DNA of 64,000 bases, taken from assembly GCA_022822745.1 (NCBI GenBank), contig JAJEAO010000102.1:1-64000 (forward strand). The letters run 5' to 3'. Positions 1-64,000 of this stretch are shown here, one piece after another (positions within the stretch are counted from its first letter, which is position 1; every line of letters begins with the position of its first letter). Both the position numbers and the translations under genes were made by a program. Origin of the DNA: Acidobacteriota bacterium (GTDB lineage Bacteria > Acidobacteriota > Vicinamibacteria > Marinacidobacterales > Marinacidobacteraceae). The notes beneath the pieces are model-generated. The model was given only the letters and a program-made list of their open reading frames with translations. It made no database searches and was not told where the DNA came from.

Positions 1-1524
1 GGCGGCGACGCCGGCGAGGGCGCGCCCGGCTTCGGCTTCCGCCGCCCGCGCCTGCTCCAGCGCGCCGGAGGCGGCGTCGAGCTTCCGCTCCGCGGCCGTC
101 CACTCCTCCCGGAGGCGACGTGATTCGCGCTCCGCCGCGCGGAGCCGATCCGTGGCCGTCGCCTCGGCGCGGCCCCCGTGCTCCGACTGGGCCTCGATGG
201 CGCGCCGGTCCCCGTCGAGCCGCACCCGCCCCGCCTGAAGGCGCGCCCCCTTCGCCTCGTGCTGATCGAGCGCCATCCGCAGGGCTCGCAGCGAGGCTTG
301 GAGGCGGGCCCGATCGCCCCGGACCGCCTCGAGGCGCAGATGACAGCGGCGCTCTTCGGCGCGGGCCGCGTCGCGAGCCCGAGCGCGCCGGGCGAGCGCC
401 CCCTCGAGCGCCTCGATGCGGGCAGGGAGCTCGCGGGCGCGGCGGACGCTCTCCCGCGCCTCGGCTCGGCGCGCCGCGAGCCGTTCGCGCAGGTCCGCCT
501 CCTCCGCGTCGAGCCGGTCCCGTTCGGCCGCCCGATGGCGCTCCGCCCGGCGTCCTTCCCCGATCACCGCGTCCGCCCGGTCCCTCCGGCTCCGGCAATC
601 GAGAGCCGCGCGGGATCTCTCGCCGAAGCGGACCCGCACCCGGTCCCGTTCGTCGCGGAGCTCGCCGAGGAACCGTTCGAAGGCCTCGAGACTCGCCCCG
701 CGGCGGCGGGCCTCCGCCTCGAGGGCGGCGAGCGGCGCGCCTCCCTCCCGGATGACGGCGGTCAGGGCCTCGCGCCGGGCGAAGCTGCGCTCGAGCGAGA
801 GCTCGGCGGCGCGCCGCTCCAGCTCCCGCGCCCGCCGCGCCCGCCGCGCGTCGCGCCGGGCCTGGCGGATGTGGCGGTCGAGCTCCCGGAGTCGGGCCCG
901 GACCTGCTCCAGCGACTGGCCGGCGGCGCGCAGGTTGGACTCGGCTTCCTTGCGGTTCAGGCGCCAGGGCCCGAGTCCGGCCGCCTCCTCGACCATGAGG
1001 CGCAGCTCTTCCGGCTTCGAGGTGAGGACCTCGGTGACCCGGCCCTGTCCGATCACCGCGTAGGAACCCGACCCGAGGCCGGTCCCGGCGAAGGTCCGGA
1101 GGATGGCGCGGCGGGTGGAGCGGCGTCCATCCATCTCGTAGATCGAGATGCCGGTCGCGTCCATGCGGCGGGCCACGACGACGCGCCGGCCGCCGCCGGA
1201 ACCCGGTCCCCTCCCCCACCCGCCGCCGGAACTCGACCCCGCGGCGCCGTTCCCGTTCGACGCCGGCGCGCCGCTGAACTCGACGCGGACCTCGGCCATT
1301 CCGAGGGGCGCCCGGCCTTCGCTGCCTCCGAAGATCAGGTCCTTCCCGCGCGCCCGGATCGCCGCCGCGCCCAGTTCCCCCAGCACCCAGGTCAGGGCGT
1401 CGGCGATGTTGCTCTTGCCGCATCCGTTGGGCCCCACGATGGCGGTGGCGCCGGTGGGGAACGTGATCGCGACCGGGTCCGCGAAACTCTTGAATCCGGC
1501 GATTTCGAGCCGCTCGATTCTCAC
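1..1524 (-). CDS. smc: Chromosome segregation protein SMC, N-terminal part (runs off left edge)
   Basis: The first 508 codons of an SMC ATPase are visible; the rest lies left of the window. The start is a GTG at 1524-1522, preceded by a good GGAGAGG Shine-Dalgarno 7 bases upstream. Residues 1-40 have the SMC opening (MRIERLEIAGFKSF) and the Walker A VGPNGCGKSN at about 30-39. After about residue 170 the sequence becomes an Arg/Glu/Ala-rich heptad-like coiled coil. The hinge and C-terminal Walker B half are not in the window. SMC dimers with ScpAB compact and segregate chromosomes. The gene is divergent from the DUF502 gene at 1798, and the shared upstream region holds two NrdR-like boxes. Identity is very likely; the Walker A and start context are read directly. 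Confidence 0.93.
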   Translation of the reverse strand, partial: MRIERLEIAGFKSFADPVAITFPTGATAIVGPNGCGKSNIADALTWVLGELGAAAIRARGKDLIFGGSEGRAPLGMAEVRVEFSGAPASNGNGAAGSSSGGGWGRGPGSGGGRRVVVARRMDATGISIYEMDGRRSTRRAILRTFAGTGLGSGSYAVIGQGRVTEVLTSKPEELRLMVEEAAGLGPWRLNRKEAESNLRAAGQSLEQVRARLRELDRHIRQARRDARRARRARELERRAAELSLERSFARREALTAVIREGGAPLAALEAEARRRGASLEAFERFLGELRDERDRVRVRFGERSRAALDCRSRRDRADAVIGEGRRAERHRAAERDRLDAEEADLRERLAARRAEARESVRRARELPARIEALEGALARRARARDAARAEERRCHLRLEAVRGDRARLQASLRALRMALDQHEAKGARLQAGRVRLDGDRRAIEAQSEHGGRAEATATDRLRAAERESRRLREEWTAAERKLDAASGALEQARAAEAEAGRALAGVAA

Positions 1525-1644
1525 GGTCGCGCCTCTCCGTCAACCGCCGGAGCGCACCGCCGACACCGGGGGCGGGACCGGAGATGCGGGACGTGCGGAG
1601 TGTTGGGCACCGGCCGGAGACGCGGGGGCCGAAACCGGGCGAAA

Positions 1645-1692
1645 CCACAACATCTTGTGGTCGGCCGGCCGACGCCCCACAATATACAGGGT
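1645..1692. promoter_or_regulatory. Tandem NrdR-like boxes between smc and DUF502 gene
   Basis: Two 16-base sites lie in the divergent promoter region: CCACAACATCTTGTGG at 1645-1660 and CCACAATATACAGGGT at 1677-1692. Against the palindromic NrdR consensus (ACACWATATATWGTGT) they match at 12 and 13 of 16 positions. They start 32 bases apart (16-base linker), which is the three-helical-turn spacing typical of NrdR operators. NrdR normally represses ribonucleotide reductase genes, but none is visible here. The flanks also carry GTTTCG-GGG-CGAAAC (1691-1705) and a repeated GGGCGAAACC. Binding is inferred from the sequence only. Confidence 0.55.
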
Positions 1693-1797
1693 TTCGGGGC
1701 GAAACCGGGAGCGGGCCGGCAGCGCCCGCCGCGAGCCGAATCCGGGCCCGTCGGGAGCCCGTTTACACTGGCTGAACTCCTCCCTCTCCCCTCTGCG

Positions 1798-2565
1798 ATG
1801 GCCGCGAATCCGAACCCGCCGAGCCCGCCTCCGGGCGACATGGCCGCAGCGGACCACCCGCAGCGCAACGGCGCGGCCGCGGCGATGCGGCGCTACCTGC
1901 TGCGGGGCTTCCTGTTCTGGATCCCGGTGGCGGCGGTGGTGCTGGTGGCGCGGATCGTCTATTCGCTGATCACGTCGTGGTTCTTCCCGTCGCTGGCGTG
2001 GGAGCCCCGCCTCACGGCGCTCCTGCTCGTCGTGGTCGTCCTGATCGCCACCGGCTGGGCGGTCACCCGCTTGCGCGTCGCGCAGTACGTCGCGCGGGTC
2101 GCGATCGAGCGGCCCCTGATGCGGGTTCCGGTCGCGCGGTGGGTCTATTCCGGCGTCCGGCAACTGCTCGATGCGCTGTTCACGAGCGGCGACGCCTTCG
2201 GGAAGGTCGTGCTGATCCAGTACCCGCGGAAGGGGGTTTACAGCATCGCGTTCCAGATGGCGGGCCAGCTCGCCGAAGTGCAGCACCATGTGCGGACCGA
2301 GATGGGCGAGCTGCCCGCGACCGAAGAACCGCGGGACGTCATGGCGGTGTTCGTCCCGACGACGCCGAATCCGACGTCGGGCGTCGTCGTGACCCTGCCG
2401 CGGGACGAGGCGATCGAGCTGCAGATGACCCGGCAGCAGGCCCTGCAGATGATCATCTCGCTCGGAGTCGTGGTGCCGCCGTGGCGTCCGCCGGAGGCGC
2501 CGTCTCCCCCGGCAGCCGCCGACGTCAGACGACGCCCTGGTCGAGCATCGCGTCGGCGACCTTGA
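1798..2565 (+). CDS. DUF502 family membrane protein
   Basis: A 255-residue protein with a Pro-rich N-terminus (about 30 residues) and two strongly hydrophobic segments (about residues 34-55 and 75-95). The family's soluble domain follows, with the recognisable stretch IPL(M)RVPVARWVYSGVRQ and a C-terminal part rich in FVPTTPNPTSG, the hallmark DUF502 motif. The function of DUF502 is unknown. The start is taken at ATG 1798 because the frame open upstream is a shadow of smc; in-frame ATGs at 1840 and 1885 are alternatives. The gene is transcribed away from smc and overlaps the 3' end of the convergent glutamate dehydrogenase gene by 41 bases. The last 20 residues are Arg/Pro-rich and may be a late extension into that overlap. 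Confidence 0.85.
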   Translation: MAANPNPPSPPPGDMAAADHPQRNGAAAAMRRYLLRGFLFWIPVAAVVLVARIVYSLITSWFFPSLAWEPRLTALLLVVVVLIATGWAVTRLRVAQYVARVAIERPLMRVPVARWVYSGVRQLLDALFTSGDAFGKVVLIQYPRKGVYSIAFQMAGQLAEVQHHVRTEMGELPATEEPRDVMAVFVPTTPNPTSGVVVTLPRDEAIELQMTRQQALQMIISLGVVVPPWRPPEAPSPPAAADVRRRPGRASRRRP

Positions 2566-3883
2566 GGAAGCCGGCGATGTTCGCGCCGTTCACGTAGTTC
2601 CCGGGCGTCCCGAACCGTTCCGCCGCTTCCACGCAGGCGGCGTGGATCTCGAACATGATGTCGCTGAGGCGATGGTCCACGACCTCGCGCTTCCACGCCG
2701 TCATCCCGGCGTTCTGGCTCATCTCGAGACCCGACACCGCGACGCCGCCCGCGTTCGCCGCCTTCCCCGGGCCGTAGAGGATCCCGGCGCCGGTGAACTG
2801 CTCCACGGCGTCCGGCGAGGACGGCATGTTCGCCCCCTCCGAGACCACGGCGCACCCGTTGGCGAGAAGCGCCGCGGCGTCCTTGCTCAGGATCTCGTTC
2901 TGGGTGGCGCTCGGGAACGCGCAGTCGGCGGGGATGGCCCACAGCGGGTTGTGGTCCGCGCCCCGGTTCGCCGCCTGATAGGCCACGCCGGGGTGGTTCT
3001 CCGCATACTCGCGGATCCGCCCGCGACGCTCGTTCTTGAGCTCCATGACCCAGGCGAGCTTGTCCGCGTCTATGCCGTCGGGATCGTGGATGAATCCGCT
3101 CGAGTCGGACAGCGTCACCGGTTTCGCCCCGAGCTCGATCAGCTTCTCGACGGTGAACTGCGCCACGTTGCCGCTCCCGGAAACGAGGCAGGTCTTCCCC
3201 TCGAGTTCGTCGTCCCGGGTGGAGAGCATCTCCTGGGCGAAGTACACCGACCCGTAACCGGTCGCCTCCGGGCGGATCAGCGAACCGCCCCACCCCGGCG
3301 ACTTCCCGGTGAGGACGCCGGTGAACTCGTTCGCGATCCGCTTGTACTGGCCGAAGAGGAAGCCGATCTCGCGGCCTCCGACCCCGATGTCGCCCGCCGG
3401 CACATCGGTGTGCGGGCCGAGGTGGCGGAAGAGCTCGGTCATGAACGACTGGCAGAACCGCATGACCTCGCCGTCGCTCTTGCCCTTGGGATCGAAGTCC
3501 GAACCCCCCTTGCCGCCGCCGAGCGGGAGCGTGGTCAGAGCGTTCTTGAAGACCTGTTCGAAGGCGAGGAACTTCAGGATCGAGAGGTTCACCGAGGGAT
3601 GGAACCGGAGCCCGCCCTTGTAGGGGCCGATGGCGCTGTTCATCTCGATCCGGAACCCGCGGTTCACCGCGACGGCGCCGTCGTCGTCCACCCACGGAAC
3701 GCGGAACATGACGACCCGCTCCGGCTCCGCGATGCGCTCGAAGATGCGCGCCGACCGGTACTCCGGGTGGCGATCGAGGACGACCTCGACCGACTCGGCG
3801 ACTTCCCGGACCGCCTGAAGGAACTCGGGCTGGTCCGGATCGCGCGCGGCGACCTCGTTGACGATGGCTTCGAAGATCTTCAT
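2525..3883 (-). CDS. gdhA: NADP-specific glutamate dehydrogenase
   Basis: A complete 452-residue member of the hexameric bacterial glutamate dehydrogenases, which convert 2-oxoglutarate and ammonium to glutamate with NADPH. The Glu/Leu/Phe/Val dehydrogenase signature LGGGKGGSDFDPKG, with the catalytic lysine, is at about residues 121-134. PAGDIGVGGREIGFLFGQYKR follows at about 162-182. The Rossmann dinucleotide motif GSGNVAQ is at 236-242, and the serine after the beta strand (TLSDSSG) suits NADP use. Length equals the family norm, so the gene is intact. Its 3' end overlaps the convergent DUF502 gene. It is divergent from the 995-residue PEP/pyruvate-binding protein across about 230 bases in which I see no other gene. 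Confidence 0.96.
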   Translation of the reverse strand: MKIFEAIVNEVAARDPDQPEFLQAVREVAESVEVVLDRHPEYRSARIFERIAEPERVVMFRVPWVDDDGAVAVNRGFRIEMNSAIGPYKGGLRFHPSVNLSILKFLAFEQVFKNALTTLPLGGGKGGSDFDPKGKSDGEVMRFCQSFMTELFRHLGPHTDVPAGDIGVGGREIGFLFGQYKRIANEFTGVLTGKSPGWGGSLIRPEATGYGSVYFAQEMLSTRDDELEGKTCLVSGSGNVAQFTVEKLIELGAKPVTLSDSSGFIHDPDGIDADKLAWVMELKNERRGRIREYAENHPGVAYQAANRGADHNPLWAIPADCAFPSATQNEILSKDAAALLANGCAVVSEGANMPSSPDAVEQFTGAGILYGPGKAANAGGVAVSGLEMSQNAGMTAWKREVVDHRLSDIMFEIHAACVEAAERFGTPGNYVNGANIAGFLKVADAMLDQGVV

Positions 3884-4116
3884 CGGATGGGGCCTCCCGG
3901 GAAACGGCGCGGATTGTAGGGCGGAAACCGTAACCCGGATGGCTCGCCCCCGGCGCGGACCGCATCCGAGCCGGCGCCATCGGTGGCGTCGGGCCCGGGA
4001 AGAGCGCGTGACCCGCCGGGGAGCAGGCCCGACCGCGCCCCGGATGCGATGGAGCGCCTCATCGCGAAGGCGACGAGGCCACCACGAGAAGTCCGGGTCA
4101 GGGCCGGCGACGCGAG

Positions 4117-7104
4117 GTGGCAGACTCCACCTCCATGAGGCCTTCCGGCGCCCTGTCCCCGGCCTTCGCGGACCTCCTCCCGTTCAAGGTCCACGAGGTC
4201 CTCTTCGTCCTGAGCGACTACGACAGCTTCATCCTCGCCGAGGACGGCCAGCTCGACCACCGGGTCATCTCCGGCTTCCTGGAAATGGACATCCGGGCGC
4301 TTCCCCGGGTGACCCAGGTTTCCTCGGGCGCCGCCGCCCTCGCCCGCCTCGCCAGCCAGCCGGGCCGGTTCCAGCTCGTGGTGGCCTCCCCCGATCTCGG
4401 GGACATGGGCTTCCCCGCCTTCGCCCGCGAGCTGAAGCAGCGCCATCCGTCGCTCGCGGTGACGCTGTTCGGCTACGACACCCGCACCGTGGCGGGGGTG
4501 CGGGAGCGCCTCGGCGGCGAGCCCGCGGGCTTCGAGAAGCCGTTCGTGTGGCAGGGGGACGTCGGCATCTTCCTCGCCATCGTGAAGGAAGTCGAGGATC
4601 GGCGAAACGCCGCGAACGACACCGGCAGGTACGGCGTCCCGGCGATCCTGCTGATCGAGGACAGCATCCGCTACTACTCGTCCTTCCTGCCGGTGGCGTA
4701 CCAGGCGGTGTTCGAGCAGACCCGGAACCTGCTCCCCGAAGGCCTGAGCCTCACGGAAAAGGTCCACCGCATCCGGAGGCGGCCCAAGATCCTGCTCTGC
4801 GACCGCTACGAGGAGGCCTGGGACTCCTTCACCGCCTACCCGGACGGCATCCTCGGCGTGATCTCGGATGTGGACTTCCCCCGCGGGGGCGTGCGCGCCC
4901 GGCACGCCGGGGAACGGTTCGTCGCCGAGATGCGGCGGCGGCGGCCGGACATCCCGGCGATCCTGCACTCCCGCCGGTCGGAGAACCGGGAGCGGGCGCA
5001 CCGGGTGGGCGCCGATTTCCTGCTCAAGGGATCCCGCGACCTGCTCCGGCAGATCCGGGAGCTGATGCGCAGCCGCTTCCACTTCGGGGACTTCGTATTC
5101 CGCGCGCCGGACGGCGAGGAGATCGCGCGCGCGCCCGACCTCGAGTCCTTCGTGCGACTCGTCCCCGGGATCCCCCGCGAGAGCCTGGAACACCACGGCC
5201 GGAGCAACGAGATCTCGCACTGGCTGATGGCGCGGGGCGAACTGTCGGTGGCGCGCAGGTTCCGCGAGCTCCGGGCCGAGGATTTCGGGCCCGGCCCGGC
5301 GATGGGTCGGGAGATCGCCGCCGCGCTCGTCGCGCACCGCCGCCAGCGAAGCCGCGCGGTCGTCGGGGACTTCCACCGGGAGGGCTACGAGCCGGGCGCC
5401 GGGCTGTTCCGGATCGGCGGGGGTTCCGTGGGGGGCAAGGCGCGGGGCCTCGCCTTCTCCAACTCGGTCCTCGCGCGTTCCGACATCGCCGCCCGCCACC
5501 CCGACACCCGGATCGCGGTGCCGGATGCGGTCGTGCTGGCCACCGGAGTCTTCGACGAGTTCCTCGAACAGAACGACCTGCTCCCGTTCGCCCTCGAGGC
5601 CCGCGACGAAGCGGATCTCCACGACCGGTTCCAGCGCGCCACCTTCCCCGAGGCCGCGGTCGAGGATCTGTCGCGCTTCGTCGAGGCCGTCCGCCACCCC
5701 CTCGCGGTCCGGTCCTCCAGTCTGCTCGAGGACTCCCCGTACCAGCCCTTCAGCGGGGTGTACGAGACGCTGCTCATCGCGAACCGGACGCCGTCGGTTC
5801 GGGCGCGGCTCCGGGCGCTGGTGCGGGCGGTGAAGTGGGTGTACGCCTCGCTCTTCCGACCGGGGGTTCGCGACTTCTTCGACGTCACCCCGTACCGCCT
5901 CGAAGAGGAGAAGATGGCGGTCATCCTCCAGCGGGTCGTGGGACGGCCCCACGGGACCCGGTTCTACCCCGATATCGCGGGCACGGCGCGCTCCCACAAC
6001 TTCTACGCCACCCCGCCGCTCAAGCCCGACGACGGGATCGCCGCCGTGGGCCTCGGCCTCGGGGAGGCCATCACTTCGGGCGGCAGCTCGGTGCGGTTCT
6101 CGCCGCGTCATCCCCGTCGCCGCCCCGGCTACTCGACCGCCGCCGAGGCGCTCCGGAACACGCAGCGCGAGTTCCTCGCGCTCGACCTCGACCCGCCGTC
6201 CGGGGAGCGCGGCGGGGCGGCCCCGCTGCTCGAGCTGCCGCTCAAGGCGGCGGAGACCGACGGCGTCCTCCCCTACCTCGCCTCCACCGTCGCGCCGGGG
6301 AGCGACGCCCTGCGGGACGGCACTTCGAGGCCGGGCGCGAGGGTGGTCACGCTCGCCCCGCTCCTGAACGCCCCGGACCGCTTCCCCCTCGCGGCGATCC
6401 TCGACGATCTGCTCGCCATCGGGAAGGAGGCGTGCCGGGCGCCGGTCGAGGTCGAGTTCGCGGCGAACCTGTCGGGGGGTCCGAACGCCCGCCCCGACTT
6501 CGGTTTCCTCCAGTTGAAGCGGCTCCCCCGCAGCGACGACGCGCCCGGCGACGAGGAGGAGATCCCGGAAGACGCCCATGTCCTCTGCCACAGCGCCCGG
6601 GTGCTCGGGAACGGCCGCATCCGGGATCTCCACGACCTCGTCGTCGTGGACCGGGAGGCCTTCGACCGGCTCCGCAGCCGCGAGAGCGCGCTGGAGGTCG
6701 CCCGCCTGAATGGACGCCTCGTCCGCGAAGAGCGGCCGTATCTCCTGATCGGCGTCGGCCGCTGGGGTTCGCGCGACCGGTTCCTCGGGATCCCGGTGAC
6801 CTGGGACCAGGTGAACGGCGCGCGGGCCATCGTGGAGGCGGGTTTCCGGGACCTCGTCGTGACGCCGTCCCAGGGCACCCACTTCTTCGAGAACCTGATC
6901 GTGAACGGCGCCGGGTATTTCACCGTGAACCCGGAGCGGGGCGAGGGGTCGCTCGACTGGGAGTGGCTCCTCTCCCGTCCGACGGTTTCGGAGCGGAACG
7001 CCGTCCGCCACATCCGGCTCTCGAACCCGGTTTCCGTCCACATGCGGGGCGGCTGCAGCGACGGCTGGATCCTCGGTCCGGAGGAGAATCCGGGAGACCG
7101 CTGA
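4117..7104 (+). CDS. Receiver-like / PEP-pyruvate-binding (PPDK_N) domain protein
   Basis: A 995-residue multidomain protein. The N-terminus (about 15-150) looks like a degenerate response-regulator receiver. A second receiver-like module begins at about residue 175 (ILLIEDSIRYY) and reaches about 310 (HRVGADFLLKG). From about residue 430 a PEP/pyruvate-binding ATP-grasp domain follows (GSVGGKARGLAFSNSVL, then RSSSLLEDS and PFSGVYET). There is no phosphohistidine swivelling domain or PEP-utilising TIM barrel, so it is not a complete pyruvate phosphate dikinase or PEP synthase. Similar long proteins are annotated only as PEP/pyruvate-binding. A phosphotransfer or regulatory role is inferred. 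GTG at 4117 is used as start; ATG at 4135 is equally possible. It converges with the symporter, with 6 bases between stops. Confidence 0.82.
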   Translation: MADSTSMRPSGALSPAFADLLPFKVHEVLFVLSDYDSFILAEDGQLDHRVISGFLEMDIRALPRVTQVSSGAAALARLASQPGRFQLVVASPDLGDMGFPAFARELKQRHPSLAVTLFGYDTRTVAGVRERLGGEPAGFEKPFVWQGDVGIFLAIVKEVEDRRNAANDTGRYGVPAILLIEDSIRYYSSFLPVAYQAVFEQTRNLLPEGLSLTEKVHRIRRRPKILLCDRYEEAWDSFTAYPDGILGVISDVDFPRGGVRARHAGERFVAEMRRRRPDIPAILHSRRSENRERAHRVGADFLLKGSRDLLRQIRELMRSRFHFGDFVFRAPDGEEIARAPDLESFVRLVPGIPRESLEHHGRSNEISHWLMARGELSVARRFRELRAEDFGPGPAMGREIAAALVAHRRQRSRAVVGDFHREGYEPGAGLFRIGGGSVGGKARGLAFSNSVLARSDIAARHPDTRIAVPDAVVLATGVFDEFLEQNDLLPFALEARDEADLHDRFQRATFPEAAVEDLSRFVEAVRHPLAVRSSSLLEDSPYQPFSGVYETLLIANRTPSVRARLRALVRAVKWVYASLFRPGVRDFFDVTPYRLEEEKMAVILQRVVGRPHGTRFYPDIAGTARSHNFYATPPLKPDDGIAAVGLGLGEAITSGGSSVRFSPRHPRRRPGYSTAAEALRNTQREFLALDLDPPSGERGGAAPLLELPLKAAETDGVLPYLASTVAPGSDALRDGTSRPGARVVTLAPLLNAPDRFPLAAILDDLLAIGKEACRAPVEVEFAANLSGGPNARPDFGFLQLKRLPRSDDAPGDEEEIPEDAHVLCHSARVLGNGRIRDLHDLVVVDREAFDRLRSRESALEVARLNGRLVREERPYLLIGVGRWGSRDRFLGIPVTWDQVNGARAIVEAGFRDLVVTPSQGTHFFENLIVNGAGYFTVNPERGEGSLDWEWLLSRPTVSERNAVRHIRLSNPVSVHMRGGCSDGWILGPEENPGDR

Positions 7105-7110
7105 CCGGAC

Positions 7111-8727
7111 TCAGGGAAAGACGAAGTAGATCGAGGCGATCGCGAGAAGCGTCACCGCGCCCTTCCAGCCCACGCCGGGGAGCGGAGTCAGGTCCACGTT
7201 CGCGGGAGGACGCGGGGCTGGCGCCGGATCGAGGCGCGGACGCCACCGGGCCGCGGCCGCGAGCCCGGCCACAAGGAGCAGGAAGCTGATCCCCATGTGG
7301 TGCAGAAAGGCGGTCTCGGGCCACAGGAGGCGCAGCGCGGCGTAGATCGGGATGCCGGCGACGAGCCCCCAGCGCGCGGCGAAGGCGGGGATCCGGGTCG
7401 AGACGATCCCGGCGAAGAACACCGCGCAGATCCCCGGGGTCACGAAGCCCCAGACCGTCTGGATGTAGCGGAACACGCCGGGAAAGCCCCCGATGAGCGG
7501 CGCCCACAGGCAGGCGGCGATCACGAACAGCGCCGAAGCCACCTTCGCCACCCGGACCGGAGTCCGATCCCCCCCGGTCCGGCGGCCGCGACCGAAGAGG
7601 CGCGGATGGACGTCGAGCGCGTACATCGTCGAGGCCGAGTTCAGCATCGAGTTGAACGAGCTCATCACCGCCCCGGCGAGCGCGGCGAGGAGGATGCCGC
7701 GGAGCGCCGGGGGCAGCAGCTCGCGGAGCAGCACCGGATAGGCCTGGTCCGGGTGGGAGATCTGGGGACCGTAGAGCTGCACCGCGAGGATGCCGGGGAA
7801 GCAGATGAGGAACGGAACCAGGATCTTCAGCCAGGCGGCGAACAGGATCCCGCGCTGGCCTTCGGCGAGGCTGCGAGCGCCGAGAGTGCGCTGGGTGATG
7901 AACTGGTTCACGCCCCAGTAGAAGAACTGGGCGATCCAGAGCCCCCCGATGAAGACCGCGGTCCACGGGACTTCGGGGTGGTCGGTGGGCAGGATCGTGT
8001 GGAGGCGATCCCGGTTCTCGTCGAGGAAGCGGGCGGCGCCGGCGAGGACGCCGCCGTCGCCTCCGAGGGCGTCGAAGCCGATCCAGAGGACGATGGCGCC
8101 GCCCGCCAGGATGACGATCCCCTGGATCATGTCGGACCAGACGACCGCGCGGAGCCCGCCGTAGATCGTGTAGATGCTGGACAGCAGCCCGATGCCCCAG
8201 ACGCCGGTCAGCGTGGCGGCCAGCTCCGCCGCTTCCGGCGAAAGGCCGAAGAGCGCGGCGAAGCCCTCCGGCAGAGAGAAGATCGCGTTCAGGGCGACGG
8301 CGCCCGCGTAGAGCACGGTCGCCATCGCCACGAAGACGGTGGCCGCGGTGAGCAGCGCGGCCAGGATCGTCCTCGCGCCGCGGTCGTAGCGACGCTCGAG
8401 GAACTCGGGCATCGTGAAGACGCCGCTGCGCAGATAGCGCGGCAGCAGGAACCAGCCGATCACGACCAGCGCGGCGGCGGCGGTCCACTCGTAGCTGGCG
8501 ATGGCGAGCCCGACGCCAGTGGCGGCCGCGCCCGACATGCCCACGAAGTGCTCGGTGGAGATGTTCGTCGCCACCAGCGACATCCCGATGGCCCAGCCGC
8601 CGAGATTCCGCCCGGCGAGGAAGTAGCCCTCCGCCGTCATCCGGCCCCGCGCGGCGCGGAGCGAAACGAAGATCACCGCCCCCAGGAAGAGCGCGAAGGT
8701 CAGCAGGTCGGTGAGCGACAGCGGCAT
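7111..8727 (-). CDS. Sodium/solute symporter (SSS family)
   Basis: A 538-residue integral membrane protein of the SSS/SLC5 type with about 13-14 hydrophobic helices. Family features include the N-terminal GRMTAEGYFLAGRNLGGW segment, the ATNISTEHFVGMSGAA stretch in helix 2 and an internal SIYTIYGGLRAVVWSD segment (about 170-190). Substrate cannot be read from sequence; SGLT-like sugar or related solutes are typical of this subgroup. The ATG at 8727 is taken as start because the first helix follows directly. About 75 bases upstream begins a strongly foldable three-way-junction element (8800-8869), which could be part of its leader. The gene is complete and not obviously in an operon. Confidence 0.92.
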   Translation of the reverse strand: MPLSLTDLLTFALFLGAVIFVSLRAARGRMTAEGYFLAGRNLGGWAIGMSLVATNISTEHFVGMSGAAATGVGLAIASYEWTAAAALVVIGWFLLPRYLRSGVFTMPEFLERRYDRGARTILAALLTAATVFVAMATVLYAGAVALNAIFSLPEGFAALFGLSPEAAELAATLTGVWGIGLLSSIYTIYGGLRAVVWSDMIQGIVILAGGAIVLWIGFDALGGDGGVLAGAARFLDENRDRLHTILPTDHPEVPWTAVFIGGLWIAQFFYWGVNQFITQRTLGARSLAEGQRGILFAAWLKILVPFLICFPGILAVQLYGPQISHPDQAYPVLLRELLPPALRGILLAALAGAVMSSFNSMLNSASTMYALDVHPRLFGRGRRTGGDRTPVRVAKVASALFVIAACLWAPLIGGFPGVFRYIQTVWGFVTPGICAVFFAGIVSTRIPAFAARWGLVAGIPIYAALRLLWPETAFLHHMGISFLLLVAGLAAAARWRPRLDPAPAPRPPANVDLTPLPGVGWKGAVTLLAIASIYFVFP

Positions 8728-8799
8728 GATGCGGGATTATCCGGCGCGCGCCGAGCCGCTCGTCGGTCGGCGCGGCGGGCGGAATCTCCGGGTCGGGTC

Positions 8800-8869
8800 G
8801 GGACACCGATGCGGCGAGAGCCTCTCGCCGGGGATCCGAGGCCCGTCCGGCGAGACGGACCGGTGTCCC
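8800..8869. ncRNA. Predicted three-way-junction structured element
   Basis: Nested complementary segments are read directly. A 9-bp outer stem (GGGACACCG 8800-8808 with CGGTGTCCC 8861-8869) encloses two hairpins. One is CGGCGAG/CTCGCCG (8812-8818 with 8824-8830, 5-base loop). The other is GTCCG/CGGAC (8845-8849 with 8856-8860, 6-base loop), stacked directly on the outer stem. A 14-base junction GGGATCCGAGGCCC separates them. It folds equally well on either strand. It lies 73 bases upstream of the symporter start on the minus strand and 160 bases upstream of the DUF4062 gene on the plus strand. No known riboswitch class is recognised. The rest of 8728-9029 holds no convincing gene. Confidence 0.4.
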
Positions 8870-9029
8870 CCGCGCCGGACGGCCCTCGTCAGCGGGTAGC
8901 CCGCAACCGGTCAGCGCCACGGCTCCGCGCTCCCATGTCCTTCGCTCCACATTTCTTCCACGCCTCGCCCCGGAGGAGCGGCTGCGGCCTGCGGGCCGCG
9001 CGTGATTCCTGCGAGGACGAGCCGCGCCG

Positions 9030-10524
9030 ATGACTCCCATCCGGATCTTCATCAGCAGCGTCCAGCGCGAGTTCGCGCCGGAGCGGGAGCGGCTCGGCGC
9101 CTACGTGCGGGGCGACCCACTCATGCGGCGCTTCTTCGAGGTGTTTCTCTTCGAGGACGTACCCGCCTCCGACCGTCGCCCGGACGAGGTCTATCTCGAC
9201 GAGGGTCGAGCGCTGCGACATCTATGTCGGGCTGTTCGGGAGAGACTACGGCTTCGAAGACTCGGATGGCGTGTCACCCACCGAGCGCGAGTTCGATCGC
9301 GCCACCGAGCGGGACAAGCATCGGCTCCTGTTCGTGCGTGGTTCCGGCGAAGACCGGCATCCGAAGATGCGCGCGCTCATCGGCAGGGCGCAGGCCGGTC
9401 CGGTGCGGAGGCGGTTCGCCACCTCCGCCGAGCTCGTGGCGGGGCTCTACGCCGCGCTCGTTCAGTACCTGGAGGCGAGGGAACTCCTTCGCCTCGGACC
9501 GTTCGACGCTGCGCCGTGCTCCGGCGCCACGCTCGACGACCTCGACATCGCGGGCATGTATCGCTTCATCCGTATCGCCCGCCGCACGAGGCGGCTGCCC
9601 CTTCCCGAAGAGACGCCGCCCGCTGACCTGCTCCGCCACCTGAACCTGCTGAACCGGGGGCGGCTCACGAACGCCGCCATCCTGCTGTTCGGGAAGTTGC
9701 CACAGCGCTTTCTGATCTCGTCCGAGGTCAAGTGCGCGCATTTCCACGGTACCCATGTCGCAAAGCCAATTTCCGCGTACCAGATCTACCGGGGGACCGT
9801 CTTCGAGCTCGTGGAGCAGGCCGTGGACTTCGTCATGAGCAGGCTCGCCCTCTCGGTGGGGACGAGAGCCGAAACCGCGCAGGCCCCCGCGGCCTACGAA
9901 ATTCCGAAGGAGGTCGTGACGGAGGCCATCGTCAATGCGGTCGCGCACCGGGACTACACCGACAGCAGCAGCGTTCAGGTCATGCTCTTCTCGGACCGGC
10001 TGGAGGTTCTGAACTCCGGGCGCCTGCCCCCGACCCTCACGGTGGAGAAGCTCCGCACCGCGCATCCTTCCGTGCCCGCGAACCCGCTCCTTGCCGAGCC
10101 GATGTACCTGCTCCGCTACATCGAGAAGATGGGGACCGGCACCGTGGACATGATCCGGCGCTGCGTCGAGGCGGGCCTGCCGGAACCGGAGTTCGACGTC
10201 GGAGCCGGATTCCTGACGCGGATCCGGCGCTCCGTCCGCGGAACGCTGCCGGGCGAACGGGGGACTACCCGGAAAACAGGCCAGACTCCAGGCCAGACTC
10301 CCCCGAACACGACCCAGAAACATGGGGACAGTCCCCGGAGCACGGCCCGAGACCGCATCGTGGCGCACCTGAGAGCCGAACCGGGATTGACCCGGAAGGC
10401 GCTCGCGACCCGTGTCGGCCTGACCACCCACGGTGTGAAGTACCACCTCCGCAACCTGAAGGCGGCGGGGGTTCTGCGGCGGGTCGGCTCGGACCGCTCG
10501 GGCCACTGGGAAGTACTGCAGTGA
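9030..10524 (+). pseudogene. DUF4062 + HATPase + winged-helix regulator, frameshifted
   Basis: The reading frame opens at ATG 9030 with a DUF4062 domain (RIFISSVQREFAPERERL, then RRFFEVFLFEDVPASDRR). It loses frame at the G-run 9203-9205: one extra G turns the expected DEVERCDIYVGLFG into DEGRALRHLC. The next frame carries on perfectly (VERCDIYVGLFGRDYGFED) to a stop at 10524. Restoring the frame gives about 497 residues: DUF4062, a linker, a HATPase_c_4-like domain (TEAIVNAVAHRDYTDSSS, IEKMGTGTVDMI) and a C-terminal winged helix (LATRVGLTTHGVKYHL). Related proteins are called ATP-binding transcriptional regulators of the AlbA_2/RecG-like group, here with DUF4062 in place of AlbA_2. A true lesion and a base-calling error are both possible. 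It faces the type III restriction system. Confidence 0.8.
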
Positions 10525-10628
10525 TCGTGGCCGTCGTCCGGTGCGATCCGGGCCGCCAGGCTCGACGATCCACCGGCGCGCGGTCGGTGGCCGGCTCGGA
10601 GAATCGGGCGAGTGCCCCCGAGAAGCCC

Positions 10629-10708
10629 GGTTCAGGAGGTAGCGCTTCCGAACAGGACCCGGTTCAGTCGGTAGCGCTTCCGAACAGGATCCAGTTCAGT
10701 CGGTCCCG
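10629..10708. repeat. 32-bp tandem repeat duplicating the 3' end of res
   Basis: Two adjacent 32-base units (10629-10660 and 10661-10692) differ at 3 positions, and a partial third copy (from 10693) lies inside res. Each contains the reverse complement of the codons for the last residues of Res (LFGSAT) plus a stop. The repeat therefore duplicates the gene's own terminus. A frame that slipped would read a second LNRVLFGSATS ending. The rest of 10525-10628 shows nothing recognisable. Confidence 0.75.
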
Positions 10709-13225
10709 CCACTCGTCCTCGTCCACGACCTCGAAGCGCACGACCTTGTCCCGCATCGCCGGCGCGAAGCGGGCCCAGTCCGTCTTCCGCGCGTGCTCGG
10801 TGCAGATGTCGAAGACGGAGCGCTTGTAGTCCGTGTCCTCGCTCTGCTTCAGGTGGACGCCCTTGGTCTCGACGACGAAGACCTGGTGGAAGCCGTCGTC
10901 CACATCCGGTTCGTCCTCGCGGAGCGTCACGATGAAGTCGGCATAGATCTTCTGCGGCTTCCACGCCTGGACGAAGTAGTCCTTGCGCGCCCGGTTGCGG
11001 TACCAGAAGAAGAGCCGCGCCTGCTGGTCGAGATAGGTCGCGACCTTGTTCTCGAGCCGGTTCAGGTCGTCTTCGAGGGTGATGTCGAACAGGTTGCGCT
11101 GGAAGGGACTGCCGTCCTCGCGGTTCGCCCGCTTCGCCTTCGGCGTTTCGATCGTCTCCGGGAGACGGTTGAAGTCCAGGTCCTCGGTCACGACGAGGAA
11201 CCGCATCGCGCCCGAGTCGAGCAGCTCGCCGAAGACCTGTCGCGAGAGCCGGTCGCGCTCCTTCTCGATCTCCCGGCCGAGCGTCGCGAGGATGAGCGCT
11301 TCGTTCGCAGCGACCCGCTCCGCCGGGTAACGCTCGAGCAGGGACTCGACGGCGCGCCGGACCAGGTCGCGGCCCCGCCACGGGTTGGGCACCTGGTGGA
11401 GCAGATGGTGCGCCGCGAAGAGGTAGTCCACCGGGTCCTCGCCGTCCGCCGACCGGGCGCTCCCGTGGCTGCCGCGGGCCTCGCTGCCGCTCCCGACGAG
11501 CGTCCCGCCATCGAGTCCGAGCTGGATGTGCTGATCCCCCGTCGTCGCTTCGTCCAGACTCAGCTCGGCCACCGCCGCGACATCCACTTCGTCCCATGGC
11601 ACGCGCGAGAGGATGTCCGCCTCGTAGCGGACGAGGCGCCAGCCCCCCTCGTCGCGGATCATGAAGGCGGGGAGCACCAGGTCGTCGGCCGGGGCCTGGA
11701 AGCGGTCCCGTCGGCGCGTCACGAGGGTCGCCGCCGGGCGCGGGGGCCCGCCGTCCGACACGACCCTTCCTTCGAGCCCCTGGAGGCCTTCGAGTCCGAA
11801 ACCCTTCCGCACTTCCTTCAGCACATCGTTCGTGCCACGGCGGTAACAGAAGACGTAGCTCTCATCGAGCCAGGAGACGCCGGTCTTGTGCGCGTAGGGC
11901 TGGCGCAGGATTCGGCCCACGAGCTGGGTGAGGCCGGTTCTGGACGAGGGATTCGCGAGGATGGCGAGCACGTAGGCGAACGGGCAGTCCCAGCCCTCCT
12001 GGAGCGCCTGCTTCGTGATGATGTAGCGAATCGGGCAGTTCCGGGACATCAGGCCGCCGACATCATCCGCTTCCCTGAGTTCGTCCTTGCTGCTCGTCTT
12101 GACCGCGATCTGTTCCCCGGTGACGCCTCGACGCTGCAGCAGGTGCTCCCGGACATCTTCGGCGTGGATCAGGCCGGGTTTCCGCTGGCTCCTGCCGGTC
12201 CTCTCGACCTGGATGACGCAGATCGGTCGGATGTAGGCCCCGGAGTCGGCTTCGTGGCGCTCCGCTTCGGCTTCGAGCCGTTCGCGGTGCGTCACGGCTT
12301 CGAGGAGCGTGTCGCGCCACTCGCCGCTCCGCTGGTTCCGGATGTGGAGGTCGAGCTTGATCATCTCCTCGGCGTTCAGCTCGCGACCGAGGATCTCCAC
12401 GAGGACGTTGGCCTCCTTCGCCGGAGTCGCCGAGAGCTCGACGATCATGCAGGGGTTAAATCCCTCGAGCGTGGCCTTCGCGTTCGCGCTGTAGGCCTTG
12501 TGGCCCTCGTCGAGGACGATGAGCGGCCGCAGGAGGCGTAGCGTGTTTCCCAGCGAGGTCTTGATGATGCGGCCCCAGTGGCCCACCGTCTCCTCGAAGG
12601 TGTCGAGGTTCGGCGTCCGCGCGAGAATCTCAGCGTGGCGTCGGGGCTGGTCCTCGGGCGGGAAGAACCGGTCGTAGCCCCCGCTGTCGCGAAACATCCG
12701 CAGGGTGTCCTTCGTCTGCCGGTTCGCGGACGGGAGCATGAGGAGCAGGACACAGAGGCTCTCCTCGATGTCGCGGGGACCGAAAGGCGTCGTCTTCTCG
12801 AGGATTCGCGTCCGCTGACCCGAGCACAGGTCGAGCTGCTGGCGGTAGGGATGGTCCAGGTCTCGGAGCGCGCGCAGCGTCTGCCGGTAGATCTGTGTCG
12901 TGGGCACGATCCACAGCACCAGGCCGCGACGGCTTCGGCGGAAATGCGAGTTGACGAGGCCGATGACCCGCACCGCGAGCAGCGTCTTGCCGCCCCCGGT
13001 CGGGATCTTGAGGCAGAACGAAGGGAGGCGGTCGCCCACGGCGTTCTTCCGCTCGTGGTAGGGGCGGCCGACCGCGGTCTTCTCCCACGCCCGCCGGACC
13101 CAGTCGAACCCGAACTCGGGATCCAGCCGCCGCGCCTCCCGCTCTTTCTCTCGCCACTTCGAAAGTTGCTCGACGAACTCCCGGACCGTCGCCAGCGTCC
13201 GCTGCTGGTACTCCTTGAGGATCAA
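10664..13225 (-). CDS. res: Type III restriction enzyme, Res subunit (helicase/endonuclease)
   Basis: About 853 residues. An SF2 helicase core has motif I KIPTGGGKT at residues 73-81, a DEGHKAYS motif II at about 238, SATPAKEAN (motif III) and the C-terminal LVGRILRQPYAHKTG (motif VI). A PD-(D/E)XK nuclease near the C-terminus reads YADFIVTLRED ... VFVVETKG. This is the normal Res architecture; with Mod it cleaves DNA after ATP-driven contact between two unmodified sites. The start is chosen as TTG 13225, which overlaps the mod stop as TTGA; GTG 13234 is an alternative. The 3' end sits in a 32-bp tandem repeat. The gene appears intact, in an operon mod-res. Confidence 0.93.
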   Translation of the reverse strand: MILKEYQQRTLATVREFVEQLSKWREKEREARRLDPEFGFDWVRRAWEKTAVGRPYHERKNAVGDRLPSFCLKIPTGGGKTLLAVRVIGLVNSHFRRSRRGLVLWIVPTTQIYRQTLRALRDLDHPYRQQLDLCSGQRTRILEKTTPFGPRDIEESLCVLLLMLPSANRQTKDTLRMFRDSGGYDRFFPPEDQPRRHAEILARTPNLDTFEETVGHWGRIIKTSLGNTLRLLRPLIVLDEGHKAYSANAKATLEGFNPCMIVELSATPAKEANVLVEILGRELNAEEMIKLDLHIRNQRSGEWRDTLLEAVTHRERLEAEAERHEADSGAYIRPICVIQVERTGRSQRKPGLIHAEDVREHLLQRRGVTGEQIAVKTSSKDELREADDVGGLMSRNCPIRYIITKQALQEGWDCPFAYVLAILANPSSRTGLTQLVGRILRQPYAHKTGVSWLDESYVFCYRRGTNDVLKEVRKGFGLEGLQGLEGRVVSDGGPPRPAATLVTRRRDRFQAPADDLVLPAFMIRDEGGWRLVRYEADILSRVPWDEVDVAAVAELSLDEATTGDQHIQLGLDGGTLVGSGSEARGSHGSARSADGEDPVDYLFAAHHLLHQVPNPWRGRDLVRRAVESLLERYPAERVAANEALILATLGREIEKERDRLSRQVFGELLDSGAMRFLVVTEDLDFNRLPETIETPKAKRANREDGSPFQRNLFDITLEDDLNRLENKVATYLDQQARLFFWYRNRARKDYFVQAWKPQKIYADFIVTLREDEPDVDDGFHQVFVVETKGVHLKQSEDTDYKRSVFDICTEHARKTDWARFAPAMRDKVVRFEVVDEDEWRDRLNWILFGSATD

Positions 13226-14841
13226 GACTCCCACCGGTCCACGGCTTCGTAGATCTGGAAGGGGAGTTGCTGGAAGTCGATCCGGTACTGGTGGAGGAAG
13301 TCGCTGTCGAGATACTTCGCCGGGGCGAAGACGAGTCTTCGGCGCTCCCAATCCGGCAGCGCCTTGGCGTCCTTCAGCTTCAGCGCCAGATTCTTGAGCC
13401 GTTCCACATCGCGCTCGTAGAACAGGAAGACGTCGTGGGACCGGGTGCGTCCGATCCAGCCGATCTCGCGATCGGTCTCGCTCGGGTCGAACTCCTGCCC
13501 GGTGGCGGTGAAGAAGATGTAGGCGGCGAGACTGTCCCACGCGGGCAGAGCCGAGCCGTCGAGCAGGGATTCCTGGCGCATGGGGCGTCCCAGCTCGAAG
13601 TAACTGAACGTTCCTCCGAGACCCGCCTTGAGGGTTTCGTCCTTCGCGCCCGGGACGCCCGCGATGACGCGCCGGACTCGCTCGGCGGTGATCGTGTCGG
13701 CGTAGTCCTCGCACTCGATGAGGACGAACCGCCGGTTGCCGCCGTCAGCCTGATTCTGGGCGAGTACGGCGTGGGCCGTCGTCCCCGAACCGGCGAAGGA
13801 ATCGAGGACGATCGAGTCAGCATCGGTGGCGAGAAGGATCATCCGCTGAATCAGCTCGAACGGCTTGGTCGTGAAGGTCGGCGTATCATCGGGAAAGAGC
13901 TGCAGCAGCGTCTTCCTCGCACTCTGGGTGTGACCGACTTCTCGGTAGGGCCAGATGGTCTTCGGCACCAGGCCCGGCTTGACCTCCGAGAGAAATCGCT
14001 TGACGGAGGGAGTCTGGTTTCCGTCACGCCCCCACCACACCCGGTTGTCTCGATCAAGTGCCAGGAAACTGTCCTTGGAGACGGACCAGAATCGTCCCGC
14101 TGGCGGTCCACCGATTTTCCGTCCACTCGGACATGTGATCGAGTATGTTCCTCTGCTGTATGGGTTCCGTGCAGAAAGGTCGCTGGACTTCCAAGGGCCA
14201 CGTGGATCGCTGTCCGGGTTGTTGTACCTGGAGTCCGCCTCCTTCGTCCGGGGAAGGAGGTTTCTCTTGAAGGACTCTCTCTGTTTCGTGTAAGCGACGA
14301 TGAAGTCGTGGCTCTCCGAGAAGTACTTCGCGCTGCTCTTCGGCGAGTACACCTTCTCCCAGACGATCGTCGCCACGAAGTTGTCCTCGCCGAACACTTC
14401 GTCCATGAGAGAGCGCAGATGATGCACCTCGTTGTCGTCGATCGATACGAAGATGGCGCCGTCCTCCCTGAGGAGCTCCCGAAGCAGCTTGAGTCGGGGC
14501 AGCATCATGCAGCACCACTTGTCGTGGCGGGTCAGATCCTCGCGATCCACGACCTTGCCGAGCCAATCCTGCATCAGGGGCGAGTTCACGTTGTCGTTGT
14601 AGGCCCAGCCCTCGTTCCCGGTGTTGTAGGGCGGATCAATATAGATGCACTTCACCTTGCCGCGGTGCGTGGGTAGCAGCGCCTTCAGGGCGGCGAGGTT
14701 GTCGCCGTGGAGGATCAGGTTGTCGTGGAGGCTCGCCTTCTCGCTGAGCCCCTTCTCCCGCACCGGCGTCAGCTCGTGGAAGGGCACCGCGCGGTGATGG
14801 TTCTCGACGAAGACCCTTCCCTTGAACTGCAGTTGTGGCAC
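13222..14841 (-). CDS. mod: Type III DNA methyltransferase, Mod subunit
   Basis: A 539-residue beta-class amino-methyltransferase. The catalytic motif IV DPPYN is at about residues 70-74, followed by an EGWAYND segment. The AdoMet motif I FAGSGTTAHAV is at about 348-358, so the order is that of Mod/beta enzymes (N6-adenine). The central variable region (about 120-330) would be the target recognition domain. The start is GTG 14841 with a strong GGGGAGG ribosome site 4-5 bases upstream; the frame open further upstream is a shadow of the SAM synthetase gene. The stop overlaps the res start by 4 bases, giving coupled translation. The 130-base gap to the upstream gene has no clear terminator, so mod-res could be co-transcribed with the MoxR-VWA-MetK operon. 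The target site cannot be read. Confidence 0.93.
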   Translation of the reverse strand: MPQLQFKGRVFVENHHRAVPFHELTPVREKGLSEKASLHDNLILHGDNLAALKALLPTHRGKVKCIYIDPPYNTGNEGWAYNDNVNSPLMQDWLGKVVDREDLTRHDKWCCMMLPRLKLLRELLREDGAIFVSIDDNEVHHLRSLMDEVFGEDNFVATIVWEKVYSPKSSAKYFSESHDFIVAYTKQRESFKRNLLPRTKEADSRYNNPDSDPRGPWKSSDLSARNPYSRGTYSITCPSGRKIGGPPAGRFWSVSKDSFLALDRDNRVWWGRDGNQTPSVKRFLSEVKPGLVPKTIWPYREVGHTQSARKTLLQLFPDDTPTFTTKPFELIQRMILLATDADSIVLDSFAGSGTTAHAVLAQNQADGGNRRFVLIECEDYADTITAERVRRVIAGVPGAKDETLKAGLGGTFSYFELGRPMRQESLLDGSALPAWDSLAAYIFFTATGQEFDPSETDREIGWIGRTRSHDVFLFYERDVERLKNLALKLKDAKALPDWERRRLVFAPAKYLDSDFLHQYRIDFQQLPFQIYEAVDRWES

Positions 14842-14971
14842 AGAACCTCCCCTCGTCAGCCGGAACCCGGAGGGAGTATGCCGCAGGGGATGGTCGGAAG
14901 GCGGCGCACCGAAGCGCCTCTGCGGAAGTGCGGAGCCGCCGTCCCGCCCGCGAGGCTCTCCGCCGCGCCGA

Positions 14972-16177
14972 TCAGGAGGCTCTGGGCAGCGCGTCCGCCG
15001 CGGACGCCGGGGGAGCGGGCGCCTCCCACGGCAGGGCCGGGTCGGTGAAGTGGCCGTGCCGGGCCACTTCGACGAGATCGGCGATGCCGGTCCAGTGGTC
15101 TCCCGAGGCGTCGAGGGTTCGGTCCGAGAAGGCTCCTCCGGGACCGAAGATGCGGATCGCATGTCCAGAGCGCGGATCCCGTGCCGAAACCAGCCGCCCG
15201 GCCCGGTCGCCGGGCATCCAGCACATCGAAACCAGAACCTCGCGAGGGGGATCGGGCTCGCCGTCCGGCGTCGGGAGGTGTCTGGCGAGGTGCTTCGCCA
15301 CCCGGCGGGCGTGGAGCGCTCCGGCGCGGTCCACCTGGTAGAGATCCTTGCCGGAGAGCGCGCCGCCCCCGATCGGCGCCCGGGGACCGTAGGCGTCCAC
15401 GACCAGTTTCTTGCCGGAGAGGCCGTTGTCCCCGTAGGGGCCACCCCGGGAGAAGTCCCCGGCGGCGTTGACGCGAACCGACTCCGGAAGCTCGGCCGAG
15501 AGCCGAGGGAAGCCCCGCTGCAGGCGCTCCATCTCCTCCTGGAGCGCCAGCCGCACGCGCCGCTGCAGCGCCACCGGGTTGCCGCGCTCCCGCTGCTCGA
15601 CGCAGCAGCTCAGCCTCCGCAGGCGGAAACGCGGGGGAGCCAGGGAGCCGGAACCCTCCTCCAGCACGACCAGCAGCTTTCCGTCGGGACCGAGGCGCAG
15701 ATCGGGGGCTTCGCGCCAGAGTCGGGCGAGCCGCCGGCCGAGGCGATTCGCCAGCCAGTGTTCCACCGGCAGGAAGTTCGTTTCCGGGATGTCGGTCGCG
15801 TAGCCCGTCACCACGCTCTGGTCGCAAGCCCGCCCGCGGGCAGTGCGCTGGCGCGGGGTGAGTTCCGATCGGATCAGATCGGTGTGGATGCGCAGGTTGC
15901 CGGGATCGGGGCGGCATGGGGGACCGGACCCGGGGGGACCGAAGCCGGCGGAGGCGAAGGTGGCCCGGACGATGTCCTCGACGGGGATCTCCGCAGCGCC
16001 GTCTCCGGCGAGCACTCCGGTCACGAAAACCAGATCGCGGTGGAGGCCGACCTCCACCGCGACGTGGGCACGGGGGTCGCGCCGGGTGGCGCGGTCCACG
16101 ATCGCGTCGGCGATGGCGTCCGCGAGCTTGTCGGGATGGGCCGGGAAGACGAATTCGGCAGCGAAGTGACGTGTCAT
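14972..16177 (-). CDS. Divergent S-adenosylmethionine synthetase
   Basis: 401 residues, the usual length of bacterial MetK, which makes AdoMet from ATP and methionine. Recognisable landmarks are HPDKLADAIADAI (residues 14-26), RACDQSVVTGYAT where MetK has GDQG, the NAAGDFSRGGPYGDNGLSGKK stretch with VVDAYG, and GGGALSGKD at about 269-277. The first residues and the central domain are far from standard MetK, so this looks like a specialised paralogue. Its ATG overlaps the TGA of the metallopeptidase/VWA gene (ATGA, 16174-16177), making it the last gene of a four-gene operon. The type III methyltransferase begins 130 bases downstream. A dedicated AdoMet supply or a modified product is inferred only from this context. 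It might also be the only MetK of the organism; the window cannot tell. Confidence 0.85.
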   Translation of the reverse strand: MTRHFAAEFVFPAHPDKLADAIADAIVDRATRRDPRAHVAVEVGLHRDLVFVTGVLAGDGAAEIPVEDIVRATFASAGFGPPGSGPPCRPDPGNLRIHTDLIRSELTPRQRTARGRACDQSVVTGYATDIPETNFLPVEHWLANRLGRRLARLWREAPDLRLGPDGKLLVVLEEGSGSLAPPRFRLRRLSCCVEQRERGNPVALQRRVRLALQEEMERLQRGFPRLSAELPESVRVNAAGDFSRGGPYGDNGLSGKKLVVDAYGPRAPIGGGALSGKDLYQVDRAGALHARRVAKHLARHLPTPDGEPDPPREVLVSMCWMPGDRAGRLVSARDPRSGHAIRIFGPGGAFSDRTLDASGDHWTGIADLVEVARHGHFTDPALPWEAPAPPASAADALPRAS

Positions 16178-17703
16178 TCGGAGGACTCGGTGCGCAGGAG
16201 GGTGTGATGGTCGGCAACATCCTTCAGACCCGTGTCGCGCCAACGCGAGCCTTCGGGGAGGGCGACGCCGAGAACGGCTCGGGCCAGAGTCTCCCGATCG
16301 GCGCCCCGGGGCTCGCCCACATGGTGACAGGCGAGGATGCAAGCACTGCGGATCCCGTGGCGGCGCATGTGCCTCGCTACGCACGAGATGTCGTGGCCCG
16401 TGTCGGTGCGCACGAGACCGGCCCTCATATCGGCGAACGAGACATCGCGCACTTCGCTCGAGAACAGATGGACGCGCGGGTGGACCCAGGCGCGGCAGTC
16501 CAGAACCGCCCGGTAGAACGGCCCCACCCACGGATGCATGCAGCCCGAGACATCGAGGTAGAGGTGGACCCGCTCCCCGGCGCGCACCGGGCTGCGAACG
16601 GGAAACGGCACGCTTCGGAGGAGCGGGTTCACTCCGAGAGCGCCGAGGACGACCGAGCGGCGGTCGGGCTTCGGCAGCGGCGCCAGGACTTCCTGCTCCT
16701 CCGGGAGAGACCGCACCAGGGTCGCCCCCGTTTCGCGGTCGGCCACCCGCTCGATGAGGCGGCGAAGGCGGGCCCGGTTGTTCGGTTCCCGGCGAGGACG
16801 GCGGATCTCGGTCGGGAGCGCGCGGCCGTCCCCGCGGCCGAAGAGTGGCTGCTCACGAATTTCTTCCAGAATCGTCGCCACTTCACCCGGGATCGTCCCC
16901 CCGGCTGCGAGCGACCCTTCCCCATCCATCGGGGAGCGGGGCAAACCGTCTCCTTCAACGGGGATGCTGTCCCCGGTTGCGGGCGACTCCGCGCCGGTTG
17001 CGGCGGGCAGACCCCGGTCGCCGGGAGCCTCCGACTCGTGGTTGCCGAGCAGGAGAATCCCGTCAAAGGGCATCGCCGGCAGCAGCGTCGCGATCTCGTC
17101 CGCCGTGGCGCCCGGACCGAGATAGAGGTTGAGGTAGATGGAAGTTGCCCTCGCGGCGACGCGGTCGCACTCCGATCCCAGAGCGGCCTTCATGGCCTCC
17201 CTGATGTTCGTGGCCCGGCTCGCGGTCGCGGTCCAGGAACCGAAGTCGATGTTGCGGTTCCGGTCGAAAACCCCGCTGGCGTCCCGCCACTGGCCGGGCC
17301 AGACCGGCGGAGGGCGGAGCAGGCAGTGCGGGAACTTCCACGGATAGAAGGATGTGAGCAATCCGGTGAATTCGGGCCTCGGAAAGCGGCGAGCGAGCAG
17401 GGAGTTGATGACGCAATCGAGCGCGAAGTTGTCGCGAGGGTCGGCGAAACGCCTCCTCGTGTGCCCGAGAGCGACATGGTGGATCTCGTGCATCAGGAGC
17501 ATGAACAGACGCCCGGGAGTTGCCGCGTGACGTTCGACGAACTCGGGGTTCAGCCGCAGGCGCACACGCTCGAAGCCCTCGATGGCGGCTGTGGGCACCT
17601 CGGTGGTCTCGACGATCTCGACGAAGCGAAGCATGCAGGCCGTCTCGGGCATTCCGGGGGGAATGCCGTCGAACAGCCGATCCGCGATGCTGCGTTCTCT
17701 CAT
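16174..17703 (-). CDS. Putative metallopeptidase with VWA-like domain (DUF2201 type)
   Basis: 509 residues. The N-terminal domain carries the zinc-binding HEIHH at residues 72-76 in LMHEIHHVALGH, as in the DUF2201 N-terminal putative metallopeptidase. A low-complexity Gly/Pro/Asp linker runs from about 215 to 270. The C-terminal domain (about 375 onward) has YLDVSGCM, a degenerate MIDAS-like DxSxS of VWA-like folds (Ser-Gly-Cys in place of Ser-x-Ser). Such proteins are usually paired with MoxR-type AAA ATPases, as here (18249-19835), and the pairs are thought to act as chaperones or complex remodelers. The ATG at 17703 overlaps the upstream stop (ATGA), and the stop overlaps the MetK-like start (ATGA). 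The substrate is unknown. Confidence 0.82.
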   Translation of the reverse strand: MRERSIADRLFDGIPPGMPETACMLRFVEIVETTEVPTAAIEGFERVRLRLNPEFVERHAATPGRLFMLLMHEIHHVALGHTRRRFADPRDNFALDCVINSLLARRFPRPEFTGLLTSFYPWKFPHCLLRPPPVWPGQWRDASGVFDRNRNIDFGSWTATASRATNIREAMKAALGSECDRVAARATSIYLNLYLGPGATADEIATLLPAMPFDGILLLGNHESEAPGDRGLPAATGAESPATGDSIPVEGDGLPRSPMDGEGSLAAGGTIPGEVATILEEIREQPLFGRGDGRALPTEIRRPRREPNNRARLRRLIERVADRETGATLVRSLPEEQEVLAPLPKPDRRSVVLGALGVNPLLRSVPFPVRSPVRAGERVHLYLDVSGCMHPWVGPFYRAVLDCRAWVHPRVHLFSSEVRDVSFADMRAGLVRTDTGHDISCVARHMRRHGIRSACILACHHVGEPRGADRETLARAVLGVALPEGSRWRDTGLKDVADHHTLLRTESSE

Positions 17704-18248
17704 CGCGACGAAAGGGGCGGAGGAATCCACAGCGTGACCTTGCGCACCCGTCGGAGCCGCTCCAGACGCGGCTCCCTGGAGCGCAGCCAGACGTCCCTGG
17801 TGGACTGGGTGATCACCGCCAGCGCCGCGAGCGCGATCGAAGCGCGCGCCGCGTCCGGAGAGCCTCCCGCGGCGACCCGCACCGCGTCCGGGTCGTACAC
17901 CGTCTCCACATCCAGCCTGCGGCCCCGCTTCGGCGGAATCACCGGGCACGCCCCGGGCAGGAGACGCTTTGTCCCGCGCACCGGGACCGCCAGCTCGGCG
18001 GCCCGGTGTCGGATCGCGGCGACGAGGGTCATCTCGGCGGACTCCCCGGGTTGGGCGAAGCGCTCTCCGGCAGCGCCCAGCCCCTCCAGGATCCGGGACG
18101 CAGCGATGTGCTTGCGTGGCCACTGGCGCGGCGCCCGGAAGGCCACGACTTCTCCGAGTTCCACGCCGCTGAACTCCCACCAGAAGCGGTCCCCCGAAGA
18201 CAACCCGGAGTAGGTAACGCGTCGTTCGCTCGGTCTCGGCGGGCCCAT
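17700..18248 (-). CDS. Conserved-context hypothetical protein, 182 aa
   Basis: I do not recognise this protein. It is 182 residues, basic, with no signal peptide or clear membrane helix. A hydrophobic Ala-rich helix lies at about 130-150 (ARASIALAALAVITQS), followed by an Arg-rich tail ending in LRRVRKVTLWIPPPLSSR. It begins at ATG 18248, immediately after the TAG of the MoxR-like gene (no spacer). It ends in an ATGA overlap with the metallopeptidase/VWA gene, so it is almost certainly translated with them. Position between a MoxR ATPase and its VWA partner suggests an adaptor or substrate of the pair; that is inference. Confidence 0.7.
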   Translation of the reverse strand: MGPPRPSERRVTYSGLSSGDRFWWEFSGVELGEVVAFRAPRQWPRKHIAASRILEGLGAAGERFAQPGESAEMTLVAAIRHRAAELAVPVRGTKRLLPGACPVIPPKRGRRLDVETVYDPDAVRVAAGGSPDAARASIALAALAVITQSTRDVWLRSREPRLERLRRVRKVTLWIPPPLSSR

Positions 18249-19835
18249 CTATGCGGTCCTTCGGGCAGGAAGGCGTCGGCGCTCCCGAGAGGTCGCGATG
18301 TCCTCGGGCGACGCCTTCTCCGTCGGCCCAAGTACCCGTTCCGCCGACTTCCAGGATGCGAGGAAGCCCGGGGCGGACCCCTCCAGATTTCCGTCCCGGC
18401 ACCTCCGGGCAAGGGAATTCGCGATGAGACGATCTCGGGGGTCGCGCGGGTCGAGCCCGGCGAGAGCGTCCTTGACTCCGCGCCATCGGGACACCGGAAT
18501 CTCGATTCCGGTCTTCGGACGCAGAATCGCGTCGCGACACAGGACCGCGGCTTCGCCGGCGACGGAGGCGTGGAGTCGGGAGGCGGCTGCGCTCTCGAAG
18601 AGGTGCACGGCGATGGCTTCCCGGGCTCCCGGAGGGGCCTCCGCCAGGGCCTCCGAAACCGTCGTGGTGAACTCGGGGCCGCCCAGCTCCGGCTCCGCGA
18701 TCGCCCGCGCCACTCGTTTCACCGGATCGAGGCAGGCGAGGAGGGCGCCGGCCGGGGTCGTCTCTTGCGCGCCGATCCAGGCCTCCTTGTGGGCCAGCCG
18801 AAGGATGCTGACGGGAACGGGCGCGCCCAGCGCCGCCTGCGGGAGGCCGAATCGCACCGCCTTGAACGCCGACTGCTCGAGGCGGCTGGCGGGGTCGTAC
18901 CGCGAGTCGGCCGCCCGGATCGCGAAGATGGCGCGGCGCAGCATGCCGCTGCGCCGGGGACTCAGGACGGTCTTCCGACGCAGGAGGAGCGAGACCAGAG
19001 TGGCCACATAGGAGGAGACCAGAGCATCCCGGCGGCGACGGATGACCTGGTACCGCTCGCGCAGCGCGAGGACTTCCCGGCGAACGGCGTCCCCCGCTTC
19101 CGGAGCGACCGATGCCTCCTCGGCGCCGACGATCGCCAACCGGTCCGCTTCCGAGTAGTCACCCCAACCCGGCATGGTCACGACGAAGGCGAAGCGGTCC
19201 GCCAGCGCCGCGTCGAGCGGCCGGGTGCCCACGTAGGGATCGTCGTCCTCGCCCTCGTCATCCCGCGGCGGGTTCATCGCCGCCCAGCGGTAGCGCAGAT
19301 CGGTGAGCCGAATCCCCTGCGCGCGCTTCTCGTGGATGATCGGGAACAGGCGGTTCGCCATGTCCGGACGGCACCGGTTGATCTCGTCGAAGATCACCGC
19401 TCCCGCCCCCCAGATCGAGGCCGGGGTCTCTACGTACTGGAGCTGACCGTCCTCTCTCGGCAGCGGAAAGCCGAGCAGGTCGTCGAAGTTCAGCAGGCTG
19501 GCGTTGTAGTGGCGCGACAACAGCCCGAGCGCCTCGCCGAGTCGGGTCAGGAGCAGACTCTTCCCGGTGCCATGCGGACCGATGAGGAGGAGCGGCTCCT
19601 CGGTCACGAGCGCCGCGAGCAGGACGGGCTCGATCTCGTCGAGGCCGAAGAGTCCCAGCCGCCGAAGCAGCGGCTTCCACGGACGGGGTCTGGCGCTGGC
19701 AACGGGCGCCGGTGGGGCCTTCGAGGGCAAGCGGACGATCCTCCCCGGCGTGGCCGGTTCTGCTCCGGGGAGGCGGGCTCCGCCGGATTCGTACTGTTTG
19801 CCCGGGAGCGAACTCCCGAACCGCATCCCCCGCAA
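18249..19835 (-). CDS. MoxR-like AAA+ ATPase
   Basis: 528 residues. Walker A GPHGTGKS is at 86-93 and Walker B VIFDEINR at about 147-154. AMNPP (sensor 1 region) and ADRFAFVVTMPGW follow, the typical MoxR/AAA_5 arrangement. The C-terminal half (about 270-500) is helical with an Arg-rich tail. The likely start is TTG 19835 (AGGTGG 7 bases upstream) or ATG 19826. It is the first gene of the run MoxR, 182-aa protein, metallopeptidase/VWA, MetK-like. All junctions are zero-gap or 4-base overlaps. MoxR ATPases with VWA partners remodel protein complexes; the target here is unknown. The 198 bases between it and the TraB-like gene (19836-20033) hold no clear gene. Confidence 0.88.
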   Translation of the reverse strand: MRGMRFGSSLPGKQYESGGARLPGAEPATPGRIVRLPSKAPPAPVASARPRPWKPLLRRLGLFGLDEIEPVLLAALVTEEPLLLIGPHGTGKSLLLTRLGEALGLLSRHYNASLLNFDDLLGFPLPREDGQLQYVETPASIWGAGAVIFDEINRCRPDMANRLFPIIHEKRAQGIRLTDLRYRWAAMNPPRDDEGEDDDPYVGTRPLDAALADRFAFVVTMPGWGDYSEADRLAIVGAEEASVAPEAGDAVRREVLALRERYQVIRRRRDALVSSYVATLVSLLLRRKTVLSPRRSGMLRRAIFAIRAADSRYDPASRLEQSAFKAVRFGLPQAALGAPVPVSILRLAHKEAWIGAQETTPAGALLACLDPVKRVARAIAEPELGGPEFTTTVSEALAEAPPGAREAIAVHLFESAAASRLHASVAGEAAVLCRDAILRPKTGIEIPVSRWRGVKDALAGLDPRDPRDRLIANSLARRCRDGNLEGSAPGFLASWKSAERVLGPTEKASPEDIATSRERRRLPARRTA

Positions 19836-20033
19836 GGGGAGCCACCTTCGCCCGAATCCGAAAGACCCAAGAGGCAGGTTGGCGAGAGCCCCCGAAGGAG
19901 CTCTTCTCAGGATGCTGCGGGCACTCTACCAGACGTTTCGGCCGTCAGGACGGCGCGCTGCGGGGGTCCGCGTCAGGATCTGACACATCGTGAGCTGGCG
20001 GGCGCGCGGCTGCGAGGGAGCCGGTCCGGGGCG

Positions 20034-21242
20034 TTACCCGAAGGCGCCGGAGAGGAGCCGGCCGCCACCGACGAAGGTCCCGATGGCGCTCCCGATCGTG
20101 GGGAAGAGCAGCGCCAGCGCGATCCGCAGCGCCCGGTTGCCGAACCAGCGCCGGACGACGAGGGCGTCCTTCTTGAGCGCCGTGAGTTCGAAGACCCGCG
20201 GCGGGCGGACCCACGCCTGCACGAAGGCAGTCACATACCCGGCTCCGAGCACCGGGGTGAGGCTGGTGAAGGGCGCCGAGATCAGGGCGGCGAGGATGGT
20301 CAGCGGATGCGCGAGCGCCACCGCCGCTCCGATCGCCGCGGGCACCGAGTTCACCAGAACCCAGAACAGCGCGCCATCGGCCGCCGCCTCGGGGCCGCGG
20401 GTGACGAAGGTCCACGCCAGCGCCCCCAGGATGACCACCGGGATCGCGATGCCCACGGCCTTCCCGACCCATCCCGGCGGCGGGATCGCGGCCAGCGGGG
20501 CCACATCTTCCGGTTCGTCCCGGAGAAGCGTCTCTTCCACCCCGTCGAGGTGGCCGGCGCCGATCACGACGACGACGCGACCGGGGATCCGGCGCACCTC
20601 CTCGGCGATCCAGGCGTCGCGCTCGTCAATCACGACCTCCTTCAGCATCGGGAACTCCTCGCCGAGCTCCGCCACCAGGCGGGAGACCACGTCCCCGGAG
20701 AGCAGCTCGCGGAGGTCCTCCTCGGTCGGCTCGTCCCCGCCGCCCCCCTCGATGCCCCCGGCGAGCAGCTTCATCCGGGACCAGAATCCCGTCCTCCGCC
20801 AGACGCGCAGGAGCGTCGTCCGGACCGGGCGGTCCACCAGATGGATCTTCGCCCCCTGCTCCCGGGCGGCGAGCGCCGCTTCGCGCATCTCGGCGCCCGG
20901 CTCCACGCCGAGGCGCAGCCCCATCTTCGCCTGCCACGCCCCGAGCGCCAGCCCGGCGAGGAGGGGCAGCAGCTTGCGCTCCCGCACGACCTGCTTCAGG
21001 TCGAGCTTCGCGATCGCCTCCGGATCCATCAGCGCCTCGAACCGGCCCTCGTCCAGCTCGAGAGCGACTCCGTCCGGCCGTTCCGCCGCGATCGTCTCGC
21101 GCACCAGGTCGAGCGAATCGGGGGAGATGTGGGCGGTCCCCACGAGGACGACTTCGCGGGTGTCGGGCCACTCCGGACGCGAAAGCCGCCGGACCAGCCG
21201 CGCCCGCTGCGCGGGGGCGGAAGGTTGAGGTTCCGTGGTCAT
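20034..21242 (-). CDS. TraB family membrane protein
   Basis: 402 residues of the TraB/PrgY group. The N-terminal soluble domain begins with the family signature VGTAHIS (34-40), followed by ALELDEGRFEAL and a second VVIGAGHLDG motif at about 240. The C-terminal third has four to five hydrophobic segments, giving a membrane-anchored protein. Family members are named after enterococcal pheromone shutdown, but the biochemical role, possibly metalloprotease-like, is unsettled. ATG 21242 is the start. The stop of the upstream PIG-L gene is only 24 bases away, so the two are probably co-transcribed. Length is normal and no lesion is seen. Confidence 0.88.
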   Translation of the reverse strand: MTTEPQPSAPAQRARLVRRLSRPEWPDTREVVLVGTAHISPDSLDLVRETIAAERPDGVALELDEGRFEALMDPEAIAKLDLKQVVRERKLLPLLAGLALGAWQAKMGLRLGVEPGAEMREAALAAREQGAKIHLVDRPVRTTLLRVWRRTGFWSRMKLLAGGIEGGGGDEPTEEDLRELLSGDVVSRLVAELGEEFPMLKEVVIDERDAWIAEEVRRIPGRVVVVIGAGHLDGVEETLLRDEPEDVAPLAAIPPPGWVGKAVGIAIPVVILGALAWTFVTRGPEAAADGALFWVLVNSVPAAIGAAVALAHPLTILAALISAPFTSLTPVLGAGYVTAFVQAWVRPPRVFELTALKKDALVVRRWFGNRALRIALALLFPTIGSAIGTFVGGGRLLSGAFG

Positions 21243-21266
21243 GAGAGCTCGGTCATCGGCGCGCGA

Positions 21267-23900
21267 TCACTGTGGCGCGCGGCGCGCCGCGATCAGGTTG
21301 CCGAGCAGTCGGAAGGCCCCGGGCACGGCCTCGGGCGCCTGCCGGTGGAGCGCGAGCGCGAAGTAGGTGTACCGCCCCGCACCGACCTCGGCGGTGAGCA
21401 CCGCGCCCCGCTGCGGAGCCTGTCCCGCATCGTTCATCTCGAACAGCGCGGTGTAGGCCGGGTCCCACGCGCTCCAGAACTTCGAGCCGCGTTGCTCGAC
21501 CCAGCCCTCGAAGTCAGCCGGCCCGATCCGGTGCGGCCAGCGCAGCAGCGGATGGTCGGGCGCGAGGATGCGCACCTCGGCCACCTCCTCGGAGACCTCC
21601 TCGGCGCTGCGAAGGAGCTCTCCCGGGAAGGGCGCGTGCTCGCCCGGGACCAGCTCGTTCGTGTTGTAGAGCACGACGAGGTGCCCGCCGTCCTGGGCGT
21701 AATCGAGGAGGCGACGGCTCGAGCGGACGACATCGGGCCGGACCGCCCACGCCCGCGTCCCGGTCACGATCGCATCGAAGCCGCCGAAGTCGCCGCCGGC
21801 GAGCGCCGCCTCGTCGAGCAGCGTCACCTCCGCGCCCAGCGCCTCGATCGCAGCCGGGATCTCGTCGCCGGCGCCCACCACGTAGCCGACCCGGAGGCCC
21901 GGGGGAAGGGCGAGTTCGGCCGCGGCGACCTTGAGCTCGGCCGGGCGGATCAGGTAACGCAGCGGCAGGTCGCGGTGGGCGATCCGTCGAACGGAGGCAG
22001 CCGGCGCTGGCGGGGAGTCCCCCTCGGCGACCGTCGCGGAGAGCGCCGTGGTCCCGGCTGGCTGCGCGCCGGGCCGAACCGTGAACCGGAGCGTCTGCTC
22101 CTCCCCGGCCCGGTCGAACCGGACGACGGCGGACGCCGGCGCCACTTCGACGCCCGCCGGAGCGACGACGGCGATCCGGAACGTCCCCGCCCGGTGGCCG
22201 GTCGCGGTGAGCCGCGCCGCGAACGATGCATCGGCGGAGTCCGCCGGGAAGGCGGCGAACCCGGGCTCGAACGCCACCGACAGCGGCGGCAGGATCTCGA
22301 GCTCGCGGCGCTCGGAGCCGTAGGGCAGGTTCGGCTCGAACCGGGTCACCGGTACGGTGTGGGCGACACCGATCCACTCGCCGCTCGTCCCCACCGGGAT
22401 CTCGAACGTCACGGTGGCGGTCGCCGCCGGGGGCGGGGCGGCGAGTGTCGCATCCCCCTCGACCCGGAAGCGGCTCTCCCCGAGCCCGGAACGGGTGAGG
22501 TGCGGCGAGTGCGTCGGCGCGTTCTCGTCCAGCCGCACCCGGAACCGGGTGGCGAGCATCCGGTCTGCCGTTTCGGTCGTTCCGGGCGCCGGCTCGACCT
22601 CGCCCGACAGCTCGAGATCCACTTCGAGGAGCCGGACGCCTCCAGCGGCCTCCGCGCGCACCCGGACCTCGAAGGCCTGTCCCGGAGTCGCCGCGCCGAA
22701 CGCCGGGGGCGGCGCGAACGGAGACCGGGGCGGGGCCTCGCCGGCGCGCTCCGGCTCCGCCACCGCGTCGAGACGGACCCCGGCAGCCGCCCGGATCGCG
22801 GCGAGGAGCTGTGATTCCTTCCGCTCCAGCTCGAACCGGACATCGAAGAACCCCGAGGGGGAGCGCTGCGAGAGCAGCCCCCGCAGTTCGGCCAGCGCCT
22901 CTCCGAGAATCGGCAGGACCGCGTCCGGCGCCATCCAGTCGAACCCGTCCCGGGCGGCGGCGAACCGGTCGTCGAGCCGGTTCAGGACTTCGGCCAGCCG
23001 GACGGGGACGACCGCGCCGAACCGGTTGGAGAGCGAGGCGCGCTCCGGCGAGAGCAGCGAGATCAGGTCGGCATCCTCCGGCTCGTCCGCGCGGATCAGG
23101 CGCGCCGGACCGCGCCCCGCGGTCTCTCGAACCACGCCCCGGGTCTGGGAGCGCTGGTAGCCGAGGCCGATCGCCGCGAGCTCCGCGAACGAGCCCGGCA
23201 GCCACGGCCTGGCGCCGCCGAGATCCACCTCGGTCGCCCCCGCCTCGTCGCGGGCGCGGTGGAAGAAGGCCGACGGAAGGTAGGCGCGGCGGCCTTCCCG
23301 CGGCGGAAAGGCCATCAGGTCGGGCGCGGCATCGAACGCCCTTTTCGACAGCCGGCCGGCGAACTGGTGCTGACCGTGACCGTCGCGCGAATCCCCGGTG
23401 AACCGGGCCAGGATCACCATCGGGCGCTCCCGCCGGACGACCTCCACGACATCGGCGAGAGCTTCGTCCTCATCCCAGGCGCGCAGCGCCTCGTCGAGGT
23501 TCTTCGAGTAGCCGTAGTCGGCGAGCGGCGTGAAGTAGATCCGGTCGAGCCCGTACCAGGCGCCCGCGACCTCGAGTTCGGCGGCGCGGATCACGCCGAG
23601 CGCATCGAAGAGCTCGGGGCCGATCGCGTTTGCGCCCGCCTCGCCCCGGGTCAGGCTGAGGAGCGCGGTCCGGACGCCGTGACCTCGACCCAGCAGCGTG
23701 AGGAGCGCCCCGTTCTCGTCATCGGGGTGCGCCGTGATCTCGAGCACCGAGCCGGTGGTCCGGAGCTTCTGGATCCAGCCCCACGCCTCCGCGGCGCGGG
23801 AGAGGCGGGGCCCCATCGGCCCGGCGCCCGCAACGGACGCCGCGAACGCTGCGCCGACGGCGAAGAACGCGATCCGCCCCCGGATGGCCTGACTCGACAT
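21267..23900 (-). CDS. PIG-L family deacetylase with long C-terminal region (exported)
   Basis: 877 residues, start ATG 23900. A hydrophobic signal segment (about 10-27) is followed by a PIG-L/LmbE deacetylase domain with the zinc motif AHPDDE at 57-62 and GHGQHQFAG at about 180. PIG-L enzymes remove acetyl groups from N-acetylglucosaminyl substrates. A long region of beta-rich segments follows (about 430-680, resembling NEW3-type Ig-like modules). The last 170 residues (YVVGAGDEIPAAIEALGAEVTLLDE, GFDAIVTGTRAW) look like a class I glutamine-amidotransferase-like fold. This three-part exported architecture is found in Acidobacteria and related phyla. The substrate is unknown; extracellular glycan or glycoconjugate processing is inferred. 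Confidence 0.87.
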   Translation of the reverse strand: MSSQAIRGRIAFFAVGAAFAASVAGAGPMGPRLSRAAEAWGWIQKLRTTGSVLEITAHPDDENGALLTLLGRGHGVRTALLSLTRGEAGANAIGPELFDALGVIRAAELEVAGAWYGLDRIYFTPLADYGYSKNLDEALRAWDEDEALADVVEVVRRERPMVILARFTGDSRDGHGQHQFAGRLSKRAFDAAPDLMAFPPREGRRAYLPSAFFHRARDEAGATEVDLGGARPWLPGSFAELAAIGLGYQRSQTRGVVRETAGRGPARLIRADEPEDADLISLLSPERASLSNRFGAVVPVRLAEVLNRLDDRFAAARDGFDWMAPDAVLPILGEALAELRGLLSQRSPSGFFDVRFELERKESQLLAAIRAAAGVRLDAVAEPERAGEAPPRSPFAPPPAFGAATPGQAFEVRVRAEAAGGVRLLEVDLELSGEVEPAPGTTETADRMLATRFRVRLDENAPTHSPHLTRSGLGESRFRVEGDATLAAPPPAATATVTFEIPVGTSGEWIGVAHTVPVTRFEPNLPYGSERRELEILPPLSVAFEPGFAAFPADSADASFAARLTATGHRAGTFRIAVVAPAGVEVAPASAVVRFDRAGEEQTLRFTVRPGAQPAGTTALSATVAEGDSPPAPAASVRRIAHRDLPLRYLIRPAELKVAAAELALPPGLRVGYVVGAGDEIPAAIEALGAEVTLLDEAALAGGDFGGFDAIVTGTRAWAVRPDVVRSSRRLLDYAQDGGHLVVLYNTNELVPGEHAPFPGELLRSAEEVSEEVAEVRILAPDHPLLRWPHRIGPADFEGWVEQRGSKFWSAWDPAYTALFEMNDAGQAPQRGAVLTAEVGAGRYTYFALALHRQAPEAVPGAFRLLGNLIAARRAPQ

Positions 23901-24125
23901 GGCGCGAGAGTGTAGGGACCGAGGGGATTTCCAGTCCCTGGCGAGCCGCCGCGTCCCGGGATCGGGGAGGCATTCCCGACGAACGCCGGGATCCTCGACG
24001 TGACGACCACGCGGCCACGCGACGCTGAACCGCGCCAGACCCACGCTCTTGTGCGTCGTCCCTCCAGATTCGGCCCCTTCCCGGGGTCACGCCACCGGGA
24101 ACGCCTCCCCGGCCCCGTCAGACCG

Positions 24126-24383
24126 GCGCAGGAGAATGCGGAGTGCGATCTGGTGATCGAGGCGCCTCCCCGCGGGGCGTGGGCCATCGAGGTCAAGCGC
24201 TCCACCGCCCCGCGCCTCGCCCGCGGCTTCCACCACGCCTGCGAGGACATTCGTCCGGCGAAGCGGTACGTGGTGCATCCCGGCGAAGATCGCTTCAGGC
24301 TCGCGAACGGAGTCGAAGCGATTTCGCTTCCGGAGCTCATGCGCGAGCTCGCGGCGCTGGACAGGGAGGGGGCCGCCCGCTGA
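24126..24383 (+). pseudogene. Remnant of DUF4143-type AAA ATPase (C-terminal end only)
   Basis: About 85 codons read as the C-terminal nuclease-like domain of DUF4143 ATPases: ECDLVIEAPPRGAWAIEVKRS, then RGFHHACEDIRPAKRYVV and NGVEAISLPELMREL. The DLV...EVKR residues match the PD-(D/E)XK core of that family. The roughly 300 residues with the P-loop that should precede it are absent; the frame upstream of 24126 shows no similarity. It is therefore a decayed fragment. The region between it and the PIG-L gene (23901-24125) holds nothing else I can support. Confidence 0.72.
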
Positions 24384-24401
24384 ACGACGGCGACCGCGCG
24401 A

Positions 24402-25469
24402 TCAGGATCCCGGCGCCGAGGCTCCCGGATCCTCCTGCTCCCAGGCCCGCACCCGGCGGCGAGCGGCGTCGAAGAGCCTCTCGTAGTTCCGGAGGCGCAC
24501 CCGTTCGCTGGTCGCGGGGGAGATGCGGTCGAGAAGCGGCCGCCACGCCTCGAAGTTGGCGAGGTAGGCCTCCTCGGTGGCGGGCACGACCGTGTCGGAA
24601 CCGAGGACGAACCGGTCAGGCCATCGTTCCAGCAGGTCCGCCCAGGCCGCGAGCCGTTCCTCCGGGGCGACGAGCTGCTCGGCCACCACATCCCAGGACA
24701 GGTCGAAGTGGAGATGCACCAGGTCCGGATCCTCGAGCAGATCCTCGATCAGTCCGGCATAGCCCGGAGTCGGCTCCACGAACCGGCCGAGCCCGGCGTG
24801 CGCCCACAGCACCGTCGCCCCCGGATGTCGGCGCAGCAGTTCGGCCAGCGGGTCGAAATGGGCCGGGCGGTCCCCCGGACGCGGCAGGATCACGTCGGCG
24901 TCCGAATGGAGCATCACGACCAGCCCGGTCTCGGCCGCGAAATCGAGGATCCGCTCCAGCGCCGGGTTCCGGAGGCTCGCGTTGTGGCCGACGGTCTTGG
25001 AGGAGACGACCTCCTTGTGGATGGAGAACTCGCCGATGCCGGTGAAGACCCCCGGATAGAGCCGCAACACCCGTCGGATGTGGTCCACTGCATACATGTC
25101 GGTGGGATTGAACCCGGTGATCATCGGGTCCACGCGATCCCGCTCCGCGGCGGGCAGCGCGCGGACCATCGCCGCAAGCGCGGCGTCCACGAAGGAGTAG
25201 TAGTAGAGCGAGGCGTCGGACCGAAGGTAGTAGTCCGGGGCGCGTTCGCCGGACACGAAGGCGTCCCATTTCTGCTGGAGCGGAATCCCCATGAGCGCCA
25301 CGCGGCCGACCCCGTCACCGAGCACTTCGAGGAGCTCGAGGGGCGAGATCTCGCGCTGGATGTAGTCGGTCGTGTGGAAGTGGCCGTCGTGGAAGCGCGG
25401 ACCCGTCTGGGACGCCGCGACGACCGGCGCAAGCAGGGCGGCGAGCGCCATGGGAAGGAGGCGTGGCAT
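24402..25469 (-). CDS. Exported amidohydrolase (TIM-barrel metal-dependent hydrolase)
   Basis: 355 residues, ATG 25469. A signal peptide (LLPMALAALLAPVVAASQ) precedes the amidohydrolase barrel. Putative metal ligands include the HFH of FHDGHFHTTDY near the mature N-terminus, LHSDAD, WAHAGLG and the late LGSDTV aspartate, so it looks catalytically complete. It belongs with the amidohydrolase-2-like exported enzymes; the substrate cannot be deduced. The upstream region (25470-25514) is a short divergent promoter shared with the PfkB kinase gene. Confidence 0.85.
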   Translation of the reverse strand: MPRLLPMALAALLAPVVAASQTGPRFHDGHFHTTDYIQREISPLELLEVLGDGVGRVALMGIPLQQKWDAFVSGERAPDYYLRSDASLYYYSFVDAALAAMVRALPAAERDRVDPMITGFNPTDMYAVDHIRRVLRLYPGVFTGIGEFSIHKEVVSSKTVGHNASLRNPALERILDFAAETGLVVMLHSDADVILPRPGDRPAHFDPLAELLRRHPGATVLWAHAGLGRFVEPTPGYAGLIEDLLEDPDLVHLHFDLSWDVVAEQLVAPEERLAAWADLLERWPDRFVLGSDTVVPATEEAYLANFEAWRPLLDRISPATSERVRLRNYERLFDAARRRVRAWEQEDPGASAPGS

Positions 25470-25514
25470 GCCCGGGAGAGTAATGCGCCGGGATGCGGAT
25501 AGCCTCCGCGTTCC

Positions 25515-26450
25515 ATGGGTTCTGTCCGCCCGGACTCCCGGCGCCACCTGCTGGTCGCCGGAGAATCGTTCGAGGATCTCATCTTCGCCGGACTGCCCCG
25601 CCTTCCCCGGCCCGGCGAGGAGGTCCGGACGAGGAAGTACAAGCGGACCTGGGGCGGGGGCGCGCTGATCGCGGCCGCGTGGGCGCGCCTCGAGGGCGCC
25701 GCGGTCGAGCTGTGGTCCGCGCTCCCTCCCCGAATCACGACGATCCTCCGCAACGAGGGCATCCGCCTCGTGAACGTGCGGCGGCGCGGGGAGCCCCACG
25801 CGATCACCGCCTGCCTCTCCTTCGGGGCGGAACGGAGCTTCGCGACCTTCGAGGGCCCGAACCCCGTCCTCGAAGAGCGCTTCTTCAAGCGCATGCGGCA
25901 GCGGGAGGGACTCGACGCCGGGGCGGCTCTCTTCGCGTTCCGGCCGCGAGTCTGCAACTGGTGGAAGCGCTGGCCCGAGATCGCCGCAACGGGGCAGCAC
26001 ATGCGCCTGCCCGAGGTGTTCTGGGACTTCGGCTACGACGAAAGGCTCCCGCGGACGGACCATTTCGACGGGTTGCTGCGGAAGGCCACCGGCGTCTTCG
26101 TGAATGCGCAGGAGGCGCGCCTCTACAACGGGCGGCAACGCCTCCTCGACCGGGCGGCGGAGGCCGGGACGCTGGTCGTGGTGAAGCTGGGCGCCGACGG
26201 AGCGATGATCCACGGACGACCCGAGACCCTGGTCCCGGCCCCGATCCCGCTCCACGGTGTGCAGGACACGACCGGCGCCGGCGACGCCTTCGCGGCCGGA
26301 TTCCTCGCCTGTCGGCTGCGCGGCGGCGCGCTCGAGGAGCAGCTCGCCGCCGGCAACGCCTGCGGCGCGGAGTCGGTCTCCCGTCTCGGCGGCCTGCCGA
26401 AACGGCCCTGGCGACCCCCGGCCGAGGACCCGGGGAGAGGCGCCTCCTGA
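25515..26450 (+). CDS. PfkB family carbohydrate kinase
   Basis: 311 residues with the ribokinase fold. The substrate-side loop WGGGALIAAAWARL is at about 46-59, and the PfkB signature 2 DTTGAGDAFAAGF, with the catalytic aspartate, is near residue 254. It would phosphorylate a sugar or nucleoside; which one is not evident. Its TGA overlaps the start of the GH4 glycosidase gene by 4 bases (CTGA), so the two are translated as an operon. This suggests one handles the product of the other, for instance a phosphosugar. Confidence 0.88.
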   Translation: MGSVRPDSRRHLLVAGESFEDLIFAGLPRLPRPGEEVRTRKYKRTWGGGALIAAAWARLEGAAVELWSALPPRITTILRNEGIRLVNVRRRGEPHAITACLSFGAERSFATFEGPNPVLEERFFKRMRQREGLDAGAALFAFRPRVCNWWKRWPEIAATGQHMRLPEVFWDFGYDERLPRTDHFDGLLRKATGVFVNAQEARLYNGRQRLLDRAAEAGTLVVVKLGADGAMIHGRPETLVPAPIPLHGVQDTTGAGDAFAAGFLACRLRGGALEEQLAAGNACGAESVSRLGGLPKRPWRPPAEDPGRGAS

Positions 26451-27775
26451 AGATCTCGGTTCTCGGGGGCGGCGGGCTGCGGACGCCTCTGCTCGCTCCC
26501 GCGCTCGCTGCGCGGGCGGGAGCAGCGGAGCTGGCGCTCTTCGATCCGGACCGGCGGCGGCTGGAGCGGATCGCCGCCGTGGCCCGGGCCGCCGCGCCCC
26601 GGCTCTCGATCTCCGAAACCGGGAGCGCCGCCGAGGCCGTTCGCGGGAGTCGGTTCGTCATCGCCGCGATCCGCGCCGGCGGACAGGAGGCGCGCGGCGC
26701 GGACGAGCGGACCTGCATGGAGGCGGGCGCCCTCGGCCAGGAGACAGTCGGGGCGGCGGGCGCGGCGCTCGCCTTTCGCAACGTCCCGGCGATGGTGAAG
26801 CTCGCCCGGGTCGTGGAGCGGGAGGCGCCGGAGGCATGCCTCGTGAACTACACGAACCCGGTGGGCATGGTGTGCGATGCGCTCGCGCAGGAGAGCGCGG
26901 TGGACGGGGTCGGGATCTGCGACACCCCCGCGGAGCTCGCCGAGCGCGCCGCGTCGCTGCTCTACCTCGACCCGGAAGCCGTGGTCCCCGGTTGGTCCGG
27001 CGTGAACCACTGCGGCTGGCTCACCGGCCTCTACGAGAGGGAGCGGGATCCCGACGACCCCTTCCCTCCGGTGGACCACCTGCCGGACCTCTTCCGCGAC
27101 CCGGAGCGCCCGCGCCGCCTCCACCGCGGCGACCTGTTCCCGGTGGAGGCCATGGTCCCGGCGGTCCCGTCGGAGTACGTCTTCTTCCACGGCTGGCCGG
27201 AGCGGGCCCTCGAGCGAATGCGCGGCGCCGCGGCCACGCGCGGCGAAGCGATCCTCGCGATGGAAGCGCGCCTCTTCGCCGGTCTCGACGCGGCCGAAAC
27301 CCCCGCCGGGAAACTGTCCGCCTACCGGAGCGTCCTCGCCGAGCGGGACGCCACCTACATGCAGGTCGAAGGCGGCGAAGGCGGCAGCGACCACCGGCCG
27401 CCGCCCGGACTCTCGGGCTACGACCGGATCGGCCTCGAGGTGATCCGCGCTCGGCTCGGCATCGAGCCCCGGACCATCGTGGTGAATGTCCCGAACCGCA
27501 CCTCCGCGGGAGGACCGGCTGTTCCCGAGCTCCCGGTCACGGACATCGTGGAGACCCCGGCGGAGATGGATGCGGGGGGTGTCCGTCCCCTCCCCCAGCG
27601 CCCCCTCCCCCGGGACGCGGGGCGGCTCCTCCGCCGGGTGCGCGCGGCCGAACGCGAGATCGCGAAGGCGGCGCTCACCGGGGACGCGGGAGCTGCCGCG
27701 GCGGCGCTCCGCGAACACCCCGCCGGGGGTCCGGCCGCCGCCGAGGTGTTCCCCCGACTCCGACTCAGCGGCTGA
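26447..27775 (+). CDS. Glycoside hydrolase family 4 (6-phospho-beta-glucosidase type)
   Basis: 442 residues. It opens with a Rossmann NAD site (KISVLGGGGLRTP), as all GH4 enzymes do. It contains VNYTNPVGMV (about 140), the GICDTP segment where most members have GxCNxP, and GVNHCGWL with the metal-site His. GH4 uses NAD and a divalent metal to cleave 6-phospho-glycosides by redox-elimination. The frame has no ATG or GTG near the Rossmann motif; CTG at 26447, inside the kinase stop, follows GGAGAGG by 6 bases and is my preferred start. Partnered with a PfkB kinase. The Asn-to-Asp change in the CN motif is an oddity. Confidence 0.88.
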   Translation: MKISVLGGGGLRTPLLAPALAARAGAAELALFDPDRRRLERIAAVARAAAPRLSISETGSAAEAVRGSRFVIAAIRAGGQEARGADERTCMEAGALGQETVGAAGAALAFRNVPAMVKLARVVEREAPEACLVNYTNPVGMVCDALAQESAVDGVGICDTPAELAERAASLLYLDPEAVVPGWSGVNHCGWLTGLYERERDPDDPFPPVDHLPDLFRDPERPRRLHRGDLFPVEAMVPAVPSEYVFFHGWPERALERMRGAAATRGEAILAMEARLFAGLDAAETPAGKLSAYRSVLAERDATYMQVEGGEGGSDHRPPPGLSGYDRIGLEVIRARLGIEPRTIVVNVPNRTSAGGPAVPELPVTDIVETPAEMDAGGVRPLPQRPLPRDAGRLLRRVRAAEREIAKAALTGDAGAAAAALREHPAGGPAAAEVFPRLRLSG

Positions 27776-27909
27776 CGCCCGACCGGGGCGGCGCGACCCG
27801 CCGCCGCCCGGTCCTCCCGCCTCTGCCGGCGCTCCATCCCCCGGCCCGGCACGGAGCGCCCCTCTATGGAGACCGGCACCGCAATGGAACCCGCCTGTGG
27901 CCGCGAATT

Positions 27910-27927
27910 GCCACTCTGGAGAGTGGC
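27910..27927. repeat. Short palindromic hairpin in intergenic region
   Basis: GCCACTCT-GG-AGAGTGGC is an 8-bp perfect inverted repeat in the 223-base gap between the GH4 gene and the convergent 521-residue nuclease-like gene. It could act as a bidirectional hairpin terminator or a REP-like element; there is no T-tract. The rest of 27776-27998 is Pro/Gly-rich GC sequence without a supported gene. Confidence 0.4.
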
Positions 27928-27998
27928 GCTCCATACTGCCGGCGCGCCGGGGCAGTTCTCCCGGTGGGGCTCTCGCCCGGCGCGCAACCTCCCGGCAG

Positions 27999-29564
27999 TC
28001 AGGAACGCTCGGCCCGGACGGCGAGCAGGTTGCGCTCGCTGCGGCCGAACACGGCGCCGACCAGGTGGATCGGCTCGCCGCGGCTGCGGTACTTCTCGGC
28101 GTAACCCCGGTCCCGGATCTGCCTCATCGCCCGCGCCATGGCCATGTCCGCGTCCTCCCCGTCCTCCGCCATCTTGAACTCGAAGACGAACACCTGTCCC
28201 GCGTGGAGCAACACCATGTCGGCCCGCCCGCGATGCGAGGTCTCCTCCACGCGAACCTCCAGGCCGATCGCCTGGAAGCAGGCGTAGAGCATCCCGGCGT
28301 ACCACGCCTCGTAGCGGGCCAGCTCCGGACGGCTCTGCCACTGACAGGGCACTCCGGCGAAGAAGCTCTGCAGTCGATCCGCGAAGCCGCCGAAGTCGTT
28401 CTCCGCCAGCATCCGGCACAGCACCCGACCGTCGCTCGAACCATCCGCACGGCCAGCGCTGACGTGCTGCAACAGACTGTTGTTCAGGCTGTAGCGAACC
28501 TCCAGGTTCGGGTAATCGAGCCGGAACAGAGTCTGCGGTCCGAACCTCTCTTCGGCCGCGATCGTGAGGTAGCCGGTCTGGAACAGCAGGGCGTCCGTCC
28601 GCATGTCGTCCACATCGAAATTCGAGAGCAAGTCCGCATCCGAGACGCGGTTCTCGAGGTCCAGCGTGTTCATGCGCCGATCCATCATCAGCGGGAACAC
28701 GAAGCTGGGGGAACCCGTCCGGTACCAGTAGGGCTGGAGCTCCCGGCTGTCAAAGTGGAGCAGGATATCGAAGGGGTTGTATACCTTCTCTCGACCGCGC
28801 CAGTGGTAGCCGATGTACCAGCGCCGGATCTCGTCCCGGTCGAGACCGGGCAACTCGGCCTCGAAGGTCTCGTCGAGGTCTCCGTCCGTGTAGCCGCAGA
28901 GCGTGGCGTAACTGGGATCGAGACTGATGTCCCACAGGTTGTTCAGGCCCGAGAACAGGCTCACCTTCGAGAACATGCTGATCCCGGTCAAGAACACGAA
29001 GCGGACATGCCGAGCGGCCCCCTTGATGACGCCGTAGAAACCCCGCAGAGCGTCCCGATGCGCCTTGGCCAGCTCCGGATCCTCGAGGGTGTCCAGGATC
29101 GGCTTGTCGTATTCATCCACGAGGACGACAACCTGTTTTCCAGTGCTTCGATGCATCTTCTCCAACAAGCCTCGCAGTCGCGCGGCCCCCTTCGAGGAAG
29201 ACGAGTGTGCCCCAAGACCTGCCCCCCGCTCGATGGTCTCCAGTTGACTGCGGATGTCCTCCTCGAGGTGTCCCGATCTCGTGTACTCCCCGTCGAAGCC
29301 CAGGCGCAGGACCGGCCAGGAGTCGTCCCAGTTCCAGCGCTCGTGGATGGCGAGCCCTCGGAAGAGCGGCTCGTTCCCGGCGAACAGCTCGTGGAGCGTG
29401 TCGAGCAGGAGGCTCTTGCCGAAGCGGCGGGGACGAGACAGGAAGTAGTAGCGGCCCCGACTCACGAGCTGGTGGATCAAGGCCGTCTTGTCCACGTAGT
29501 AGTAGCCCTCCTCCCGAATCGTGCGGAACGACTGGATGCCGATGGGAAGAAGGCGCGAGTGCAT
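27999..29564 (-). CDS. AAA-ATPase-like / PD-(D/E)XK nuclease-fold protein (DUF1703 type), copy 1
   Basis: 521 residues. The N-terminal AAA-ATPase-like domain begins with the family opening LPIGIQSFRTIREEGYYYVDKT. Its P-loop is SRPRRFGKSLLLD (about 43-55), with VVVLVDEYDKPIL as Walker B-like segment at about 145. The C-terminal PD-(D/E)XK-like nuclease core reads GRADMVLLHAGQVFVFEFKM, with Asp and Glu-x-Lys in place. Function is unknown; such proteins are variable accessory genes often seen in multiple copies. A second copy of exactly the same length lies at 34766-36331 on the other strand. ATG 29564 is the start. The catalytic residues look intact. Confidence 0.9.
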   Translation of the reverse strand: MHSRLLPIGIQSFRTIREEGYYYVDKTALIHQLVSRGRYYFLSRPRRFGKSLLLDTLHELFAGNEPLFRGLAIHERWNWDDSWPVLRLGFDGEYTRSGHLEEDIRSQLETIERGAGLGAHSSSSKGAARLRGLLEKMHRSTGKQVVVLVDEYDKPILDTLEDPELAKAHRDALRGFYGVIKGAARHVRFVFLTGISMFSKVSLFSGLNNLWDISLDPSYATLCGYTDGDLDETFEAELPGLDRDEIRRWYIGYHWRGREKVYNPFDILLHFDSRELQPYWYRTGSPSFVFPLMMDRRMNTLDLENRVSDADLLSNFDVDDMRTDALLFQTGYLTIAAEERFGPQTLFRLDYPNLEVRYSLNNSLLQHVSAGRADGSSDGRVLCRMLAENDFGGFADRLQSFFAGVPCQWQSRPELARYEAWYAGMLYACFQAIGLEVRVEETSHRGRADMVLLHAGQVFVFEFKMAEDGEDADMAMARAMRQIRDRGYAEKYRSRGEPIHLVGAVFGRSERNLLAVRAERS

Positions 29565-29760
29565 GGGGAGGAGACGGTGGAGCCCCGATCATAGCCGGGG
29601 CCCTACTTCGTTCGACGGGACGAGCTGCGCAGATTCAAGCAGGGAGATGGGATCCGGCACAGATGCTCCCGGCTCCGGGTCCCACCCCCTTGTCGGGGCG
29701 TCAGGCACTACTCTCCACCACCTCGGAACCCGATGCTGCCACGCGCAGCGAGACCGATCG

Positions 29761-29777
29761 AGAATGTGACACATTCT
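29761..29777. promoter_or_regulatory. Perfect 17-bp palindrome upstream of lipoprotein metalloprotease
   Basis: AGAATGTG-A-CACATTCT is an exact inverted repeat with 8-base arms, 31 bases upstream of the ATG at 29809. It is AT-richer than its surroundings and looks like a dimeric repressor or activator site. It lies between the divergently oriented nuclease-like gene (start 29564) and the protease gene. The regulator is unknown. No gene is seen in 29565-29808. Confidence 0.45.
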
Positions 29778-29808
29778 GGAACCTCGCGCCGGTATTCTCC
29801 TGCTCATC

Positions 29809-31041
29809 ATGATGACTCGCCCCCAACGACATCGCGGGACGCTCGCGCGCGCCCTGATCCTCATCGTCGTCGCTCTCTACCCGGCTGGCTGCGGGACAGG
29901 CACGGACGGCAAACCGGCCCCGCCACCAGCCGCTTCTCCTTCTCCACCGAGTGCTCCACCGAGTGCGGAACCGAAGCCGATTCTCGGAGCGCGGATCACG
30001 GTCATTTCGATTCCCAGCCCTTACTCGGGCGGCTATCCCGAGGGGGAATGGATCCGGCTACTCGCCGAGTTCGAGAAGCCTCTACAGGTGAGAGGTGTTC
30101 CTCGAGTAGCGATCGGAATCGGAGGAACCACTCGCTACGCCACATTCTCGCCGTGGGTCGCACATCGCATTTCTGATCCAGAACACAAGCAGAAGTCTCA
30201 GGTAAGGCGCGGATTCGAATTGGCGCCACGATTCGACTACCTGGTGGACGCAGCGGATCGAGACAGAAGCGGGATCAGTATCGCTTCGGATGCCTTCGAC
30301 TTCACCGAGGGAATCCTCGTGGACGCAGCGGGCGATGAGGTCGATGTCGAGATCTACGGTGTAGCACCTTCCGAGTTCGGCGAGGTCACGGAACCCGGCA
30401 CGGACCTCGTCTCGCATCCGGTAATCGGAAGACCACAGCCACGAGGGTGCACGAACGAGCGGGAACAGGCTCTCGCATTTGGCTCGGGTCGCTCATGGGG
30501 ACCACCCATCTTGATCTCCGAATGGGATGGGACGCCGTTCCGTTTCTACTTCAGCCTCGTGGGATTGCCTGAGAGTGCGCGACCCGATGCAGAGCGCGTT
30601 CTGGACGTTGTCGAACAGATGTCCGAGCAGATCACGGAGCAGATCGGCTACCCAATATTGGAAGTGGGAGGCTGGGAGAGGGACTCCGAAATCGCATGGC
30701 CTGATTTTCGCGACCGCCAGCCATGTTCCTGGCGCACGCGCGGCCAAATCATCGGCATGGCGACGGACGACCCGGACGTGCCGGGAGCCGCTGCGAATCC
30801 CAAGTGTGCTGTGTGGGCGAAGGGCGGCAGCTTCGACTTCGCAAACGGCACTGTGGCGCACGAGATCTTCCACCTCTTCGGATTCACGCACCATCCACAG
30901 GACTGGCGGGGGCCGGGTCAGGTTGGTCACGGGGTCTTCATGTCGCGAAGACTGAACGGCGCCTACGTGGACCGAGATGACGTACCTCTCAGCTTCGAGG
31001 ACATGGACGCCCTGCGGTGTATCTTTCCGCGCGGCGGATGA
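29809..31041 (+). CDS. Putative lipoprotein zinc metalloprotease
   Basis: 410 residues. A type II signal peptide with lipobox YPAGC places Cys-24 as the lipidated residue, followed by a Pro/Ser-rich linker. Near the C-terminus the sequence HEIFHLFGFTHH is an HExxHxxGxxH-type zinc site as in metzincins. A Met occurs 15-20 residues further on (HGVFMSRR), which could be the Met-turn. The middle region is a beta-rich domain I do not recognise. Base composition and codon use are clearly less GC-rich than neighbours, which suggests horizontal acquisition. It would act on the cell surface; substrate unknown. Confidence 0.75.
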   Translation: MMTRPQRHRGTLARALILIVVALYPAGCGTGTDGKPAPPPAASPSPPSAPPSAEPKPILGARITVISIPSPYSGGYPEGEWIRLLAEFEKPLQVRGVPRVAIGIGGTTRYATFSPWVAHRISDPEHKQKSQVRRGFELAPRFDYLVDAADRDRSGISIASDAFDFTEGILVDAAGDEVDVEIYGVAPSEFGEVTEPGTDLVSHPVIGRPQPRGCTNEREQALAFGSGRSWGPPILISEWDGTPFRFYFSLVGLPESARPDAERVLDVVEQMSEQITEQIGYPILEVGGWERDSEIAWPDFRDRQPCSWRTRGQIIGMATDDPDVPGAAANPKCAVWAKGGSFDFANGTVAHEIFHLFGFTHHPQDWRGPGQVGHGVFMSRRLNGAYVDRDDVPLSFEDMDALRCIFPRGG

Positions 31042-31052
31042 CGGGGAGAGCT

Positions 31053-31160
31053 TCAGCGCAGGGATGGCATCCGTCGCTCAGAGACACAGTGGCTGCCTCG
31101 CCGACGAATACACCGGAAGCCGTGGCTCTCGAGCACGCGGATGACCTCGCGCACTCTCAT
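31053..31160 (-). pseudogene. HicA toxin remnant
   Basis: The first 24 codons from ATG 31160 read MRVREVIRVLESHGFRCIRR followed by RGSH, a close match to the start of HicA mRNA interferases including the catalytic His of RGSH. After that the sequence leaves the family and stops at 31053, about half the normal 60-80 residues. No HicB antitoxin is recognisable beside it. It is best read as a truncated relic. The stretch 31161-31421 shows no other supported gene. Confidence 0.6.
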
Positions 31161-31421
31161 CGCGAGGTCTGAGGATCGCCGGGGACGCAGGAGCCGCTCG
31201 CGCGGATTCCGAGACCGGCTTCTCCGTCGAGCCGTAGCAGAGAGAGGACGACGACCATGTTCGCCCGAACGAGCCGCCAACGCGAGAGCCAGCGGGGTCT
31301 CGTTTCGGCGCGACACACCGGCGAGTTTGCCTCGCCTGGACTCGGTGGGGCGGCAGACCGCGCCGACGACCCCACTCCCATTCGCTACGATCCGTGGGTG
31401 TGCAGGAAGGAGGATCGAGAC

Positions 31422-32867
31422 GTGGCAATGACCTCATACGGTGGGCGGCTCGGCTTCGGCGTCTTCGCGGTCCTCGTGGCGATCCTGGTGGCAGGGGTTC
31501 TGTCGGCGCAGCCGCCGCCGGATCCGCCCGGGCTCCCGGGGGATCCGTTCGGGGATCCCTTCGGCGACCGGTTCGGACAGCGCCAGGATCTGGATTCGCT
31601 GGTTCGGACCGGGTTCTTCGGTCGGAGCCCGGCGGTGCGGAGCCGGGCGCTTCGCTTCCTCGTGGAGCGCGACCAGAAGGACGTGATCCCCGCGTTCATC
31701 GCCGTGCTGCGGGTCGTCCGGGACGAGGACGGCCAGATCGTGGACGCCCTCCAGCGCCTCGCCCGGGCCCGGCTGGGACACGACTGGAAGGCGTGGCTGG
31801 AATGGCAGGAAGAGCACACCGAGGTGCGCCCCTACCGCGGGTTCGTCAAGTTCAAGGCGGACATCCTCGCCGGGATCGATCCGGCCTTCCGCGACTTCCT
31901 CTACCCCGGCGTGCGCCACGAGATCCGCATCGAGGAAATCGTCTGGGGCGGCGTGAAGAAGGACGGCATCCCGGCGCTCGTGAACGCGACGCAGATCCCG
32001 GGCTCCGATGCCGACTACCTGACGGGCGCCGAACTCGTCTTCGGGGTCTCGGTGAACGGCGACGCCCGCGCCTACCCGCTGCGCATCCTCGACTGGCACG
32101 AGATGTTCAACGATGTGGTCGGCGGTGTTCCGGTGTCGCTCGCCTACTGCACCCTGTGCGGGTCGGGGATCCTGTTCGACACTCGCGTCCCGGGACGGCG
32201 GAAGCCGTTCGTGTTCGGCTCTTCGGGGCTGCTCTACCGGTCGAACAAGCTGATGTACGACACCGAGACCGAGTCGCTGTGGAATCAGTTCACCGGGGAG
32301 CCGGTCGTGGGCGAGCTGACCGGGTCGGGAATCGAGCTGAAGATGCTGCCCGTCGTCATCTCGAGCTGGCGCGACTGGCTGGCGGCGCACCCGGACACGA
32401 CGGTGCTGTCGCTCGACACCGGCTTCGACCGCGACTACCGACCGGGGCAGCCCTACGGCTACTACTTCGAGAGCCCCGATCTGATGTTTCCCGTCGTGGT
32501 GCGGGACCGGCGGCTCGATCCGAAGGACCGGGTCTTCGTGCTCCGCGACGGCGAGCGCGAAATGGCGTGGGCGCTCACGCTGTTCGGCGACGGCGCCGTG
32601 ATCCACGACCGCATCGGGAACCTCGACGCGGTCCTCATCGGGGACGGGACCACCGAGACCGTGCGCGCCTACGAGTCCGGCGGCCGGCGTTTCGAACTCG
32701 ACCCGGACGATCCCGGCGGCGTCAGGAGCGACGGGAACTCCTGGCGCATCACCGAGGATGCGCTTCTCGGCCCGGACGGCGAGGCGCTGCGGCGTCTCCC
32801 CGGCCATGTGGCCTACTGGTTCGCCTGGGCCAGCTACAAGCAGGATCGCCCTCTCCGCGTGGAGTGA
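31422..32867 (+). CDS. DUF3179 family exported protein
   Basis: 481 residues. Start GTG 31422 is chosen because AAGGAGG lies 8 bases upstream; ATG 31428 is also in frame. A signal peptide (VFAVLVAILVAGVLSAQ) and a Pro/Asp-rich linker precede a short HEAT-like region (about 60-120). The DUF3179 domain follows: SVNGDARAYPLRILDWHEMFND, AYCTLCGSGILFD with a Cys pair, and VVISSWRDWLAAHPDTTVLS. The function of DUF3179 is not established. The protein would be periplasmic or extracellular. Length and motifs suggest an intact gene. Confidence 0.9.
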   Translation: MAMTSYGGRLGFGVFAVLVAILVAGVLSAQPPPDPPGLPGDPFGDPFGDRFGQRQDLDSLVRTGFFGRSPAVRSRALRFLVERDQKDVIPAFIAVLRVVRDEDGQIVDALQRLARARLGHDWKAWLEWQEEHTEVRPYRGFVKFKADILAGIDPAFRDFLYPGVRHEIRIEEIVWGGVKKDGIPALVNATQIPGSDADYLTGAELVFGVSVNGDARAYPLRILDWHEMFNDVVGGVPVSLAYCTLCGSGILFDTRVPGRRKPFVFGSSGLLYRSNKLMYDTETESLWNQFTGEPVVGELTGSGIELKMLPVVISSWRDWLAAHPDTTVLSLDTGFDRDYRPGQPYGYYFESPDLMFPVVVRDRRLDPKDRVFVLRDGEREMAWALTLFGDGAVIHDRIGNLDAVLIGDGTTETVRAYESGGRRFELDPDDPGGVRSDGNSWRITEDALLGPDGEALRRLPGHVAYWFAWASYKQDRPLRVE

Positions 32868-32904
32868 CGGCGGCGGGCGAAGCCGGGGATAATCCGGGCG
32901 CCCG

Positions 32905-34047
32905 ATGCCGGAACCCGAAGACACCCTCCCCATCCGCCCGGACTGGATCCGGCGGGCCGCGGTCGCGCTGCCGACGACCGCGTTCGACGCCGACCTGAAG
33001 TTCTTCACCCGGCAGCTCGGCTTCCGGCTGGACCGCATCTGGCCCGCCGACCGTCCGGCGTTCGCAGCGATCTCGGGCCACGGCGCCGCGATCCTGCTGG
33101 AGCGAAGCGCCAGCTTCGCGCCGGGCCTCATCCGGCTGGAAGTCGAGGGGCCGGAGGGCGCTGGCCACGCGGGCGCCGAAGTACAAACGCCCGGCGGCCA
33201 TCGGATCGCCCTCGGCGACGCCAGCCCGACGCTCCGGATCCCCGAGACGGTCCACCAGTTCGGCGTTCAGCGACTCCGGAAAGGCGGCTGGGGCGTGGGC
33301 CGGGCGGGGATGCTCTACCGGGATCTGCTGCCCGACAGCCTCGGCGGCGCCATGATCGCATCCCACATCCGGATCGAGGAAGCCGGTCCGGTCCCGGACG
33401 CGGTCCACTACCACGCGGTCGCCTTCCAGCTCATCTTCTGCCATCGCGGCTGGGTCCGGCTGGTGTACGAGGACCAGGGCCCCCCGTTCGTCCTCGCGGC
33501 CGGGGACTGCGTGATCCAGCCGCCGGAGATCCGCCACCGCGTGCTGGAAGCCTCGGGCGGGGTCGAAGTGATCGAGATCGGCGTCCCGGCGGAGCACCTG
33601 ACCACGCTGGACCACGAGATGGAGCTGCCCACGCCGCGCCACCGCCCCGACCGGGAATTCGCCGGGACCCGGTTCGTGCTCCACCGGGAAGAGGGAGCGC
33701 GATGGGATCCCTGGCGGATCCCCGGCTTCGAGGCGCGCGAGACCGGCATCGCCGACGCCACCCGGGGACTCGCCGGGGTCCGGGTCGCCCGGTGGATCCC
33801 GGGATCTCCGGCCCCGCCTTCCGTGCGTCACGAAGGCGACATCCTGTTCGGATTCGTCCGGTCCGGCGCCATGACGCTTCGCGGCGACGGCCACCCCGAC
33901 ATGGGTGTTTCCGCCGGGGACGCCTTCGTCCTGCCGCCGAAACAGTCCGCCCGGTTCGACCATCCCTCGGACGACCTCGAGATCCTCGAGGTCGCCCTGC
34001 CCGGCCGATTCCGCACCGAACTCGGCCCCACCCCTTCCGACTCCTGA
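32905..34047 (+). CDS. VOC-like / double cupin protein
   Basis: 380 residues. Residues about 15-75 resemble a glyoxalase/bleomycin-resistance half (VALPTTAFDADLKFFTRQLGFRL). Two cupin barrels follow. The first (about 150-225) contains VHYHAVAFQLIFCHRGWVRL with metal-type histidines, then AGDCVIQPPEIRH. The second (about 290-370) contains EGDILFGFVRSGAMTLRGDG and SAGDAFVLPPKQSARF. Substrate unknown; a small-molecule dioxygenase or isomerase role is possible. It is 10 bases upstream of the peroxiredoxin gene and probably co-transcribed with it. Confidence 0.78.
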   Translation: MPEPEDTLPIRPDWIRRAAVALPTTAFDADLKFFTRQLGFRLDRIWPADRPAFAAISGHGAAILLERSASFAPGLIRLEVEGPEGAGHAGAEVQTPGGHRIALGDASPTLRIPETVHQFGVQRLRKGGWGVGRAGMLYRDLLPDSLGGAMIASHIRIEEAGPVPDAVHYHAVAFQLIFCHRGWVRLVYEDQGPPFVLAAGDCVIQPPEIRHRVLEASGGVEVIEIGVPAEHLTTLDHEMELPTPRHRPDREFAGTRFVLHREEGARWDPWRIPGFEARETGIADATRGLAGVRVARWIPGSPAPPSVRHEGDILFGFVRSGAMTLRGDGHPDMGVSAGDAFVLPPKQSARFDHPSDDLEILEVALPGRFRTELGPTPSDS

Positions 34048-34057
34048 GGAGAGATCC

Positions 34058-34720
34058 ATGAGCCTCCGCATCGGCGACATCGCCCCCGACTTCACCGCCC
34101 CGACGACCGAGGGCCCGATCCGCTTCCACGACTGGATCGGCGACGGCTGGGCGATCCTCTTCTCCCATCCCAAGGACTTCACCCCGGTCTGCACCACCGA
34201 GCTCGGCGCCATGGCCGGCCTCCAGCCCGAGTTCGAGCGCCGCAACTGCCGGATCATCGGGCTGAGCGTGGACCCGGTCGAGGATCACGCGCGGTGGGTC
34301 CCGGACATCGAAGAGACTCAGGGCCACCAGGTCGGCTATCCCCTGATCGGGGACGAGGAGCTCCGCGTCGCCAAGCTCTACGACATGATCCATCCGGACG
34401 CTCTCGGCCGGAAGGGCCGGACCGCCGCCGAGAACATGACGGTGCGGTCGGTGTTCGTGATCGGTCCGGACAAGCGCATCAAGTTGATCCTGACCTATCC
34501 GATGACCACCGGGCGCAACTTCGACGAAGTCCTGCGCGCGCTCGACTCGATGCAGCTCACGGCGGCCCACCAGGTGGCGACTCCGGTGAACTGGAAGGAT
34601 GGCGACGACGTGATCATCGTGCCTGCGGTGTCCGACGACGAGGCGCGGAAGAAGTACCCGGACGGCTGGGAAGCCCCGAGGCCCTATCTCCGACTCGTCC
34701 GCCAGCCGGGCCGGGACTGA
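34058..34720 (+). CDS. 1-Cys peroxiredoxin (Prx6 type)
   Basis: 220 residues, start ATG 34058 with GAGGAGAG upstream. The thioredoxin-fold peroxiredoxin motif FTPVCTTELGAM, with the peroxidatic Cys, is at about 42-53. The long C-terminal extension (GDDVIIVPAVSDDEARKKYPDGW) is diagnostic of the Prx6/AhpC-TSA 1-Cys class. It reduces hydrogen peroxide and organic hydroperoxides in the cytoplasm. It directly follows the cupin gene. Confidence 0.95.
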   Translation: MSLRIGDIAPDFTAPTTEGPIRFHDWIGDGWAILFSHPKDFTPVCTTELGAMAGLQPEFERRNCRIIGLSVDPVEDHARWVPDIEETQGHQVGYPLIGDEELRVAKLYDMIHPDALGRKGRTAAENMTVRSVFVIGPDKRIKLILTYPMTTGRNFDEVLRALDSMQLTAAHQVATPVNWKDGDDVIIVPAVSDDEARKKYPDGWEAPRPYLRLVRQPGRD

Positions 34721-34765
34721 TCCGGGAGGCCGGACCCGTCCATCTCAGGATTTCCCCCTGCGCCC

Positions 34766-36331
34766 ATGCCCGACGACGCGCCTTCTCCGCGACGCAACCT
34801 GCCGATCGGACTTCAGACACTTCGCGAGATCCGCGAGGGAGACTTCTACTACGTGGACAAGACCGCCCACGTCGGGCGGCTGGTGGGGAGCGGAAAGAGC
34901 TTCTTCCTCTCCCGGCCGCGGCGATTCGGGAAGAGCCTGCTCCTGGACACGATCAAGGAACTCTTCGAAGGCCGGGAAACGCTCTTTCGCGGTCTCGCGA
35001 TCCACGAGAACCGGGACTGGTCGAAGACGCACCCGGTCGTGCGGCTCAGCTTCGGAAGTGGCAACTTCACCCGACCGTCGGCGGTCGCGGAACGGACTTC
35101 GGAGCAGATCGCCTCCGAGGCAGCGCGGCACGGAGTAGCGCCCGAAGGCCTCACGCCGGAGGGACGGTTCGCCGACCTGCTGCGAGCCCTTCACGAATCG
35201 CGCGGCCGGCGCGTCGTCGTGCTCGTGGACGAGTACGACAAGCCGATCCTCGATGCTCTCCGCACGCCCGAGGCGGCCCGCGCCAACCGCGACTTCCTTC
35301 GCGGTCTCTACTCGGTCATCAAGGACTGCGACGCCGACATCCGCTTCGCCATGCTCACCGGAGTCAGCCGGTTCTCGAAGGTCAACCTGTTCTCCGGCCT
35401 GAACAACCTGCAAGACATCACCCTCGACCCCCGCTACTCGTCCATCTGCGGCTTCACCGAACGGGATCTGGAGACCGTGTTCGCCCCCGAGCTCGTCGGG
35501 CTGGACCTCGAGCAGGTCCGCCACTGGTACAACGGTTACTCGTGGCGCGGCGAGCAGCGCGTGTACAACCCGTTCGATGTGCTCCTGCTGTTCGACCGGC
35601 GCGAGTTCGGGGCGTGGTGGTTCGAGACTGGGACGCCGACGTTCCTGATCGACCTGCTCGCAGGTCGCGGGATGGCGAGCTTCGATCTCGAGGGCATGAT
35701 CGCCGATGACGCCCTCCTCTCGGCGTTCGACGTCGAGGACATCGCACCCGAGGCGCTGCTGTTCCAGACCGGCTACCTGACGATCCACGAATCGGCGTGG
35801 AAGGCAGGCCGGACCTGGTACCGACTCGGCTATCCGAACCGGGAAGTGCGGCAGAGCCTGAACGGCAAGCTCCTCGAACGTCTGACGGGCGGGGGAGGGG
35901 CCGAGACGGCGCGCCGGTTCCGCCTTCACGATCTGCTGGCGACCGCCGATATCCCCGGGCTGGAAGCCGAATTCCGGGCGCTCTTCGCCGGGATCCCCTC
36001 CGAGTGGCATACCCGCAACCGCATCGCCCGCTACGAGGGGTACTACGCCAGCGTCTTCCATGCCTGCCTCGCGGCGATCGGGATGGACTTGCGGGTGGAG
36101 GACAGTTCGGCCGCCGGACGGCTCGACCTCGCCGCGCTTCACGAAGGGCAGGTCTGGCTCTTCGAGTTCAAGGTCGCCGAGCGGGCCACCCCGGGCGCGG
36201 CGCTGGCGCAACTCGAGGAGAAGGGCTACGCGGACAAGTACCGCTCCCGTGGCGAGCCGATCCATCTCGTCGGCGTCGAGTTCAGCGAGGCGACCCGCAA
36301 CCTGACCGCCTTCGAGGCGGCCCGCGCCTGA
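34766..36331 (+). CDS. AAA-ATPase-like / PD-(D/E)XK nuclease-fold protein (DUF1703 type), copy 2
   Basis: 521 residues, paralogue of the protein at 27999-29564 and exactly the same length. The opening LPIGLQTLREIREGDFYYVDKT, P-loop SRPRRFGKSLLLD and VVVLVDEYDKPILD are all present, as is the C-terminal GRLDLAALHEGQVWLFEFKV nuclease core with Asp and Glu-x-Lys. The two differ at many positions, so they are not a recent duplication. Function unknown; mobile or conflict-related roles are often suspected for this family. It follows the peroxiredoxin gene by 45 bases. Confidence 0.9.
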   Translation: MPDDAPSPRRNLPIGLQTLREIREGDFYYVDKTAHVGRLVGSGKSFFLSRPRRFGKSLLLDTIKELFEGRETLFRGLAIHENRDWSKTHPVVRLSFGSGNFTRPSAVAERTSEQIASEAARHGVAPEGLTPEGRFADLLRALHESRGRRVVVLVDEYDKPILDALRTPEAARANRDFLRGLYSVIKDCDADIRFAMLTGVSRFSKVNLFSGLNNLQDITLDPRYSSICGFTERDLETVFAPELVGLDLEQVRHWYNGYSWRGEQRVYNPFDVLLLFDRREFGAWWFETGTPTFLIDLLAGRGMASFDLEGMIADDALLSAFDVEDIAPEALLFQTGYLTIHESAWKAGRTWYRLGYPNREVRQSLNGKLLERLTGGGGAETARRFRLHDLLATADIPGLEAEFRALFAGIPSEWHTRNRIARYEGYYASVFHACLAAIGMDLRVEDSSAAGRLDLAALHEGQVWLFEFKVAERATPGAALAQLEEKGYADKYRSRGEPIHLVGVEFSEATRNLTAFEAARA

Positions 36332-36368
36332 GGTCGAGGCGGAGCGGACCCGTGAGACGCTACGCGCC

Positions 36369-37715
36369 ATGAGCAGCGCGGGGGGCGCGGAGCGCCTCGA
36401 ACGACGGATGGGGCTCCTCGGGGCCTCGGCGACGAACATCATCGGGATGGTCGGGATCGGCCCGTTCCTGACGATCCCGCTCATGGTGACGGCGATGGAC
36501 GGGCCGCACATCCTGTGGGCCTGGCTGCTCGGGGCGCTGCTGTCGCTCGCCGACGGCCTGGTGTACGCCCAGCTCGGGGCGGCGCTCCCGGGAAGCGGCG
36601 GCCCCTACATCTACCTCCGGGAGGCGTTCCGGCCGTTCGGCCTGGGGCGGCTCATGGCGTTCCTGTTCCTGTTCCACATCCTGCTGGTCGCGCCACTCTC
36701 GCTGGCCGGAGGAGCCGTCGGCTTCAGCGACTACCTCGGCTACTACCTCCCGGCGATGAGCGGCTGGTCCCACGACCTGGCCGCGGCGGGCGTCTGCCTG
36801 CTCGTCCTGTTCCTGCTGTACCGGAACATCGAATCGGTGGAGCGCCTCTCGAAGGCGATGCTCGCGCTCGTCCTCGCGACGACCGGGTGGGTCATCGTGG
36901 CCGGGCTCCTCCACTCCCCCGCCCTTCCGGCGATCACGCCGCCGAGCGGGTGGGACGCTGGCTTCCTGCCGACGCTCGGCGCCGCCGGCGTGATCGCGAT
37001 GTACAGCTTCGGGGGCTACAACCAGGTCTGCAACATCGCCGGAGAGGTGAAGAACCCGTCGAAGACCATCCCGCGCTCGATCCTGCTCTCGATCGGAGTC
37101 GTCGCGCTGCTCTACGTCGGGATGAGCACGGTGATGCTGGCGGCGATTCCGTGGGAGGAAGCGGGCCGGAGCACCACGCTGGCTTCGATCTTCGTCGCCC
37201 GCACCGTCGAGGATCCGGCGCTCGCGCGCATGGCGGGGTCGGTGATCACCGCGCTCATCCTGTTCGTCGCCGTTGCCTCCGTTTTCGCCTTCGCCCTCGG
37301 CTACTCCCGGATGCCCTGGGCCGCCGCCCGCGACGGCCAGTTCTTCGCCATCTTCGGGCGCATCCATCCGAAGCGGGGCTTTCCGCACGTCTCGCTCGTG
37401 TGGCTCATCCTCGCCGCGATCCCGTTCTGCTTCTTCAGCCTGGGACAGCTCGTGAACTGGCTGATGCAGGTGCAGATCCTGCTGCGCTTCGCGTGGCAGT
37501 GCGTTGCAGTCCTGCTCATCGCGCGCTACCGCAAGGACATCCCCCAGCCGTTCCGGATGTGGCTCTATCCGATCCCGGCGCTGCTTTCGCTCGCGCTCTG
37601 GATCTGGTTGTTCTTGACCGGGCCGGTTTCCGGAGTCTGGTTCTCGCTGGGGTTCCTCGGACTCGGCCTCGCCGCCTACGCAGTGTTCCGCCGAACGCGC
37701 GCCACCGCCACCTGA
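36369..37715 (+). CDS. APC family amino acid/amine permease
   Basis: 448 residues with about 12 hydrophobic helices. The first helix carries the APC unwound motif (ATNIIGMVGIGPFLTIPL), followed by GALLSLADGLVYAQLGAALPGSGGPYIYLREAF and FGGYNQVCNIAGEVKNPSKTIPRSI, both typical of amino acid permeases of the APA group. It would import an amino acid or polyamine by cation or substrate exchange; the substrate is not predictable. It begins 37 bases after the preceding nuclease-like gene. Complete. Confidence 0.9.
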   Translation: MSSAGGAERLERRMGLLGASATNIIGMVGIGPFLTIPLMVTAMDGPHILWAWLLGALLSLADGLVYAQLGAALPGSGGPYIYLREAFRPFGLGRLMAFLFLFHILLVAPLSLAGGAVGFSDYLGYYLPAMSGWSHDLAAAGVCLLVLFLLYRNIESVERLSKAMLALVLATTGWVIVAGLLHSPALPAITPPSGWDAGFLPTLGAAGVIAMYSFGGYNQVCNIAGEVKNPSKTIPRSILLSIGVVALLYVGMSTVMLAAIPWEEAGRSTTLASIFVARTVEDPALARMAGSVITALILFVAVASVFAFALGYSRMPWAAARDGQFFAIFGRIHPKRGFPHVSLVWLILAAIPFCFFSLGQLVNWLMQVQILLRFAWQCVAVLLIARYRKDIPQPFRMWLYPIPALLSLALWIWLFLTGPVSGVWFSLGFLGLGLAAYAVFRRTRATAT

Positions 37716-37733
37716 CGCGATCTCCGCCCGAAC

Positions 37734-38237
37734 CTACCGAGGGTGACGGATTCGCGCTGCCTGTCTCTGCGCACGATCGGACACCACGAAAACGGCGGCG
37801 AGAATGTCCCCTAGATCGCGCACGGCCCGGAAATGATCATGGACCTGACGCACCGTGAGATCAGTTCTCTCTCCATGCGCGATTCGATTCCTCTGCTGGA
37901 CAATGCTGGTGATACTGTCCAACATCGGTTGCCCTGCACGCTCCCTGAACCGCTTCTTCCACTCGTCATTGAAGTCCCCGAGCACCCCGCACATCTTGCT
38001 GACCCTTGGATTCCGTACGCGATCCATCTGGTTTCGCACGTAGTTCGCCGTTGCGGGATCCGAGCCTCCCCTCGCGAACTCCGCGACGCGAGCCCGGAAG
38101 ACATGCTCCAGATAAGCGCAGGTCCAGATCGTCATGATCTCGGCCAGCCAAGCCTCCTGCTCTGAATCCATACCTGCTTCTTGCGCCGCATTGCAGGCCG
38201 CCTCGATCTTGCCGCAAAGGGCCGACTCACGGTTCAT
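37734..38237 (-). CDS. HEPN-domain protein (RiboL-PSP-HEPN type)
   Basis: 167 residues, all-helical by appearance. It contains the HEPN RNase signature Rx4H as RNRIAH (Arg-116, His-121), within QQRNRIAHGERTDLT. The N-terminal helices (WLAEIMTIWTCAYLEHVFRARV) fit the RiboL-PSP-HEPN group. HEPN proteins of this kind are often ribonucleases in toxin-antitoxin or antiphage modules. Its ATG overlaps the stop of the DUF262 gene (ATGA, 38234-38237), so the two form a two-gene unit. Codon use is less GC-rich than the surrounding metabolic genes. Confidence 0.78.
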   Translation of the reverse strand: MNRESALCGKIEAACNAAQEAGMDSEQEAWLAEIMTIWTCAYLEHVFRARVAEFARGGSDPATANYVRNQMDRVRNPRVSKMCGVLGDFNDEWKKRFRERAGQPMLDSITSIVQQRNRIAHGERTDLTVRQVHDHFRAVRDLGDILAAVFVVSDRAQRQAARIRHPR

Positions 38238-39367
38238 CGCACCGTAGCAAAGGACTCTACGGCAATGTCAATTCGTTCCTGCAGCCTGTCCCGATGAGTC
38301 GTCGAGCCCTGGTAGAGCTCTCTATCCTCCAGGCTCTCCATCATCACTCGGCATGCCTTGTGAAGTCCTGCTTCGTCCTCGATCGGACCTCGAGCGAGGC
38401 GATGTGAGACTCCGAGCAGCACCGCTTCCGCGACGGCAACGTTGAGCGCGCGCCTTGGACGAAACGATTCCCGAGTCAGCACACGATTCACGACGTCGAC
38501 GGTCTCTCTGAACAGGGAGCTCATCCGATTCGCTTCTTCCTCATTCAGGTTTCGGTGACGCGCCATGAAGCGGTTCAGGAAGCGCTTCATCGGGCGCTCA
38601 TAATCGTCGCGACAGTCGTGGAGCGCGAGGAACCGCAGGATGGTCTCCTGGTCCTTCTTGCGGCTGTGAGTCTGTCCGAACAGGTCTCGCCAGTTCGTAT
38701 CCTCGTTCAGAACACTCAATAGATGAACGAAACGCCCCCGATAGACACAGGTTCTCACTTCCTGTGCTTGAAGCGCAGTCCCTCCAGTGTTCAGCCGCTG
38801 GAACACCTCGTACACCGAAGTTCGATCATCTGACGGCTCGATCTGCTGAAAGATCGTGGCGTGAATTATGGCATCCTCAAGCGCCCGTCTCTCCACCGAA
38901 AAGAGCCCGTCCCATGTCCGCCCCTGAAGATCCTTCGTGACGCCGGTGAGGCGAAACGGCTTTCCTCTCAGGATGCCGCGCTGGAAGAACTCCAGACTTC
39001 GAAGCCGCTGTTGACCGTCCACGACCATGAGCTTCCTCGTATCGGGTTCCCGAAACAGGAAGAAACCGGGGACCGGAAGATCGAGGATCAGGGACTCGAT
39101 GAATCGCGAGGCCTGCGTCTTCGTCCATACAAAGTCGCGCTGGAACTCGGGAATGAACATATCGCCACGATCAAGCCGCTTCAGGTAACCGTCCACCGAG
39201 AAATCGGCACCGTAACTCGTGATGTTGTATCCCACCTGCGGATCCAGTGCTTCATCGTCGTCCCGAGGATCCTCGATCTCTTCATCCGATTCGAGCGGCG
39301 CTGAAACCGCGGCTTCCGGCGGTGCGCCACCCAGGCCATCGGCGATCGGGGAGCGGTCGGGCATCAT
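38234..39367 (-). CDS. DUF262 (GmrS/ParB-like) protein
   Basis: 377 residues. An acidic N-terminus (about 1-45) is followed by DUF262 hallmarks: FIPEFQRDFVWT (71-82), MVVDGQQRLRSL (114-125) and VFQRLNTGGTALQAQEVR (about 185-200). The DGQQR loop is the nucleotide-handling motif shared with ParB-like folds. There is no DUF1524 HNH domain at the C-terminus, unlike full GmrSD enzymes; instead the next gene is a HEPN protein. An antiphage or toxin-antitoxin role is likely by analogy but unproven. Start ATG 39367 (or the next codon, also ATG) after AGGAGG. Confidence 0.85.
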   Translation of the reverse strand: MMPDRSPIADGLGGAPPEAAVSAPLESDEEIEDPRDDDEALDPQVGYNITSYGADFSVDGYLKRLDRGDMFIPEFQRDFVWTKTQASRFIESLILDLPVPGFFLFREPDTRKLMVVDGQQRLRSLEFFQRGILRGKPFRLTGVTKDLQGRTWDGLFSVERRALEDAIIHATIFQQIEPSDDRTSVYEVFQRLNTGGTALQAQEVRTCVYRGRFVHLLSVLNEDTNWRDLFGQTHSRKKDQETILRFLALHDCRDDYERPMKRFLNRFMARHRNLNEEEANRMSSLFRETVDVVNRVLTRESFRPRRALNVAVAEAVLLGVSHRLARGPIEDEAGLHKACRVMMESLEDRELYQGSTTHRDRLQERIDIAVESFATVR

Positions 39368-39409
39368 GAACCTCCTGTCGGCGCGATCCCCTCAGAGGCG
39401 CTCGACGGA

Positions 39410-39438
39410 CGGCAGTATAGGTACGCCCGGGACTGCCG
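39410..39438. promoter_or_regulatory. Inverted repeat overlapping likely DUF262 promoter
   Basis: CGGCAGT (39410-39416) and ACTGCCG (39432-39438) form a perfect 7-base inverted repeat with a 15-base spacer. On the minus strand the element includes TATACT, a good -10 match, about 45 bases upstream of the DUF262 start. It could be an operator for autoregulation of the DUF262-HEPN pair. The rest of the 109-base divergent gap serves the oxidoreductase gene. Confidence 0.35.
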
Positions 39439-39476
39439 ATCCGACCGGTGCGCCGCGCCTGCTACCGTGGGCCTCC

Positions 39477-40562
39477 ATGGCAGACAGCAGCGGTCAAGAC
39501 TTGCGGACGGTCGGGTTCGGGCTCATCGGGACGGGCATGTCCGGCGGGTTCGTCGCTTCGGAACTGCGGTTCGTGGAGGGCGCCTCGCTGGTCTCGGTGT
39601 GCTCGCGCAATCCGGAGCGCGCCGCGGCGTTCGCATCGAAGCACGGCGCCCGGCGCTGGACCACGGACTACCGCGAACTCGCGCGGGATCGGGAGGTGGA
39701 CGTGGTCTGCGTCCTCGCGCCCACCGGACTCCACGCCGGGATGACGATCGCGGCGGCGGAGGCCGGGAAGCACGCGCTGGTCGAGAAACCGCTCGAGGCG
39801 AATCTCGAGGCGGCGCACCGGATGATCCGCGCATGTCGCGCGGCCGATGTGCGGCTCGGGGTGATCTTCCAGATGCGGTTCGGCCGGGTCGCCCGCGAAC
39901 TCGGAACGCTGCTCCGCCACGGGGGTCTCGGCGAGATCTACCTGGCCGATGCGGTGGACAAGTCGAGCCGGACCGCCGCCTACTACGCGAGCGCGGCCTG
40001 GCGGGGGACCGAGGCGCTCGAAGGCGGCGGCTGTCTGATGACACAGGCCATCCACATCGTGGATCTGCTGCAGCACCTCGTCGGACCGGTCGCTTCCGTG
40101 ACCGGCCGGATCGCGACGAAACGCCACGCCATCGAGGTCGAGGACACCGCGGTGGCGCTCCTCCGATTCGAGAGCGGCGCGCTCGGGACCGTGACGAGCA
40201 CGACGTCGATCCGCCCCGCGCTGCTCTCCCGGCTCGAGATCCACGGCGAGCGGGGCACCGTGGTGGCGAACGCGCAGTACGACCGCTTCCTCGTATGGGA
40301 CGTGGACGGCGTCCCCGGTCCCTCCGGCCTCCCCGAGACGACGGACTGGGTGGACACCGACGACCCGTGGGCCTACCCGCAGACGCGCCACCGGATCCAG
40401 CTCCGGGACATGGCCGACGCGGTCAGGACGGGACGCGACCCGGTGCTCACCGGCGAGGAAGCGCTGCGATCGCTGCGGGTCGTTCAGGCGATCCGATGCT
40501 CCTCCCGCCTCGGCCGCGAGGTGTCCCTCGCCGAGTCACTCCCGGGCGAGAACTCCACCTGA
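39477..40562 (+). CDS. Gfo/Idh/MocA family oxidoreductase
   Basis: 361 residues. The N-terminal Rossmann NAD(P) motif is GFGLIGTGMSGGF (about 13-25). Then come VVCVLAPTGLHAGM and the family's catalytic EKPLEA (Lys) at about 104. The C-terminal alpha/beta domain contains GGGCLMTQAIHIVDLLQHLVG, with the conserved His. It is probably a sugar or polyol dehydrogenase; substrate unknown. Start ATG 39477, although the frame stays open upstream. Confidence 0.9.
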   Translation: MADSSGQDLRTVGFGLIGTGMSGGFVASELRFVEGASLVSVCSRNPERAAAFASKHGARRWTTDYRELARDREVDVVCVLAPTGLHAGMTIAAAEAGKHALVEKPLEANLEAAHRMIRACRAADVRLGVIFQMRFGRVARELGTLLRHGGLGEIYLADAVDKSSRTAAYYASAAWRGTEALEGGGCLMTQAIHIVDLLQHLVGPVASVTGRIATKRHAIEVEDTAVALLRFESGALGTVTSTTSIRPALLSRLEIHGERGTVVANAQYDRFLVWDVDGVPGPSGLPETTDWVDTDDPWAYPQTRHRIQLRDMADAVRTGRDPVLTGEEALRSLRVVQAIRCSSRLGREVSLAESLPGENST

Positions 40563-40593
40563 GGTCGAGGGGCCGGACCCGGACGGAGCGCGG

Positions 40594-41934
40594 TCAGGCG
40601 AGGCGGCGGACCACCGGGACCGACCAGCGGTAGAGAGCGACCAGATCCACGAAGCGGGAGATGAGGACCGCCCACGAGGCGGCGAAGACGCCGATCATCC
40701 CCCACGGCTCGATCATCAGCCACAGGATGGCGGCGACCGCCCCCGTCTCGATGATGCCCGCCCAGGTGATCGCGCGGGTCTCCCCGGCCCACACCAGCAG
40801 CGCCCGGAAGTAGGCGAGCAGCACCGACGCCAGCGGCATCACGATGAGCACCTGAAACGCCACGACGGACAGCTCCACGAGGCCGCCCTCGAGTCCGTTC
40901 ACCCCCCCGAACCAGAGACCGGAGAGAGGGGTGAAGGCGAGAAGCCCCTGAGCCGCGCTCGCGACCAGCCCGAGCGCGACCGCGAACCGCACCAGGGGGC
41001 GGAGGCGCTCGCGGGTTCCATCCATCGTGGCGATCGCGACCTCCTGGAACGAGAGCCCCATGCTCCGGAAGACGAAGGACAGCGCCGCCACGACGGGATA
41101 GGTGGCCAGGGATTCGAGAGCCAGGCGCGAGTGACCGAGGAACAGGTTCACCAGCGGGTGGATGGCGAGGGCGACGACCGAGCTGACGAGCAGCGGGATG
41201 TAGAAGTGGAGGATCTGCCCCGTGGTGAGCGGGTCGCCTTCGTGGGGCGTCGCCTCCACCCGCCGGACTCCGGCCGCGACCATCGCCCGGGTGGCGACGG
41301 CCTCGGCGAGAACCGCCACGGAGAGCGCCGCGGAACCCACCAGCGCCCCCGGGATCTCGGCCCGGTAGAGCGCCAGCGCCGTGATCGCCATCCCGGTGAA
41401 GCGGACCAGCGTCCCGTAGGCGACCCGCCGGGTGTGGCCCTCGCGGATGAGAATGCCCTGGTAGAAGCGCCGGTACCCGATCGCCGCCGGCCACGGGATC
41501 AGCACGACGAGCGCCCACCGGCTGAGCTCGGCCACTTCCGGCTCGAGCTGCATGAGATCCCGGGCCACCCACGGGTAGAGCGGCGACAGGACCGCGACGA
41601 CGACGAGCGCCGTGATCCCCAGGTTCAGCGCCGCCCCGAAACGCCGCAGCGCGTGGAACGCCTGCCGGTCCGAACACAGCGCGGTCGAAGCGCTGAGCAG
41701 CATGATGATCGGCGACTCGATGATGAGCGCGAACGCGAACGCCACCCCGTAGGAGGCGAGGTTCACCGTGGCGTCGGGTAGCCGGCCCACGAGGACGGCG
41801 ATCAGCAGCCCCTCCATGGACATCATGAACCAGGTCGCCGCCATGGGCAGCCACATCCGGAGGATCCGTCCGTAGCCGAGCGGGCCCGACGCCACCGGGG
41901 CGATCCGGGCGCCGGTCTTCGGTCGCGCCGTCAT
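40594..41934 (-). CDS. MATE/Wzx-like multi-helix membrane transporter
   Basis: 446 residues with about 12 hydrophobic helices, beginning ILRMWLPMAATWFMMSMEGL, where MATE and Wzx-like flippases have their first helix. The two halves look alike, as expected for the MOP superfamily. No soluble domain. The ATG shares one base with the hemW stop (TGATG, 41932-41936), so it is the last gene of a long overlapping run. Efflux of drugs or lipid-linked precursors is possible; assignment beyond the superfamily is uncertain. Confidence 0.7.
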   Translation of the reverse strand: MTARPKTGARIAPVASGPLGYGRILRMWLPMAATWFMMSMEGLLIAVLVGRLPDATVNLASYGVAFAFALIIESPIIMLLSASTALCSDRQAFHALRRFGAALNLGITALVVVAVLSPLYPWVARDLMQLEPEVAELSRWALVVLIPWPAAIGYRRFYQGILIREGHTRRVAYGTLVRFTGMAITALALYRAEIPGALVGSAALSVAVLAEAVATRAMVAAGVRRVEATPHEGDPLTTGQILHFYIPLLVSSVVALAIHPLVNLFLGHSRLALESLATYPVVAALSFVFRSMGLSFQEVAIATMDGTRERLRPLVRFAVALGLVASAAQGLLAFTPLSGLWFGGVNGLEGGLVELSVVAFQVLIVMPLASVLLAYFRALLVWAGETRAITWAGIIETGAVAAILWLMIEPWGMIGVFAASWAVLISRFVDLVALYRWSVPVVRRLA

Positions 41935-43133
41935 CAGGCGGCCGCGGCCCGTTCGTCCGCCACCAGACCGAGGTCCACTTCGCGGGCGAGGGCGTCGCCC
42001 ACGGCGAGACCGTCGAGCGTCGGCGCCAGCCGACCACCCCCGGTCCGGACCAGTCCCGACGCCTCCCAGCGACGGAACCGGTCCCGATTCGCCGCAACGA
42101 CCGCGTCGCCCCACGCCGCGGCGAAGGCGTCGAGATCCAGTCCGGCGACGGTCCGGAGCCCGAGGAACACCGTCTCGAGCGCTCGCTCGCGGGCGGTGAG
42201 CACCTCCGCGCCCTCGACGGGGAGCTCGCCGCGAAGCACGGCGTCCCGCCAGGGCGCGATCGTCCGGTGGTTCCAGCTTCGCGCCCGGCGGTCCGGATCG
42301 AAGGAGTGGGCCGACGGACCCAGCCCGAGGTAGGCGGCGCCGGTCCAGTACTTGGGGTTGTGGGGCGACCGGTCCCGTTTCGAGCGGGCGAAGCTGGAGG
42401 CCTCGTAGGCGACGAAGCCGACCCCGGCCAGCGTCTCGTGGACCGAGCGGAAGAGAGCTGCGGTCTCCGCGGAGATCAGGCGCTCCCCGGCGGCGGCGCG
42501 GCGCCCGAAGGGCGTTCCGGCCTCGATCGTGAGCTCATAGACCGAGAGATGCGTCAGGCCGGACAGCCCGGCGGCGGCTTCGAGTTCGGCCTCGAGCGCG
42601 GCGGAAGACTGAGCCGCGTCGCCGTAGATCAGATCCATGGAACGCCAGGGAATCCCGGCGTCGAGCAGCATCGCCGCGGCGCGGCGGACGTCGTCCGGCG
42701 AGTGGAGCCGGCCGAGGAACCGCAGCCGGTCGCGGTCGAGGGACTGCGCTCCGAGGCTGACCCCGGAGACCCCGGCCGCCGCCCACGCCCGCGCGAGTCC
42801 CTCGTCCCGGACCAGATCCTCGGGATTCGCTTCGAGGATCACGAACGGGGCCGGCGCGGCGAGACCGGCGGCAACGAGCGACGCGACGAGTTCGCGGACC
42901 GCGTCCGGGGGGAGCAGGGACGGCGTTCCGCCCCCGAAATAGACCGTGTCCGCGCCGAGCGGCGCCGCCCGGAGGGCGATCTCGGCGAGGAGCGCCGTGC
43001 GGTACCGGGCGGTGCGCTCGCTGCCGCGCCGCCCGCGCGGCGTCACCGCGAAGTCGCAGTAGGGACAGATCCGCCGGCAGAACGGGACATGGACATAGAT
43101 CCCCGGATCGCCCCGGTCCGGGGAGCCCCTCAC
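41934..43133 (-). CDS. hemW: HemW-like radical SAM heme chaperone
   Basis: 399 residues. The radical SAM cluster motif CRRICPYCDF sits in YVHVPFCRRICPYCDF near the N-terminus, followed by TVYFGGGTPSLLP, LEANPEDL and GVSLGAQSLDRDRLRFLGR. These are the HemW set, once called oxygen-independent coproporphyrinogen III oxidase-like. HemW inserts heme into respiratory proteins. The start GTG 43133 overlaps the lepA stop (GTGA), matching the common lepA-hemW gene order. Confidence 0.92.
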   Translation of the reverse strand: MRGSPDRGDPGIYVHVPFCRRICPYCDFAVTPRGRRGSERTARYRTALLAEIALRAAPLGADTVYFGGGTPSLLPPDAVRELVASLVAAGLAAPAPFVILEANPEDLVRDEGLARAWAAAGVSGVSLGAQSLDRDRLRFLGRLHSPDDVRRAAAMLLDAGIPWRSMDLIYGDAAQSSAALEAELEAAAGLSGLTHLSVYELTIEAGTPFGRRAAAGERLISAETAALFRSVHETLAGVGFVAYEASSFARSKRDRSPHNPKYWTGAAYLGLGPSAHSFDPDRRARSWNHRTIAPWRDAVLRGELPVEGAEVLTARERALETVFLGLRTVAGLDLDAFAAAWGDAVVAANRDRFRRWEASGLVRTGGGRLAPTLDGLAVGDALAREVDLGLVADERAAAA

Positions 43134-44956
43134 GCGCCGGGGCTCGACTTCAGGACGGCGACAAACGCCGACTGCGGAATCTGCACGTTCCCGACCTGCT
43201 TCATCCGACGCTTGCCTTCCTTCTGCTTCTCGAGCAGTTTGCGCTTCCGGGTGATGTCGCCGCCGTAGCACTTCGCGGTGACATCCTTGCGAAGCGCCCG
43301 GATGTTCGTGCGGGCGATGATCTTTCCGCCGATCGCGCCCTGCACCGCGATCTTGAAGTTGTGCATCGGGATCGCCTCGGAGAGGCGCTCGCAGTAGGCC
43401 AGCGCCCGGGGGCGGGCCTTCGTCTCGTGGACGAGCTGGCTCAGCGCATCCACGCGGTCGCCGTTGACGAGGATGTCAACCTTGACCAGTTTCGTCGCGC
43501 GGTAGTCGAGGAGCTCGTAGTCGTAGCTGCCGTAGCCGTGGGTCACGGTCTTGAGCCGATCGTGGAAGTCGAACAGCACTTCCGCGAGCGGCAGCTCGGC
43601 GTGGATCTCCACCCGCCGCGACGAGAGGTAGTTCATGCCGGTCTTCGCCACCCGCCTCTCCGCGAGGAGCTCCATGACCGGGCCCACCGAGCGGTCCGGG
43701 ATCAGGATCGTGGCCCGGATGAACGGCTCCTCGGCGCCGAGGATCTGCGCCGGATCGGGGTAGTGCGCCGGGTTCTCGATCGAGTGGACCTCGCCGACCT
43801 TCGTGCTCACGTGGTAGCGAACGCTCGGCGCGGAGAGCAGCAGCGACAGGCCGTGCTCGCGCTGGAGCCGCTCCTGGACCACATCGAGGTGGAGCAGCCC
43901 CAGGAACCCGCAGCGAAAGCCGAATCCGAGCGCGGTGGAGGACTCGCGCTCGTAGGTGAGCGCCGGGTCGTTCAGGGCCAGCTTGCCGAGCGCTTTCTCG
44001 AGCACGCCGTAGTCGTCGGTGGACATCGGGTACACCGACGAGAACACGACCGGCCGGGCCTCGCGATATCCGGGGAGAGGTTCGGCGGCGGAATCTCCCC
44101 CGGCGATCACGGTGTCCCCGATGGCGATCTCCCGGATCCGGCGGATCCCGCAGATCGCGTAGCCCACGGAACCCGCCCCCAGCCGATCCACCGGCTCCCG
44201 CCGAAGCCCGAGCCGGCCCACCTCCTCGACCTGGTAGTCCCGCTCGCCGCGCATCAGCCGCACCCGGTCGCCCCGGCGCATGGATCCGTCCACGATCCGG
44301 AGCAGCAGGACGACCCCGCGGAACGCGTCGTACTGGGCGTCGAAGATGAGCGCCCGCAGCGGCGCCTCCTCCTCCCCCGAGGGCGGCGGGATCCGTTCCA
44401 CCACCGCCCCGATGACCTCCTCCACCCCCAGCCCCGTCTTCGCCGAGGCCAGGATCGAGGAGAACGGGTCGAGGCCGAGCTCGTCGTCAATCTCCTCCAT
44501 GACCCGCTCGGGGTCGGCGGCGGGGAGGTCCACCTTGTTGATGACCGGCACGACTTCGAGGTCGTACTCCATCGCCACGAAGTAGTTCGCCACCGTCTGC
44601 GCTTCCACTCCCTGCGCCGCGTCCACGAGCAGCAGCGCTCCCTCGCACGACATGAGCGAGCGGCGAACCTCGTGCGAGAAATCCACGTGGCCCGGCGTAT
44701 CGATCAGGTTCAACTGGTAGGTCTCGCCGTCCGGCCCGATGTGGAACAGCGAGACCGTGTTCGACTTGATCGTGATGCCGCGTTCGCGCTCGAGGTCCAT
44801 GGAGTCGAGCAACTGGTCGCGGAACTCCCGATCGCTGACGCCGCCGCAGCGCTGGATCAACCGGTCCGCGAGCGTGGACTTCCCGTGGTCCACATGGGCG
44901 ATGATGCAGAAGTTGCGGACCCGGGATCCCGGAACCGCGGCGCGGCCCTTCTTCAC
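43130..44956 (-). CDS. lepA: Elongation factor 4 (LepA)
   Basis: 608 residues, full family length. GTPase motifs: AHVDHGKST (G1), ERERGITIKS (G2), DTPGHVDF (G3) and NKVDLP (G4). The LepA-specific C-terminus is present (KLVKVDILVNGDRVDALSQLVH, ending MKQVGNVQIPQSAFVAVLK). LepA acts on ribosomes under ionic or other stress and affects initiation and back-translocation. Its ATG overlaps the stop of the M28 peptidase gene (ATGA) and its stop overlaps the hemW start. Confidence 0.97.
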   Translation of the reverse strand: MKKGRAAVPGSRVRNFCIIAHVDHGKSTLADRLIQRCGGVSDREFRDQLLDSMDLERERGITIKSNTVSLFHIGPDGETYQLNLIDTPGHVDFSHEVRRSLMSCEGALLLVDAAQGVEAQTVANYFVAMEYDLEVVPVINKVDLPAADPERVMEEIDDELGLDPFSSILASAKTGLGVEEVIGAVVERIPPPSGEEEAPLRALIFDAQYDAFRGVVLLLRIVDGSMRRGDRVRLMRGERDYQVEEVGRLGLRREPVDRLGAGSVGYAICGIRRIREIAIGDTVIAGGDSAAEPLPGYREARPVVFSSVYPMSTDDYGVLEKALGKLALNDPALTYERESSTALGFGFRCGFLGLLHLDVVQERLQREHGLSLLLSAPSVRYHVSTKVGEVHSIENPAHYPDPAQILGAEEPFIRATILIPDRSVGPVMELLAERRVAKTGMNYLSSRRVEIHAELPLAEVLFDFHDRLKTVTHGYGSYDYELLDYRATKLVKVDILVNGDRVDALSQLVHETKARPRALAYCERLSEAIPMHNFKIAVQGAIGGKIIARTNIRALRKDVTAKCYGGDITRKRKLLEKQKEGKRRMKQVGNVQIPQSAFVAVLKSSPGA

Positions 44957-46770
44957 GGGCGAGGCGTCGGCGTGAGCGTGGTCGTGCGCCGCTCGCCGTC
45001 ACGCCGATAGACGACCGTCACCGGCTCCCCGATCCGGACCCCCGCGAGGGCGTTCATGTAGTCGTAGATGTTCAGCACCGGAGTCCCCCCGAACTCGACG
45101 ATCACATCGCCCTTCGCCAGGCCGGCCGCCTCCGCCGGCCCCCCCGCCATGACGCCACCGAGAAGCAACCCTTCCACCTCGGTCGCGTACTCCGGGATCG
45201 TCCCGGTGTACGCGGTCATGGAGGCGCGGGCGGGCGTCTGATCCGGCGAGCGTTCCACCCGCACGAAGGCCGGGGCCTCGTCCAGGTCGGCGACCCGGCG
45301 GGCGACGAGCCCGGCGAACCGCGCCACCCGCGCCAGACCCTCGTAGTTCAGCCGGTCCGCGGTGTCCGTGGGCCGGTGGTAGTCGGGATGGGTCCCGGTG
45401 AAGAGATTCAGCGTCGGCACGCCCGCGCTGTTGAAGGCCGAAGAGTCCGTGGGGAGGTAGGGGTCGTCGCCGAGAGCGAGGTCGAAGCCTCCGGGAACGT
45501 TGGCCCGCTCCACGATCCGGGGCCAGACGGGAGAGGACCCGAGCGCCTGGACGGTGAGCCGGTTGTCTTCGAGACGGCCCACCATGTCGAGGTTGACATA
45601 GGCGAGCAGCTCCGCCGGGACGATCTCGTCCCGGACGAACGCCGTCGAGCCGAGGAGTCCGGACTCCTCGCCGGACCAGAACGCGACGAGGAGCGGCCGG
45701 GCCAGCGGGGTCTCGGCGACCTGACGGGCCATCGCGAGGACCGCGGCGGTGCCGGAGGCGTTGTCGTCGGCGCCCGGATGGACTTCCGGCGGCCCGTGGG
45801 GGTTCAACGAACCGGACCCGCCCATCCCGAGGTGGTCGTAGTGGGCTCCGATCGCGATCCAGGGCGGCGCGAAGCCGCCGTCCGCCGCCGGCAGGATCCC
45901 CACGACGTTCGCCCCGGTTCCGCGCACCCGCTCGAGGTCCACGGTCAGGGTCGCGACGCCCGGCAGCGGGAACGACCCGTCCAGCGGATCCCCGCCGTCG
46001 AGCGAGCGCTGCACCGCTTCGAGTTCCCTTCCGCTCCCGGCGAAGAGGCTCTCCCCGGCGGGGCCATCCACCGAAACCGCGGCGATCCCCTGCCCTCCGG
46101 GCGCCGCGATGTCGAAACCGTCCGGCGCCAGCTCGCCCGGGTTCGGCGACCGCGGGCCGCTCACGATCACGAGCCCCGCTGCGCCCGCTTCCCGGGCGGC
46201 GATGGCCTTGGCGCGCAGGCCGGAATGGCGCTGGAACAGGGAACGCTCGTCCCCCTCCGCCCCGTCCGGGAAGTACCGCAGCGCGAGCACGACCTTGTCC
46301 CGCACCTCCTGACCGGCGTAGCTGTCGTAGCGGACCTCCGCGCCCTCCGGGAGGCGGATCCCGTAGCCGACGAAGTGGAGCTCGCCGCGGACCTCGCCCG
46401 ACTCGGAGAACGCGAGCGCCCGCACCTGGTCGCTGCCGAAACGCCGGTGCCCCCCGGCGCGCAGCATCGAGCCGCGATCGTCCACCCGCTCGACGAACGA
46501 GAAGGGAATCCCGAGCTGGCCGCGTCCCGGCAGCGGCTGCGCTCCGGCGGCGGCGAGCTCGGCGATCAGGTAGCGCCGCGCCTGCGCCGCGCCCGGAGAA
46601 CCGACCGCCCGGCCGTTCGTGCCGGGCGCGGTCAGCGCGAGCACATCGGCGCGCACCTCGTCCGCGGTCTGGGCGCCGGCGAAGGGGGCGACGAAGACGA
46701 GCGGCGCGGCGACCGCGGCAGCGCGAAGCCGTCGGGCGGCGCGGAAGAAGGGGGTCAGGGAATCAGTCAA
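44953..46770 (-). CDS. Exported M28 aminopeptidase with PA and PDZ domains
   Basis: 605 residues. Signal peptide (AAVAAPLVFVAPFAGAQ), PA-type insert (about 130-225), then an M28 zinc peptidase with IGAHYDHLG, HPGADDNASGT, WSGEESGLLGS and HPDYHRPTDT covering the metal and catalytic residues. A C-terminal PDZ domain (about 515-600) includes AGLAKGDVIVEFGG. It cleaves N-terminal amino acids from peptides outside the cytoplasm. The only start near the signal peptide is TTG 46770, with GGAG 8-9 bases upstream. The start overlaps the 3' end of the small DUF1524 gene by 8 bases, and the stop overlaps lepA. Confidence 0.92.
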   Translation of the reverse strand: MTDSLTPFFRAARRLRAAAVAAPLVFVAPFAGAQTADEVRADVLALTAPGTNGRAVGSPGAAQARRYLIAELAAAGAQPLPGRGQLGIPFSFVERVDDRGSMLRAGGHRRFGSDQVRALAFSESGEVRGELHFVGYGIRLPEGAEVRYDSYAGQEVRDKVVLALRYFPDGAEGDERSLFQRHSGLRAKAIAAREAGAAGLVIVSGPRSPNPGELAPDGFDIAAPGGQGIAAVSVDGPAGESLFAGSGRELEAVQRSLDGGDPLDGSFPLPGVATLTVDLERVRGTGANVVGILPAADGGFAPPWIAIGAHYDHLGMGGSGSLNPHGPPEVHPGADDNASGTAAVLAMARQVAETPLARPLLVAFWSGEESGLLGSTAFVRDEIVPAELLAYVNLDMVGRLEDNRLTVQALGSSPVWPRIVERANVPGGFDLALGDDPYLPTDSSAFNSAGVPTLNLFTGTHPDYHRPTDTADRLNYEGLARVARFAGLVARRVADLDEAPAFVRVERSPDQTPARASMTAYTGTIPEYATEVEGLLLGGVMAGGPAEAAGLAKGDVIVEFGGTPVLNIYDYMNALAGVRIGEPVTVVYRRDGERRTTTLTPTPRP

Positions 46771-47035
46771 GATCGCATCTCCAGAGGGTCGCCGCCCGCT
46801 TCGCCATCCACCGCTGCCGGTGCTCGAGAAGCGCCGGCGTCCACTCCTCGGGCGCCATCGCCGCCACCGCCCGGGTCATGGCGTACGCGCTTTCGGCATG
46901 GGCTGCCACCTTTTCCGCAGAGTCGAGATTGCCGATCCGCCGATTCGTCCGAGCTTCGAGGGGAACGAGATTGGCGAGCCGGTGGACCAGCTTCTGGCAG
47001 CTCACGGACCGCGGCTCCAGAGGCCCGGCGGGCAT
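46763..47035 (-). CDS. Small protein equal to the C-terminal part of a DUF1524 (HNH) domain
   Basis: 90 residues. The segment QKLVHRLANLVPLEARTN through RIGNLDSAEK to EWTPALLEHRQRWMAKRA matches the end of DUF1524, the HNH-type nuclease half of GmrSD enzymes. The His/Asn-rich catalytic start of that domain is missing. It overlaps the upstream WD40-like gene stop by one base (TGATG) and the downstream M28 start by 8 bases, so it appears translated in the operon despite being a fragment. Either a decayed insertion trapped in frame or a re-used domain. Confidence 0.6.
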   Translation of the reverse strand: MPAGPLEPRSVSCQKLVHRLANLVPLEARTNRRIGNLDSAEKVAAHAESAYAMTRAVAAMAPEEWTPALLEHRQRWMAKRAATLWRCDLD

Positions 47036-48159
47036 CAGCGGCTCCCGCGCAGGGGCGCGGAGCGCAGGGCTTCGAGAGCCGCCTCGTGATCCCAGTCGGC
47101 GAGGTAGATCTGGCTTCCCGGCCCGCCGTGACGGCCCGACGTCCAGGCCAGCCCGTTCCCGTCGGGCGTCGGCACCGGGAGCCCGTCGAACCCGTCGGAC
47201 GTCGTCACCCGGACCGGCTCCTTCTCTCCGGCGAGATCCACCATGTACACCTCGAAGTTGGAGAAACCGAGCTTGTTCGAGGCGAACAGGATGTACTGGA
47301 GCGAGGGGTGAACGTAGGGGGCCCAGCTCATCGCGCCGAAATCCGTGACCCGCTGCGGGTCCGAGCCGTCCGGGTTCATCGTCCAGACATCGGCGATCAG
47401 GCCGTCCTCGGAGAAACGGCGCCACACGATCCGGGAACCATCGGGGAAGTAGAAGGGGCCTCCGTCGTAGCCAGGGACGCTGGTGAGCCGCTCCTGCCCA
47501 CTCCCGTCGGCGCGCATCCGGTAGATCTCGGCGAAATACGAGGGATCCACCTCGGCGAGTCGGGCCTCGCGTCCCTTCAGCGCCTCTTCGAACATGGGTC
47601 GGTTCGAAGTGAAGACGATCCATTCGCCGTCCGGGGAGTAGCTCGCCTCGGCGTCATAGCCGCGGGCGTCGGTGAGCCGGACCAGCTCGCCGTCCGATCG
47701 CTGCTCGACGAAGATGTCCATGGCCGGGTCGTAGTCCCACGCGTAGCGGCGCTCCCGCCCGCTCTCCCGAAACGCGATCTCCTCCTGCTGGAGCTCCAGC
47801 GAACGCGGATCGAGGTGGGTGGAAGCGAACAGGATGTCGCCGTTCTTCCCGGAGAGGAAGGCGCAGGTGGTCTTGCCGATCCCGGGCGAGACCCGCCGGA
47901 TGTCTCCGGTCTCGAGGGACATCCAGTAGATCTGGAAGAACGGATTCCCGGGTTCGCGCTCCGACTGGAACACCATCTCCCGCCCGTCGGGAGAGAAGTA
48001 GCCCTCGCCGGCGCGGGCGCCCTCGACCGTCAGCCGCCGGATGCGGTTCAGGAAGCGGGACTCGTCGTCCTGCGCGGCCGCTGGCCCGGACAGCCCCGGC
48101 AGAAGCAGGAAGGGGACGATCAGGCAGCGGCCCGCGGCGCGCCGCAACGACAGGATCAT
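47035..48159 (-). CDS. Exported WD40-like beta-propeller (PD40/TolB-type) protein
   Basis: 374 residues from ATG 48159 (ATG 48198 is the longer option). A signal peptide (LIVPFLLLPGLSGPAAAQ) is followed by repeated PD40 units: GYFSPDGREMVFQSER, ASYSPDGEWIVFTSN, PFYFPDGSRIVWRR and VPTPDGNGLAWTSG. This gives a six-bladed propeller as in TolB. It is likely a periplasmic scaffold or binding protein. Its stop overlaps the small DUF1524 gene, and it follows the MFS gene by about 60 bases. Confidence 0.88.
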   Translation of the reverse strand: MILSLRRAAGRCLIVPFLLLPGLSGPAAAQDDESRFLNRIRRLTVEGARAGEGYFSPDGREMVFQSEREPGNPFFQIYWMSLETGDIRRVSPGIGKTTCAFLSGKNGDILFASTHLDPRSLELQQEEIAFRESGRERRYAWDYDPAMDIFVEQRSDGELVRLTDARGYDAEASYSPDGEWIVFTSNRPMFEEALKGREARLAEVDPSYFAEIYRMRADGSGQERLTSVPGYDGGPFYFPDGSRIVWRRFSEDGLIADVWTMNPDGSDPQRVTDFGAMSWAPYVHPSLQYILFASNKLGFSNFEVYMVDLAGEKEPVRVTTSDGFDGLPVPTPDGNGLAWTSGRHGGPGSQIYLADWDHEAALEALRSAPLRGSR

Positions 48160-48222
48160 GAATGACGGAGGCTGCGAACCGGCCGGTCGGTAGCCCATCC
48201 ATGGTACACGGGCTCGGACGCG

Positions 48223-49437
48223 TCAGCCGTGGTCCTCGTCCGCCGGGCGCTCCCGGGCCCACAGCACCGCGACCAGGGTCGCGGCGCCGAAGCCGGTGAA
48301 CGCCGCCATCTGCATGGACACGGCGCCGTCGAAGGCCTGTCCCACCCAGGCGCCCAGAGGCACCGAGAGCAGCATGGAGAGCGAGGCGACCACGGCGGCT
48401 CCCAATCCGGCGATGTGGCCCAGTGGCTCCATCGCCAGCGCGTTCAGGTTCCCGAACAGGAGCCCCAGCGCGAGGAACACCGCGACCAGAGCCGCAAGGA
48501 ACCAGCCGAACGGCGGCAAGCCGTCCCAGGCGGTCGCGAGCGCCCACCCGGCGCCGGAGACCAGCGTCATGCCGATGGCCGCCGCCACAGTGAGCCGAGC
48601 CATCCCGTAACGCATGACGAGACGCCCGTTCAGCAGGGAGGCGGCGCCGATGGCGAGCGAGAGCACACCGAACCAGAAAGGGAACATCGTCCCGGTTCGG
48701 TAGGCCTCCTGGAAGATCTGCTGGGCGGAGCTCAGGTAGGCGATGAACGGGGCGAAGACGAAGCCGATGGCGAGAGTGGCGCCGAGCGCAGCGCGGATGC
48801 GGAGCACCTCGAGCACGGCCCGACCGAGATCCCGCGCCCGGAGCGGTCGCTGGAGATCGGGCGAAAGCGTCTCCGGCTGCCGCGCGGCGAACCAGGCGAG
48901 GGCGACGGCGGCGATCGCGAGGAACGCCGCGAAGATCGTCCGCCAGCTTCCGAGCGCCTGAAGGCCCTGTCCCAGCGCCGGCGCCACCGTGGGAACGAGG
49001 ATGAAGACCGCGAGCGCGAACGAGACGATCCGGGCCATCCTCCGACCTCCGTACTGATCCCGCACCATCGCCAGCGTCACGATGCGAGGCGCGGCGGCCC
49101 CGAAGCCCTGGAGGATGCGCCCCCCGATCATCAGCGGGAAGGTGGCTGCGAGGAGGCTCACCACGCAGCCCGCCATGAACAGGATCAGGCCCAGCAGGAT
49201 CGCGGGCCTTCGTCCGATGCGGTCCGAGAGCGGGCCGAAAATCGCCTGTCCGACGCCCAGTCCGACGAACAGCGCGGTGATCACGAACTGCGCGTCGTTG
49301 GCGCCCGTGGCCCCCAGGTCCCGTCCGATCGCGGGCAGCGCCGGGAGCATGGCGTCGATCGAGAGCGCGACCAGCGACAGCAGCAGCGCGACCAGCGGCA
49401 CGAACTCGCGCGTCGCCAGTTCCGGTGACTTTGTCAT
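48223..49437 (-). CDS. MFS multidrug efflux transporter (Bcr/CflA type)
   Basis: 404 residues, about 12 helices. The opening EFVPLVALLLSLVALSIDAMLPALP and the loop 2-3 motif FGPLSDRIGRRPAILLG are those of Bcr/CflA drug:proton antiporters. It ends in a short acidic tail. Start ATG 49437; immediately upstream the insertion-sequence remnants begin. Substrate not predictable. Confidence 0.9.
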   Translation of the reverse strand: MTKSPELATREFVPLVALLLSLVALSIDAMLPALPAIGRDLGATGANDAQFVITALFVGLGVGQAIFGPLSDRIGRRPAILLGLILFMAGCVVSLLAATFPLMIGGRILQGFGAAAPRIVTLAMVRDQYGGRRMARIVSFALAVFILVPTVAPALGQGLQALGSWRTIFAAFLAIAAVALAWFAARQPETLSPDLQRPLRARDLGRAVLEVLRIRAALGATLAIGFVFAPFIAYLSSAQQIFQEAYRTGTMFPFWFGVLSLAIGAASLLNGRLVMRYGMARLTVAAAIGMTLVSGAGWALATAWDGLPPFGWFLAALVAVFLALGLLFGNLNALAMEPLGHIAGLGAAVVASLSMLLSVPLGAWVGQAFDGAVSMQMAAFTGFGAATLVAVLWARERPADEDHG

Positions 49438-49523
49438 CGGTCAACCATCTGGTGTGGCACCGGGCCGATGCACGCCCCCATGACCCCCTGAAGAGCCATG
49501 GTCGGAAGTGGGGGACAGCATGA

Positions 49524-50870
49524 TCAGGCGGCGGCGCGGTTTCCTTCGTCCTCAACCCTTACGCCATCCTCGAAGGTGACGCCCGTGATCAGCTGGGGCA
49601 GTTTCTCATGGCCGTTCAGACGCCGCTACTTCCGGCTCGCCGCCTTGATGAGCTTGAACACCGTCGCCAGCGCCGCCCGGTGTGACCGGCATCCCTTGCT
49701 TTGAACCGTCAGGTGGCGCACCGTCGCGAACACGCTCTCGATCGGTCAGTTATCCCGGTGGGGGCTGGTCGTCCGAACGTGCCGCCAGTGCTCCGCCGGG
49801 ACCGCGTAGAACGCCAGCAGCTCGGCGCGGTCCTCCATCAGGCACGTCACCGCCGCCGGATACTTCGCCCCATACTTGGCCCGGAACCGCTTCAGCGCCG
49901 CCTTTGCCCTCGCTCGATCCGGCGACAGCCAGACCTCCCGCAGCTCCTGCTTCTCATTCCGCTGCAACGACTTGGGCAGCTTCCCGAGCACGTTCGCCGT
50001 CTTGTGCACCCAGCAGCGCTGCCGACCGGTCGAAGGGAAGACCTGGTCCAGCGCCTTCCAGAAGCCCAGCGCCCCGTCCAGGATGGCCAGCTGCGGCGCC
50101 TCCGCCAGACCGCGCTCCTTCAGGTCGGCCAGAAGATCCCGCCAGCTCTGCGCGCTCTCCCGGAACCCCATCTGAGAGCCGATCAGCTCCTTCCGACCTT
50201 CCGGCGTCGCCCCGATCACCACCAGAACGCACTACCGATCCTCCTCATTACGCTCCTGAAGGTAGATCCCGTCCGCCCACATGTAGACGTAGTGACGACC
50301 ATCAAGGCTCCGCCGTCTCCACTCCTCGTGCGCCCCCTCCCGACGCCCTTCCTTCAACAACCGGTAGCCGCTCGCCCGGCTGATCCCCGCCCGCGCCGCC
50401 GCCACCGCGACCGAACGCCCTCCTCGCTCCGCCATGAAGATCCTCTCCTGATGATGCGTGTTGTGTCGGCCCGGCATCGCTCTCCTCCCGATGCGGGAGG
50501 AGTTTGCCCCGTAACCACCCCGATCCCGGCAGAGGAGCCCCGGTTCCCCGCGCCTCGGCCCCGCCCGGTCGCCATCGTCGTCAACCCCCTCCACCGGACG
50601 CTCACGACTCCACCGACCGTCCCACTCCGTCTCATCCTGTTTGTCGCGCTCGTCTCATCCTGATTGACGCGCCACAACCGATCGGCCGGGAGGCGCGGGC
50701 TCTGGAACGACTCCACCAGCACGCTCTGCGCCGCCTCCACCGCGGACGGGACCAAGTCCCGCGCTCCGCGCCGCAGAATTTCGGCGAGCACGTCCTCGAC
50801 GCCCCACGGGATCTCCGGTGGCGACACCCTGGGTTCCCGACTAATCTTCTTCGTGGCGCATCACTCCTTC
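49524..50870 (-). mobile_element. IS256-family (mutator) transposase remnant, interrupted
   Basis: Minus-strand transposase pieces in one frame. The N-terminus (50827 to about 50700, VEDVLAEILRRGARDLVPSAVEA) is split by an IS21-type end. The core then resumes at about 50342 (RHYVYMWADGIYL, VVIGATPEGRKELIGS, RCWVHKTANVLGKLPKS). In-frame stops occur at 50234-50232 (TAG where a Gln is expected), 49748-49746 (TGA, just before PIES) and 49628-49626 (TAG). The element is dead. Its left-end flank (50850-50945) resembles the truncated copy at 56343-56452. The stretch 49441-49523 shows nothing else. Confidence 0.85.
50343..50676 (-). mobile_element. IS21-type left end, copy A (inserted in the IS256 remnant)
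   Basis: Read on the minus strand from 50676 it starts TGTGGCGCGTCAATCAGG and contains two 23-base direct repeats (GCGCGTCAATCAGGATGAGA and GCGCGACAAACAGGATGAGA cores), as IS21 ends do. About 330 bases match copies B (54752) and C (55573). They include the short reading frame MAERGGRSVAVA with a helix-turn-helix-like GISRASGYRLLKEG. Then the sequence jumps back to IS256. It is an internally deleted element. Confidence 0.7.
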
Positions 50871-50977
50871 TTGGAAGTGTGGAATCTGTTAAACTCCCAC
50901 GATCCGCCACCCCTACCGTCACCTAAATTCGCGCATAGATTGACGGTGGCAAGTGCGTTTCCCGAGGATGCCGACAC

Positions 50978-53900
50978 ATGACCTTCCCTGACCAACTCCG
51001 TATGGATCACGTTACCGAAGCACTCTGGGACACTGCCGGTGCGGGCGCATCGGTCATAGTGGGCAGCGGGTTCAGCAGGAACGCCCGGCCCAAGGGGCCG
51101 AAGGGGTCGCCGATGCCCATGCTTGAGGACATCGCCGCCCGGCTTGGCCAAGAGCTTTACCCTCAAGATCCCGATCGTCGTGAGCCTCCCGAACGACTGG
51201 CTCAGGAGTACGCGGTAGAGTGCGGAGAGACCAAACTGCATCAAATCCTGCAGAGAACGATCGCCGATCTCGATTATCGTCCCGGTGCATTCCACCGGCG
51301 TCTTCTCCAAATGCCATGGCGCGACATCTTCACCACGAACTGGGATACGCTCCTTGAACGGGCGCGAGGTCAGGTCCCCGAGCGCGCATATTCCGTCGTC
51401 CGCGCCCGAAGTGACCTTCCGCAGCACAGTCGTCCCCGCATCGTCAAGTTGCACGGATCTCTGCCGGACCCTCCATTGATCCTCACGGAGGATTCGTATC
51501 GCACATATCCGCGCACACATGCGCCCTTCGTGAACACTGTGCAGCAAGCAATGATGACAACCTTGGTCCTTCTTCTAGGGTTTTCCGGTGACGACCCGAA
51601 CTTCCTGCACTGGTCCGGTTGGGTTCGCGACAACCTTGGCGAGGCCGCTCCCAAGATCTATCTCGCCGGCTATCTAGGCATGTCGCGCTCCCGCCGTCAG
51701 ATGCTCGAATCGGTACGCAACGTAATCCCCATTGACCTCGCAAGACACCCGAGAATCGGCCGCTGGCCAGAGCCCCTACGCCATCAGTTGGCGACGGAAT
51801 GGATCCTGACCTCCTTGGAATGCGGTAAGCCATATGTTCAGACCCGGTGGCCAGAGCCGCCACCGACGCCGAAGAGGATCAATCCGCTCATCGATCCCGT
51901 TGCGATGCGCCACTCGACCTGCCCGGTTGCAGAGCCCAGTATGAATCCTCCACAGGAAGAATCAATTGAGGCCGACAAGCGTAAAGTGGCTAGGGCCGTG
52001 GATGCGTGGCGGCAGAATCGCAAGTGCTATCCCGGCTGGCTCGTCTTTCCTCAAAGCAAGCGATCCACCCAGCGGAGAGCAGTTGAGCACTGGACTCCGT
52101 TTATTCTCCGTGTTCTCCCCCGCTTGGAGTGGTTGGAGCGTCTGGACGTCATTTTTGAAGTCCTCTGGCGATTTGAGAAATCGCTAGCGCGACCACCGAA
52201 GGCTTTGGAAACGGCGGCCGCTGAAGTGCTGGATGCCATCGATTGCGAGACGCGAGCGGTTGGCACCGAGGACGTGTCCGAAGCCAAGTGGACGAGGATT
52301 CGTGCCAAGTGGAGCGAGGTGGCCCTGTCTCTCCTGACGGCTGCGCGCTATCGGCTTGATGCTGACGGATTGGAGGATCGGCTGGAGCGGCTCGCACCGT
52401 GCATGAGCGATGATCTCGAGGTCGCCCAACGGATTCACCACGAGCGTTGCTTGTGGTCACTTTGGGAGCTCGACTACAAGAGACTGGAGCAACTTCTCGA
52501 CCGATGGAATCCAAGCGACGTCGACCCTATGTGGAAGCTGCGCAAGAGCGCTCTTCTGAGAGACCTTGGGAGAGACCAAGAAGCGGCCACTCTGGTTGAA
52601 GAGGCAATGGTGGAGATCAGGGCGGCACCGCGGTCGGGACAAGACTTCACTACAGTGGCTCGGGAAGGGTGGGCCCTGTGGAGTACGATTTCCTTGAACA
52701 ACCTCACGGACTTTCGTGAGCGGTGGCGCCATCTCGCACCCATGCAGTGCGATGCTCCGGACGTGTGGGATCTACGGAACGCTTTGGAGCAAGGCAACAG
52801 CAACGCGAAGGCCACACCGGGCTTCGACCTGGGTGTTCAGCGCAGTGGCGGGCGCTGGTACCGCTTCGACAGCGAAAGATTTGCTGCGGCCTATGAGAGT
52901 GTGCGGCTGACCGAGGTCGCCGGTCTCCCGAATGCTGTAGACTCGTTCGATGTCGCAGGCTCGTTGCTACGGCTGTCGGCCGAGCGTTTGGCAGCCGTCG
53001 ATCCGCAACTGGCAATCCGCCTTGTTCTTCGGGCCGCATCTGGGGGCACTGACGAGTTCCTTCAGCGTGTCTTGTCGCGTGAACGCACGGCGGCGTTGCC
53101 AAGGCGGAAGGCACGACGGTTGTGCGACGCGGTGAAGAGGTTGGCCCTTCACGCCATCAGCAGAGTTGAGGCGAACGTGCGGGGCGAGCGCATTCCATGG
53201 GCGCGGCGTGCCGGAGTTGCGCTGGAAGGATGGTCACGCCTAATTCTGCGAGTGGACCATGAAGAGGCAGAGCGAGCGCTCCAAGAGGGGCTCAAGTTGC
53301 ACGCACGTTCGATGCACTTTTGGCTGCACGAGTCATTGGGCAACCTGTTGCGGCGCTCATGGGAGACCATGCGATCACGTAATGCAGAAGAAGTGGTATT
53401 GGATATCCTCGAGACCCAGATCCCGAGGGACCGCGAGATGGATGTAGTGTCCAAGCATCCGGAACCGGCCGACCTTCTCTGGGACTTGGAACGACCACCG
53501 GAGCGAACACCGGAGAACGAGACGCGTTGGGTGAGAGTGATTGGGACTCTCGTTCGGGCGGCCACACAAGGTGGCGTCACACGTGAACGTGCGTCCCGGC
53601 GGCTGGGCAGGATTGCTGACTGGGGGCTGTTGACTCCACCTGAAGTGGCTCAAGTGGCGGAGGGCTGGTGGGGTACGGATGCCCCCGGCGATGGATCTCT
53701 CCCGGTCGGGACGGGCCTGCCTGACTATGTGTTTGTCGTCCTGCCTGAACCACGTCAGGGCATGGGGAGGCGAGCGTTCGGGCGAAAATGGTTGACCGGC
53801 GACAGTTCGCAGGCCATATTGTCCGGTATGGATGGAAGTGGTGCAGTGGGCCTTCCCGTGACTCACATGGACCCGCATCGGGCTGATGACGTTCTTCACC

Positions 53901-54742
53901 AAGCGGGGCACGCAGTCGCCTTTCTACGCCATCACTCACAGAGTCTCGCGTTGTCGTCTTCCGAGAAGACTTTTGTTACGGGGATAGTAGATCAGTGGAC
54001 GAAGACGAGCGTGCGTTTTCCGAAGGACATACCTGACTTCTTTGTCGCGCCGGTTCGACAGTCCCTAGCGGGCGCAATTCGCGGTCTCGGGTTCCTGCTG
54101 TCCGAGGTGCGCGTACCCGCTTCGCTTGCCCAGGCGCTGAATCAGAAGGTGAAAGATCTGCACGACGCGCAATTGGACGAGAAAGGGATTCCGGCCTTCG
54201 GAATGCTGCCCGGAATCTGGAGATCCGCCCCGGAACTGCTCGACGACATCGACGTGACCATGAAGAAGGGTCTTGCGTCCGACGATGTCCGGATGGCCAA
54301 TAGCGCGTTCGGTGCCTTGCGTATCTGGCTTGAACCGCGATCGGACGAATCGCCGCCTTCTCCTCTGGAGCAATGGGTGCGAGAAGTTGGGGTGGCGGTC
54401 GCCGTCAGGCGACAGGCGGCGGGGGCAGCCCTTGATGTGGCCAAATGGATTTTTGAGCAGGGCCGCACCGATCACCGGGATGTGATTCGCGATCTCGTCG
54501 TTACGGGAATGGGATACCTTCTTGAGCAATTGCGGTACGACCGGGAAACTGCGGGTACCGATGGTCTGGACATTCCGCTCACGCGATGGCGGTGCGTTCG
54601 CGTCGCGCGAGCAATCGCGGCGGAACGCTCGGATGCGCCCGACATCGTTCGGAGATGGCTGGAACTCGGAAAGGGCGATCCCTTGCCTGAGGTGAGGCAT
54701 GTAGCCACGGATTGGCGAAGCGATGGGAGAGTTGCCGAGTGA
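50978..54742 (+). CDS. Large SIR2-domain protein, candidate antiphage NADase
   Basis: 1254 residues. The N-terminal SIR2-like domain (about 10-270) has the NAD-site motif VGSGFSRNA (28-36), FTTNWDTLLE (about 118-127) with the conserved Asn/Asp, and VKLHGS (about 154-159) with the catalytic-type His. The remaining ~950 residues are helical and repeat-like without recognisable enzyme motifs. This is the layout of lone SIR2 defence proteins such as DSR1/DSR2, which sense a phage protein and deplete NAD+. It is flanked on both sides by insertion-sequence remnants and is much less GC-rich than the core genes. No partner gene is present. Start ATG 50978. Defence role inferred. Confidence 0.82.
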   Translation: MTFPDQLRMDHVTEALWDTAGAGASVIVGSGFSRNARPKGPKGSPMPMLEDIAARLGQELYPQDPDRREPPERLAQEYAVECGETKLHQILQRTIADLDYRPGAFHRRLLQMPWRDIFTTNWDTLLERARGQVPERAYSVVRARSDLPQHSRPRIVKLHGSLPDPPLILTEDSYRTYPRTHAPFVNTVQQAMMTTLVLLLGFSGDDPNFLHWSGWVRDNLGEAAPKIYLAGYLGMSRSRRQMLESVRNVIPIDLARHPRIGRWPEPLRHQLATEWILTSLECGKPYVQTRWPEPPPTPKRINPLIDPVAMRHSTCPVAEPSMNPPQEESIEADKRKVARAVDAWRQNRKCYPGWLVFPQSKRSTQRRAVEHWTPFILRVLPRLEWLERLDVIFEVLWRFEKSLARPPKALETAAAEVLDAIDCETRAVGTEDVSEAKWTRIRAKWSEVALSLLTAARYRLDADGLEDRLERLAPCMSDDLEVAQRIHHERCLWSLWELDYKRLEQLLDRWNPSDVDPMWKLRKSALLRDLGRDQEAATLVEEAMVEIRAAPRSGQDFTTVAREGWALWSTISLNNLTDFRERWRHLAPMQCDAPDVWDLRNALEQGNSNAKATPGFDLGVQRSGGRWYRFDSERFAAAYESVRLTEVAGLPNAVDSFDVAGSLLRLSAERLAAVDPQLAIRLVLRAASGGTDEFLQRVLSRERTAALPRRKARRLCDAVKRLALHAISRVEANVRGERIPWARRAGVALEGWSRLILRVDHEEAERALQEGLKLHARSMHFWLHESLGNLLRRSWETMRSRNAEEVVLDILETQIPRDREMDVVSKHPEPADLLWDLERPPERTPENETRWVRVIGTLVRAATQGGVTRERASRRLGRIADWGLLTPPEVAQVAEGWWGTDAPGDGSLPVGTGLPDYVFVVLPEPRQGMGRRAFGRKWLTGDSSQAILSGMDGSGAVGLPVTHMDPHRADDVLHQAGHAVAFLRHHSQSLALSSSEKTFVTGIVDQWTKTSVRFPKDIPDFFVAPVRQSLAGAIRGLGFLLSEVRVPASLAQALNQKVKDLHDAQLDEKGIPAFGMLPGIWRSAPELLDDIDVTMKKGLASDDVRMANSAFGALRIWLEPRSDESPPSPLEQWVREVGVAVAVRRQAAGAALDVAKWIFEQGRTDHRDVIRDLVVTGMGYLLEQLRYDRETAGTDGLDIPLTRWRCVRVARAIAAERSDAPDIVRRWLELGKGDPLPEVRHVATDWRSDGRVAE

Positions 54743-54751
54743 CCGGATCCG

Positions 54752-55165
54752 TGCGCGACAAAACAGAGTGAGACGGAGTCCGACGTTCGGGGAGTCGTGA
54801 GCGTCCAGTGAAGGAGGTTCACGGCGATGGCGACCTAGCGGGGCTGAGGCGCGGGGAACCGGGGCTCCTCCGCTGGGATCGGGGTGGCTACGGCGCAGGA
54901 TCCTCCCGCATCGGAGGTGAGCGATGCCGGGCCGACACATCACCCATCATCAGGAGAGGATCTTCATGGCGGAGCGAGGAGGGCGTTCGGTCGCGGTGGC
55001 GGCGCGGGCGGGGATCAGCCGAGCGCGCGGCTACCGGTTGTTGAAGGAAGGGCGCCCGGAGGGGAGCCGCGGGGTCGGCGTCGTCTGGACCCGTTGCCGG
55101 GGATGTTCGAGTCGGAGGTGGTTCCGATGCTGGAGGCGAGTCCGGAGATCCGGCCGCTGGCGGTG
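54752..55165 (+). mobile_element. IS21-type left end, copy B, with istA N-terminal remnant
   Basis: 54752-55054 repeats copy A in opposite orientation (GCGCGACAAAACAGAGTGAG onward, then ATGGCGGAGCGAGGAGGGCG). It is followed by an out-of-frame piece reading DPLPGMFESEVVPMLEAS and PEIRPLAVFR, as in the IstA N-terminal region. It ends where an ISKra4-type fragment begins. It lacks the outermost TGTGGC and has no intact gene. Confidence 0.65.
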
Positions 55166-55169
55166 TTCC

Positions 55170-55560
55170 GGGGGGTGGCGGGCGATGGTCTCGATGGCGG
55201 CGTTGCAGGGGAAGGAGTCGGGATCGCGGGCGGTGTTGCCGTTGGGGTCTCGGGAGTCGGCCGACCAGATGACGGCGAGCTTGGCTTCACGGGTTCTGGC
55301 GGGGCCCGGGCGCTTGCCCGGGCGGCCTTCGGTCTCGGTCTTCCGGACCGGGGCACAGGTGCCTCGAGGCCGAGATAGACGGTGTGGGCGGTCGAGGGTT
55401 CGGGTTCGACCACTTGTTCCTCGTCGAGGGCGACGCTGCGGCCGAGGGCTTTGGCGGCGCGCTCCACCTTGTTCGGAGGGATGTGGAGCCCGGCGAGTTC
55501 GCGGAGGAGTTCGCTGCTGTCGGCGAAGCTGACGCGGGCGGCACTGATGCCGGTCATGCG
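55170..55560 (-). mobile_element. ISKra4-type transposase fragment
   Basis: Two minus-strand frames together read as part of an ISKra4-family transposase. The first is DSSELLRELAGLHIPPNKVE ... EEQVVEPEPSTAHTVYLGLE (55557 to about 55350). After a frameshift comes PVRKTETEGRPGKR ... TREAKLAVIWSADSRD (to about 55180). Both ends of the transposase are missing. It lies between IS21 remnants and is non-functional. Confidence 0.62.
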
Positions 55561-55572
55561 GAGAGCGGCGGG

Positions 55573-56342
55573 TGTGGCGCGTCAATCAGCAGGGTGAGAC
55601 GAGCGCGACAAACAGGATGAGCCGGAGTCGGACGGTCGGTGGAGTCGTGAGCGGTCCGGTGGAGGGGGTTGACGACGAGGGCGACCGGGCGGGGCCGAGG
55701 CGCGGGGAACCGGGGCTCCACCGCCAGGATCGGGGTGGTTACGGCGCAATCTCCTCCCGCATCGGGAGAAGAGCGATGCCGGGCCGGCACAAGGCGACGT
55801 TCCGCTCGTTCGGGGGCGTGCCGTGGGAGCTGCTGTTCGACCAGATGAAGGCAGTGATCACGTCGGACGGGCGGCGCACGGGAGGCCGGCTGGTGGAGAA
55901 CCCGGAGTTCCTGAGGTTTGCGTACCACTGGGGCTTCCGGATCCGAGCGTGTGGTTCGTATCGAGCTCATACGAAGGGAAGGTGGAGCGGCCAATCCGGT
56001 ACATTCGGGAGAGATTCTTCTATGGCCGGGACTTCGTCTCCGACGAGGATCTGAACGCCCGAGCGGGAGAGTGGCTGGCGGGGAAGGCGAACGTCTGAGT
56101 GCACGGGACGCTGAAGGAGCGGCCTGCGGACCCGTTCGAGAAGGAGCGGGGGCACCGGGGTGCTCTAGCTCGGTGGCCGCATCGGGGCGTGACGTCGCGA
56201 CCCGCGCCTCGGAACCAGCGGCCGGAGCGGATCGCCGCTCAGATGGCAGACCTGAAGATGCCGGGGGCGCTGGAGGCGCTGGACGAGGTGCTGTCGGGAG
56301 TGGACGGAGGAGGCACGACGGCATCGGAGGCGATCGCGGTTC
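55573..56342 (+). mobile_element. IS21 element remnant, copy C (left end, istA and istB pieces)
   Basis: 55573-55792 matches copy A (TGTGGCGCGTCAATCAGCAG start). It fuses directly into the IstA core: FRSFGGVPWELLFDQMKAV and FRIRACGSYRAHTKG. A one-base deletion near 55979 shifts the frame, and the next frame continues KVERPIRYIRERFFYGRDFV to a stop at 56098. From about 56215 an IstB-like start follows (ERIAAQMADLKMPGALEALD), cut off at about 56342. Most of istA and istB is gone. Confidence 0.75.
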
Positions 56343-56452
56343 CCGACTACCATTCTTCATGGCGTATCACTCCTCCCTCGCGATCTGGACGCTGGTGACT
56401 CCCACCCTACGCCACCCCCACTCGCATCACCCACATTCACGCATAGCTCCCC
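56343..56452 (-). mobile_element. Truncated IS256 left end
   Basis: On the minus strand the region reads from CTATGCGTGAATGTG (about 56452) through GGAGTGATACGCCATGAAGA to a short start MKNGSREPRSPP. It resembles the flank and start of the IS256 remnant at 50945-50800 (CTATGCGCGAATTTAGG; KKISREPRVSPP). Only about 110 bases survive. The 97 bases from 56453 to the restriction gene show nothing more. Confidence 0.5.
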
Positions 56453-56549
56453 CGCTGAGTGCCTCCCGGGATGTGCGGCCTCCCCCCACCTGCGCGCCCC
56501 GAGATCCGCGCGGCACCCAAACCATAGGTGCCTCGGCTCTCAGCCGTCT

Positions 56550-57710
56550 CTACGCCGCCGCATCTCTGATGCGTTGGGCAGTCGCGCGTACGTCCGGCAC
56601 GGACTCGAAGATGCGGCGGGCCTTGCAAACTGCCGGAGACGGAACTCTGATCCTCGGATCTACCGCAACATCCTGCCTCCAATCCTCAAACACATTCACT
56701 ACGAAGAGCATCCGTTGAACATCCTCCAGGGACACCCGATCTTGCGGACCCCGCCTCGGCCATCGAAACGACGAGATCGCACGGTCCACGCGTTCAAGTC
56801 CCCGCACCATATCCCTATGCTCACCGTACGTCATCTGCCTATACTCGCTGGCACTCGTCGCATACTGAAAGTAAAGGAAGTCCACCGCCAACATGCACTT
56901 CACGAGCGCATTAGGTTCCGGATCATCAGGAAGCCCAACGAACAACCGCCGCAACCAGCGTCCCGGTCGCTCCGGAATTTCTCCTAGCGCGGACATCAGC
57001 AAACAGACCTCGGCGAGTCCCTCAGTCGTGTCCGGCTCGACCGTGAGCACTCCGCGGTTCTCGACGGCTTGTGCCGCACGAGTCGCAAGGTGAGCCTTCT
57101 CCCGCGTTGGAACGTCCCGCTGGGCATCCAGCAGTGTCTCCCGGTCCATGATCTCACCAAGCACATCAGTCAGCCGGCAGTCACCGTCCCGAAGCGCCGG
57201 CAAGAACACCTCTCTCCTTACACGATATGCTGGCCTACTGCCCCAGGCCGCGACCGACCCAATCGTTCCCTGATCCATGATCCAGTCGGTCTTCAATAGA
57301 CCTACTTTCTCCTCCGGGCGTACCACATAGAAAAAATCCCGATCTGGCCAAGGAATGCGCACCTCCTTTCCCCGCACTTTCTTTCCCACCTTGGACAACT
57401 TGAAGTCATAGTGTGTGAGGTTAGGCTGTATGGCGATCTGAAACTCATACATTCGCCTCCTCCCACTACCCCATGTCGCCAAGTAGTCTGGAGTCTGACT
57501 CAGCGCTTGCTTCCGACTAAACCACAGATCGGCATCAGCCCCATGCTTGACAACGGTAACGCTCTCGTCACTGTACTCTTGGATCAGCAGGTCCCGGAGC
57601 AGCGGAATGCACTCCAGCTCCCGGATCGCCTTCATCTTCATGTCGTGACGGTACTGATCCCAAGTCCTGGAACGGATGTCGCTTGATTGAGCATAACCGA
57701 TCTTCGACAT
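56550..57710 (-). CDS. Probable type II restriction endonuclease
   Basis: 386 residues with no family I can name with certainty. A PD...ExQ arrangement, TPDYLATW (73-80) then MYEFQIAIQ (87-95), resembles a PD-(D/E)XK core with Gln in place of Lys. The rest is helical with many charged residues. It begins 15 bases after the stop of a DNA methyltransferase on the same strand, the classic M-R order, which is the main support for its role. Base composition is clearly less GC-rich than the host genes, suggesting recent arrival. Start ATG 57710. Confidence 0.62.
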   Translation of the reverse strand: MSKIGYAQSSDIRSRTWDQYRHDMKMKAIRELECIPLLRDLLIQEYSDESVTVVKHGADADLWFSRKQALSQTPDYLATWGSGRRRMYEFQIAIQPNLTHYDFKLSKVGKKVRGKEVRIPWPDRDFFYVVRPEEKVGLLKTDWIMDQGTIGSVAAWGSRPAYRVRREVFLPALRDGDCRLTDVLGEIMDRETLLDAQRDVPTREKAHLATRAAQAVENRGVLTVEPDTTEGLAEVCLLMSALGEIPERPGRWLRRLFVGLPDDPEPNALVKCMLAVDFLYFQYATSASEYRQMTYGEHRDMVRGLERVDRAISSFRWPRRGPQDRVSLEDVQRMLFVVNVFEDWRQDVAVDPRIRVPSPAVCKARRIFESVPDVRATAQRIRDAAA

Positions 57711-57725
57711 TTGAAGCTCTCTACT

Positions 57726-58766
57726 TTACAACGGCAAGGTGGAACCAAACACACGTCGCGTCTCCCGCAGCCGGCCGGCGGCCATCGCACAGAAGTCTGG
57801 ATTGATCTCATATCCAACTCCGTGCCGCCGCAGCTTGGCCGCTGCGACCAAGGCCGTCCCGGACCCAAGAAACGGATCCAGAATCGTCTCCCCCTCAAAC
57901 GTGAAGGCCCGTATAAGGCGTGACGGGATTTCCAAAGGAAACGGGGCAACATGAGAGCGATTCCCGCCACTTTTCTCCGGCTTGATGAGCCAGACATCGG
58001 AGTTCTTGATTGACAGCCAGAACTCCTTGTCAAGGCGAGATCTCTCCTTTTGCTCGGCGGTTACATGCGCGTACTTTCGGCCCGATTTCCGCTTGGGCTT
58101 CTCGAACTCCAAGATGAACTCATGCATGTTGTTGATGAGGATTCCACCCGGATACGGATACGTGCCGAAGTGGGCACGGACGCCGTTCGTCTTGTGCCAC
58201 ACAATATCTCGTTTGAAGATGAATCCGACTGCCTCGCAACAATCGATGCTCTTGCCTACGAGATTGAGGGATCGAAAAGACTTGTTCTCCCGAACAGGGA
58301 GGTTCATGATGTTCAAGAAGAACTTTCGCCCTGGCTGGAGCACTCGCAGGACTTCGGCCCACACCCGAGAGATCTCTTGGAGCCAATCCTGCAGGTCATG
58401 GATATTCCCTAGGTCATCCAAGGCAGCATCGGAGTACATCTTGGCGTTGAAATATGGGGGTGAGGTGACGGCGAGATGAATGCTGTCATCCTTCAGATGC
58501 GTCATGGCACGGGAATCCCGTCGGATCACTCTCTGTGACGTGTTATTGATTTCGATAGTCTCGTGTCGAAGCTTCGGCTCGGCCGTAGCGCGAGTCGGAA
58601 GCTGCCGCACATCGCGGAGGTCAAAGCGGTACTGCCCAGCCGATGAGCGCACAGCCGGCAACAAGCGGCGCTTCACCATCCGGTGGATGTCTGGGACGGG
58701 AAGACCTGTAAACGCCGACACTTCCCCTACGGAAAGGTACTCGCGGCGCTCATAGTCAGTTGCCAT
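57726..58766 (-). CDS. DNA methyltransferase (N4-cytosine/N6-adenine) with N-terminal HTH
   Basis: 346 residues. Residues 8-58 form a MerR/excisionase-like helix-turn-helix (YLSVGEVSAFTGLPVPDIHR ... RRLLPAV). The beta-class methyltransferase follows, with catalytic TSPPYF (101-106), typical of N4-cytosine enzymes but also some N6-adenine ones. The AdoMet motif DPFLGSGT is at 297-304. The HTH could recognise its own promoter and delay the nuclease, acting as a built-in controller; that is inference. Start ATG 58766, GAGGGG 6 bases upstream. The gene for the probable endonuclease follows. Confidence 0.88.
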   Translation of the reverse strand: MATDYERREYLSVGEVSAFTGLPVPDIHRMVKRRLLPAVRSSAGQYRFDLRDVRQLPTRATAEPKLRHETIEINNTSQRVIRRDSRAMTHLKDDSIHLAVTSPPYFNAKMYSDAALDDLGNIHDLQDWLQEISRVWAEVLRVLQPGRKFFLNIMNLPVRENKSFRSLNLVGKSIDCCEAVGFIFKRDIVWHKTNGVRAHFGTYPYPGGILINNMHEFILEFEKPKRKSGRKYAHVTAEQKERSRLDKEFWLSIKNSDVWLIKPEKSGGNRSHVAPFPLEIPSRLIRAFTFEGETILDPFLGSGTALVAAAKLRRHGVGYEINPDFCAMAAGRLRETRRVFGSTLPL

Positions 58767-58844
58767 TTTTGGCCCCTCGGGCGTGGGAGTACCGAGTGGC
58801 TCCGTAGCCCATCTTCACTCGGACAATGGAAGGGGCAAGCATAG

Positions 58845-60176
58845 CTAGTGCCCTTCCGGGCGGGGGCGGCTGCGGTAGGTCTCGTAGAGACGGAGATGAC
58901 GGTTGTCGAGCGAGACCTCGGCGCCGTTCACGAACACATGGCGCACCTCGGTGCGGATCTCGAGCGGGTCGCCGTTCACGACGATCAGGTTGGCGACCTT
59001 GCCCTCCTCGATCGTCCCGAAGTCGTCACCCAGCCCGAAGAGCTGCGCCGGGATCGTCGTGATGGCGCGGACCGCCTCCTCCCGGGGCATGCCGTAGCCG
59101 ACCGCGTGGCCCGCCTCGTAGGGCAGGAGCCGCGAGTTCGACGACCCGAACGTGGCGAAGGCCACCGTGACCCCTGCCTCGTGCAGCTCGCCCGGCAGCG
59201 TGAACGGGCGGTCGTAGGGCAGATCCTCTTCGCGCGGGAGTCGCTGCGTGGGGCCCAGGATCACCGGGATCCCCTGCTCCGCGAGGAGCTCCTTCACCTT
59301 CCATGACTCGGCGCCGCCGAGCAGGATCATCCGCAGGCCCCGCGCGTCCGAAAAGGCCACGGCGTCCCGGATCTCCCGGGCTCCCTGAGCGATGACGAGA
59401 AGAGGCGTCTCGCCCCGGATCACCGGGCCGAGCGACTCGAGCCGGACATCGCGCGAAACGGCGCCGGCCTCCGCCGCCTCGGCGTAGCGCCCGGCCGCGT
59501 CGAGAACCTCGCCGAGTTCCCGGATCTCGCGGTCGTACTCCTCTTTCGCTTCCTCGAAGGGGCGCGGAGGCCGTCGGCCCCCGCCGAATCCGGAACTCCG
59601 GGTCCGCGGGCTGGGCCAGGCGAGGACCATCCCGGCGGAGGCGCGGATATCCATCTCCTCCACCGTCCAGCCATCGAGGTGGACGATCGAGGCCTGCCCG
59701 CTGATCCCCGAGCCGCCGCCTCCGAACCCGCCGAGCCGACCCGGCGCCACGACGGCGTGGGTGATGCCGTTGGCCCGCGCCACCGGCAGGTGCTCGCTCG
59801 AGGGATGGATCGCGGTGGCGGCGCGGAGGTGCGGGTTCATCTCGCCCAGCTCCGTCGTGTCCACGGTGGCGCTGACCGAGCCGATCTCGGTCAGCCCGAG
59901 CTGGCTGACCGAGTCCATGATCCCGGGGTACACGTCGAGGCCCGAGCCGTCCACGACACTGGCTCCCGGCGGGGCTTCGACATCCCCGATGTCCACGATC
60001 CGCCCGTCCCGGATCAGGATCGAACCCGACTCGATGGGAGCTTCCCCCTCGACGAGAGTGTGGATGCGGGCGCCCCGGATGAGGATGTCGTCGGACGCCT
60101 CCTGGCTGCCCTGCCGCCCGGCCGCGGGGAGAACCGCGAGCGCCGCGACGGCGGCGAATCGAAGCCCGCGGGTCAT
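58845..60176 (-). CDS. Amidohydrolase-fold exported protein lacking HxH (third of trio)
   Basis: 443 residues, ATG 60176. Signal peptide (RFAAVAALAVLPAAG), then the composite sandwich and barrel of the imidazolonepropionase-like amidohydrolases. Where active enzymes have PGIIDxHxH it reads YPGIMDSVSQLGL (83-95), so the first metal ligands are gone. The late segment NLIVVNGDPLEI is kept. A catalytically weak or structural partner is likely. Its start overlaps the stop of the intact enzyme upstream (ATGA, 60173-60176). The stretch to the methyltransferase gene (58767-58844) holds nothing. Confidence 0.85.
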   Translation of the reverse strand: MTRGLRFAAVAALAVLPAAGRQGSQEASDDILIRGARIHTLVEGEAPIESGSILIRDGRIVDIGDVEAPPGASVVDGSGLDVYPGIMDSVSQLGLTEIGSVSATVDTTELGEMNPHLRAATAIHPSSEHLPVARANGITHAVVAPGRLGGFGGGGSGISGQASIVHLDGWTVEEMDIRASAGMVLAWPSPRTRSSGFGGGRRPPRPFEEAKEEYDREIRELGEVLDAAGRYAEAAEAGAVSRDVRLESLGPVIRGETPLLVIAQGAREIRDAVAFSDARGLRMILLGGAESWKVKELLAEQGIPVILGPTQRLPREEDLPYDRPFTLPGELHEAGVTVAFATFGSSNSRLLPYEAGHAVGYGMPREEAVRAITTIPAQLFGLGDDFGTIEEGKVANLIVVNGDPLEIRTEVRHVFVNGAEVSLDNRHLRLYETYRSRPRPEGH

Positions 60177-61510
60177 CGCCGCCCCCCGGCCCGGCCTTCC
60201 CGGTCGCCCCCGGCGCCATCCCCCGCCGCCAGCCGCTCCTCGAGCTCGGCCCGCTCCCGGGCCATGGCCTCGCGCATCTCCCGGTCCTTCTCGGTGCTGA
60301 ACAGCACCCGCCCGTCCACGACCGTCATCCGGTTCACGGCGTAGGTGCTGAGCGGGTGCCGATCGAAGATCGCCAGATCGGCATCCTTGCCGACCTCGAT
60401 GGAACCGACCCGGTCCCCGACGCCGAGATGGATGGCGGCGTTGATCGTGATCGTGGCGAGCGCCTGCTCCTCGGTCATCCCGCCCCACTTCACCGCCTTG
60501 GCGGCCTCCTGGTTCAGGTGCCGCGCCTCCTCGGCGCTGTCGGAGTTGATCGAGACCAGGACGCCCCTCTCGGCCATCAGCGCGGCGTTGTACGGGATCG
60601 CATCGTAGGCCTCGACCTTGTAGGCCCACCAGTCGGAGAAGGTGGACGCGCCGGCGCCGTGGGCCGCGATCTCGTCGGCCACCTTGTAGCCCTCGAGCAC
60701 ATGCTGGAGCGTGGCGATCCGGACCCCGAACTCCTCCGCGACCCGCAGCAACTGGAGGATCTCGTCCTGCCGGTAGCAGTGGGCATGGACCAGCCGCGTC
60801 CCCTCGAGCACTTCGACCAGGTGCTCCAGCTTGAGGTCGCGCCGCGGCGGGATGGACCGCTCCCCGCGGGCCACCCGCGCCTCGTGGTCGGCGTGCGCCT
60901 GCCGGTAGGCCTCGGCTTCCAGAAACGCCTGGCGGATCACGTCCACGACGCCCATCCGGGTCGCCGGATAGCGGGGCTCCACGCCGGCGGGCATCCCCCG
61001 CGACCGCTTCGGGTTCTCGCCGAGGGCGAACTTGATCCCCGGAGGCGCGCCCTCGAAGACGAGCTCGTCGGCGGTGGCGCCCCACCGGTGCTTGATGACC
61101 ACGTTCAGGCCGCCGATCGGATTCGCGCTGCCGTGGAGGATGTTCGAGGTCGTGACCCCGCCCGCGAGCTCGCGGTAGATGTTGATGTCGTAGGGATCCA
61201 CCACATCGTGGGTGCCGGTCATGGAGGACACCGCCACGCTCCCCTCGTTGATGGACTCGGCGGCGACGTGGGAATGCGCATCCACGATCCCCGGCATGAT
61301 GAACCGGCCCTCGGCGTCCACGACCGGAACGCCGTCGGGAACGGCGGCCGGATCTCCGATCGCGACGATCTTCCCGTCACGGATCACGATCGGGCCCTCG
61401 CGGACCCCTTCGGTCACGGTGAGCACCGTCCCGCCCCGGATCACGAGATCCTGCGCCCCGAGAAGGGCCGGGATCAGGAGGAGCGCGGCGGCCAGCGTGG
61501 TTCGTCTCAT
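60173..61510 (-). CDS. Exported amidohydrolase, metal site intact (second of trio)
   Basis: 445 residues, ATG 61510. Signal peptide (LAAALLLIPALLGAQ). Metal-binding set is complete: DAHSH (78-82), GIKFALGENPKR with the bridging Lys, HAHCY, LQHVLEGYK and a late SINSD. Such enzymes hydrolyse cyclic amides, N-acyl or peptide-like substrates; which one is unknown. It is flanked on both sides, with 4-base overlaps, by two relatives that lack HxH, so the three are probably made together. Confidence 0.9.
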   Translation of the reverse strand: MRRTTLAAALLLIPALLGAQDLVIRGGTVLTVTEGVREGPIVIRDGKIVAIGDPAAVPDGVPVVDAEGRFIMPGIVDAHSHVAAESINEGSVAVSSMTGTHDVVDPYDINIYRELAGGVTTSNILHGSANPIGGLNVVIKHRWGATADELVFEGAPPGIKFALGENPKRSRGMPAGVEPRYPATRMGVVDVIRQAFLEAEAYRQAHADHEARVARGERSIPPRRDLKLEHLVEVLEGTRLVHAHCYRQDEILQLLRVAEEFGVRIATLQHVLEGYKVADEIAAHGAGASTFSDWWAYKVEAYDAIPYNAALMAERGVLVSINSDSAEEARHLNQEAAKAVKWGGMTEEQALATITINAAIHLGVGDRVGSIEVGKDADLAIFDRHPLSTYAVNRMTVVDGRVLFSTEKDREMREAMARERAELEERLAAGDGAGGDREGRAGGRR

Positions 61511-62877
61511 CGGTGGGCTCCCGAGGACTCCGCGCCCTCCGCTGATTCCCCGGGGGGAGCGTGGTGGATCACGCCGTCCACGAAGACGGTTTCGATCCGC
61601 CCTTCCCCGCCGAACAGGTCGCCGTCGCTGACGACCAGGTTCGCGATCTTCCCGGGCGCGAGCGTCCCGACCCGGTCGGCCACCCCGAAGATCTCGGCGG
61701 GCGTCGAGGTCATCGCCCGAACCGCGGCTTCGGGATCGAGCCCGCGCTCCACGGCGCGGCGCACCGCATCGAGGTCGGAACCCTGCCGTCCGGACCGGCC
61801 TTCCCCGCGATAGAAGGCGAACCGGACCCCGGCGGCCGCGAGCGCCGACGGTCCCGCCGGGGCCTCCTCCCGAAGGCGCAGCTCCCGGAGCGACACGGTC
61901 GCTTCCGGATCGCGGTCCGGATCCGCCCGCGGCCAGTTCAGGTCCACCAGGATGGGAACGTCCTCCGCAGCCAGGAACCCGGCGGCGGGCGCCGCTTCGT
62001 GGCCTCCGTAGAGGATCGGGCGGACCCCCATCTCGCGGGCGAGACCGACCATGCGCCGGATCTCCTTGTCGAGGTTCGCCGGAAGAAGAACCGGCTGCTC
62101 GCCGGCGGCCGCCGCCGCGAGCGGCTCCAGAGTCCGGTCGTAGCGCGGGCGCGCCAGCCCGCCCGGATCCTCCTCGTAGAGCGTCCACGCCTCCTCGTAG
62201 TGTCCGGCGTCGAGGAAGAGCTGCTTCAGGTAGGCGATGACTCCCATGAGCGAACCGGGAAACGACCGGAACCCGAGGGTCTCGAGCCGCACCATGAGCG
62301 CCGCGTGGTGCGAGAGCACGGCGTCTCGCGGGTCGCCGGGAGCGAGGTTCATCCAGGCGGCGTGGCCCGAGACGATTCCGCGCCCCGGAACCGAGACGGC
62401 CGAGGTGAAGCCCTCGCGGCGGCGGGCGGCGATCCGGTCATCGTCGGCCGCGAAGGAGTCGGCCGCGTAGCGGTACGAGAAGGTGGCGGGACGATCCTCG
62501 GGGCCTCGCGAGCGGGGCGGCGGATCCCCGGCCTCGCCGCCGTCCTCCCCGGCGAGTCCGAGATCGCTCAGCGCCAGCGCGAACCCCGGGTACACGTGCC
62601 TGCCCGCCGCCTCGATCACGGTCGCCCCCGCCGGAGCGGCGGGGTCCGACCCGACCTCCGCAACGAGCCCGTCCGAGAGCACGACGGATGCGCCGGACAG
62701 CACGGTCCCGTCGCCGATGTGGACTTCCGCCCCGGTGATCACGTAGTGCCGCGGCCCGGCGTCGGCCACGGCCCGGCGGCTGAGCTGGGCGGAAGCGGAC
62801 AGCGGGAGGAGCGCCCCCGAGAGGGCCGCGGCGATCAGAAGCCGGCGATGGCGCCGGTCGCGTCGAGGCCTCGGCAT
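61507..62877 (-). CDS. Amidohydrolase-fold exported protein lacking HxH (first of trio)
   Basis: 456 residues, ATG 62877. The Arg-rich start and LLIAAALSGALLPLSASAQ signal are followed by the N-terminal beta sandwich. At the usual HxH position it reads VYPGFALALSDLGL, so the first metal ligands are absent. The C-terminal PGKIANLVVSDGDLFGG is typical of the superfamily. Its stop overlaps the next gene (ATGA). With the third protein it makes two degenerate members around one intact enzyme. Confidence 0.85.
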   Translation of the reverse strand: MPRPRRDRRHRRLLIAAALSGALLPLSASAQLSRRAVADAGPRHYVITGAEVHIGDGTVLSGASVVLSDGLVAEVGSDPAAPAGATVIEAAGRHVYPGFALALSDLGLAGEDGGEAGDPPPRSRGPEDRPATFSYRYAADSFAADDDRIAARRREGFTSAVSVPGRGIVSGHAAWMNLAPGDPRDAVLSHHAALMVRLETLGFRSFPGSLMGVIAYLKQLFLDAGHYEEAWTLYEEDPGGLARPRYDRTLEPLAAAAAGEQPVLLPANLDKEIRRMVGLAREMGVRPILYGGHEAAPAAGFLAAEDVPILVDLNWPRADPDRDPEATVSLRELRLREEAPAGPSALAAAGVRFAFYRGEGRSGRQGSDLDAVRRAVERGLDPEAAVRAMTSTPAEIFGVADRVGTLAPGKIANLVVSDGDLFGGEGRIETVFVDGVIHHAPPGESAEGAESSGAHR

Positions 62878-62988
62878 CCGGCGAGTCTGCCCGAGGGCCG
62901 CACCGGGGTCAACCGGAAGCCCGGGGCGGTTCCGCCACCCGGCCCCGCGCGATGCCCGGTGATACCTTCGCCCCCCGGAGGCAGGCTG

Positions 62989-63873
62989 ATGAGAGACCGG
63001 CAATGGAGGATCCGCGCGGGCTTCGCCTGGATGTTCGCGATCGCCGCGGCCTGCGGCCCGCCCGCCGACCACCCCTGGAACGCGCTCGACGCCGAACGTC
63101 CCATCCCGGCGAGAGACAGCGTCTTCATCGAGGAGATGACCTGGATGGAGGTCCGGGACCGGATCGCGGGAGGCGCCACGACCGCGATCGTGGCCACCGG
63201 CGGCATCGAGCAGAACGGCCCCTGGGTCGTGACCGGGAAGCACAACCTGGTGCTCCGCGCCACGACCGAGGCGATCGCCCGACGGCTCGGGAACGCGCTC
63301 GTCGCCCCGATCATCAAGCTGGTCCCGGAGGGCGACCACGACCCCCCGACCGGACACATGCGCTACCCGGGGACGATCGGCCTCAGCCGGGAGACCTTCG
63401 AGATGGTCCTTCACGATGTGGCCCGGAGCCTCGCGGCCTCGGGTTTCACCGATGTGCTGATGATCGGCGACAGCGGAGGGAACCAGCGCGGGATGGGCGC
63501 GGTGGCCGAGCGGTGGAACGCCGACCCGCCCCGCGCCGGCGTGCGCCTCCACCACGTCCCCGAGTACTACACCGAGGATCTGTGGAGCTTCGAGCAGCTC
63601 AAGGCGCTCGGCATCGAGCAGGTTCCGGATGTCCAGTCCGCCACGCGCGGGGACATCCACGACGACTTCCACTACGACGCGATCATCGCGACGGTGGATC
63701 CGGGGGCGATCCGCGCCCGCGAACGCCGGACAGCCGGCGAGTTCTCGATCAACGGAATCTCGCTCGACCCCCTCGACCGGACCATCGCGGTGGGCGAGGC
63801 CCTCGTCGCCCGCCGCGCCGAGATCACGATCGAAGCGTTCCGGCGCTCGCTCGCGGAGACTCCGCGGCGCTGA
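62989..63873 (+). CDS. Creatininase family lipoprotein
   Basis: 294 residues, ATG 62989 after GGAGG. A lipobox (FAIAAAC) suggests a lipid anchor. The creatininase-fold region includes ATGGIEQNGPWVVTGKHN, the family's first metal site with Asn where many have His, then GHMRYPGTIGLS and MIGDSGGNQRGM (usual GHGGN position). Creatininase-like hydrolases open cyclic amides, which fits the amidohydrolase trio transcribed from the opposite strand. The 111 bases between the two divergent genes form the shared promoter region. Confidence 0.85.
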   Translation: MRDRQWRIRAGFAWMFAIAAACGPPADHPWNALDAERPIPARDSVFIEEMTWMEVRDRIAGGATTAIVATGGIEQNGPWVVTGKHNLVLRATTEAIARRLGNALVAPIIKLVPEGDHDPPTGHMRYPGTIGLSRETFEMVLHDVARSLAASGFTDVLMIGDSGGNQRGMGAVAERWNADPPRAGVRLHHVPEYYTEDLWSFEQLKALGIEQVPDVQSATRGDIHDDFHYDAIIATVDPGAIRARERRTAGEFSINGISLDPLDRTIAVGEALVARRAEITIEAFRRSLAETPRR

Positions 63874-64000
63874 CCGGAGCCGCGTCCAGCACGCGGCGAA
63901 GGCGGGCGTCCTTCGAGACCCGCCAGATCCGGGCGTCGAGGTAGTAGTGCTGCATGGCCCAGCCGAGGAGAGCCGCCGAAACGACCTGCCCGCCGAGGCT
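63824..64000 (-). CDS. C-terminal end of a membrane protein (runs off right edge)
   Basis: 58 codons of a minus-strand frame enter from the right edge and stop at 63826-63824. The sequence LLGWAMQHYYLDARIWRVSK ends an amphipathic or membrane segment; HYYLDxxIWR is a motif I have seen at the C-terminus of large bacterial membrane proteins of unknown function. It overlaps the 3' end of the creatininase gene by 50 bases. Identification rests on this motif only. Confidence 0.45.
   Translation of the reverse strand, partial: SLGGQVVSAALLGWAMQHYYLDARIWRVSKDARLRRVLDAAPVSAAESPRASAGTLRS

Follow-up and report, generated by a model that had tools for sequence, protein, structure and literature searches.

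MetK, the S-adenosylmethionine (AdoMet) synthetase, is regarded as a strictly conserved housekeeping enzyme. The stretch of DNA analyzed here, 64,000 nucleotides of an Acidobacteriota contig (hereafter the window), encodes a divergent member of this family (MetK2) together with a MoxR-type ATPase and a putative metallopeptidase, next to a type III restriction-modification (R-M) system, and the question which the locus raises is what a MetK-like enzyme would do in such company. The initial annotation had suggested a local supply of AdoMet to the neighboring mod gene or an AdoMet-derived signal coupled to protein remodeling.

A translationally coupled four-gene cassette

A check of open reading frames (ORFs) placed four translationally coupled genes on the minus strand at window positions 14972-19835:

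18249..19835, minus strand: MoxR-type AAA+ ATPase, 528 aa from a TTG start (AAA_5, E=1.2e-8; bpMoxR below cut-off)
17700..18248, minus strand: small partner protein, 182 aa, with no match in Pfam, PADLOC or NCBIfam
16174..17703, minus strand: metallopeptidase (HExxH...H, DUF2201_N) with a C-terminal VWA-like domain (MPT-VWA), 509 aa, DUF2201_N above gathering score
14972..16177, minus strand: MetK2, divergent methionine adenosyltransferase (MAT)-fold enzyme, 401 aa, S-AdoMet_synt N and C domains above cut-offs, M domain below

The ORFs, coordinates and junctions were all confirmed as initially annotated, with one zero-gap junction, where the TAG stop of the MoxR gene is followed directly by the small gene's ATG, and two ATGA overlaps, one between the small gene and MPT-VWA and one between MPT-VWA and MetK2. 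The GTG start of the type III methyltransferase gene mod (14841) lies 130 bases past the MetK2 stop (14972). When the four cassette proteins were compared with PADLOC no confident match was obtained.

Conservation, distribution and inheritance of the cassette

All loci retrieved with MetK relatives were scanned with profiles of the four cassette proteins, high-scoring MetK2 loci were counted and gene order was scored wherever the contig spanned the region. Some 30 loci, drawn from seven phyla or more, have MoxR, small ORF, MPT-VWA and MetK2 in this order on a single strand, a recurrence far beyond chance. The arrangement is thus not unique to this genome, and uniqueness was the outcome on which the initial annotation had proposed to abandon its reading. 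The carriers, by record title, belong to Acidobacteriota, Pseudomonadota, Planctomycetota, Gemmatimonadota, Chloroflexota, Neomarinimicrobiota, Elusimicrobiota and Verrucomicrobiota, titles which can be wrong for metagenome bins. Overlaps of the ATGA/GTGA type occur at the MoxR, MPT and MetK2 stops in most of the approximately 30 loci, and all-against-all BLASTP of the flanking ORFs revealed no further gene common to the flanks.

Within the phylum the MPT-VWA family is rare and patchy, being present in 15 of 396 genomes including that of the window; in one of the 15 (L195) the MPT gene is frameshifted and MoxR is present, but MetK2 is not. The MPT-VWA gene was matched in two pieces at L192:2140-3723 and at L195:6614-7920; in L195 the pieces are in two frames and MetK2 does not follow, which suggests a decayed or split copy. 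The window MPT-VWA protein used alone as a query gave no match against the genome contigs, while an alignment of MetK2 did find relatives. Searches of plasmid, phage and IMG/VR sequences yielded no copy of the cassette, matches being at most 37% identical and the 17 viral loci lacking an MPT-VWA homologue.

Trees of MoxR, MPT-VWA and MetK2 from 22 loci shared 10-12 of 19 splits, as against 0.1-0.2 expected by chance, and a deep split into two clades, A and B, was common to all three trees; the cassette is inherited as a unit. The window copy falls in clade B with those of Pseudomonadota, Planctomycetota, Bryobacteraceae and Gemmatimonadota while the other carriers of the same class which were placed on the tree fall in clade A, and this points to horizontal transfer. 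In the one close pair compared (L144/L145) dN/dS was 0.09-0.22 for all four genes, and in this pair the four genes are therefore under purifying selection.

Features of the MoxR, small and MPT-VWA proteins

The window MoxR protein contains the Walker A motif GPHGTGKS and the Walker B motif VIFDEINR, and its start may lie further in than the TTG listed above. The MoxR family profile matched every complete cassette, with GTGK and DEI-R invariant. In 25 of the 25 loci which span the interval between the MoxR and MPT genes this was filled by an ORF of 136-195 aa. An AF2 model of a clade B small protein was of the alpha/beta type with medium confidence (pLDDT 72) and gave no fold match in PDB. The small proteins of clade A are well conserved and share the motif N-x-G-G-P near the N-terminus, and many of those from clade B have H-N-M-S-A-P-P or H-M-G-G-P at a similar place. 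Homology between the two groups was not supported by profile-profile comparison (probability 3%), and so position is the only feature which they can be said with confidence to have in common.

All 24 MPT-VWA members contained DUF2201_N; VWA_CoxE was matched in 16 of them and DUF2201 in 14, and residues H72, E73, H76 and H81 (HExxH and a third His) were invariant in the 24. All 24 had the same DUF2201_N-VWA architecture without variable effector domains, and no effector swapping of the kind typical of conflict systems was seen. In the window protein the zinc motif is intact (HEIHHVALGH) and the MIDAS is degenerate, with DVSGCM, and ACHH in place of TDG, where other aligned members have DxSGS (DVSGS) and TDG. 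Among the members aligned the MIDAS was degenerate in the window copy only, and the VWA domain of this protein may either function independently of metal or be undergoing drift. The MPT-VWA profile had no match among PDB sequences.

MetK2 retains the ATP half of the MAT active site

A separate canonical metK was found in the window genome (G000:C84:7960-9054) which is 36% identical to MetK2, and most other cassette carriers also have one. MetK2 is therefore an additional copy, as the initial annotation had supposed, and not the sole housekeeping enzyme. The phylogeny called for at that stage placed MetK2 in one clade apart from 19 canonical MetK with branch support of 100/99. The second MetK copies of other genomes of the class (L024-L031) were considered as MetK2 relatives and rejected, as their neighborhoods do not contain the cassette and L026, the one copy examined over its whole length, has the canonical motifs. 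On a contig titled as Elusimicrobia a canonical metK (L083:3320-4459) lies directly upstream of the cassette so that the two types of MetK are neighbors. In two related metagenome-assembled genomes (MAGs) with MetK2, G112 (L145) and G118 (L144), searches for a canonical metK and for an archaeal-type MAT found neither; G112 also lacks a conserved neighbor of metK, of which G118 has only a fragment, and this makes an assembly gap the likely, though unproven, cause.

The AF2 model of MetK2 had the full MAT fold (pLDDT 86; Foldseek TM ~0.75 to MAT structures, E=6e-25). In E. coli numbering, H14, D16, E42, D118, Q119, D163, K165, D238, K245, K265 and D271 are kept in all 30 MetK2 sequences, and these eleven positions of the ATP, triphosphate and metal site are invariant across phyla. 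The methionine-binding residue E55 was absent from all 30, with Arg in its place in 16 sequences and Gly in 11; Q98 was lost from 29 and S99 from 28, while E55 and Q98 were kept in each of the 19 canonical controls. The ATP half of the site is thus kept and the methionine half rebuilt. In human MAT2A E55 and Q98 correspond to Glu70 and Gln113, which bind the main chain of methionine, and D238 corresponds to Asp258, which also contacts its amino group (PMC6850014). The Ser114Ala variant of the human enzyme is left with 2.5% activity and Gln113Ala keeps 76% (PMC6850014), and since the latter substitution alone is so mild the loss of Q98 is weak evidence for an altered acceptor. The case for such an acceptor is built on E55 and on the rebuilt gating loop, and as the alignment of that loop is uncertain E55 is its firmest point. 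Retention of Asp238 in 30 of 30 MetK2 counts against it. With the loss of residues which hold methionine, MetK2 probably makes something other than S-adenosylmethionine.

MetK2 could instead have lost catalysis altogether and serve as an inactive or regulatory subunit of a MoxR-VWA-peptidase complex, a sensor which binds ATP or triphosphate and forms no product. Loss of the methionine site in all 30 sequences, a score of 147 bits where the NCBIfam metK equivalog cut-off is 309, and the constant encoding of MetK2 with a remodeling complex would all agree with such a role, but invariance of eleven ATP, metal and triphosphate positions across phyla is unusual for a pseudoenzyme and the dN/dS of MetK2 was 0.14. 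We consider a sensor of this kind improbable.

Genomic setting and the type III R-M system

To place the cassette in its genomic setting the window was compared by blastn with five genomes of the same family (L215-L219). In these, positions corresponding to 8.73-8.75 kb and 20.04-20.07 kb of the window adjoin within a few hundred bases, and the block which lies between them in the window is therefore extra:

8746..20043, no strand assigned: accessory block of ~11.3 kb (DUF4062/HATPase-HTH gene, type III R-M and cassette)
13222..14841, minus strand: type III DNA methyltransferase (Mod; PADLOC MTase_III, E=8.7e-171), in the inserted block and outside the conserved cassette
10664..13714, minus strand: type III restriction subunit (Res; PADLOC REase_III, E=1.7e-158, and Pfam ResIII), in the inserted block and outside the cassette
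9030-10524 (9.0-10.5 kb), two overlapping frames: DUF4062 and HATPase_c_4/HTH gene

The 5' end of the Res ORF overlaps Mod and the true Res start is therefore inside the ORF. The DUF4062 and HATPase_c_4/HTH domains being in two overlapping frames, that gene is probably frameshifted or split. Just beyond the end of res a 32-bp unit is tandemly repeated (10626-10689). A second stretch which is missing from the relatives (27750-31500) carries a gene with AAA-ATPase_like and PDDEXK_9 domains at 27999-29564. The five relatives contain no close Mod homologue and no MetK2. The 11.3-kb block looks like a defence-type island, a reading with which its content and insertion agree but which they do not prove. 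Pooled PADLOC and Pfam scans of the flanks of the other cassettes gave a mixed picture, with defence genes (type IV REase, AbiEii, Mza-like, mad2-like) in only some flanks, among many genes of ordinary function.

A metabolic role has to be weighed against this setting. If the cassette were a module for enzyme maturation, comparable to NorQ/NorD or RavA/ViaA, MoxR and VWA would remodel a single dedicated client enzyme, the peptidase would trim it and MetK2 would add an adenosyl-derived group as it matures. MoxR-VWA pairs are known for metal insertion and enzyme remodeling (PMC9976466, PMC13036017) and the constant architecture of the cassette, free of effector swapping, would fit, but the flanks hold no conserved client gene, the distribution is that of a patchy, multi-phylum accessory system and in the window genome the cassette was inserted along with R-M. 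We regard a maturation module as no better than an outside candidate, on a par with the sensor.

The position of the cassette 130 bp from an R-M system which needs AdoMet is also the starting point for the idea that AdoMet is still the product of MetK2, which would provide a dedicated and differently regulated supply or a reserve able to withstand phage attack on the metabolism of AdoMet. The MAT fold and catalytic residues are kept, Asp238 is kept, and in the two MAGs noted above no other MetK was seen. On the other side, E55, Q98 and S99 are replaced almost universally, a canonical metK is present in the window genome and in most carriers, and no methyltransferase is conserved beside the cassette, and we judge this the least probable of the three alternatives. 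As to the proposed supply of AdoMet to mod in particular, Mod adjoins the cassette only here and the methionine-binding residues are lost, which makes it unlikely, and this part of the initial interpretation was given up, leaving an adenosyl-type product or signal as a candidate. The suggested link to R-M survived to the extent that the inserted block contains the R-M genes as well as the cassette; the Mod neighborhood itself is not conserved. All-against-all BLASTP found no Mod homologue in the flanks of any other cassette, and the cassette is accordingly not an accessory part of the type III R-M system.

Proposed mechanism

The cassette is well supported as an accessory system of four genes, complete in itself and spread horizontally, whose chemistry and role in defence we infer. 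Our preferred reading, which we hold tentatively and at somewhat less than an even balance, is a MoxR-VWA-metallopeptidase system equipped with a neofunctionalized MAT-fold adenosyltransferase which acts on an acceptor other than methionine, with a likely role in defence or stress. MetK2 would still transfer the adenosyl group of ATP with release of PPi and Pi, and the acceptor in place of free methionine would be a signaling small molecule or a partner protein, modified at one of its residues. By analogy with other MoxR-VWA modules, the MoxR ring and the VWA domain would gate the fused zinc peptidase, and the product of MetK2 or the modified small protein could be the trigger or the restraint of that peptidase. 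The biological role would most likely be defence against invaders or a response to stress. A bolder version of this reading, rather unlikely on present evidence, is that the cassette represents a new class of prokaryotic system for immunity or stress, where an enzyme of the MAT fold which has ceased to use methionine adenosylates a new acceptor (a small-molecule second messenger or the small partner protein) and so controls a MoxR/VWA-gated zinc peptidase; if true, it would be the first case of ATP-to-adenosyl chemistry of the MAT fold in signaling or protein modification.

Comparison with known systems

A full-text literature search, which covered few subscription journals and excluded bioRxiv, found no description of a MoxR/VWA and MetK operon, in agreement with the initial statement that no system with this gene set had been described. 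In a search for DUF2201 together with MoxR, the term DUF2201 was absent from all 30 papers listed. The third cassette gene is nevertheless a member of the DUF2201 putative metallopeptidase/VWA-like family (PF13203/PF09967), with 24 of 24 sequences above detection. Automatic annotation is likely to label MetK2 as "methionine adenosyltransferase" and the system is thus easily overlooked in databases.

MetK2 resembles MetK (TIGR01034; E. coli structures 7ll3 and 1fug) in its three-domain fold and in its ATP, triphosphate and metal residues, and differs from the canonical enzyme in the loss of E55, Q98 and S99, the rebuilt gating loop, its separate clade and a score below the curated cut-off. A whole MetK clade which keeps the ATP chemistry and drops methionine recognition, and which is always encoded beside a peptidase and a remodeling ATPase, suggests a new reaction of adenosyl transfer.

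As in NorQ/NorD, RavA/ViaA and CbbQ/CbbO, a MoxR protein is paired with a VWA partner and would be expected to remodel a client (PMC9976466, PMC13036017, PMC3893208). Unlike those pairs, the cassette has an N-terminal zinc-peptidase domain fused to the VWA domain and a MetK-fold enzyme, and has no client gene nearby. The closer likeness is to the MoxR-vWA-centric ternary conflict systems, of which four types have been published, VMAP, iSTAND, FtsH and beta-propeller, in a paper which makes no mention of metK or SAM synthetase (PMC7159879). The cassette shares with them a MoxR AAA+ protein and a vWA protein with putative peptidase activity, coupled genes and a patchy spread over several phyla. 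The Walker motifs expected of the MoxR component are present, and the vWA MIDAS (DxSxS...T...D) is present in the other aligned members and degenerate in the window copy. It differs in that none of the four proteins gave a Pfam match to a VMAP, STAND, FtsH or beta-propeller component (bpMoxR being below cut-off) and in that its effector is constant, not variable, and it adds two partners new to MoxR-vWA systems, the small protein and the MAT-fold enzyme. The cassette would extend the MoxR-vWA kind by a type with a nucleotide-chemistry partner, and there is a real chance that it is a new class.
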